A stretch of DNA of 32,835 bases, from contig CAMBNY010000033.1 of NCBI GenBank assembly GCA_945869165.1, forward strand, positions 1-32,835, given 5' to 3'. The stretch is from Comamonas sp. lk (GTDB lineage Bacteria > Pseudomonadota > Gammaproteobacteria > Burkholderiales > Burkholderiaceae_C). The notes under the pieces were generated by a model. The model did no database searches, was not told where the DNA came from, and worked only from the letters and a program-made list of their open reading frames with translations. Below are positions 1 through 32,835 of the stretch, piece after piece; the first letter of the stretch is position 1, and each line of letters opens with the position of its first letter. The translations under genes were made by a program, and so were the position numbers.

Positions 1-694
1 GCGTCCACGCACCCGGCGCCGGGTTGCAGGCGCGTATCAGGTCATAGACCACGTCAATATGGTTATTCCAGTGGATCTGCGACTCGGCCGCCAAAAACCA
101 TCCCTCGTAGCTGGCTTGCGATTCATCTTGCGCAATTTCCTGGTGCGTACCGGCCACTACCGCGTCCGCCGCTTCCAATAGTGCGCTCACACCTAGCGGG
201 AACAGCTTGTTGAAATACAGCTCACCCAAAGTCTCGTCCGGGCCGATGTCGCAGCGCTTTTGCAAAATCACCAAGCCTTCGTCCAAGCCGTCGCTGGGCC
301 TAAAAATGGTGAGGCCGGTTTCCTTTTCGCCGCGCGACATGGCCCAGCTGATGGCCGAAGGCCCACGGTATTTGGGCAACAGCGAAGGGTGGTATTGGAT
401 AGTGCCGTGCTTGGGCACGTTCAGTAGCGACTGCGGCGCAAATTGCACCACATAGGCCATCACGCCCAGGTCAGGCGCCAGCGCTTGCATGGCCTGGTGC
501 GCGTCGTCGCCCGTCAGCTTGTCCAGCTGAAACACCTGCAAGCCGCGCGCTTGCGCTTCTACGCGCAAGGCGTCGGGCTTGGTGCCGGGCTTTTCCGGCC
601 GGCAAAACACGCCCACCACCTCGTCGCCACGCGCTAAAAACGCTTCCAAGGCAGCTTTGCCGAAATCTTGTTGACCGATAAGCACGATACGCAT
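1..694 (-). CDS. Formyltransferase / 10-formyl-THF hydrolase-like protein (3' end cut by window)
   Basis: Reading from ATG at 694 gives 231 codons with no stop before the window edge, so the C-terminus is missing. It begins MRIVLIGQQDFGKAALEAFL and carries the family signature YHPSLLPKYRG, then GLDEGLVILQ and a late NPAPGAW. These resemble the N-terminal hydrolase domain of 10-formyltetrahydrofolate dehydrogenase (ALDH1L1) more than Met-tRNA formyltransferase: the Asn two residues before the catalytic His in Fmt proteins is Gln here. The expected role is transfer or hydrolysis of the formyl group of 10-formyl-THF in the cytosol. It is the third gene of the oxc-frc run, 44 bp after frc, so it probably serves formyl-CoA/formate metabolism. 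Family is secure; exact substrate is inferred. Confidence 0.8.
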   Translation of the reverse strand, partial: MRIVLIGQQDFGKAALEAFLARGDEVVGVFCRPEKPGTKPDALRVEAQARGLQVFQLDKLTGDDAHQAMQALAPDLGVMAYVVQFAPQSLLNVPKHGTIQYHPSLLPKYRGPSAISWAMSRGEKETGLTIFRPSDGLDEGLVILQKRCDIGPDETLGELYFNKLFPLGVSALLEAADAVVAGTHQEIAQDESQASYEGWFLAAESQIHWNNHIDVVYDLIRACNPAPGAWT

Positions 695-738
695 GGCTTC
701 CAACCTTGTAATAGCGGCGCAGGGCCGCGCGGCTTTTC

Positions 739-1986
739 TTAAATAACTTTGGCTTCGCGCAGCGCGCCAATGTCGGCAGCCGAGTAGCCTAATTGCCCCA
801 GCACCTCGTCCGTATGCTCGCCCAGCAAGGGTGAGCGGGTGACTTCGGTAATGCTGTCGGACATCTTGATCGGGTTGCCCACAGTTAGGTATTTGCCGCG
901 CTCGGGGTGGTCCACTTCCACCACGGTGCCGGTGGCGCGCAGCGAGGGCTCTTCGGCGATTTCCTTCATCGACAAAATCGGCCCGCAGGGGATGTCAAAT
1001 TGGTTCAGGATGTCCATGGCCTCGAACTTGGTCTGGGTCATAGTCCACTCTTCAATGCGCGCAAAAATTTGCTTGAGGTGCGGCAAGCGCTTGGGCGGTG
1101 TCGCGTAGTCCGGGTGGGTAATCCAGTCTTCCTGGCCTATCACTTTGCACACCGCAGGCCACACGGCCGCTTGGGTAATGAAATAGATATAGGCGTTGGG
1201 GTCGGTCTCCCAACCTTTGCACTTGAGGATAGAGCCGGGCTGGCCGCCGCCCGAAGCGTTGCCCGCGCGGGGCACGGCATCGCCAAAAGGCGTGTCGGGG
1301 AATTGCGGGTATTCGTTCATGGTGCCGGTGCGGTCCAGGCGCTGCTGGTCGCGCAGCTTGACGCGGCACAGGTTGAGCACCGCGTCTTGCATAGGCGCCA
1401 AGACCTTTTGGCCGCGCCCTGAGCTATTGCGCTGAAACAGCGCCGCCACAATGCCCAGCGCCAGGTGCAAGCCGGTGCCCGAATCGCCAATTTGCGCGCC
1501 GGTGACCATGGGCGGGCCGTCGTCAAAACCGGTGGTGGAGGCCGCGCCGCCTGCGCACTGCGCCACGTTTTCATACACCTTGCAGTCTTCGTACTTGCCA
1601 GGTCCAAAGCCTTTGACCGAGGCCACAATCATGCGCGGGTTTAGCTCTTGGATGCGCTCCCAGGTAAAGCCCATGCGGTCTAAGGCGCCGGGGGCAAAGT
1701 TTTCTACCAGCACGTCGCAGGTCTTGATCAGCCGGTCTAACACTTCCTTGCCCTTGGGGTCTTTGGTATTGACGGTGATCGAGCGCTTGTTGTGGTTGAG
1801 CATGGTGAAGTACAGGCTGTCCACACCGGGAATATCGCGCAGTTGCCCGCGAGTGGCGTCGCCTTCACCGGCTTTTTCCACCTTGATCACGTCGGCGCCA
1901 AACCAGGCCAGCAACTGGGTGCAGGTCGGGCCCGATTGCACATGGGTGAAGTCGAGAATGCGTACGCCGTCTAATGCTTTGCTCAT
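739..1986 (-). CDS. frc: Formyl-CoA:oxalate CoA-transferase
   Basis: A 415-residue family III CoA-transferase, close to the usual length of about 420-430. It moves CoA from formyl-CoA to oxalate, giving oxalyl-CoA and formate, and so feeds oxalyl-CoA decarboxylase. The N-terminus has the family fold signature ([20 protein letters not shown]), followed by NHNKRSI and [10 protein letters not shown]. The predicted catalytic aspartate is D168 in [11 protein letters not shown], matching D169 of the Oxalobacter enzyme. The glycine loop that shields the active site is GGGQPG at 246-251. It starts 29 bp after the oxc stop on the same strand, so the two genes are almost certainly co-transcribed. I chose ATG 1986 because it is the canonical start [13 protein letters not shown]. 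Confidence 0.95.
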
Positions 1987-2015
1987 AGCTGAAGAATCCT
2001 TTGGAATTGCAAAAA

Positions 2016-3752
2016 TCAGGTCTTTTTCGCGGTTTGCGGATTCAGCATGGTAATGCGTCCGCTCTCCGTGCCCGCTGTCTCGTCGATGACAGCGTTGATC
2101 AGGGTAGGTTGTCCGCTTGCGATAGCGGCTTCCATCGCCTCTTGCAATTGGGCTGGGGTGGTAGCTTGTACGCCTACCCCACCAAAAGCTTCCATCATTT
2201 TGTCATAGCGCGCGCCCTTGACGAAAACCGTGGGCGCCACGTCCGCGCCGCCCGATGCGTTGACGTCGGTGCCGCGATACACCCCGTTGTTATTGAAAAT
2301 CACTATGCAGATCGGCAGGTGGTAGCGGCAAATCGTCTCCACCTCCATGCCGCTAAAACCAAAGGCGCTATCGCCTTCGATGGCAATCACCGGTTTGCCG
2401 GTCACCACGGCGGCGGCGATGGCAAAGCCCATGCCGATGCCCATGACGCCCCAGGTGCCCACGTCCAGGCGCTTGCGCGGCTGGTACATATCCACGATGC
2501 TGCGGGTGAAGTCCAAGGTGTTGGCGCCTTCGTTGACCAGAATCGCGTCCGGGTGCGCCTTGATGACGGAGCGCACCGCGCTCAGGGCGCTGTGGAAATT
2601 CATGGGCGAGGGGTTTTTCGCCAGCGTCTCGGCCATTTTGGCCTGGTTGGCGTCGCGTTTGCTAAACACCGGGCCGGTCCAGTCCGCCGGGGCCTTGGGC
2701 CAGTGGCTGCCCATGCCGGCCACCAGCGCCGCCACGCACGAGCCGATGTCGCCCACCAGCGGCGCGGCAATCGCCACATTGCTGTCCATCTCAGTGGGCG
2801 AGATATCTATTTGTATGAATTGCTTGCCGATGGGCGTGCCCCAGGTCTTGCCTTTGCCGTGGGATAGCAGCCAGTTCAGGCGCGCGCCTACCAGCAGCAC
2901 CACGTCCGACTCGGCCAACACATACGAGCGCGCCGCCGAGGCGCACTGCGCGTGGGTATCGGGCAGCAAGCCCTTGGCCATGGACATGGGCAAATAGGGG
3001 ATGCCCGAAGTCTCCACCAGCGCGCGGATGTCGGCATCGGCCTGCGCATAGGCCGCTCCCTTGCCCAACAAAATCAGCGGGCGCTTGGCGCTTTTGAGCA
3101 GGTCTAAGGCGCGGGCTACTGCGTCGGGGGCCGGGATCTGGCGTGGCGCAGGGTCTACCACCTTGATGAGTGAGGCCGCGCCCTTGGCGGCGTCCATGGT
3201 CTGGGCAAATAGCTTGGCCGGCAAATCTAAATACACGCCGCCGGGCCGGCCCGACAAAGCCGAGCGGATAGCGCGCGCAATGCCCACGCCAATGTCCTCG
3301 GCGTGCAGCACCCTAAATGCGGCTTTGCATAAAGGCTTGGCAATCGCCAGTTGGTCCATCTCTTCGTAATCACCTTGCTGCAAATCCACAATCTCGCGCT
3401 CGCTAGAGCCGCTGATCAAAATCATCGGAAAGCAATTGGTGGTGGCATTGGCCAGCGCCGTCAGGCCGTTCAAAAATCCCGGTGCCGACACGGTAAGGCA
3501 AATACCCGGTTTTTGCGTCAAAAAGCCCGCCGCCGCTGCGGCATTGCCTGCGTGCTGCTCGTGGCGGAAGGAAATGACGCGCATGCCTTGCCCCTGCGCC
3601 ATGCGCGTCAGGTCAGTAATCGGGATGCCCGGGAGGCCGAAGATGGTGTCGATGCCGTTGAGCTTGAGGGCATCAATGACTAAATGGAATCCGTCGATTT
3701 GCGCGCCGGAATCGGCAACGGCGTGGTTTTCCTGAGGGCTGGTTGCGGTCAT
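2016..3752 (-). CDS. oxc: Oxalyl-CoA decarboxylase
   Basis: A 578-residue thiamine-diphosphate enzyme that decarboxylates oxalyl-CoA to formyl-CoA and CO2. The TPP-activating Glu is E65 in [15 protein letters not shown]. The C-terminal TPP/Mg motif runs from [11 protein letters not shown] (460-470) to the NNNGVYRG segment (487-494). The middle domain has the ADP/CoA-binding layout of the family. With frc downstream this is a complete two-enzyme oxalate degradation cycle. ATG 3752 has a GGAG about 8 bases upstream. An 11-bp palindrome lies about 45 bp upstream of the start and could be an operator. Other TPP enzymes such as acetolactate synthase are unlikely because of the frc neighbour and the sequence around the TPP motif. 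Confidence 0.95.
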
Positions 3753-3797
3753 GGCTTGGCTCCGTGAAGAAATGGATGGCTCGGTTTTCCACCGGCT

Positions 3798-3808
3798 GTA
3801 CTTAGTAC
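3798..3808. promoter_or_regulatory. Short palindrome upstream of oxc
   Basis: GTACTTAGTAC is a perfect 5-1-5 inverted repeat 45 bp upstream of the oxc start codon. Its position fits an operator for the oxc-frc operon, but no dedicated regulator gene is adjacent and short palindromes occur by chance, so this is weak. Confidence 0.2.
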
Positions 3809-3980
3809 CTGACTCCCTGGTCTGGCGCCTGTATTCCCCGCCCAGCCGGGCCGAATGCAGTCTTGGCGCAGTGCACCAGGCGCGGCTATTGGCGCTAGGA
3901 ATTCAGCCTGTGAAACTCACTCTCGCATAGTAGGCTCTTGCGCGGCAAATTTCGAGAGGGTAAATACCTAGGGAAGGTCT

Positions 3981-4094
3981 GCATAAGCCCGTCATCGCGA
4001 GGAGCGCAGCGACGCGGCGATCCATCAGCGCAAGATGGGCAGGCAAAATTGGATTGCCTCGCGTGCGCTCTCAATGACGTGGCTGGACTTATGC
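3981..4094. repeat. REP-like imperfect palindrome (paired arms)
   Basis: The outer arms GCATAAG (3981-3987) and CTTATGC (4088-4094) enclose CGTCATCGCGAGG (3990 onward) and its inverted counterpart ending CAATGACG (4072-4079), with GGCGATCCA and TGGATTGCC facing inward. The same core, CGTCATTGCGAGG plus GGCAATCCA, recurs at 6506-6615, 9411-9480 and 10334-10412, so this is one member of a dispersed family. Two inverted REP units in a pair is a REPIN-like arrangement. The transcript could fold into a long hairpin. Confidence 0.75.
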
Positions 4095-4169
4095 GAAATC
4101 CTCGCCCCCACCTTGGCCACCGTATTACGCATCCAAACCCCTGCTAAAACTTCAAGCCGATGGTAATTT

Positions 4170-4210
4170 ATCATTGAAAATTAAACGTAATGCGTTAAAA
4201 TTTCAATGAT
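4170..4210. promoter_or_regulatory. Nested dyad overlapping the ATPase gene start
   Basis: ATCATTGAAA (4170-4179) is perfectly inverted as TTTCAATGAT (4201-4210), and the inner AACGTAATGCGTT is a second near-palindrome with the same centre at 4190; overall 17 of 20 positions pair. The right arm contains the ATG of the downstream gene at 4206. A bound repressor or an RNA hairpin here would block expression of that gene. The 10-mer ATCATTGAAA is found again across the start codon of the AbrB-like gene (9660-9669). Confidence 0.4.
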
Positions 4211-5378
4211 GATAGATCGCCAGGCCCTTTCCACGCTCTCGCAACGCCTCCATGAGTCACCGGCGGTGGTGTTGCTCGGGCCGCGCCAGGTGGGCAAAAC
4301 CACCTTAGCGCTTCAACTGGCTAGCACTTGGCCTGGGGGCGCCACCTACCTGGATTTGGAGCGACCGGCCGACCGCATGCGCCTTTCAGATGCGGATGCG
4401 TTCCTACGTGCCCAGGGTGGCAAACTGCTTATCTTGGACGAGATCCACCGCATGCCCGGCTTGTTTGAAGTCTTGCGCGGCATCATCGATGCGCGTCGTC
4501 GTGGCGGGCAGCGTTTTGGCCATTTCCTGCTTTTGGGATCGGCCTCGCTGGACTTGATGCAGCAAAGCAGCGAGACCTTGGCCGGTCGGGTCGTGTATCT
4601 TGAAATCGGGCCGGTGCACGCCTTGGAGTGGCCCGCTGCTGATTTGGATACGCTGTGGCTGCGAGGCGGTTTCCCCGACAGCCTGCTGGCTGCAAGCGAT
4701 GCAGCGAGCCTGCGCTGGCGCGAAGACTTTGTGCGCAGCTACTTGCAGCGCGATGTGCCCATGTTTGCCCCGCGTCTGCCCGCCGAAACCGTGGGCCGCT
4801 TGTGGACCATGCTGGCCCACCAGCAAGGCGCATTGCTGCAACAAAGCCGCCTGGCCAGTGGCCTGGGCGTAAGCAGCCCGGCGGTCGAGCGCTACGTCGA
4901 TTTGCTCGTGGACTTACAACTGGTTCGACGTCTGCGCCCCTGGAGTGGCAATGTGGGCAAGCGCCTAGTTAAAGCGCCCAAGGTGTATGTGCGCGATGGC
5001 GGCTTGGTACATGCGCTATTGGGGCTGGGTAATTTGCACGATCTGGCGGGCCATCCGGTGTGTGGGCCCAGCTATGAAGGCTTTTGCATTGACAACCTGA
5101 TGGCCGCCGCCAGCCCCAACTGCACGGCTTACAGCTACCGCACCCATGCGGGCGCGGAGATCGATCTGCTGATCGAGCGCGCCGGACAACCGTGGATGGC
5201 CATCGAAATCAAACGCTCCACTGCACCGACCTTGAGCAAAGGCTTTGACATTGCTTGCGCAGACCTGAACATCGCACAGCGCTATGTGGTCTATCCCGGT
5301 ATCGAACGCTTTGCGATGCGCTACGGCGCGCAGGCGATTGGGCTGGTGGAATTGATGAAGGTGCTGCGCAAGGGCTGA
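4206..5378 (+). CDS. AAA family ATPase with C-terminal DUF4143 domain
   Basis: A 390-residue protein of the AAA_14/DUF4143 type. The N-terminal ATPase has Walker A GPRQVGKT (25-32) and Walker B LLILDE (74-79) followed by IHRMPG. The C-terminal half has the DUF4143 pattern: VYVRDGGLVHALLGL, then SYEGFCIDNL, then AEIDLLIERAG and an IEIKRS segment, which resembles a nuclease-like core. The cellular role of this family is not established. The gene ends only 29 bp before ureD, so it may share transcription with the urease genes, although functional linkage is not implied. Two successive ATG codons begin the gene inside a palindrome. Confidence 0.85.
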   Translation: MMIDRQALSTLSQRLHESPAVVLLGPRQVGKTTLALQLASTWPGGATYLDLERPADRMRLSDADAFLRAQGGKLLILDEIHRMPGLFEVLRGIIDARRRGGQRFGHFLLLGSASLDLMQQSSETLAGRVVYLEIGPVHALEWPAADLDTLWLRGGFPDSLLAASDAASLRWREDFVRSYLQRDVPMFAPRLPAETVGRLWTMLAHQQGALLQQSRLASGLGVSSPAVERYVDLLVDLQLVRRLRPWSGNVGKRLVKAPKVYVRDGGLVHALLGLGNLHDLAGHPVCGPSYEGFCIDNLMAAASPNCTAYSYRTHAGAEIDLLIERAGQPWMAIEIKRSTAPTLSKGFDIACADLNIAQRYVVYPGIERFAMRYGAQAIGLVELMKVLRKG

Positions 5379-5407
5379 TACACATTCCAAGCGCCACTAC
5401 GTCCACC

Positions 5408-6238
5408 ATGCCCTGGCACGCCAGCCTCCAACTCGACTACGCCTTAGAGCAAGGGCGCAGCGTCGCGCGCCATCAGCACAGCGGGCCTTTGCGTATTTTG
5501 CAAAGCCTCTACCCGGAGGGCGATGCGGTCTGCCACAACGTGTTGGTGCATCCGCCGGGCGGCCTGGTCGGGGGCGATACGCTGGAGCTAGACATCCACG
5601 CCGCCGCCGGCAGCCACGGCTTGATGACCACGCCAGGCGCCACCCGTTTTTACCGCGCGCAAGATGCCCCGGCCCGCCAGATCACTCGGCTGCAATTGGA
5701 CGAAGGCGCGCGCTTGGAATGGCTACCGCAAGAGACACTGTGCTACAGCGGCTGCCGCGCTGAAAACACCCTGTCCATGGAGATTGCGCCCGGTGCCGAA
5801 CTGATGGGCTGGGACATCACCGCGCTAGGCCTGCCGCACGCCGGTTTGCCTTTTGAAAGCGGCTATGTGCAGCAGCAATTGCAATGGCCCGGCGTCTGGT
5901 TGGAGCGCGCCCGCCTGGCCGCGGATGATGCGCTGCTGATGCAGGGCCGCGCTGGCCTGGCCGGCTTGCGCTGCACCGCCACGCTCTACCTGGCCTGCGG
6001 CACACCGCTTACCCGCACTGCTAAAGAGGCTGCGCTCGACGCCGCGCGTGCGCTGATTGCCGACCACCGACTTTCCGCCAGCGCGGGCGCTACCAGCCCC
6101 AACCCGCACACCGTGCTGGTGCGCGTCTTGTCCGACCAGGTGGAGCCCTCGGTGCAATTGCTGCGCGCCATCCGCCTGGCTTGGCGCCAGGCGCACTGGC
6201 AACTGTCCGCCGCAGCGCCGCGTATTTGGGCGATGTAG
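5408..6238 (+). CDS. ureD: Urease accessory protein UreD
   Basis: A 276-residue UreD, the scaffold that binds apo-urease and recruits UreF and UreG for nickel insertion. Characteristic segments are the N-terminal MPWHASLQLDYA, then HPPGGLVGGDTLEL, TTPGATRFYR and WLPQETLCYSG. I chose ATG 5408 because the homologous region starts there; the same frame stays open upstream to 5255 but that part lies inside the DUF4143 gene. It is 29 bp after that gene and separated from ureA by 424 bp, an unusually large gap in a urease cluster. Confidence 0.93.
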   Translation: MPWHASLQLDYALEQGRSVARHQHSGPLRILQSLYPEGDAVCHNVLVHPPGGLVGGDTLELDIHAAAGSHGLMTTPGATRFYRAQDAPARQITRLQLDEGARLEWLPQETLCYSGCRAENTLSMEIAPGAELMGWDITALGLPHAGLPFESGYVQQQLQWPGVWLERARLAADDALLMQGRAGLAGLRCTATLYLACGTPLTRTAKEAALDAARALIADHRLSASAGATSPNPHTVLVRVLSDQVEPSVQLLRAIRLAWRQAHWQLSAAAPRIWAM

Positions 6239-6662
6239 GCGCGCTTGTGGCCTAAGCCCAAGGCGCACCAAAGCGAGGCGAGTGCACGCATTAAGGAAGT
6301 GGCGACACCATTTCGGTGCGCGCGCATATTTGGTGCACCACTATCGCGCAACAACGGTTTGATATGGGGGCAATGCCGAGATGCCAGCCAAATAGGCAGC
6401 ACATAGGCAAGGCCTCGCTTCACAAGGGCAGGCTTGGCAGAAACCGTGCCGTAGGCGCCTGGGCCTGGCACCCACTCTTGCGGCATGTAGATTGCTAAGT
6501 GAAGTCATGGACTGCCGCGTCGCTAACGCTCCTCGCAGTGACGGGTGAGGTGCGCGTTGCTTGTGGTGGCGATGGCAAGTGCGTCATTGCGAGGCCGAAG
6601 GCCGTGGCAATCCATTTGGGTATGAATCAATTCAAATGAAATAAAGTAAATAGAAGTGTTCT
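6239..6662 (+). other. 424-bp gap between ureD and ureA
   Basis: No supported gene. The first 260 bp are ordinary GC-rich sequence; the second part contains a pair of REP-like units at 6506-6544 and 6582-6615. A degenerate sigma-54-like element is present near 6434-6450 (GG-N10-GC spacing), but its match is poor. A promoter for ureA onward may sit here; none could be assigned with confidence. Confidence 0.4.
6506..6615. repeat. Pair of REP-like units in the ureD-ureA gap
   Basis: The unit at 6506-6544 reads CATGGACTGCCGCGTCGC and ends CTCGCAGTGACGG; the unit at 6582-6615 reads CGTCATTGCGAGGCCGAAGG and ends GGCAATCCAT. They are in opposite orientations, back to back relative to the pair upstream of ureF. 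The sequence family is shared with 3981-4094, 9411-9480 and 10334-10412. Confidence 0.75.
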
Positions 6663-6965
6663 ATGGAACTGACCCCCCGCGAAAAAGATAAGTTGTTGAT
6701 CTTCACCGCCGCTTTGCTGGCCGAGCGGCGCAAGGCGCGTGGCCTCAAGCTCAACTATCCCGAGGCCGTGGCCCTGATCAGCGCCGCCGTTATGGAAGGC
6801 GCGCGCGATGGCAAGACGGTTGCGCAACTCATGAGCGAAGGCCGCAGTGTGCTGACGCGTGCGGATGTGATGGACGGCATCGCCGAGATGATCCCCGACA
6901 TCCAGGTAGAAGCCAGCTTCCCCGATGGCACCAAGCTGGTCACCGTGCACCAGCCTATTGTTTAA
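6663..6965 (+). CDS. ureA: Urease subunit gamma
   Basis: 100 residues, the exact usual size of bacterial UreA. Begins [20 protein letters not shown] with [15 protein letters not shown] and [20 protein letters not shown], all family hallmarks. It is the smallest structural subunit of the (alpha beta gamma)3 nickel urease that hydrolyses urea to ammonia and carbamate in the cytosol. Followed by a small membrane-protein gene rather than directly by ureB. Confidence 0.97.
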
Positions 6966-7110
6966 GCCCGCGCCGCAAGCGCGCGTACGCCACCATGAAT
7001 ATCTTTAAGCAAAGCGGTAGCACTTGGCACTCCTGCAGCGCCTGGCCATATACCGCGCAGCCTTCGAGCCACCTCTTCAACATGTACCCCGCCTCTTTTA
7101 GGAGAACCGT

Positions 7111-7338
7111 ATGACTTTGCGTCCCTTGCGACCTTTGTTCCCCGCTTTGTTGACGCGTTCAAAGCCCGCATTGCGCAGCGCCGCTGTGGCCCTCGCGCTG
7201 CTAGCTGCCCATGGCCTGGCGCTGGCCCACGAAGGCCACGGCATGCAGGGCAGCCACTGGCACGCTACCGATTTGCTGGGCCTCGTGTTCGGCCTGGCGG
7301 TCGCGGCGCTGGTTTGGCGTTCGCGGGGCGGTAAGTAA
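7111..7338 (+). CDS. Small His-rich one-helix membrane protein inside the urease operon
   Basis: A 75-residue protein preceded by a good ribosome site (AGGAG, 7 bases before ATG). It has a basic N-terminus, a hydrophobic signal-like segment (about 23-38), then a short metal-ligand-rich stretch HEGHGMQGSHWH (40-51) and a second hydrophobic segment (about 54-70) ending RSRGGK. Predicted topology places the His/Met stretch outside the cytoplasm. It lies between ureA and ureB, only 3 bp before the ureB start, so it is translated with the urease subunits. I do not recognise a named family; a role in nickel acquisition, like HupE/UreJ proteins found in some urease operons, is an inference from residues and context only. 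Confidence 0.75.
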   Translation: MTLRPLRPLFPALLTRSKPALRSAAVALALLAAHGLALAHEGHGMQGSHWHATDLLGLVFGLAVAALVWRSRGGK

Positions 7339-7341
7339 GCC

Positions 7342-7647
7342 ATGGTCCCCGGCGAAATCTTGATCGACGCGGGCGCCCACGCGCTCAACAGCGGGCGGCG
7401 CACTTGCACGCTGCTGGTTAAAAACACCGCAGACCGGCCCATACAGGTCGGCTCGCACTACCACTTTGCCGAAACCAATGCCGCGCTGGGCTTTGACCGC
7501 AGCGCCGCGCGCGGCATGCGGCTGAACATTGCATCGGGCTCGGCGGTGCGCTTTGAGCCGGGGCAGGAACGCACGGTTGAGTTGGTGGACTTTGGCGGCG
7601 ACCGTGTGGTCTATGGCTTTCAGGGCCTGACCCAAGGCAAACTCTAA
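7342..7647 (+). CDS. ureB: Urease subunit beta
   Basis: 101 residues, the normal size. Starts [20 protein letters not shown] and carries [38 protein letters not shown] and [16 protein letters not shown], which are diagnostic for the beta subunit. It sits 13 bp upstream of ureC. The protein packs against UreC in the urease trimer. Confidence 0.97.
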
Positions 7648-7660
7648 AAGGATTGTTTTC

Positions 7661-9406
7661 ATGGCAAGCATAGACCGGCGTGCCTACGCCGAAATTTTTG
7701 GCCCCACCGTGGGCGATCGGGTGCGTTTGGCCGATACCGATTTGCTGATCGAAGTGGAGCAAGACTTCACCTTGCGCGCTGGTGGCTATGGCGAAGAAGT
7801 GAAGTTTGGCGGCGGCAAAACCATACGCGACGGCATGGCCCAAAGCCAGCGCACGCGCGCTGAAGGCGCGGTCGATTGCGTCATGACCAATGCGCTGATC
7901 TTGGACCACACCGGCATCATCAAAGCCGACATCGGCCTGGCGGGAGGGCGCATCGTCGCTATCGGCAAAGCGGGCAACCCGGACACGCAAGCCGGCGTGG
8001 ACATCATCATCGGGCCGGGCACAGAAATCATCAGTTGCGAAGGCAATATCGTCACCGCTGGTGGCATCGACTGCCATATTCACTTTATCTGCCCGCAGCA
8101 AATCGAAGAAGCGCTGGCCAGCGGCGTTACCACCATGATGGGCGGCGGCACTGGCCCGGCCACCGGCACTTTTGCCACCACCTGCACACCCGGCCCTTGG
8201 AACATAGAGCGCATGCTGCAAGCGGCAGACGCCTTCCCCATGAACCTGGGCTTTTTTGGCAAGGGCAATGCATCGCTTCCCGCTGCTTTGCACGAGCAAA
8301 TTGACGCGGGTGTGATCGGCCTCAAACTCCACGAAGACTGGGGCACCACGCCTGCTGCCATTAGCAACTGCCTGGACGTGGCCGACGCCACCGACACGCA
8401 AGTGGCCATCCACTCGGACACGCTCAATGAATCGGGCTTTGTAGAAAACACCATCGCTGCGACCAAGGGCCGCACCCTGTGCGCCTTTCACACCGAAGGC
8501 GCAGGCGGCGGGCATGCGCCGGACATTTTGAAAGTAGTGGGCCAAGAGAACTTCTTGCCCAGCTCCACCAACCCCACCATGCCCTACACCGTCAACACCT
8601 TGGACGAGCATGTGGACATGCTGATGGTCTGCCACCACCTAGACGCGGGCATTGCCGAAGACCTGGCCTTTGCCGAAAGCCGCATCCGCAAAGAAACCAT
8701 TGCCGCCGAAGACATGTTGCACGACATGGGCGCCATCTCCATGATGAGCAGCGACAGCCAAGCCATGGGCCGCGTGGGCGAAGTCATCATCCGCACCTGG
8801 CAAACCGCTGACAAAATGAAAGCCCAGCGCGGCTGGCTCAGCCCCGAAGCGGGCCGCAGCGAGGCCACCGAAAAAGACAGCCGTAACGACAACTTCAGGG
8901 CCAAGCGCTACATCGCCAAATACACCATCAACCCCGCGATTGCGCACGGCATCAGCCACGAAGTGGGCAGCATCGAAGTGGGCAAATGGGCGGACTTGGT
9001 GGTGTGGAAACCGGCCTTTTTTGGCGTCAAGCCCGCGCTGGTGCTCAAAGGCGGCTTTATCGCCCTGGCCGCCATGGGCGACCCCAGCGCCTCTATCCCC
9101 ACGCCCCAGCCGGTGCACTACCGGCCCATGTTTGGCGCCTTTGGCGGCGCGCTAACACGCGGCTCGCTCACCTTTGTGTCGCAGGCCGGATTGAGCGGCG
9201 GTATCAAGGACCGTTTTGGCCTGGCCAAACCCCTAGCCGCCATCAAAAACGTGCGCGGCATACGCAAACAGCACATGCGCCTGAACAGCTATTTGCCCAC
9301 CATGGAGATCGACGCCCAAACCTACACGGTGCGCGCCGACGGCCAACTCCTGACCTGCGAGCCGGCCGTCAAATTGCCTATGGCACAACGTTACTTTTTA
9401 TTTTGA
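7661..9406 (+). CDS. ureC: Urease subunit alpha (catalytic)
   Basis: A 581-residue amidohydrolase, slightly longer than the typical 567-575. All nickel-site residues are visible, offset by five from Klebsiella numbering: H139 and H141 (HIH), carbamylated K222 (GLKLHEDWG), H251 (AIHSDTLNE), H277 ([12 protein letters not shown]), D365 ([10 protein letters not shown]). The flap Cys/His are C324 and H325 (MVCHHLD). The enzyme is therefore predicted to be active. AAAAGGA precedes the ATG. The C-terminus MAQRYFLF is the family standard. REP-like sequence begins 4 bp after the stop. Confidence 0.98.
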
Positions 9407-9410
9407 AATT

Positions 9411-9480
9411 CGTCATTGCGAGGCCGAAGGCCGTGGCAATCCATGCATTCGTTTTGAGGTCGAGGGCCGTGGCAATCCAA
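9411..9480. repeat. REP-like unit plus degenerate second unit after ureC
   Basis: A full unit CGTCATTGCGAGGCCGAAGG...GGCAATCCAT (9411-9444) is followed by a decayed direct copy ending GGGCCGTGGCAATCCAA (9446-9480). Both fall between the ureC stop and the 3' end of the antisense AbrB-like gene, within the urease transcription unit. Confidence 0.75.
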
Positions 9481-9481
9481 G

Positions 9482-9664
9482 TCAATCGGTAGGCTTTTGA
9501 AAAAGGAGTTTGGTTTCTGAGGCGTTGGCGTAAATCAACATACCATTGGGTGCGGGCTCTACATGGAGTTCGTCGCCTAGCGAAACCTGGAGACGCTGGC
9601 ACAAGGCCTCTGGAAGAATGATTCCGATCTCGCCATCCACGTCAATCAATTTCAGTTCAATCAT
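9482..9664 (-). CDS. AbrB/MazE-like antitoxin-type DNA-binding protein, antisense within urease cluster
   Basis: 60 residues with the swapped-hairpin pattern of the SpoVT-AbrB/MazE fold: KLIDVDGEIGIILPEALCQR, then LQVSLGDELHVEPAPNG. A strong ribosome site (GGAGG, about 5 bases before ATG) supports the start. TTCAATGATTGAA across the start codon is palindromic and could be its own operator. It is encoded opposite to ureC and ureE, filling the gap between them. No toxin gene follows it, so it is either an orphan antitoxin or a stand-alone regulator. Its transcript would run antisense toward ureC. Confidence 0.75.
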   Translation of the reverse strand: MIELKLIDVDGEIGIILPEALCQRLQVSLGDELHVEPAPNGMLIYANASETKLLFQKPTD

Positions 9665-9697
9665 TGAAACCTCCTTTGCTACAGCAACACTATAACT

Positions 9698-10309
9698 ATG
9701 ACAAGCCTCAAAGTATCCAAACTAATTCCCCAAGGCCAAGGCCTGGCGCCCGTGATGGTCAAGCGGGCGGCCACGCTGGAGTTGGACTGGGATGTTCGGC
9801 AAAAAAGCCGGTTTGAAGCCACCGATAGCGCCGGGCGCAGTATTGGTGTGTTCCTGCCGCGCGGTACGGTGTTGCGGGGCGGGGATGTATTGGTAACCGA
9901 GGACGGTTCGCTAGTGCGCGCTATCGCCGCGCCGCAGGCGGTGTTGAAGATTACGCACTGCACGCAGCACGGCACGCCCTACGACTTGATACGCGCCGCC
10001 TACCACCTGGGCAACCGGCATGTGCCCATTGAATTGAAGCCCGACCACCTGAAGATCGAGCCCGACCATGTGCTGGCCGACATGTTGCGCGCCATGCATC
10101 TGATCGTGCACGCGGTAGACGAAAGCTTTGAGCCGGAAAACGGCGCCTATGCCACCGGCGGGCACGCGCATGGGCACAGCCACGGAGGCCATGGCGACCA
10201 TGACCACGAGCACAAACACGAAGGCCACGACCACGCGCATGCACATGATGTCCAAGCGCATGACCATAGGCACGAAGGCCATGGTCCCGATCACGGCCAT
10301 ACGCACTAG
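9698..10309 (+). CDS. ureE: Urease accessory protein UreE (nickel metallochaperone) with long His tail
   Basis: 203 residues. The N-terminal peptide-binding domain covers roughly 1-75 and the metal-binding domain roughly 76-145, with [12 protein letters not shown] and the [17 protein letters not shown] region. The last 50 residues are an extended His/Asp/Glu/Gly tail rich in HGH, HDH and HEH repeats ending GPDHGHTH, the nickel-storage tail seen in Klebsiella-type UreE. It delivers nickel to UreG/UreD/UreF for urease maturation. Confidence 0.96.
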
Positions 10310-10333
10310 AGACACTGTGCAAGCCCTCAAAGC

Positions 10334-10412
10334 CGTCATTGCGAGGCCGAAGGCCGTGGCAATCCATGGGTTCATGGACTGCCACGTCGCTGCCGCTCCT
10401 CGCAGTGACGGG
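10334..10412. repeat. REP-like inverted pair between ureE and ureF
   Basis: CGTCATTGCGAGGCCGAAGG (10334 onward) with GGCAATCCATGG faces an inverted unit CATGGACTGCCACGTCGC ending CTCCTCGCAGTGACGG. The pair can fold into a long hairpin in the urease mRNA. It leads directly into the 24-bp tandem array. Confidence 0.8.
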
Positions 10413-10541
10413 ACTAGTGCGCGTCGCAGTGACGGGACTAGTGCGCGTCGCAGTGACGGGACTAGTGCGCGTCGCAGTGACGGGAATGTTGCGCGCTGCA
10501 GTGACGGGACTTTTTCGCGCCGCAGTGACGAGATTGCCGCT
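10401..10541 (+). repeat. Six-copy 24-bp tandem array derived from a REP arm
   Basis: Copies of CGCAGTGACGGGACTAGTGC plus four bases begin at 10401, 10425, 10449, 10473, 10497 and 10521. The first four are nearly identical, the last two diverged. The core CGCAGTGACGG is the outer arm of the REP unit just upstream, so the array arose by amplifying one end of that element. It ends about 5 bp before the ureF start codon. Confidence 0.85.
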
Positions 10542-10545
10542 CCCC

Positions 10546-11223
10546 ATGCTTGACACCAGCCTCTTGCAGCTCATGTGGCTGGCATCGCCGGCTTTGCCTA
10601 TTGGGGGGTTTTCGTATTCCGAGGGGCTGGAGGCGGCGGTGGATACTGGCTTGGTGCGCGACGAGCACGAGGCTGCGGCTTGGTTGGTAGAGCAATTGCA
10701 ACTGGGCCTGGCGCGCGCCGAGCTGCCGGTGTTGGCCCAAGCCTGGCAGGCTTGGCAGGATGGGGATGCAGCGGCGATAGAGGCGCTCAACGCCTGGGTG
10801 CTGCAGACCCGCGAAAGCGCCGAGCTGCGTGCCCAGACCGAGCAAATGGGCCGCTCTTTGCTGGAATGGCTGCGCAACCACACCACCGCGCCGCCAGCGC
10901 ACATAGAGCAACTCGCCGCCCACAGCCCCAGCTACCCGGTGGCCTTTGCGCTAGCGGCCTACAGCACCCAAGCGCCGCAGCGCGCCTGCCTGCTGGCCTA
11001 TGCCTTTGGCTGGGCCGAAAACATGGCGCAGGCGGCTATCAAATCGGTGCCGCTGGGCCAAAGCGCGGGCCAGCGCATCTTGTCCTCGCTCAGCGCCGCC
11101 ATACCGCCTGCCGTGGACCACGCGCTGAGCCTGCCCGCGGGCGCGCAACAATCGTTCTCGCCCATGCTGGCCATCTTGTCGGCGCAGCATGAAGTGCAAT
11201 ATTCCCGCCTGTTTCGTTCGTAA
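10546..11223 (+). CDS. ureF: Urease accessory protein UreF
   Basis: 225 residues, the usual size. It starts [20 protein letters not shown] with [14 protein letters not shown], the canonical UreF N-terminus, so ATG 10546 is chosen; the same frame is open upstream to 10339 only because it runs through the REP/tandem-repeat array. UreF bridges UreD and UreG and acts in GTP-dependent urease activation. No clear ribosome site is visible before the start, probably because the repeat array has replaced the original leader. Confidence 0.94.
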
Positions 11224-11245
11224 AAAGCCCCTGGAGAGAAGTCCC

Positions 11246-11902
11246 ATGTCCGCACTGCACCACATCGCCCACCGCACCAAAAAATTACCACCCCTGCGCG
11301 TAGGCATAGGCGGCCCCGTGGGCTCGGGCAAAACCACTTTGCTAGAAATGCTGTGCAAAGCCATGCGCGACAAGTACGACCTGGTGGCCATCACCAACGA
11401 CATCTACACCAAAGAAGACCAGCGCCTGCTCACCGTGAGCGGTGCGCTGCCGGCCGAGCGCATCATGGGCGTAGAGACCGGCGGCTGCCCGCACACCGCC
11501 ATCCGCGAAGACGCGTCCATCAACCTGGAAGCCATAGACCGCATGCTGGTGGACTTCCCCGAGGCGGACATTGTGTTTATCGAAAGCGGCGGCGACAACC
11601 TGGCCGCCACCTTCAGCCCCGAACTGTCGGACCTGACCATCTACGTGATTGACGTGGCAGCGGGCGAAAAAATCCCCCGCAAAGGCGGCCCCGGCATTAC
11701 CAAGAGCGATTTGTTCATCATCAACAAAACCGACCTGGCCCCCCACGTAGGCGCCAACCTGGACGTGATGCACGCCGACACCACCCGCATGCGCAGCACC
11801 CCCAAAGGCCTGCGCCCTTTCGTCATGACCAACCTGAAAACGCTAAGCGGGCTGGGGGAGGTGGTTAGTTTTATTGAGACTAAGGGGATGTTGGTGGGGT
11901 AA
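11246..11902 (+). CDS. ureG: Urease accessory GTPase UreG
   Basis: 218 residues. P-loop GGPVGSGKT lies at 22-30, followed by [11 protein letters not shown], the metal-binding GGCPH motif ([16 protein letters not shown]), [17 protein letters not shown] and the specificity segment [15 protein letters not shown] 11246 has GGAGAGAA upstream; an earlier in-frame start lies inside ureF. It hydrolyses GTP to drive nickel insertion into urease. It is the last gene of the cluster and converges on a minus-strand gene 85 bp away; no clear terminator is visible. Confidence 0.97.
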
Positions 11903-11987
11903 GGTCCGTCCGGAAAAATCCCTTTAGGCTTCCCCAGGCTGCCGCAAGAGCGAATAGATATATCAGCCTTTTGATTGCCAAGAGGGC

Positions 11988-12488
11988 TTACTTAGAGTTT
12001 GCCTTGTTCTCAAGTGCTTGCTGGGTGGCCTTCAGTAATTCCGCCGCTTGTTTTACTTGCTCTGAAGTTTGCTTCAATTGCTCGGCCACTTGAACGTTGG
12101 CTGTCGCTGCGCCGTGACCTGAATCGTATGCCGCAATCATGGTTTGCGTGTTTGCGATCACCACGCCTACGATACCAATCAATGCGCCAATGCCCGTGGT
12201 GTAGACCGCAATCCGCACACTGCGCGCCGATTCCTTCATATCAGCACTCAATCCTTTTGTTGCTTCGCGCATTTCAAGAATGGCGCGATCAATTCGCTCG
12301 CCAAAGACATCCAAGCGTGCCTCCGTCTTGGCCTCAGCGGTGCTCACCCGCGCATCCGACTTGGCTTGAGCCGCCTCTAGGTGCGCAGTCATTTCTTCTC
12401 GTGTCATCGGGTTCATGGGTGTATTTTGCTCCGAAATTGAATCAACTGGAGAGAAACTTGAATCTTGAAAATTAATAACTTGCCCCAT
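11988..12488 (-). CDS. Unknown coiled-coil membrane protein, third gene of AT-rich cassette
   Basis: 166 residues from ATG 12488, chosen because GGAGG lies 5 bases before it; an upstream in-frame ATG at 12533 lacks this. The chain is a soluble N-terminus, a heptad-rich stretch (REEMTAHLEAAQAKSDAR... about 30-90), one strong transmembrane helix (IGALIGIVGVVIA) and a second coiled coil rich in Q, E and K (EQLKQTSEQVKQAAELL) to the end. The start overlaps the end of the preceding gene by 17 bp, so translation is coupled. I do not recognise a characterised family; coiled-coil/one-helix proteins of this shape are common in accessory regions. Confidence 0.65.
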   Translation of the reverse strand: MGQVINFQDSSFSPVDSISEQNTPMNPMTREEMTAHLEAAQAKSDARVSTAEAKTEARLDVFGERIDRAILEMREATKGLSADMKESARSVRIAVYTTGIGALIGIVGVVIANTQTMIAAYDSGHGAATANVQVAEQLKQTSEQVKQAAELLKATQQALENKANSK

Positions 12489-12807
12489 CAGTGCCTCCAT
12501 CCTCTTGGCGCCCCAGTGGCTGAATTTCCACAACTTGTTCCAATTTCGGTGTAGAGTGTTCTTGAGTCAATTTTTTAATGGCGATTTGCTTTTTCTCTTC
12601 TAACTCCTGTTGTGGTACGTCATGAATTTCTATATATGTGCACCTCTCGCACTTATATATTCTATAAATATAGCTTCCTCGATTATCAAAAAACAAAAAA
12701 TTATTAACGGGGATAGATGAAAACAAATCCCCGGGCTCCAAAAAACCCATGGATTGCATTTGAAGATCTCCGTGTCCATATCGACAATTTGGTATTATAT
12801 TCATCAT
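12472..12807 (-). CDS. Unknown 111-residue protein, second gene of AT-rich cassette
   Basis: Begins MMNIIPNCRYGHGDLQ and has YKCERCTYIEIHD around residues 51-63. The CxxC together with the earlier Cys/His (NCRYGHG) could form a small zinc site, but spacing is long. The C-terminal third is charged (QELEEKKQIAIKKLTQEH). It starts 7 bp after the stop of the 250-residue protein and its end overlaps the coiled-coil gene by 17 bp, giving a tight three-gene unit. Codon usage is AT-rich compared with neighbours. No family recognised. Confidence 0.6.
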   Translation of the reverse strand: MMNIIPNCRYGHGDLQMQSMGFLEPGDLFSSIPVNNFLFFDNRGSYIYRIYKCERCTYIEIHDVPQQELEEKKQIAIKKLTQEHSTPKLEQVVEIQPLGRQEDGGTDGASY

Positions 12808-12814
12808 TTTCTAT

Positions 12815-13567
12815 TTAATTACTGAAGTAGGATTGCATGACGTCGAAGGCTTTTTGGCTATAAGAGATTAAAAATTCAGCCTTTTGTGCGGTGTCCGTAA
12901 ATTCACCAAATCGCTGTAGTTTGTTAAGAAATGAAGATACCAAGGGTTCGTTTATATGTTCCTTAAATAACTCTTTGTTTACTACTACTCCTCCAAGTCC
13001 AGCGACTAGTGCCTCTTGCATGGCCTTTACGCCTCTAATGTTGTATGCGTCAACTGCATTTTCCATGCGCGATAAATGGTAAATAATTGTTTCTTGAATT
13101 GCTCCTTGAATTTGGCTCCTTTCAGTCTCGGTTCGCAATTCTGCCAAAAGTTTTTTAATCTCATTAATATCCTTAAGGGGGAATTCCGTTTCTTCGCTTG
13201 GCAGAATTTCACTGCAGAAACTCAAAGTGGTCAGGTATTCGATTTTTAAAAACTGTTTGGCGCGACCCCACCTATCATTCAAAAAAAGTGGTGAAATTGC
13301 CTCCTCTAGGTGAATTATTGCGCTGTCGTATAGGATGGGTGAGAAGTTCAACTTCACCATTCCAGTTTTTATCAAAGTTAATTGGTTTCGGACATTTTTC
13401 AAATTTTCGACAATTTCATACGCTAAATATCTCTCCTCTGTACTTCTTAAATAAAAAGCTTCAGACCAAACGGCGAGCGCAGGATACTGATCTGTATAAG
13501 CAGCATTATTGGCTAACCCGTTGAATAATTTATGTAATCTAGATGCGGCGTTATAGTGCGTTGGCAT
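12815..13567 (-). CDS. Unknown 250-residue helical protein, first gene of AT-rich cassette
   Basis: Starts at ATG 13567 with AAGGGAG about 6 bases upstream and an AT-rich promoter-like region beyond it. The sequence reads as mostly alpha-helical (RLHKLFNGLANNAAYTDQYP, EIVENLKNVRNQL, INEIKKLLAELRTETERSQI), with no signal peptide or membrane helix and no motif I recognise. It heads a tightly packed three-gene unit. Its base composition is clearly lower in GC than the urease genes on one side and the fic region on the other, pointing to horizontal acquisition. Function unknown. Confidence 0.7.
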   Translation of the reverse strand: MPTHYNAASRLHKLFNGLANNAAYTDQYPALAVWSEAFYLRSTEERYLAYEIVENLKNVRNQLTLIKTGMVKLNFSPILYDSAIIHLEEAISPLFLNDRWGRAKQFLKIEYLTTLSFCSEILPSEETEFPLKDINEIKKLLAELRTETERSQIQGAIQETIIYHLSRMENAVDAYNIRGVKAMQEALVAGLGGVVVNKELFKEHINEPLVSSFLNKLQRFGEFTDTAQKAEFLISYSQKAFDVMQSYFSN

Positions 13568-13623
13568 TAAAACTCCCTTATAAATATTTAAGAATATATT
13601 TAATCAGCGTTGCACAAGTGGCT

Positions 13624-14121
13624 TCATACGTTGAACACTGCATTTGAGGATTTTTTAAAAATCAAACGTAAATCTTGGTACTCAAATCTTTGCTCACACT
13701 TCACCACCCCCGGCGCCCACAACACCGGTCTCTGCTGCACCGGGTCCGAGGCCGGGTTGCCAAACAGGCGCACGCCCTGGTAGACCCACCAGGCGCGCAG
13801 CGCCGTCATGCCGTCTTCGCGGCACAGGCTTTGCAAGATGCGGTCTGCCGCTTCGCGGTGGATGGTGTGGTCCAGCAGGCCTTCGCGCATCAGCTGGTAC
13901 AGCGCGTCATGCACCAGCGAGCCGCGCATAAAGTTGCGCGTGTCCAGCGTCGGGCCCGAGGGGCCGTCCCAGGCGTAGCCTTTGGCGATGCGCAGCGCGC
14001 CTTGCGGGTCCAGGGCGATGTAGTCATTGGCCACCGCCGCTGCCGGCCCGATGCTGATCACTAGGCTATAGCCCTCTTGCAGCTGGTAGCGGTAGCCGTC
14101 CTTATAGGCAATCCCCCTCAC
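13624..14121 (-). CDS. DUF1353-like protein (phage/accessory type)
   Basis: About 165 residues from GTG 14121; an in-frame TTG at 14175 would add 18 residues of low-complexity Gly/Arg/Trp sequence, so the start is uncertain. The core GYAWDGPSGPTLDTRNFMRG followed by SLVHDALYQLMREGLL resembles DUF1353 proteins, often found in phages and mobile regions, where a His-Asp pair suggests a small hydrolase-like fold. GC-rich, unlike the cassette just downstream. Function is not known. Confidence 0.65.
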   Translation of the reverse strand: MRGIAYKDGYRYQLQEGYSLVISIGPAAAVANDYIALDPQGALRIAKGYAWDGPSGPTLDTRNFMRGSLVHDALYQLMREGLLDHTIHREAADRILQSLCREDGMTALRAWWVYQGVRLFGNPASDPVQQRPVLWAPGVVKCEQRFEYQDLRLIFKKSSNAVFNV

Positions 14122-14294
14122 GCCCGCCCCCCAGCCCCAGCCCCCGCGCACCCCCACCCAGCGCGTGGCACGCAATGAGCGCAGCAGAGCAGAGCGGGCA
14201 TGGGTTTGGATTGGTAATGATTGCTAAAAAGGTAATCGTTACCTTATCACACCGCCGCGCCAGGCGGCATGCGGTGAAACCCTGTGGCGCGCAA

Positions 14295-14318
14295 GAAAAA
14301 GCCAGCGCGGGGCTGGCT
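14295..14318 (-). terminator. Rho-independent terminator after the left antitoxin copy
   Basis: On the minus strand AGCCAGC, a 5-base loop (CCCGC) and GCTGGCT form a perfect 7-bp stem followed by TTTTTC. It lies about 30 bp after the stop of the CopG-type antitoxin gene. The right-hand repeat copy retains only the first arm. Confidence 0.75.
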
Positions 14319-14508
14319 TGGGGTGGGGTGCTTGGGTCTGTGGGCGCTAGGGCGCTGGCGGGCGTGTGGGCCGCAAATTGGGCAGCCTCACTTTTTGCGC
14401 CTGCCTCCAGTCCAGATGCACGGTGGAGTCGTGCGACTCCCAGTAAGCGCGTTCCTGCGTCTTGGTCTCGAACTTGGGTATGGCCTGCTTAGCGGTCTGA
14501 TTGGTCAT
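14311..14508. repeat. 198-bp direct repeat, left copy (contains antitoxin gene)
   Basis: Matches 15926-16123 in the same orientation with about 10 substitutions over 198 bp and no gaps. It spans from the terminator loop to exactly the ATG of the CopG-type antitoxin. Sequence identity stops at the start codon on one side and inside the terminator hairpin on the other. Confidence 0.9.
14347..14508 (-). CDS. CopG-type antitoxin, left copy
   Basis: 53 residues: MTNQTAKQAIPKFETKTQER, then AYWESHDSTVHLDWRQAQ and a C-terminal KVRLPNLRPTRPPAP. This matches the CopG_antitoxin family (PF12441), which accompanies BrnT-type toxins. The upstream sequence in another frame (14489-14593) reads GEVARVHTPADIARYKAQDM and KKERSIYDQSDR, resembling the end of such a toxin and overlapping the antitoxin start by 20 bp; the rest of the toxin is absent. 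A terminator follows. Near-identical to the copy at 15962-16123. Confidence 0.75.
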   Translation of the reverse strand: MTNQTAKQAIPKFETKTQERAYWESHDSTVHLDWRQAQKVRLPNLRPTRPPAP

Positions 14509-14593
14509 AAATACTGCGCTCCTTTTTGTGCATGTCTTGCGCCTTGTAGCGCGCAATGTCCGCAGGCGTATGCACTCGCGCTACTTCGCCTTG
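14489..14593 (-). pseudogene. Possible toxin 3' remnant fused behind fic
   Basis: After the fic TAG stop the same frame stays open for 34 codons to a TAA at 14489, ending DMHKKERSIYDQSDR. The ending and its 20-bp overlap with the antitoxin start fit the tail of a BrnT-like toxin. No start codon or N-terminal part is left, so it would be a remnant replaced by fic. Resemblance is judged by eye and is not strong. Confidence 0.35.
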
Positions 14594-15817
14594 CTAAGCC
14601 TGCGCCTCAGCCTCCGGCCACAGGCTGGGAAAGTAAAAGCGCAGTGCGTGCTGCGGTACGCCTAGGCGCACTTTGCCGTAGGGGGTGTCCGATAGCAGTA
14701 GGCCGCGCTTTAGCAGGGCCGCCACTTGGGCGGTGGCCAAGCGTTCGCCCAGGCCGAGCATGGCTTTGAAGTCGGCGCGCTCTAGGTCGGATTGGGTGGC
14801 AAAAAGGTAGTGCAGGGCGCGCAGTGCTTCGCGCCGTACGCCTTGGCGCACTACTTGTTCTTCGTAGGCCAGGCAGGCGGCGATGCGTTCTTTCATGCCC
14901 AGCGGCGCTAGCTGGCCGGCCATGAAGTCCACCTGGTCTATGCATACGTCCAGCACGTAGCCGATCCAGGCCAGCAGGCCCGCTTCGCTGAGGTTGCCGC
15001 GCCCGTCGAGGTCGCCGGCGCGGGCTTCGTCGGCAGCGGCTAGGTGTGCGTAGTAAGCCGCTTGGGTGCGCGCAAACCCGCGCAAGGGGGACCACAGTCC
15101 GTTGCTAAGGCCCATGTGGCTGAGCACCAGGTGGCTGTGCAGCCGGGCGACGCGGCCGTTGCCATCGACAAAGGGGTGTATCCAGGCTAGGCGTTGGTGT
15201 GCTGCTGCCATGGCCAGTACTTGCATTTCGCCACGCCGCACGTGGCCGTACACATCGGCCCAGCGCTGCATGAAGGCGGGCAGTTCTGCGGCAGTGGGTG
15301 CGGCATGGCGCCCCACGCTGACCTCGCGTTGGCGCATGCGCCCGGGCACGAATACGGAAGTGTCTTTGCCCTTGCCTTGTATGCGGTCGGCGTCGGGTAA
15401 GCGGGCAAATAGGTCTTGGTGGATATCGCACACCGTTTGCGGCGACCAGACTTGCTGTGCCGTCCATTGCGGCCCCAGGGTTTCCAGCTGGGCTTCGGTG
15501 GCCATGTGCGCCAAGGCCAGGCGTTGGCGACGCGCTTTGTCGGCGTCTTGTGCGTAGTCTTTGCGCAGGGCTTGTTCGATTTCCAGGGGCAGTGTGTGCT
15601 GGCCTTCAATGCGATTGGAGTAGTACGAGTTCATGGCCCGAAGCAACTGGCGCAGGCCCGGCAGCGCACCGGCCAGGCTGGCCCCGGATAGGCGGTCGGC
15701 CTTGCGGATGAGTTCGTGTGCCCGCTCCAAGGCGGGCCCCAACCGCAGCTCGGACGGCAGCAGCGGCTCCATCTGCGAGGGATGGTCGTAAAGCGAGAAT
15801 TTTTGCGACTTTGTCAT
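14594..15817 (-). CDS. Fic family protein (AMP-transferase, self-inhibited class II)
   Basis: 407 residues. The catalytic Fic motif HPFVDGNGRVAR is intact at 214-225 (H214 base, R222 and R225 for ATP phosphates). An N-terminal inhibitory motif SNRIEG (67-72) fits the (S/T)xxxE(G/N) pattern of class II Fic proteins, so the enzyme should be held off by its own helix. The N-terminus (about 1-95) is the Fic_N type, and the C-terminal 60 residues look like a winged helix (RADFKAMLGLGERLATAQVA then GLLLSDTPYGKVRLGV). It probably adenylylates a protein partner and may bind DNA. A palindrome sits 5 bp before its start. It is bracketed by 198-bp direct repeats. Confidence 0.92.
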   Translation of the reverse strand: MTKSQKFSLYDHPSQMEPLLPSELRLGPALERAHELIRKADRLSGASLAGALPGLRQLLRAMNSYYSNRIEGQHTLPLEIEQALRKDYAQDADKARRQRLALAHMATEAQLETLGPQWTAQQVWSPQTVCDIHQDLFARLPDADRIQGKGKDTSVFVPGRMRQREVSVGRHAAPTAAELPAFMQRWADVYGHVRRGEMQVLAMAAAHQRLAWIHPFVDGNGRVARLHSHLVLSHMGLSNGLWSPLRGFARTQAAYYAHLAAADEARAGDLDGRGNLSEAGLLAWIGYVLDVCIDQVDFMAGQLAPLGMKERIAACLAYEEQVVRQGVRREALRALHYLFATQSDLERADFKAMLGLGERLATAQVAALLKRGLLLSDTPYGKVRLGVPQHALRFYFPSLWPEAEAQA

Positions 15818-15821
15818 GTGC

Positions 15822-15840
15822 TTTAAGTATATGACTTAAA
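15822..15840. promoter_or_regulatory. Palindrome at the fic start
   Basis: TTTAAGT (15822-15828) and ACTTAAA (15834-15840) are perfect inverted 7-mers with a 5-bp spacer, 4 bp upstream of the fic ATG in AT-rich sequence. It could be an autoregulatory site for the winged-helix domain of the Fic protein. Confidence 0.45.
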
Positions 15841-15890
15841 ACACTTTTATTGTATTAATGCGAGATTTTTTGCGACTTCATCTGCGCCGA

Positions 15891-15925
15891 CTTACCCCCG
15901 CGTATTCGCCTTGATCAAGTCCACG
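15891..15925 (-). pseudogene. Fossil of the 3' end of a TetR-family gene
   Basis: 35 bp matching 17234-17268 at 32 positions. Read on the minus strand it encodes VDLIKANTRG plus stop, against VDLVKANSRG plus stop in the intact TetR gene. It abuts the right-hand 198-bp repeat (which begins at 15926) with no gap. It is a leftover of a duplicated or replaced regulator gene. Confidence 0.7.
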
Positions 15926-16123
15926 GGCTGGCATGGGGTGGGGTGCTTGGGTCTGTGGGCGCTATGGCGCTGGCGGGCGTGTGGGCCGCAAATTGGGCAA
16001 CCTCACTTTTTGCGCCTGGCCCCAGTCCAGGTGCACGGTGGAGTCGTGCGACTCCCAGTAAGCGCGCTCCTGCGCCTCGGTCTTGAACTTGGGTATGGCC
16101 TGCTTAGCGGTCTGATTGGTCAT
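15926..16123. repeat. 198-bp direct repeat, right copy
   Basis: Direct repeat of 14311-14508 with roughly 95 percent identity, flanking fic on its upstream side. The copy lacks the second terminator arm: after the first arm bases the sequence switches to the TetR fossil. Confidence 0.9.
15962..16123 (-). CDS. CopG-type antitoxin, right copy
   Basis: 53 residues: MTNQTAKQAIPKFKTEAQER, AYWESHDSTVHLDWGQAQ, then KVRLPNLRPTRPPAP. It differs from the left copy at only four residues. Its ATG overlaps the stop of the upstream RHH gene (ATGA), so it is now translated as the second gene of that unit. No BrnT-like toxin is next to it. Confidence 0.7.
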   Translation of the reverse strand: MTNQTAKQAIPKFKTEAQERAYWESHDSTVHLDWGQAQKVRLPNLRPTRPPAP

Positions 16124-16395
16124 TTTTGACATAACGCGAAAAGTTTAGCGGTATCAAAGGTTTCGCTCTTATCAACTCCGTCCATGAGGGTTGATTCGAG
16201 CTCGTTCGATTCTTCGGCATTGGCACGATCAAACGCCTCGGCCTTGAGGGCGAGTTCGTACATGTACTCGTCTGTTTTTGGGAGGTTTTGCTCCAGCAGA
16301 TTGCGAACAAACGCGCTTCGTTGGCGGGCCGGGACGGCGTTACGAAAGCGCCGTGCAAGCTCTGTGGGAATACGGATGAATATTTGCGTGGTCAT
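16120..16395 (-). CDS. Ribbon-helix-helix (MazE/CopG-like) antitoxin-type protein
   Basis: 91 residues from ATG 16395. It begins MTTQIFIRIPTELARRFRNA with SAFVRNLLEQNLPK, a typical RHH strand-helix-helix layout for DNA binding, followed by an acidic helical tail (AFDRANAEESNELESTL) that may bind a toxin. An upstream in-frame ATG at 16452 would add 19 residues that do not fit the fold. Its stop overlaps the start of the CopG-type antitoxin by 4 bp. No toxin partner is present. Confidence 0.65.
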   Translation of the reverse strand: MTTQIFIRIPTELARRFRNAVPARQRSAFVRNLLEQNLPKTDEYMYELALKAEAFDRANAEESNELESTLMDGVDKSETFDTAKLFALCQK

Positions 16396-16507
16396 GACAG
16401 CGCGCATTAGACGTAAATCCAAATCATCGTGTGCGTCCAACAAGAAAGTCAAGTCTCAATTTATAGGAATGCGTACTTGCAACTCCAGGGGCGTCGTTCA
16501 CGCCAAC

Positions 16508-16544
16508 TTGCATAGGGTTTTAAGCTGTATTACGATGTGATACA
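16508..16544 (+). promoter_or_regulatory. Promoter and operator of the RHH/PIN toxin-antitoxin pair
   Basis: TTGCAT (16508-16513), a 17-bp spacer and TACGAT (16531-16536) form a plausible -35/-10 pair. The -10 is covered by a 19-bp palindrome TGTATTAC-GAT-GTGATACA (16526-16544, one mismatch per arm), as expected for autorepression by an RHH antitoxin. The start codon is 43 bp further on. Confidence 0.6.
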
Positions 16545-16586
16545 ACAACCCCACTGGCGGGGTAGTTTGGATTGGAAAGGATGGAT

Positions 16587-16814
16587 ATGAGTACCTTAAC
16601 TGTGCGTTTGACGGACGGCGAGGAGCGGGATTTGCAATGGGTTTGCACGCAAACCGGCAAGACCAAGAGTGAGGTGGTGCGCGAGTTGCTGGCAGAGTCT
16701 TTGCGCAGTTATCGCCTGCGCAAGTCTTTGCAAGCGGCCCATGCTGTCTTGGGACCAGCGGCACGGCAATCGGGCTGGTTGACGGAAGATGACGTGTTGC
16801 AGGATGTTTCATGA
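16587..16814 (+). CDS. RHH antitoxin of a PIN toxin-antitoxin pair
   Basis: 75 residues from ATG 16587, which has GGAAAGG six bases upstream. MSTLTVRLTDGEERDLQWVC and GKTKSEVVRELLAESLRSYR form the RHH DNA-binding dimer fold. The C-terminal helix (GPAARQSGWLTEDDVLQDVS) would wrap the toxin. Its stop overlaps the toxin start by 4 bp. Neutralises the PIN nuclease and represses its own promoter. Confidence 0.85.
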   Translation: MSTLTVRLTDGEERDLQWVCTQTGKTKSEVVRELLAESLRSYRLRKSLQAAHAVLGPAARQSGWLTEDDVLQDVS

Positions 16815-17209
16815 AGGTGTTTTTGGACACCAATGTGTGGCTGTCCGCCACGGTGTTCTCCGGTTTGTGTGAAGCGATAGTGATGGAGTGCCATCAGCGC
16901 GATTGGTTACTCACCACGCCGCTAGTCCGGCAGGAAGCGCACGAAGTGCTAGACCGCAAATTTGCGCAAGTGCTACAAGCGCGTGCTTTGTTTGATGCGA
17001 TTTGGTCCGAAGCGGCCTGTGTGGCGGATGTGGCTAAACCTGCAGACGATAACGACGCCCGCCTGGTCAGCGCCGCGCTTGCGGCAGGAGCAGATGTATT
17101 TGTGACCGGCGACCGCCGCGTTCTGGGCTGGGGAGCACAGGGGGCTATGCAGGTTTTGAGTCCCCGCGATACCTGGATCTTGCTGTTTGCGCAAAGCAAT
17201 CAGGCCTAA
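16811..17209 (+). CDS. PIN-domain toxin (ribonuclease)
   Basis: 132 residues with the acidic PIN active site: D6 (VFLDTNVW), a Glu in QEAHEVLDRKF (E42/E45), D82 in NDARLVSAALAAGADVFVTG and D101 in VTGDRRVL. Such toxins cleave RNA, often tRNA or mRNA, when the antitoxin is lost. ATGA overlap with the antitoxin gene. Complete catalytic set suggests an active toxin. Confidence 0.88.
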   Translation: MKVFLDTNVWLSATVFSGLCEAIVMECHQRDWLLTTPLVRQEAHEVLDRKFAQVLQARALFDAIWSEAACVADVAKPADDNDARLVSAALAAGADVFVTGDRRVLGWGAQGAMQVLSPRDTWILLFAQSNQA

Positions 17210-17234
17210 GCGGGGCCTACCCGCTAGCCGTGGC

Positions 17235-17912
17235 TTACCCCCGCGAATTGGCCTTGACCAAGTCCACGATAGCGGTGGCTATTTCTTCGATGGAGCGGCT
17301 GTGCTTGGGGTCGTCGAAGTAAAACAGCAGGTCGTGCGAATACCAGCCGTAGCTGAGGGCGTGGGCGGTGCGCGCCAAAGAGGTGATCTTGGCTTCGGGC
17401 AGCGCTGCGGACGATTGGCGCAGGGCCTGGGCCCAGATGTCTACAAATTCTTCATGCACTTTGCGCAGCGCCGTGGCCGATGACACCTGGCGCTCTAGCA
17501 GCAGCAGGGCGGTCCATTCTTTGGGCCGCGCAAAGCCTGCTTGCACCAGCGTATGCAGCAGCGCGGCGACCATGACCTGGGCGCTTTGGCCCGCATGGCG
17601 GCCCACCGCGGCACGCAGCACGATGGCGCTGTCTTGGCAGCGTTGGTGGATGGTGGAGGCGCCCAGGGCGCGCAGATTGGGCACGTAGTCGTAAAAAGTG
17701 CCGATGCCAACGCCGGCCACGGAAACGACCTCGCGGATGGTCATTTTTTCGAAGCCGCGTTCTATCAAAACCCGAACAAAGGCTTCCTGCAATGCACCCA
17801 GGGTAAATTGCGAACGGCTTTGTACGGGGGTTTTGCGGGGGCGCGAGTCGGAATTTGATTTATCCCCGTCTTTGGCTTTTAAAACCCGAACATTCATCAT
17901 ATTGATTTCCAA
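17235..17912 (-). CDS. TetR family transcriptional regulator
   Basis: 225 residues. After a charged N-terminal tail, the helix-turn-helix lies at about 35-80: TLGALQEAFVRVLIERGFEK, then MTIREVVSVAGVGIGTFYDY, the TetR signature. The C-terminal ligand domain (90-225) is hydrophobic and variable. It is divergent from the truncated AraC-like gene by 52 bp and lies upstream of neither the urt nor ure operon, so targets are unknown. A fossil copy of its last ten codons lies at 15891-15925. Confidence 0.85.
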   Translation of the reverse strand: MEINMMNVRVLKAKDGDKSNSDSRPRKTPVQSRSQFTLGALQEAFVRVLIERGFEKMTIREVVSVAGVGIGTFYDYVPNLRALGASTIHQRCQDSAIVLRAAVGRHAGQSAQVMVAALLHTLVQAGFARPKEWTALLLLERQVSSATALRKVHEEFVDIWAQALRQSSAALPEAKITSLARTAHALSYGWYSHDLLFYFDDPKHSRSIEEIATAIVDLVKANSRG

Positions 17913-17964
17913 TAGACTGTGTAGTTAGGCCATTGTGCACGGAACGGGGTTATTCCGGTTAATT

Positions 17965-18270
17965 ATGTCCACTGAATTTCAATATTCTGGTGATATTGGT
18001 TCTCCGCGGGAGCAGGTGGCGCAGCTATGCCAGTGGATTGACGCCCATATTCATGAAACTATTGGCTGGGCTGATCTGACCCGACAAAGTGGCATGGACT
18101 ATAAATGCCTGATGGCCAGCTTTAGTAAATATAAAGCGACCACGCCCATGACCTGGATCCGCGAGCGCCGCGAACAATTAAATACCCCGGTTGCCGCCCC
18201 GGTGATGGAAACGCACAGTATGGCGTTTTTGCTCAAAGCGGCATCAAACACCGATAGAGAAGGTCGTTGA
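17965..18270 (+). CDS. AraC-like HTH protein, probably truncated by a frameshift
   Basis: 101 residues from ATG 17965 (MSTEFQYSGDIGSPREQVAQ). The segment WADLTRQSGMDYKCLMASFS followed by KATTPMTWIRERREQLN resembles the first helix-turn-helix of AraC-type regulators. The chain then ends abruptly at 18270. In the next frame (from about 18242) an open stretch reads PIEKVVEYLAEYGYGRITLG, which looks like a plausible continuation, so a one-base shift is suspected. That frame runs into the fmdB terminator. It may be a decayed regulator of the fmd/urt operon. Confidence 0.5.
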   Translation: MSTEFQYSGDIGSPREQVAQLCQWIDAHIHETIGWADLTRQSGMDYKCLMASFSKYKATTPMTWIRERREQLNTPVAAPVMETHSMAFLLKAASNTDREGR

Positions 18271-18328
18271 ATATTTGGCGGAATATGGGTATGGGCGGAT
18301 TACCCTGGGTATTTCATTTGCTGCAAGG

Positions 18329-18359
18329 AAAAAGCAGACTGCACTTGCGCGCAGCCTGC
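18329..18359 (-). terminator. Rho-independent terminator of the urt-fmd operon
   Basis: On the minus strand GCAGGCTGC, an 8-base loop and GCAGTCTGC form a 9-bp stem with one G-T pair, followed by TTTTT. It lies about 77 bp after the fmdB stop and would end the operon transcript. Confidence 0.75.
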
Positions 18360-18435
18360 CCTTGCCTTTCCTTCTTCCGTCTTCCTTCATTCGACCGCTA
18401 ACTTGCGTCTTTGGTCTTCCTTCTTCGCAATCGTT

Positions 18436-18792
18436 TTAGTGGCTGATCATCCACGGGCGTTTGTTGGCAAAGGACTTGGGCGCTTTGGGCTGGCCGTTGT
18501 CCATTTTGGAGCGGGCTTGCGCCAGTGCGCCGTCTTGTTTGCCCGAGCAGCATCCGCAGCCGCGCGGATGGCGAAAGCGCGAGGAGTGCTGCGGCTCGTG
18601 CCGCGCGCGCTCGTTGGTCGCTTCCGCTATCCGCGTGAAGGGGTCCATGTCCGCCAGCCTTGGTGCGCTGATCAGGACGCGGTCAGCATCCTGGGCGCAG
18701 GCGGGGCAGGCGGCGGACTCTTCGCGCCGGGAAATGCTGCGTATGGCCTCGAACGGGCCGCAGGCCAGGCATTCGTAGTCGTACAGAGGCAT
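18436..18792 (-). CDS. fmdB: FmdB family zinc-ribbon protein
   Basis: 118 residues from ATG 18792; an upstream frame extension overlaps fmdA and is excluded. The N-terminus MPLYDYECLACGPFEAIRSI with C8/C11 and C29/C32 (CPAC) is the FmdB zinc ribbon, followed by ISAPRLADMD. The C-terminal half has a Gly/Cys cluster (GCGCCSG) and a basic tail. In Methylophilus methylotrophus FmdB is linked to formamidase expression as a putative regulator. It starts 16 bp after the fmdA stop. Confidence 0.9.
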   Translation of the reverse strand: MPLYDYECLACGPFEAIRSISRREESAACPACAQDADRVLISAPRLADMDPFTRIAEATNERARHEPQHSSRFRHPRGCGCCSGKQDGALAQARSKMDNGQPKAPKSFANKRPWMISH

Positions 18793-18808
18793 AGGGTGGG
18801 CCTTTCGT

Positions 18809-20041
18809 TTACTTGAGGTCCGGCGACAAGGGCATGTCGATGCCGTGGAAGTTTTGCACCGCTGGCCCGGCGGCGCTGGGGTTGATGTCAAAGTCAAATA
18901 TCTGCGTGGGTAGCCATAAGGTGGCGCAGGAGTTGGGTATATCCACCACGCCGCTGATATGGCCTTGCACCGGCGCCGTGCCCAATATCGACAAGGCCTG
19001 CGCGCGGCTGTAGCCGAACTTTGTCATGTATTCGATAGCGTTCAGGCAGGCCTGGCGGTAGGCCACGTTCACGTCCAGGTAATGCTGCTTGCCGTGCTCA
19101 TCGACCGAGATGCCTTCGAAGATGATGTAGTCGTTGTACTGCGGCGTCATCGGGCTGGGCTTGAAGATGGGGTTCTTGATACCGTAGGTCGCCATGCCGC
19201 CTTTGAGGATGGATACGCGCATATGCACCCAGCCGGCCATTTCGATCGCGCCGCAGAAGGTGATCTCGCCATCGCCTTGGCTAAAGTGCAGATCGCCCAC
19301 GCTCAGGCCAGCGCCATCGACATAGACCGGAAAGTAAATCTTCGATCCGCGTGACAAGTCTTTGATATCGCAGTTGCCGCCATGCTCGCGCGGGGGCACG
19401 GTGCGTGCGCCTTCGGCAGCGGCTTTGGCTTTGGCATCGCCTTTGAGGCGGCCCATGTGCGCGGTGCTGGGGAAGGGCGCGTTGGCCAAAGGCGGCACGC
19501 GGTCTGGCTCGGTGGCGATGAGGCCGACTTCGCGCTCGTTCCATTTGCCCAGTAGCGAGGGGTCAGGCAGGCAGCCGATCAGGCCGGGGTGGATCAGGCC
19601 GGCATAGCGCACGCCGGGCACATGGCGCGAGTGCGTGAACATGCCCTGGATGTCCCAGATGGACTTTTGCGCTTGTGGGAAGTGGTCGGTCAGGAAGCCG
19701 CCGCCGTTTTTCTTGGAGAAAAATCCGTTAAAGCCCCACATCGATTCTTGCTTGGCACCGATGTCCAGCAGCTCGACCACCAGCAGGTCGCCAGGCTTGG
19801 CACCTTTGACGCCAACCGGGCCGCTCAAAAAGTGAACGATAGACAGGTCGATGTCGCGCACGTCGTCCGCGCTGTTGTTGTTTTTGATGAAGCCGCCGGT
19901 CCAGTCGTAGGTTTCCAGCACGAAGTCGTCGCCGGGGTTGACCCAGGTGGCCATGGGGATGTCCGGGTGCCAACGGTTGTGGATGTTTTCGTTTTCGTAG
20001 GGCGATTGGTTGAGGTCAACCTTGATGAGAGTTTCCGGCAT
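18809..20041 (-). CDS. fmdA: Formamidase
   Basis: 410 residues, matching the ~407-residue Methylophilus enzyme. It hydrolyses formamide (and some short amides) to formate and ammonia in the cytosol. Family segments seen: LIKVDLNQSPYENENIHNRW, HFLSGPVGVKGAKPGDLLVV, GMFTHSRHVPGVRYAGLIHP, GGNCDIKDLSRGSKIYFPVY, VGDLHFSQGDGEITFCGAIE. AAGGAG precedes ATG 20041. It follows urtE by 47 bp in the same operon, so substrate import and hydrolysis are co-expressed. Confidence 0.95.
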   Translation of the reverse strand: MPETLIKVDLNQSPYENENIHNRWHPDIPMATWVNPGDDFVLETYDWTGGFIKNNNSADDVRDIDLSIVHFLSGPVGVKGAKPGDLLVVELLDIGAKQESMWGFNGFFSKKNGGGFLTDHFPQAQKSIWDIQGMFTHSRHVPGVRYAGLIHPGLIGCLPDPSLLGKWNEREVGLIATEPDRVPPLANAPFPSTAHMGRLKGDAKAKAAAEGARTVPPREHGGNCDIKDLSRGSKIYFPVYVDGAGLSVGDLHFSQGDGEITFCGAIEMAGWVHMRVSILKGGMATYGIKNPIFKPSPMTPQYNDYIIFEGISVDEHGKQHYLDVNVAYRQACLNAIEYMTKFGYSRAQALSILGTAPVQGHISGVVDIPNSCATLWLPTQIFDFDINPSAAGPAVQNFHGIDMPLSPDLK

Positions 20042-20088
20042 GCTGAGGCTCCTTAGGTGGTGGGTGAGGGTGGGTGGGGGAAGGGAAA

Positions 20089-20778
20089 TCAGACCGAAAG
20101 CATTTTTCGGATGTGGGCGGTGTCGGTAGAGGCGCGCGGGCTTTCGTGCACCAGGCGGCCGCCTTCGATAACGAAGAGGCGGTCAGCCACGTCCAGCGCA
20201 AAGCTGAGCACTTGCTCGGAGACGACGATAGAAATCTTGCGCGTCTCGCGAATGCGGTTGAGCGCGCGGGCAATGTCTTTGATGATGGAGGGCTGTATGC
20301 CTTCGGTGGGCTCGTCGAGCAGCAGCACTTTGGGGTTGCTGACCAGGGCGCGGGCAATCGCCAGTTGTTGTTGTTGCCCGCCCGATAGGTTGCCGCCTTT
20401 GCGGCTGCGCATGTCGTGCAGCACCGGGAAGAGTTCGTAAATTTCATCGGGCACGGTTGTGAGCTGCGATTGCTCCATGCCGGTCTCGATGTTTTCCAGC
20501 ACCGTGAGGTTGGGGAAGATCATGCGGCCCTGGGGTACATAGGCCACGCCGCGCGCTACGCGTTGGTAGCTTTCTTCTTGCGATATTTCCTGGCCGTCGA
20601 TGGTGATGGTGCCGGCCTTGACTGGCAATATGCCAATAAGGGCTTTGAACAGCGTGGTTTTTCCCATGCCGTTGCGGCCCATGATGGCAATGGTTTCGTT
20701 AGGCTTTGCGGTGAAGCTGACGCCATGCAAGGCCTCGCTTTGGCCGTAGCTGACATGCAGGTCGGTGACTGTAAGCAT
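20089..20778 (-). CDS. urtE: Urea/short-amide ABC transporter ATPase UrtE
   Basis: 229 residues, LivF-like. Walker A GRNGMGKTT (about 34-42), signature LSGGQQQQLAIARAL and Walker B VLLLDEPTEGIQPSI are intact. It energises import with UrtD. Fifth gene of the urt run; its start is 9 bp after the urtD stop. In Methylophilus, equivalents near fmdAB (fmdDEF) handle amides, so substrate may be urea, formamide or both. Confidence 0.95.
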   Translation of the reverse strand: MLTVTDLHVSYGQSEALHGVSFTAKPNETIAIMGRNGMGKTTLFKALIGILPVKAGTITIDGQEISQEESYQRVARGVAYVPQGRMIFPNLTVLENIETGMEQSQLTTVPDEIYELFPVLHDMRSRKGGNLSGGQQQQLAIARALVSNPKVLLLDEPTEGIQPSIIKDIARALNRIRETRKISIVVSEQVLSFALDVADRLFVIEGGRLVHESPRASTDTAHIRKMLSV

Positions 20779-20787
20779 GGTGTGTCC

Positions 20788-21531
20788 TCAATGGCCGAGG
20801 TAAACGTCGATCACGCGGGGGTCGGCCTGCACGTCTTCCATGGCGCCCTCGGCCAAAATCTTTCCTTGGTGCATGACGGTGACCTTGTGTGCGATTTGTT
20901 TGACGAAGTTCATGTCGTGCTCGATCACGATCATGGAGCGGCCTTTGCAGATGCGGTTGAGCAGCTCGGCGGTAAGTTCGCGCTCGCGCACGCTCATGCC
21001 GGCGATAGGCTCGTCCAGCATCAGCAGTTCGGGGTCTTGCATCAGCAGCATGCCGATTTCCAGCCATTGCTTCTGCCCGTGCGAGAGCAGGCCCGCTTCG
21101 ATGGCCAATACATCTTGCAGGCCGATTTCTTCGGCCACGGCTTGCATGCGTTCACGCACTTGGGGCGTGCAGGTAAAGGCCAACGCGCCAAACACGCCGC
21201 GCCCGCTGGGATACGACACTTCCAGGTTTTGAAAGACGCTGAGGTTTTCGTAAATTGAGGGCGTTTGGAACTTGCGCCCGATACCGGCGCGCACAATTTT
21301 GTGTTCGGCCTCTTTGCTGATTTCCTGGTTCTTAAAGCGGATGCTGCCGCTGGTGGCGCGGGTACGGCCACAGATCAAATCGAGCAGAGTAGTTTTACCG
21401 GCGCCGTTGGGGCCGATGATGACGCGCAACTCGTCTTTTTCTACTTGCAGGTTGAGGGACTCGATGGCGTTAAAGCCGTCGAAGGCGACCGTCAGCTTCT
21501 CGATGGTCAGTACGTTGTTGGTAGTGCTCAC
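20788..21531 (-). CDS. urtD: Urea/short-amide ABC transporter ATPase UrtD
   Basis: 247 residues from GTG 21531, chosen because GGAGAA lies just upstream and the homologous start (VSTTNNVLTIEKLTVAFDGF) begins there; the ATG at 21723 in this frame lies inside urtC. Walker A is IGPNGAGKTTLLDL, signature LSHGQKQWLEIG, Walker B LLMLDEPIAGMS. LivG-like. It starts 13 bp after urtC. Confidence 0.94.
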   Translation of the reverse strand: MSTTNNVLTIEKLTVAFDGFNAIESLNLQVEKDELRVIIGPNGAGKTTLLDLICGRTRATSGSIRFKNQEISKEAEHKIVRAGIGRKFQTPSIYENLSVFQNLEVSYPSGRGVFGALAFTCTPQVRERMQAVAEEIGLQDVLAIEAGLLSHGQKQWLEIGMLLMQDPELLMLDEPIAGMSVRERELTAELLNRICKGRSMIVIEHDMNFVKQIAHKVTVMHQGKILAEGAMEDVQADPRVIDVYLGH

Positions 21532-21544
21532 GTTCTTCTCCGGC

Positions 21545-22654
21545 TTAGGACTGGGCACTGGGGCCGGCGGACAAGCCCATGCGCTTGCGCAACCAGGGGC
21601 GTATGCGAGTGTTGTAGACGCCGGCCAGGCCATCGGGGAAGGCCAGCACCACGGCGATAAACATGGCAGCCATGGCAAACAGCCACAGGTCTGGGAAGCG
21701 TTCGGAGAAATAGGTTTTGCCAAAGTTGACCAAGAGCGTGCCCCAGACCGCGCCGATCAAAGACATGCGCCCGCCGACTGCGGCAAAGATGACCAGCTCG
21801 ATGCTGGGCACGATGCCCAAGAGCGTGGGCGACATAAAGCCCACTTGCAGCGTGAACAAAGCGCCGCCTATGCCCGAGAGCATGGCCGCCAGGCAGAAGG
21901 CAAACACGCGAAAGGACGCTACGTCGTAGCCCGAAAAGCGCACCCGGTCTTCTTTATCGCGCATGGCCAGCAGCAAGGTGCCCAGCTTGCTGCGCTGTAT
22001 CCAGGCGCAGCCTGTGATGGTGATCAAGAGCAGCACCACGGTGAGGTAGTACAAGATGACTTTGGCGCTGTCGGTGCGGGTGTCCCAGCCGAGTACAGTT
22101 TTGAGGTCGGTCATGCCGTTGAGGCCGCCGGTATAGCCTTGCTGGCCGATGATGAGCACCGTCATGATCAGCGCCACGGCCTGCGTGATGATGGCGAAAT
22201 ACACGCCACCAATGCGCCTGCGGAACAAGGCATAGCCCATCAGGAAAGCAAAGAGTGTGGGTACCACCAAGATGGCAATGATGGTGAAGGGCAGCGATTG
22301 GAAGGGCAGCCACCAAGTGGGCAGTTCGGTGAGGGAGTTCCAGTCCATGAAGTCGGGGATGCCGGGTGTGGACTGGATGCTGGTGGTGACCGGATCGGAC
22401 GCTTCGAGCTTGAGAAACATGGCCATGCAATAGCCACCCAGGCCAAAGAACACGCCCTGGCCCAAGCTGAGCACGCCGCCGTAACCCCACAGCATGACCA
22501 GGCCTAGCGCGACAAAGGAGTAGCTGAGGTATTTGCCAAGTAAGTTCAGGCGAAACATGTCGAGCGTCAGCGGAAAGACCACCAGCAGGATGAAGGCGAG
22601 CAGCAGCAGGCCGCCTAATGATTTACGTTGGAACCAATTGAAGAGTGCGGTCAT
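21545..22654 (-). CDS. urtC: Urea/short-amide ABC transporter permease UrtC
   Basis: 369 residues from ATG 22654 (MTALFNWFQRKS); an earlier in-frame ATG at 22726 overlaps urtB. LivM-type permease with about nine membrane helices, and family segments LSYSFVALGLVMLWGYGGVL, SLGQGVFFGLGGYCMAM and RDKEDRVRFSGYDVASFRVF. It pairs with UrtB in the inner membrane. Confidence 0.94.
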   Translation of the reverse strand: MTALFNWFQRKSLGGLLLLAFILLVVFPLTLDMFRLNLLGKYLSYSFVALGLVMLWGYGGVLSLGQGVFFGLGGYCMAMFLKLEASDPVTTSIQSTPGIPDFMDWNSLTELPTWWLPFQSLPFTIIAILVVPTLFAFLMGYALFRRRIGGVYFAIITQAVALIMTVLIIGQQGYTGGLNGMTDLKTVLGWDTRTDSAKVILYYLTVVLLLITITGCAWIQRSKLGTLLLAMRDKEDRVRFSGYDVASFRVFAFCLAAMLSGIGGALFTLQVGFMSPTLLGIVPSIELVIFAAVGGRMSLIGAVWGTLLVNFGKTYFSERFPDLWLFAMAAMFIAVVLAFPDGLAGVYNTRIRPWLRKRMGLSAGPSAQS

Positions 22655-22703
22655 GGGTGTGCCTGTGCGGGGGGTGAATTCAGCTGGGACTCGGGGCAGG
22701 CCA

Positions 22704-23618
22704 TCAGCGGCGTACCTTGGAGGCAAACAGGCCTTGCGGGCGGAACATAAGAATCAAAACAATGGAGGAATAGGTCAGCACACGGCCGTTGGAGCCGTCC
22801 ATAAAGAACTCGCTGATGGCCTGGGTCTGCGCGATCAGGAAGGCCGAGATCACGGTGCCAAACAGGTTGGCGGTGCCACCGAAGGTGACGACTAAAAACG
22901 AGTCCACGATGTACAGCGAGCCGCTGGTCGGGCCCGTGGAGCCGATGGTGGTAAAGGCGGCGCCTGCAATACCGGCGATGCCGCTGCCGATGGCAAAGGT
23001 GAGGCGGTCGGTCTTGCGCGTGTTGATGCCGGTGGCATTGGCCATGGGCCGGTTGGCTACGGTAGCGCGCACGCGCAGGCCCCAACGGGAATGGTTCAGG
23101 GCCATGATGACGCAGCCAGTGACGAGAATGGTCAAACCCATGACGAACAAGCCGTTTATCGGGATGTCCAAGCCTTCGACCGGGGTGAGCGAGCCCATGA
23201 TCCAGTCGGGCAAAGTGCCGCTCACTTCTTTACCGCCAAAGGTGGAGCGAAAGACTTGCTGCATGCCCAAGGAGACGCCCCAGGTGGCCAGCAGGGTATC
23301 GAGCGGACGTTTGTAGAGGTGGCGGATGACGGTCCATTCCAGCGCCCAACCAGCCACGAACGCCAGCACGAAGGAAATGAGAATGGCGATGGGGAAGTAA
23401 AAGGGCAACAGCGCGGGCATGTGCACCTCGACCAAGCGGGAGGACACGTAAATCGTGTAGGCACCAATCGTCATGAACTCGCCATGGGCCATGTTGATCA
23501 CGCCCATTTGTCCGAAGATGATCGCCAGGCCTAGGCCCATTAATAAGAGCACGGCAAACAGGCTCAGGCCTGAGAAGCCTTGCATGATGCCGATGTTGAG
23601 CATTTCGGAAAAGGTCAT
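22704..23618 (-). CDS. urtB: Urea/short-amide ABC transporter permease UrtB
   Basis: 304 residues, LivH-type. Segments: GLGLAIIFGQMGVINMAHGE near the N-terminus, WGVSLGMQQVFRSTFGG, and NRPMANATGINTRKTDRLTF in the cytoplasmic loop contacting the ATPases. It lacks the long periplasmic N-terminal extension seen in some UrtB. Separated from urtA by 89 bp holding a stem-loop. Confidence 0.94.
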   Translation of the reverse strand: MTFSEMLNIGIMQGFSGLSLFAVLLLMGLGLAIIFGQMGVINMAHGEFMTIGAYTIYVSSRLVEVHMPALLPFYFPIAILISFVLAFVAGWALEWTVIRHLYKRPLDTLLATWGVSLGMQQVFRSTFGGKEVSGTLPDWIMGSLTPVEGLDIPINGLFVMGLTILVTGCVIMALNHSRWGLRVRATVANRPMANATGINTRKTDRLTFAIGSGIAGIAGAAFTTIGSTGPTSGSLYIVDSFLVVTFGGTANLFGTVISAFLIAQTQAISEFFMDGSNGRVLTYSSIVLILMFRPQGLFASKVRR

Positions 23619-23660
23619 GGGAAGGTGTCCATCTGGCGCAATAACTAGGCAAGCGGGCCC

Positions 23661-23688
23661 CGGACGCAGCCCTTGCAGGCAGCGTCCG
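23661..23688 (-). other. Stem-loop between urtA and urtB
   Basis: CGGACGC and GCGTCCG form a perfect 7-bp stem, with further GCC/GGC pairing inside. There is no T-tract, so it looks like an mRNA-stabilising or processing hairpin that leaves urtA mRNA more abundant than the rest, common after binding-protein genes. Confidence 0.5.
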
Positions 23689-23707
23689 AGCGTCCGGACT
23701 CAGGGGA

Positions 23708-24967
23708 TTACTGGTAACCCTTAGGGAAAGGATCGGGCTCAACCAGCTCGGGTGAAATGGCCGCGATCTTGAATTGGCCGTCGGTTTGGCCCTGGCCAAT
23801 AATGGCTTTGCTCCACAGGTGGCGGTTGGTGTTGTGGATGCGGGTGTAGCCCATGGGCGCGTCTTTGAACTCGATACCGCCGCAGGCCGCAGAGACTTTG
23901 GTCACGTCAAAGCTGCCGGCTTTTTCGACCGCAAACTTCCACAGCCAGGGGCCGAGGTAGGCGTTTTGCGTCACATCGCCGACGACAGCATCCGCGCCGT
24001 ATTTGGCTTTGAATGCAGCCACAAACTTTTTGTTGTTCGGGTTGTCGATGGATTGGAAGTAATGGCAGGCAGAGTAAAAACCGGCGAAGTTCTCGCCGCC
24101 GATGCCCAGGACTTCGTCCTCGGTCACCGAGATGGTCAGCAGGAACTGCTTGTCACCGGTCACGCCCGCAGCCTTGAGCTGTTTGTAGAAGGCCACGTTG
24201 GAGCCGCCCACCACAATGGCGTAAATGCAATCGGGCTTGGCGGCCTTGATCTTGTTGATCATGGAGTTGAAGTTGGTATGACCCAGGGGGTAATACTCTT
24301 CGCCCACTACTTTGCCGCCTAGCTTTTTCTCGATGTGCTTGCGCGCGATTTTGTGCGAGGTGCGCGGCCAGATGTAGTCTGAACCGACGAGGTAGTAGGT
24401 CTTGGCTTTCTTCTCTTTGTTGGCCCAATCCAGGCTCCACAAAATTTGCTGTACCGCTTCTTGGCCGGTGTAGATGACGTTCATGCTTTGCTCCAGACCC
24501 TCGTACATGGTGGGGTAGTAGAGCAGGCCGTTTTCTTTTTCAAAGATAGGCAGCACGGCTTTGCGCGAGGCCGATGTCCAGCAGCCATACACAGAGGCAA
24601 CGCGGTCGTTGACCAGCAGCTTTTTGGCTTTTTCTGCAAAGGTGGGCCAGTCGGAGGCGCCGTCTTCCTTGATCACTTTGATCTTGCGGCCCAGGATGCC
24701 GCCCATGGCGTTGATCTGGTCAATGGCCAATTGCTCGGCCTGGATAGAGCCAGTCTCCGAGATGGCCATAGTGCCCGTAGCTGAGTGAAGCTGACCGACC
24801 GTGACTTCGGTATCGGTAACCGCCAGGCCGGTGGTGTTGACCTTGGCAGTGGGGAACTGCTGGGCCAGCGCCATAGAGGACATGCCCACCAGCGGTGAGG
24901 CTGAGAGTACTTTCAGAAGCTTGCGGCGCGTGGCGTCGAAAGCGGATTCGTCAAAATTGTTGGGCAT
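23708..24967 (-). CDS. urtA: Urea/short-amide ABC transporter substrate-binding protein UrtA
   Basis: 419 residues. A twin-arginine-like signal (TRRKLLKVLSASPLVG, RR at 14-15, AxA at about 34-36: ALAQQ) sends it to the periplasm. The mature protein is the Leu/Ile/Val-type periplasmic binding fold with VTVGQLHSATGTMAISETGS, INAMGGILGRKIKVIKEDGA and YTGQEAVQQILWSLDW, typical of UrtA/FmdD. AGGAGA precedes ATG 24967. It leads the operon urtABCDE-fmdAB and diverges from the sensor-kinase gene, sharing a 249-bp regulatory gap. Confidence 0.95.
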   Translation of the reverse strand: MPNNFDESAFDATRRKLLKVLSASPLVGMSSMALAQQFPTAKVNTTGLAVTDTEVTVGQLHSATGTMAISETGSIQAEQLAIDQINAMGGILGRKIKVIKEDGASDWPTFAEKAKKLLVNDRVASVYGCWTSASRKAVLPIFEKENGLLYYPTMYEGLEQSMNVIYTGQEAVQQILWSLDWANKEKKAKTYYLVGSDYIWPRTSHKIARKHIEKKLGGKVVGEEYYPLGHTNFNSMINKIKAAKPDCIYAIVVGGSNVAFYKQLKAAGVTGDKQFLLTISVTEDEVLGIGGENFAGFYSACHYFQSIDNPNNKKFVAAFKAKYGADAVVGDVTQNAYLGPWLWKFAVEKAGSFDVTKVSAACGGIEFKDAPMGYTRIHNTNRHLWSKAIIGQGQTDGQFKIAAISPELVEPDPFPKGYQ

Positions 24968-25103
24968 AGTGTCTCCTAGGGTTTACGCGGATGGTTAATA
25001 AAAGGCTTGGTGCTAGAACATGGTTCAGGTTTCAGTGATGGCGGTAATGGACAAAAAAGTGTTTGACCGCAACGAAGCGTAATCAACATACTCCGCACAC
25101 TGA

Positions 25104-25140
25104 ATACGTTATTTAACGTATGCGTATCCACATATACGCA
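25104..25140. promoter_or_regulatory. Double palindrome in the urtA / sensor-kinase intergenic region
   Basis: ATACGTTA-TT-TAACGTAT (25104-25121) is a perfect palindrome; counted as TACGTTA-2-TAACGTA it has the 7-2-7 inverted-heptamer layout used by NarL/LuxR-type response regulators. It is followed directly by TGCGTAT-6-ATACGCA (25121-25140), also perfect. The block lies about 137 bp upstream of urtA and 77-113 bp upstream of the kinase gene. It is the natural candidate site for the response regulator at 28587-29480. Confidence 0.6.
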
Positions 25141-25216
25141 TTGAGTCCAAAGTGCTTCGGGTTTACGCTAGGGACTCTCCGGTTCACCGCATGGAATCAA
25201 ACTATTTGGGGCCAGC

Positions 25217-28200
25217 ATGCGCACTTCTACGCAGAAGATTTTTCGTATCCGACGCGACTACAACGCCTGGGTGGCTGACGAGTCGATGGAGGACTACGCG
25301 CTGCGCTATACGCCACGCAGTTTTCGTAAATGGTCGGAGTGGCGGGTGGCCAATACCGCCTTGGGCGCGGTGTCGTTTTTGGCACTGGAAGCCATCGGCG
25401 GATCAATCGCATTGAGCTATGGTTTTTCGAATGCGATTTGGGCGATTTTGGTGGTGAGCCTGATCACGTTTTTGACCGCTTTGCCCATTAGCTATTACGC
25501 CGCGCGCTATGGCGTGGACATGGAGTTGCTGACACGCGGTGCGGGCTTTGGCTACTTGGGTTCGACCATTACCTCGCTGATTTATGCGAGCTTTAGCTTT
25601 ATCTTTTTTGCACTCGAAGCGGCCATCATGGCCGTGGCTTTGCAGATGTATTTGGACATACCCATAGGCTGGTGTTATGTCATCAGCGCGCTGGTGATTA
25701 TTCCGATGGTGGTGCGCGGTATTACGCTGATGTCCAAGCTGCAAATGTGGACACAGCCGGTGTGGGGCGTTTTGCTCTTGCTGCCTTATTTGGCAATTGC
25801 TTATAAGAACCCGCACGCGTTCAGCGACTTTACGGGTCTGACTGGGCGCATATCGGGCAGCAGTGGTTTTGACCCGCTGATGTTTGGCGCAGCGGCCACG
25901 GTGGCCTTTTCGCTAGTGGTGCAGGTGGGCGAGCAGGTGGACTTTCTGCGCTTTTTACCCGAACGCACTGCAGAAAATCGCAAGCGTTGGTGGGCCGCCG
26001 TGTTGATGGCCGGGCCGGGCTGGATTATTCCGGGTATGTTCAAAATGCTGGGCGGCGCTTTTTTGGCGTTTTTGGTCTTGCAAAGCCAGCTGCCGGTGCA
26101 TAAGGCCGTGGAGCCCACGCAAATGTATTTGGCCGGCTATGCCTATGTGTTTGAAGACCCGCAGTGGGTGCTGGCGGCCACGGTGCTGTTTGTGTTGGTG
26201 TCGCAGATAAAGATCAACCTGACGAATGCCTATGCCGGTTCGCTGGCCTGGTCTAACTTCTTTGCGCGCTTGACGCACAGCCACCCCGGGCGCGTGGTGT
26301 GGCTGGTGTTTAACGTGCTGATTGCCGTGCTGCTGATGACGCTGGGCGTGTTTCAGGCTTTGGAGATGGTGCTGGGTTTGTATGGCAATGTGGCGATTGC
26401 CTGGGTGGGCGCGCTGGTGGCCGACCTGGTGATTAACAAGCCCCTGGGCCTGAGCCCGCGCGGCATTGAGTTCAAGCGGGCGCACTTGTATGACGTGAAC
26501 CCGGTGGGGCTGGTGTCCATGATGCTTGCGGCTACCTTGTCCATCGCGGCCTACGTGGGTTTGCTGGGCGCAGAAGCGCAAGCCTTCGCGCCCTTTATTG
26601 CCTTGGGCACGGCGCTGGTGCTGTCGCCCTTATTGGCCTGGTGGACGCGCGGGCGCTACTACATCGCGCGCAAGCCGCACCGCCTAGGCCACCCGGGGCA
26701 GATGTTGGCCTGCAGTATTTGCGAAAACAAGTTTGAAGCCGAAGACATGGCACATTGTCCGGCCTATGGCGGCGCAATTTGTTCTTTGTGTTGCACGCTA
26801 GAGTCGCGCTGCCATGACAGATGCAAAACCGATTCGCGCGCGGCCGAGCAGGCGGTGCGTTGGCTCAATGCGTTTTTGCCGGAGCAGCTATCGCGCCGGG
26901 TGAATTTCCGGGTAGGGCACTACATGGTGGTGGCCTTTTCTTTGGTCACTTTGCTGGCTACTTTGATGGGAATGGTCTATACCCAGGAGTCGGCGATTGC
27001 GCTGGGCGCTGACCCGCTGGCGTTGCTGCAGTCGGCCTTCTTACAAGTGTTTGCGATTTTGCTTTTGGTGGTGGCTGCGTGTAGCTGGTGGATAGTGCTG
27101 GGCAGCGAGAGTCGCCGCATTGCGCAAGACGAATCCAACCGGCATAACCAGTTGTTGGAACAAGAGATAGAGGCGCACTCGCGCACCTATTCGGCGCTGA
27201 AGGAGGCCCGCGATGTCGCCGATTCGGCTAACCAGGCCAAGACCCGCTACGTGGCGGGTATGACGCACGAACTGCGTACACCACTCAACAGCATATTGGG
27301 CTACTCACAAATTTTGCTAAAGAACGATTTGCTACCGACTTCGCCACGCGAATCGGTGCGCACTATCCACCGCAGTGGCGAGCATTTGTTGGGCTTGATC
27401 GATGGCTTGCTGGACTTGTCACGCATCGAGGCCGGGCGTATGCAGCTAGACCCGTCGCCGCTGCATCTTCCCGATTTTTTAGAAGAACTGGTGCGCATGG
27501 TGCGCCCGCAGGTGCAGGCCAAGGGTTTGCAATTGGTGTTTGACGAAGGCGGCAACCCGCCGGAGTGGATTAATGCCGATGCCAAGCGATTGCGCCAGGT
27601 GATGATTAACCTGATCTCCAATGCCATCCGTTTTACCGACGATGGCACGGTGACCTTACGCGCCACCTATGGCCCGGATGTATTTCGCTTTGACGTGGTG
27701 GACACCGGCGTGGGCGTATTGCCGCAAGACCACCAGCGCATCTTTTTACCCTTTGAGCGCGGCACTGCCGGGCGGCGCCAAGGTGGCGAGCCCGGTACCG
27801 GCCTGGGTCTGTCTATCAGTGAGCAATTGACCACGCTGATGGGCGGCGAGCTGCAATTGCTATCCTCGTCCAGCAAGGGCAGTGTTTTTAGTGTGCGCCT
27901 GCCTTTGCAACTGGCAAGCCAGCCCGGCCACTACACCGACACGGTACGCGAGATTTTGGGCTATGTGGGTGCGCAGCGCACCTTGCTGGTGGTTGATGAC
28001 CAGACCACGCAGCGTCAGATGCTGGTGGGCATGTTGGCGCCACTGGGCTTTGCGCTGCGCGAGGCCGCCAGCGGCACCGAGTGCATTGCCAGCATTCAAG
28101 AGATGCGGCCCGATGCGGTGCTGCTGGATATCAGCATGGACGATATGGACGGCTGGCAGGCCGCTGGGCGCATTCGCCAGGCGGGCTTTGAGGATTTGCC

Positions 28201-28597
28201 CATCATCATGGTCTCGGCCAATGCCTTTGAAAACCAGCCCGAACGCTTGCGCGCCATGCGCTGCCAGGCGTTTGTGGCCAAGCCGATTTTGGAATCTGAA
28301 CTGATCAACACCTTGCAAGAACACCTGAACCTGGAATGGTGTTTTGCGCAAACTAGCGAGATCGATGTCGTGCCACAGGTTGCTGTGGCGCACAAAAACC
28401 TACCCCATGCGGTGCGCCAAGATTTATTGCGCTTGGCGCGCCTAGGCCATGTGCGCGGCCTGCAAACCGCGCTCGATGGCATCGCCCGCGCAGACCCGAG
28501 TTTCGAACCCGTATGCGCACAGCTTCTCGCACTGGTCACGCGCTTTGACCTCGATAGCCTGCAATCCCAATTGATGGAGCCTGAACATGCCGCCTAA
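25217..28597 (+). CDS. NCS1 permease-like / hybrid histidine kinase / receiver fusion protein
   Basis: 1126 residues. Residues about 10-490 form a nucleobase:cation symporter-1 (NCS1, purine/cytosine permease-like) transporter with about 12 helices (ANTALGAVSFLALEAIGGSI, SYYAARYGVDMELLTRGAGF, INLTNAYAGSLAWSNFFARL). Then comes a Cys-rich zinc-type module, C499xxC502 to C536 (CSICENKF, SLCCTLESRCHDRC), two further membrane helices, a HisKA domain with H684 (MTHELRTPLNS), a HATPase domain (NLISNAIRF, DTGVGV, GTGLGL) and a receiver with D971 (VLLDIS), ending in a helical tail. It is likely a membrane sensor that reads substrate occupancy or flux and signals to the regulator encoded next to it (11-bp overlap). 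Confidence 0.9.
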   Translation: MRTSTQKIFRIRRDYNAWVADESMEDYALRYTPRSFRKWSEWRVANTALGAVSFLALEAIGGSIALSYGFSNAIWAILVVSLITFLTALPISYYAARYGVDMELLTRGAGFGYLGSTITSLIYASFSFIFFALEAAIMAVALQMYLDIPIGWCYVISALVIIPMVVRGITLMSKLQMWTQPVWGVLLLLPYLAIAYKNPHAFSDFTGLTGRISGSSGFDPLMFGAAATVAFSLVVQVGEQVDFLRFLPERTAENRKRWWAAVLMAGPGWIIPGMFKMLGGAFLAFLVLQSQLPVHKAVEPTQMYLAGYAYVFEDPQWVLAATVLFVLVSQIKINLTNAYAGSLAWSNFFARLTHSHPGRVVWLVFNVLIAVLLMTLGVFQALEMVLGLYGNVAIAWVGALVADLVINKPLGLSPRGIEFKRAHLYDVNPVGLVSMMLAATLSIAAYVGLLGAEAQAFAPFIALGTALVLSPLLAWWTRGRYYIARKPHRLGHPGQMLACSICENKFEAEDMAHCPAYGGAICSLCCTLESRCHDRCKTDSRAAEQAVRWLNAFLPEQLSRRVNFRVGHYMVVAFSLVTLLATLMGMVYTQESAIALGADPLALLQSAFLQVFAILLLVVAACSWWIVLGSESRRIAQDESNRHNQLLEQEIEAHSRTYSALKEARDVADSANQAKTRYVAGMTHELRTPLNSILGYSQILLKNDLLPTSPRESVRTIHRSGEHLLGLIDGLLDLSRIEAGRMQLDPSPLHLPDFLEELVRMVRPQVQAKGLQLVFDEGGNPPEWINADAKRLRQVMINLISNAIRFTDDGTVTLRATYGPDVFRFDVVDTGVGVLPQDHQRIFLPFERGTAGRRQGGEPGTGLGLSISEQLTTLMGGELQLLSSSSKGSVFSVRLPLQLASQPGHYTDTVREILGYVGAQRTLLVVDDQTTQRQMLVGMLAPLGFALREAASGTECIASIQEMRPDAVLLDISMDDMDGWQAAGRIRQAGFEDLPIIMVSANAFENQPERLRAMRCQAFVAKPILESELINTLQEHLNLEWCFAQTSEIDVVPQVAVAHKNLPHAVRQDLLRLARLGHVRGLQTALDGIARADPSFEPVCAQLLALVTRFDLDSLQSQLMEPEHAA

Positions 28598-29480
28598 TCC
28601 ATCCCCCGAGAACCCGGTGGTACTGGTCGTCGATGACGCGCCCAGCAGCCTGGGTGTGTTGTGCGAAACCCTGGAGAGCGCGGGCTATACCGTGCTGGTA
28701 GCCAGTGACGGCGAAACCGCCTTGCAACGCCTGGAAATGATCACGCCCGATGCGATATTGCTGGACTGCGTGATGCCTGGGCTGTCGGGATTCGATACCT
28801 GTAGGCGGATCAAAAACAATACCGCGTGGGCACAAATTCCCGTGATTTTCATGACCGGTTTGTCTGATACCTTGCATGTGGTGGAAGGCTTTGCGTGTGG
28901 AGGCGTGGACTACGTGGTCAAACCCTTGCGCGCTGCCGAGGTGCTGGCGCGCTTGCACACGCATGCGCGCAATGCGCAGGTCAGCCGCATGGTGCGCGAC
29001 GCCTTGGATGTGGCCGGTTTGGGTGTGGTGTTGGTCGATGGCCTGGGCCGCATTGCCTGGCGCTCGCCCAAGGCTTCGCGGGCGCTTTTAAGCTTGCACG
29101 AGGGCGGGCCCGATTACGCAAGCACCAAGTTGCAACAAGCCTTGCAAGCCGTGCTGCAAGCCACAGGCGCCAGCGTAGATTGCAAAGACACCACGCCGCG
29201 CATGTCGCTGCGCAATATGGGCCAAACCTCTACCGGCGAGACCTTGGTGCTACTGGAAACCGAGCGCGCGGTATCCGCCATCGAATCGCGCCTGAAACAC
29301 GCGGCACTGACCGCGCGCGAAACCGAAGTGCTGTCCTGGATTGCCAAAGGCAAGACCAACCGCGATATTGCCGAGATACTGTCGCTGAGCCACCGCACGG
29401 TGAATAAGCATTTGGAGCATATTTACCAAAAGCTCGGTGTCGAGACCCGCGCAGCCGCAGCCGCAGTGGCGATGGGCTAG
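28587..29480 (+). CDS. NarL/LuxR-type response regulator
   Basis: 297 residues. Receiver at about 10-125 with phosphoacceptor D60 (ILLDCVMPG) and K112 (VVKPL); a PAS-like middle section (about 138-225, VAGLGVVLVDGLGRIAWRSP); LuxR-type HTH at about 240-297 (LTARETEVLSWIAKGKTNRD, IAEILSLSHRTVNKHLEHIY). It overlaps the sensor kinase gene by 11 bp, so the two are a cognate pair. Likely to bind the palindromes at 25104-25140 and to control urtABCDE-fmdAB and perhaps the urease genes (inference). Confidence 0.92.
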   Translation: MPPNPSPENPVVLVVDDAPSSLGVLCETLESAGYTVLVASDGETALQRLEMITPDAILLDCVMPGLSGFDTCRRIKNNTAWAQIPVIFMTGLSDTLHVVEGFACGGVDYVVKPLRAAEVLARLHTHARNAQVSRMVRDALDVAGLGVVLVDGLGRIAWRSPKASRALLSLHEGGPDYASTKLQQALQAVLQATGASVDCKDTTPRMSLRNMGQTSTGETLVLLETERAVSAIESRLKHAALTARETEVLSWIAKGKTNRDIAEILSLSHRTVNKHLEHIYQKLGVETRAAAAAVAMG

Positions 29481-29506
29481 GGCCCGCAGTTAGAATCTCG
29501 GCCGAT

Positions 29507-29596
29507 GGAAGCTTGGCCGAGCGGTTTAAGGCACCGGTCTTGAAAACCGGCGAGGATGTGAGTCCTCCGTGAGTTCGAATCTCACAGCTTCCGCCA
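29507..29596 (+). tRNA. tRNA-Ser (anticodon UGA)
   Basis: 90 nt including the encoded CCA. Acceptor arms GGAAGCT and AGCTTCC pair fully; the D arm begins TGGCCGAGCGG; the anticodon arm CCGGTCTTGAAAACCGG carries TGA; a long class II variable arm follows; the T arm contains GTTCGAATC. It starts 26 bp after the response regulator stop. Confidence 0.96.
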
Positions 29597-29711
29597 AATG
29601 AAAATAGCCCCCAATCTGACTGTTCTTCTTTGTGCCTAGGCAACATCACTGGTTGACTTCAGCGACCTTTCGTCCCGAGTACGGAAGTTTTTTTGTCGTT
29701 TGTGCAGCCGA

Positions 29712-30005
29712 TTACCGGCCTTGGTGCTCGGTGATGAACTGGCGTAACGCTGCGTCGATGCGAGTCTGCCAGCCGTCCCCCGCTGACTTGAAGTACTCGA
29801 CAACCTCGTGTGACAGGCGGATGTTGATGCGCTCTTACGGGTGCTTGGCACGCGGACGACCACGAGGCTTGCGCATTTCCTGCGCAAGCTTGGCGCCAAA
29901 GATTTGCGGCAGCACCTCGCTGGCCGGACGTGCTTTGGCGAAATCCGCCGCCGTCCATTCGGGGTTCTCGTCGTCAATTAGTTCAGGGTTTGGTTTCTTG
30001 CCCAT
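29712..30005 (-). pseudogene. brnA: BrnA-like antitoxin, inactivated by a nonsense codon
   Basis: 98 codons from ATG 30005 to TAA 29712. The first 56 residues read MGKKPNPELIDDENPEWTAA to KPRGRPRAKHP, then a TAA at 29835-29837 interrupts, and the frame resumes ERINIRLSHEVVEYFKSAGD to the end. The interrupting codon most likely replaced a Lys (AAA to TAA). Family identity (BrnA) is clear: the RHH portion lies after the stop, so no functional DNA-binding domain can be made. Confidence 0.85.
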
Positions 30006-30259
30006 AATTTTTCACCTCTCGTTGGTTCGCTTTGCGCAGACTGATCACCTGCACCTTGTCTGCGCGGGGTGTGAACACTACGGCATGTAGCCGATCACCA
30101 ATCATTCCAAGTGCAAGGTAACGGCGCTCGCCCTAGTATTTACGGACATCCTCTTTGATCACTGCACCTGACCATTTCCATTTGCGCAAGCAGCGTGAAC
30201 GGCAGACCGCGATCAGTCACCCTGCGTTCACTTTTGGCAAAGTCAAAGCTGATTTCCAT
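29983..30259 (-). pseudogene. brnT: BrnT-like toxin, frameshifted and with a nonsense codon
   Basis: Starts MEISFDFAKSERRVTDRGLP at ATG 30259, then loses frame near 30175-30190. The rest is in another frame: WSGAVIKEDVRKY, an in-frame TAG at 30133-30135, then GERRYLALGMIGDRLHAVVF and ISLRKANQREVKNYG to TGA at 29983. This is the BrnT ribonuclease toxin fold, broken by at least two lesions. It overlaps the antitoxin start by 23 bp, the usual brnTA layout. Confidence 0.85.
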
Positions 30260-30355
30260 ATCATTTATTGTGCTCACAAAAAAGGACTGCCAAAGGGGCC
30301 ACTGTCGAACACCAGTAGCGGGCGATCGAACTAAAGCATCTGCAGGCTGAGTTAC

Positions 30356-31708
30356 TTATCGAGGAGCAAAAGCTGAAAGACTCAGCGTGGCACCGCCGCC
30401 ATACGATTGCGTTTCAAATGCGAAGTAGAGCGTCCCTCCAGGCCCTCGCAAGGCAGTCGCCATCCCACCGCTTGCATTTACCTGCGCAGAGAGTTGTGCT
30501 CTAGCCGTATCAACGAACTTGCCATCTGTATTTTGGATAAGCATTGCGGTTGAATTACTCGCACCATACTGCGACTCACTAAGAAATATATCAGCTCGCT
30601 GATCACCATTGAGATCTAAGAATACCGGGCTGTAAGACGCGTTGCTGTTTGTCGCATATCCAACCAGTAAATCTGCGGTCACGTCGACAAAAAGGCCGTT
30701 ACCGTTGTTCTTCAAAAACTGGATTCTTGAGTTTGTCGGCCATTGCGCTCCGTTCCAATTTTCCCTAGTGAAGACCAGTACATCCATCAATCCGTCAGCG
30801 TTGAAGTCAAAGGCTTTGGCACGCACGTTATGTCCACTGCCCCCCAGCAGCGGCCCAGGTGGCGTAGATACACGAGAAATATCGGTGATATTTCCTGAAC
30901 CATCATCGATAAAGCGAACTAACACTGAATTGAGGGTTCTATCTCCACCGTGATCCACGATAAAAGCGGTAGTGGTTCCATCGTTCAGAAAGTCTGCAAG
31001 GGCTACGCCGGAGCCGCCTGCATAGGAAGAAAGATGCCGTGGCGCCAATCCGTTAGGTCCACCCAAATAAACGCTGGGAGCGGCCCCATAGCCAACTGAG
31101 AAAACATCGGCATATCCATCGTGATTGATGTCAGCCGCAGCTACGCCATGTTGCCATCCCACCACGTTTTCAACGACTGATTTTTCGAAGTAGCCACCCT
31201 TGTTAATTAACTGGTAGGCGTTGACGTTGTAGTCCATGTCGGAATACGCACTCAGAAAGATGTCAAGACGGCCGTCGTGATTGAAATCACCAACAGCAAC
31301 ATCGCCCACACCTTCAACTTCATCTGCCCCGTTTGGCAACCACTGGCTGCTTATGTTTTGGAACTTTCCGTTACGCCAACCAAACAAAGATATTTTGGTA
31401 TTTTTGTATGTCGCAGGAGTGTTGGGTTGGGTCTCAAAACCAGCAACAAGCAACTCATCGATACCATCCCCATCAATATCGATGGGATAGAGGTAATGCA
31501 CTGCAACACTAAAACCCGGGATAGCACTGTATGAATATGTGGCGAGCTGCACAGGGGTTTCAAATGATCCCGCACTAGTCTGGATCCAAACTTCTCCGCT
31601 AAGCCCACCGCTAATTGCATTGCCCCCACCCCCACAAGAGGTCAAACTAAAAGCAACTGCCAGCATCCATGGTGAAATACTATTCAATTTGAATATTGAA
31701 AATAGCAT
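30356..31708 (-). CDS. FG-GAP/VCBS beta-propeller lipoprotein
   Basis: About 450 residues from ATG 31708; an upstream in-frame ATG at 31741 gives 461. The N-terminus is a signal peptide ending in a lipobox (SLTSC, Cys 36 in the longer form) followed by GGGG, so it should be a lipoprotein. Six Ca2+-binding FG-GAP-type repeats are visible: DIDGDGIDE, DFNHDGRLD, DINHDGYAD, a degenerate DFLNDGTTT, DFNADGLMD, DLNGDQRAD (about residues 88 to 384). This predicts a surface or periplasmic beta-propeller for binding. No enzyme motif seen; function unknown. Confidence 0.8.
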   Translation of the reverse strand: MLFSIFKLNSISPWMLAVAFSLTSCGGGGNAISGGLSGEVWIQTSAGSFETPVQLATYSYSAIPGFSVAVHYLYPIDIDGDGIDELLVAGFETQPNTPATYKNTKISLFGWRNGKFQNISSQWLPNGADEVEGVGDVAVGDFNHDGRLDIFLSAYSDMDYNVNAYQLINKGGYFEKSVVENVVGWQHGVAAADINHDGYADVFSVGYGAAPSVYLGGPNGLAPRHLSSYAGGSGVALADFLNDGTTTAFIVDHGGDRTLNSVLVRFIDDGSGNITDISRVSTPPGPLLGGSGHNVRAKAFDFNADGLMDVLVFTRENWNGAQWPTNSRIQFLKNNGNGLFVDVTADLLVGYATNSNASYSPVFLDLNGDQRADIFLSESQYGASNSTAMLIQNTDGKFVDTARAQLSAQVNASGGMATALRGPGGTLYFAFETQSYGGGATLSLSAFAPR

Positions 31709-31883
31709 GGTTCGGTGTATTTCGTTCAAAGCGCCGGACAAAGATGGTAGGGGTCGATCGCCTGTGCAACTGCGCCGTGCCGCAAAATTGGTGTGATCAG
31801 TAAGTTCCGTAACTCGCGCTCCGATCTAATCAAGCTGGTTGTGTGGGTTGCGTTAACGAAAATCCGCTGTGAGGAATCTTGAT

Positions 31884-32835
31884 TCACCGCGCCAGCGTTT
31901 TAATAGGTAATAGCGCAACAGTAAGTTGGGATCTGTCTGCAGGACTCAAATTCAACAAAACCCTGCGCAGCAAGCTAAGGTACTGGCGATCATCAGATTT
32001 TTTAACATCTGATGTAAACAGAGGTTTGGGTGAGCTTAGGATGATCAGTAACTCGTCACCAAACGGGGCAGAGATGGTATAGCGCTGGGTATTTGGTGGG
32101 AGCTTTACTGACTGTCCGCGCGGATACTGTCGCCCGGATACCAAAGGCACTTGGTCTCCGTTGGCTTGCAAATAGCTTACATACAGGTACCCGCCGGTGT
32201 TTTGAGGCGCAAGCTCAAAAGCAAATTCATCACCATCTCGCAGCAAAACTGCCTTATTGTTGCTGGCACCCGCGATCGTGGCCGATAACTGCATGGGGTC
32301 TCTTTTGATTGATGCCAAGCTTAGGTAGGCCTCGCATTGGGGCCAAGGTGCGACGCTCAAGCTTTGCTGAACATCACGTACACCCGGCACCAAGCTGATG
32401 GATCGCATCACTTCACCCAATCGATCCATGGAGCCTGTGAAGCCACGTAAGACTACATCACCGTTGCTTGCAATTTGCGCTTCTATGGAACTGCATTCCA
32501 TGCGTGAAGTCAGCTGACGCACCTGCTGGCGTATTTCTTCAACTGTTGGTAAAGGTGGCGGTGGAGGTTGCGGTGGCAGTGGATCCGGTGGTTTTGGTGG
32601 TGAGGCGACTTGCATCACGTAATATTCTTTCCCGCGAATCGCCATTGACTCATAGTCGACCCAGCCATAGCCCCCGTCTCCCCAATCTGTACCCCATGAG
32701 TTCAAGACTTTGAAAGCACCGCGTTGCTGGTCGTACCCCACAATAGTCATGGCATGACCTCCGCGGGAAGTCGAATTGACGTCACTAAAAATCGTGGGAC
32801 CACGAAGCTTGTCAAACGAGCCTGGGACACTCATA
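31884..32835 (-). CDS. Papain-like (C1A) protease C-terminal part with BON and DUF4384 domains (5' end cut by window)
   Basis: The reading frame runs off the right edge; the ATG at 32834 is probably internal. Counting from there, GGHAMTIVGYD supplies the catalytic His (H27) and LNSWGTDWGDGGYGWV the Asn (N45) of a C1A peptidase; the Cys would lie outside the window. A proline-rich linker (about 79-96) joins to a BON-like domain (about 100-162, IASNGDVVLRGFTGSMDRLG and VPGVRDVQQSLSV) and then a DUF4384-like beta domain (about 170-280, VLLRDGDEFAFELAPQNTGG, YLYVSYLQANGDQVPL). Likely extracytoplasmic; role unknown. Confidence 0.75.
   Translation of the reverse strand, partial: MSVPGSFDKLRGPTIFSDVNSTSRGGHAMTIVGYDQQRGAFKVLNSWGTDWGDGGYGWVDYESMAIRGKEYYVMQVASPPKPPDPLPPQPPPPPLPTVEEIRQQVRQLTSRMECSSIEAQIASNGDVVLRGFTGSMDRLGEVMRSISLVPGVRDVQQSLSVAPWPQCEAYLSLASIKRDPMQLSATIAGASNNKAVLLRDGDEFAFELAPQNTGGYLYVSYLQANGDQVPLVSGRQYPRGQSVKLPPNTQRYTISAPFGDELLIILSSPKPLFTSDVKKSDDRQYLSLLRRVLLNLSPADRSQLTVALLPIKTLAR

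What the first reader, a model, noticed from the sequence alone, without database searches (positions are those of the whole stretch)
25217..29480. Transporter-like sensor kinase and LuxR-type regulator divergent from the urea/formamide operon
Seen: one 1126-residue chain joins a full NCS1 permease, a Cys-rich zinc-type module (C499-C536), extra membrane helices, HisKA (H684), HATPase and a receiver (D971), and overlaps a LuxR-type regulator gene by 11 bp. Known: SLC5-fused hybrid kinases CbrS and CbrA exist, and CbrS pairs with a LuxR-type regulator (CbrR). Inference: this is an NCS1 counterpart that senses a nitrogen compound (urea, formamide, ureide or nucleobase) and controls urtABCDE-fmdAB. 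The zinc module between permease and kinase may be the coupling element.
Basis: partly seen in the sequence, partly recalled or inferred. Interest (0 to 1): 0.75.

Follow-up and report, generated by a model that had tools for sequence, protein, structure and literature searches.

The report
Transporter-fused sensor for urea and formamide
A bacterial signalling protein whose sensing half looks like a nutrient transporter sits, with its partner gene switch, beside urea and formamide uptake genes in many bacteria, and a shared DNA signal in front of those genes suggests that the pair controls them.

The parts
25217..28597 (+). hybrid sensor kinase gene, 1126 aa
25286..26668 (+). NCS1-like transporter domain (about residues 24-484)
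26711..26824 (+). eight-cysteine module (C499, C502, C514, C522, C525, C526, C532, C536)
   Evidence: six Cys 169/169, two 168/169 in full-length fusions; weak RING/FYVE/treble-clef resemblance only
26906..27133 (+). two long hydrophobic helices (564-594, 598-639) leading to the kinase
   Evidence: model secondary structure, hydropathy
27236..27436 (+). HisKA domain, phospho-acceptor H684 at 27266-27268
27578..27910 (+). HATPase_c domain
27986..28315 (+). receiver domain, D971 at 28127-28129
28587..29480 (+). response regulator gene, receiver (12-123, likely D60) plus LuxR-type GerE DNA-binding domain (240-295), 297 aa, overlaps kinase by 11 bp
25105..25120 (.). predicted operator TACGTTATTTAACGTA (10 of 12 positions of TACGTC-N4-GACGTA)
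   Evidence: its 22-mer 25102-25123 scores 33.6 against 1.3 for the next best place in the window
25121..25140 (.). adjacent second inverted repeat TGCGTAT-N6-ATACGCA with related half-sites
   Evidence: read from sequence; not tested further
23708..24967 (-). urtA, substrate-binding protein of the lower-scoring, fmd-linked class
   Evidence: TIGR03407 509.6 bits, cut-off 492.75; class from the score split
22704..23618 (-). urtB
   Evidence: TIGR03409 over cut-off
21545..22726 (-). urtC
   Evidence: TIGR03408 over cut-off
20788..21585 (-). urtD (start uncertain)
   Evidence: TIGR03411 over cut-off
20089..20778 (-). urtE
   Evidence: TIGR03410 over cut-off
18809..20041 (-). fmdA, formamidase
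   Evidence: NF045496 759 bits, cut-off 500
18436..18897 (-). Zn_ribbon_8 protein (FmdB by recall)
   Evidence: PF09723
5255..11902 (+). urease cluster ureD, ureA, ureB, ureC, ureE, ureF, ureG (likely metabolic partner, not shown to be controlled here)

Best explanation
The two genes are a dedicated two-component system for urea/short-amide uptake and use. The kinase is a transceptor: an NCS1-like transporter fold reused as the sensor. It binds urea, formamide or a related small amide; the change of conformation passes through the eight-cysteine module and two more helices into the kinase dimer; H684 is phosphorylated, D971 and then D60 of the LuxR-type regulator follow. The regulator binds the palindrome at 25105-25120 between urtA and the kinase gene and activates urtABCDE-fmdA and probably its own operon. 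Shown by sequence: the architecture, the conserved residues, the linkage and the palindrome. Inferred: the ligand, the order of phosphotransfer, binding by this regulator, activation rather than repression, and coupling through the cysteine module.
For: Linkage: 51 of 67 order-level loci and 37 of 39 phylum-level loci have urt, fmd or ure genes nearby; 75 of 80 closest genome-contig loci by a looser rule (biased to close relatives); 0 of 20 control stretches from genomes of the same sets. A regulator-like match follows the kinase on the same strand in 60 of 67, 69 of 80 and 36 of 39 loci. Co-occurrence: 59 of 65 kinase genomes have UrtA against 80 of 334 others, odds ratio 31 (kinship not corrected). 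Operator: 68 of 68 promoters at 10 or more of 12 positions, 33 perfect; of 1360 Markov-resampled ones 11 reach 10 and none more. The other two places with the strict pattern in the own genome lie inside reading frames. Where urtA lies downstream of the regulator or far upstream of the kinase, a site stands 54-193 bp before urtA in 10 of 14 such loci scanned; a second site stands 74-89 bp before fmdA in 8 Pseudomonas/Stutzerimonas loci; 13 of 18 separate urtA promoters of kinase-positive genomes against 0 of 20 in kinase-negative ones. Fold. Amide context of the nearest stand-alone relative seen.
Against: No ligand, binding or expression data. 16 of 67 order-level loci are unlinked (7 of these cut by a contig end): two lie by nif genes and several among unrelated genes. 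In the wider phylum set only 12 of 27 divergent promoters reach 10 of 12 positions; 19 of 27 have the looser TACG-N8-CGTA and three have neither. Of 14 loci with urt-ure genes upstream of the kinase on its own strand, 9 have no site of score 9 or more. The 13 loci scanned in which the kinase lies by ureC show no site near the kinase. The regulator was not found behind the kinase in 5 of 67, 3 of 80 and 3 of 39 loci, besides 2 and 8 that are too short. A receiver plus a separate regulator would classically need an Hpt domain; none is found and H1078 is not conserved. UrtA-positive genomes without the kinase are common (80 of 334), so the kinase is not needed for urt as such.
Confidence: 0.7

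Rival explanations
1. The kinase senses a classical NCS1 substrate (nucleobase, hydantoin, allantoin) whose breakdown yields urea, and so induces urea and formamide use indirectly.
For: The nearest solved structures are the cytosine transporter CodB and the hydantoin transporter Mhp1; allantoin and purine breakdown can yield urea (established knowledge).
Against: No purine or allantoin genes turned up among the 20 ORFs scanned at loci of this family, but this was no systematic search for them; fmdA linkage is not explained by purines; the nearest stand-alone relative seen lies in an amidase/AmiC-like/AmiR operon.
Confidence: 0.17
2. The fused domain is a working urea/amide transporter, and the kinase reports transport flux rather than binding alone, as has been considered for CbrA and histidine.
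For: Nine of ten residues checked in two motifs of the domain are invariant in 169 sequences (E239, Q240, D242, R245, Q330, K332, N334, N337, Y339; T336 in 161); [quoted passage not shown]
Against: An ABC importer for the same solutes is encoded next door; the Amt-kinase fusion of Kuenenia binds but does not translocate its ion (PMC5764959, passages). Conservation alone does not tell binding from transport.
Confidence: 0.3
3. The system reads general nitrogen status or ammonium, and urt/fmd/ure is only one target among many.
For: Some loci lie by nifHD (L063, L064); in D. aromatica a histidine kinase of 1131 aa and a CheY-like gene beside urtA sit in a nif region (PMC2907700, passages; identity with this family inferred from size and place).
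Against: In this genome the strict operator pattern occurs three times (its reversed control once), and the other two lie inside reading frames, so a wide regulon is not seen here, at this stringency and in a genome estimated 84 percent complete.
Confidence: 0.13
4. The palindrome belongs to another regulator and the kinase pair is only a passenger of the urt locus.
For: Binding by the encoded regulator has not been shown; kinase-negative and kinase-positive genomes differ in kinship, so the contrast may be partly phylogenetic; the 13 ureC-linked kinases scanned have no site near the kinase.
Against: The palindrome is absent from 20 of 20 kinase-negative urtA promoters in the tested stretch and present in 13 of 18 separate kinase-positive ones; it also stands between kinase and urtA in divergent pairs, as expected for autoregulation.
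Confidence: 0.1

Closest known systems
CrbS/CrbR and CbrA/CbrB (SLC5-STAC histidine kinases), RpuS/RpuR
   Same: An SLC5 transporter domain fused to a histidine kinase; CrbR is LuxR-type and needs an imperfect inverted repeat at its targets; the targets are use genes for the nutrient (PMC5715377 and PMC9100948, passages; PMC13022988, section 6).
   Different: Here the transporter is NCS1-like, the piece between transporter and kinase is an eight-cysteine module plus two hydrophobic helices rather than a recognised STAC bundle, and the linked pathway is urea/formamide, not acetate, histidine or pyruvate.
Ks-Amt5, ammonium transporter-histidine kinase of Kuenenia
   Same: A nitrogen-compound transporter fold recruited as a kinase sensor (PMC5764959, passages).
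   Different: Amt fold, trimeric core, no cysteine module or receiver in the architecture described in the passages read, different solute.
NCS1 permeases CodB and Mhp1
   Same: Fold, over residues 19-510 at most.
   Different: 16-20 percent identity in the structural alignments; no PF02133 match; carries a kinase.
AmiC/AmiR amidase regulation
   Same: Amide-responsive control of an amidase operon (established knowledge); the nearest stand-alone relative of the sensor domain seen is encoded in such an operon.
   Different: AmiC/AmiR is a soluble binding protein with an antiterminator, not a kinase.
Bare listings of the locus in print
   Same: PMC2907700 lists a 1131-aa histidine kinase and a 308-aa CheY-like protein beside UrtA; PMC13296017 lists a hybrid kinase and a LuxR-type regulator with a second urtABCDE (passages).
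   Different: In the passages I read, neither remarks on a transporter domain, an operator or a sensory role.

Membership tests
NCS1 transporters (TC 2.A.39) | LeuT-type fold closest to solved NCS1 members | tested here: met
NCS1 transporters (TC 2.A.39) | Match to Pfam Transp_cyt_pur (PF02133) over its cut-off | tested here: not met
   None in the window protein at E<=1; 0 of 31 relatives at E<=0.1. So I call it NCS1-like, not a filed member
NCS1 transporters (TC 2.A.39) | Homology to NCS1 by profile or through an intermediate | tested here: met
   hhalign P 98.9, E 2.2e-17 over 417 columns against CodB plus two stand-alone permeases, of which only CodB passes the PF02133 cut-off; 28 percent identity over 486 columns with a stand-alone permease that passes it
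NCS1 transporters (TC 2.A.39) | Transport of a solute | not testable with these tools
   needs uptake assay
SLC5-STAC histidine kinases | SLC5 (SSS) transporter domain | tested here: inconclusive
   SSS chains appear below NCS1 (e.g. CHT1 23.8, DUR3 23.5)
SLC5-STAC histidine kinases | STAC four-helix bundle before the kinase | tested here: inconclusive
   Residues 496-528 are modelled as strands and a short helix, then four helices of which the last two are hydrophobic; no STAC structure was compared
Hybrid histidine kinases | HisKA, HATPase_c and receiver with His and Asp | tested here: met
   H684 and D971 in 169 of 169
NarL/LuxR-type response regulators | Receiver plus GerE domain | tested here: met
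   also seen in the P. oryzihabitans locus
Zinc finger (treble clef/RING/FYVE) | Significant match to a finger family | tested here: inconclusive
Urea ABC transporter plus formamidase | UrtA-E and FmdA over curated cut-offs | tested here: met

The most novel reading that the evidence does not exclude
A widespread, undescribed class of transceptor kinases in which an NCS1-like transporter fold serves as the receptor for urea/formamide and an eight-cysteine, probably two-metal finger, in the place of STAC, couples it to the kinase, with its own operator code (TACG-N8-CGTA) seen in promoters from more than one class of the phylum.
Probability: 0.45. Interest if true: 0.78.

Novelty: new variant of a known kind. 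Interest (0 to 1): 0.68.

Why it matters
Transporter-fused kinases are few and their coupling is an open question. This would add a second LeuT-fold type with a different coupling piece, in a family with thousands of sequences, and it gives a likely sensor and operator for urea and formamide use in common soil and water bacteria. The operator makes the system testable at once with a reporter, and the two parallel designs (SLC5 with STAC, NCS1-like with a cysteine module) allow a direct comparison of how a transporter fold drives a kinase.

Tried and rejected
Rejected: PF02133 as the route to NCS1 (no match); a PDB sequence-profile search (no NCS1 hit at E<=10); an Hpt domain at the kinase's C-terminus (H1078 is Tyr in 108, His in 37 of 169); a named zinc-finger family for the cysteine module (the zinc-finger rows rest on very short stretches).

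Led nowhere: a search with residues 1-490 to find stand-alone permeases returned mostly cut copies of the fusion in its top 120; the large ORFs beside unlinked loci were ordinary genes; high-G+C ORF clustering contained shadow ORFs, so linkage counts rest on tblastn instead. The first regulator recount could count the kinase's own receiver, so one search replaces it.

Counts and dropped rows: one search gave 72 rows; 67 strong rows besides the window were fetched, 3 weak rows (G223 and two pieces in G178) were fetched for comparison only and one (G347, 94 aa) was not. One search gave 59 rows: 16 already in the order set, 39 fusions and one stand-alone permease fetched; G591, G668 and a 94-aa fragment (G622) not fetched. 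(47 of 67) lacked a canonical UrtA query; (51 of 67) replaces it. The 80 loci are the best of at least 574 relatives. Of 186 fusion proteins read, 17 outside 1050-1200 aa were dropped. The promoters are divergent pairs within 1 kb whose urtA is at least 60 percent identical to the window's: 76, of which 68 non-redundant. The shuffles are first-order Markov resamplings, and the operator consensus was found in the same promoters that were then scored; the window's own site was left out of the PWM. by set, sites of score 9 or more: ureC-linked 2 of 13 (one of them before a urtA); urt-ure upstream on the same strand 5 of 14; canonical urtA downstream 8 of 10 (7 of them before urtA); fmd upstream on the same strand 4 of 4 (3 before urtA); nif or unlinked 3 of 8, none of these 3 before a tested gene. 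The separate-urtA test used 18 urtA genes of kinase-positive genomes (7 within 27 kb of a kinase, 5 further off on its contig, 6 on another contig) and 20 of 19 kinase-negative genomes, chosen by hand from the list; several are from one genus, no tree correction was made, and the pattern and stretch were fixed after seeing (PWM 9 or more: 13 of 18 and 1 of 20). Outside the tested stretch the pattern occurs in L276, L277, L278 and L279 of the kinase-positive set and twice in L256 of the kinase-negative set; L280 has none. The control stretches were also placed by hand. Names atpI and ccoN for the two ORFs holding the other own-genome sites are recalled from the sequences. FmdB, TC numbers and the expectation that NarL/LuxR-type domains bind inverted half-sites are also recalled.

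Papers: passages only for PMC2907700, PMC13296017, PMC13209695, PMC5715377, PMC5764959, PMC11109136, PMC9100948, PMC8399564; outline with abstract and one section for PMC13022988; others in search listings only. That the fusion is not described in print rests, which cover only the open-licence library.
Full report
WHAT IS THERE. The window is one contig of a 2.64-Mb, 81-contig genome estimated 84 percent complete. ORF 25217-28597 encodes 1126 residues and overlaps ORF 28587-29480 (297 residues) by 11 bp. Pfam gives HisKA, HATPase_c and Response_reg in the first, Response_reg and GerE in the second. Divergently lie urtA, urtB, urtC, urtD, urtE and fmdA, each over its NCBIfam cut-off, then a Zn_ribbon_8 protein. 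A urease cluster ureDABC-EFG occupies 5255-11902, and a tRNA-Ser follows the regulator gene.

DISTRIBUTION AND NEIGHBOURHOOD. A search with residues 1-640 was capped at 7999 candidates, and all 7999 passed E<=0.001. In the order, 67 of 399 genomes have a match, 65 of them strong; in the phylum sample 53 of 398. With one exception and one 94-aa fragment, the 59 phylum-level rows lie in open frames of 894 codons or more, that is, fusions. Within about 11 kb upstream and 9 kb downstream, 51 of 67 order-level and 37 of 39 phylum-level fusion loci have urtA, three or more urt genes, fmdA or two or more ure genes; both phylum-level exceptions end at a contig end 0 and 375 bp upstream. Twenty control stretches of the same size, placed by hand in 20 genomes of these sets, have none. 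Of the 80 closest relatives in genome contigs, 75 are linked by a looser rule, among them Variovorax, Pseudomonas, Stutzerimonas, Burkholderia and Methylophaga. A regulator-like match follows the kinase in 60 of 67, 69 of 80 and 36 of 39 loci. By genome, 59 of 65 with the fusion have UrtA against 80 of 334 without. Of nine unlinked order-level loci with full flanks, three have urtA at 9-9.5 kb, just outside the fetched stretch, and two lie by nifHD.

THE OPERATOR. From 76 divergent urtA-kinase promoters of the order set and the 80 closest loci, 68 non-redundant ones were scanned. A palindrome TACGTC-N4-GACGTA stands out: 33 perfect, 26 with 11 and 9 with 10 of 12 positions; of 1360 resampled promoters 11 reach 10 and none more. 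The window's site is 25105-25120; its 22-mer scores 33.6 against 1.3 for the next best place in the window, while the best of ten resampled windows reached 14.2. The pattern TACGT-N6-ACGTA occurs three times in the genome, its reversed control once, and the other two lie inside reading frames. In the wider phylum set the picture is looser: 12 of 27 divergent promoters reach 10 of 12 positions, 19 of 27 hold TACG-N8-CGTA, and three hold neither; several of the outer ones read like ATACGCA-N4-TGCGTAT.

THE SITE AND ITS GENE. In many loci the site goes with urtA rather than with the kinase. Of ten loci with canonical urtA downstream of the regulator, seven have a site of score 9 or more 54-181 bp before urtA, one has a site not assigned to a gene and two have none; of four with fmd and urt upstream on the kinase's strand, three have one 192-193 bp before urtA. 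In eight Pseudomonas and Stutzerimonas loci a second site stands 74-89 bp before fmdA, with more. Against the idea: of 14 loci with urt-ure genes upstream of the kinase nine have no site, and the 13 scanned in which the kinase lies by ureC show none near the kinase.

A COMPARISON. I took the promoters of 18 urtA genes of kinase-positive genomes that lie apart from the divergent pair (7 within 27 kb of a kinase, 5 further off, 6 on another contig) and of 20 urtA genes of kinase-negative genomes. TACG-N8-CGTA in the 720 bp before the urtA domain occurs in 13 of 18 and 0 of 20 (Fisher p 1.6e-6); by PWM it is 13 of 18 and 1 of 20. The genes were chosen by hand, kinship is not corrected and the pattern was fixed, so the p-value is only a guide. 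It is still the strongest sign that the regulator acts on urtA itself.

LIGAND. Nothing here measures it. Linkage to urt with fmd or ure points to urea and formamide. The nearest stand-alone relative seen is followed by a carbon-nitrogen hydrolase, an AmiC-like binding protein and an AmiR-type antiterminator: an amide operon. I therefore rank urea or a short amide above nucleobases.

KNOWN RELATIVES. SLC5-STAC kinases (CbrA, CrbS, RpuS) are built alike: transporter fold, coupling piece, kinase; CrbR, a LuxR-type regulator, needs an imperfect inverted repeat. The Kuenenia Amt-kinase shows that a nitrogen transporter can become a non-transporting sensor. The present family differs in transporter type and coupling piece. 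Two papers list such a kinase beside urt genes without, in the passages I read, remarking on its transporter half. None of ten paper searches found a description.

VERDICT. It is a new variant of a known kind, of good interest because each remaining step can be tested with simple experiments.

Noticed in passing
window 739-3752: CoA-transferase family III gene beside a three-domain thiamine-diphosphate enzyme gene; together they resemble a formyl-CoA transferase/oxalyl-CoA decarboxylase pair (names recalled), which could be linked to formate from formamide.
   Followed up: no
window 14594-15817: Fic/DOC-family protein between the urease cluster and fmdAB.
   Followed up: no
window 4206-5378: AAA_14/DUF4143 ATPase gene just upstream of ureD.
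   Followed up: no
window 29507-29596: tRNA-Ser (anticodon tga) directly downstream of the regulator gene.
   Followed up: no
window 25121-25140: Second inverted repeat with related half-sites abutting the predicted operator.
   Followed up: no
L093:10923-16230: Variant fusion of 1396 aa with added PAS and Hpt domains, followed by a receiver-HD regulator instead of a LuxR type.
   Followed up: no
L063 and L064: Fusion kinase beside nifH and nifD genes.
   Followed up: partly
L205:9949-14984: Stand-alone NCS1 permease in an apparent operon with a carbon-nitrogen hydrolase, AmiC-like and AmiR-like proteins: a candidate amide transporter.
   Followed up: partly
P0174, P0192, P0208: Relatives of the sensor domain in records named as cyanobacteria, with a similar cysteine module; their kinase parts are cut or barely recognised (for P0174 and P0208).
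   Followed up: no
P0163: A copy listed under a eukaryote source, 66 percent identical, with part of the kinase missing; probably bacterial contamination.
   Followed up: no
L061, L066, L067, L068, L073, L076: A second set of fusion kinases beside ureC without the palindrome near the kinase; they may read another operator or act in trans.
   Followed up: partly
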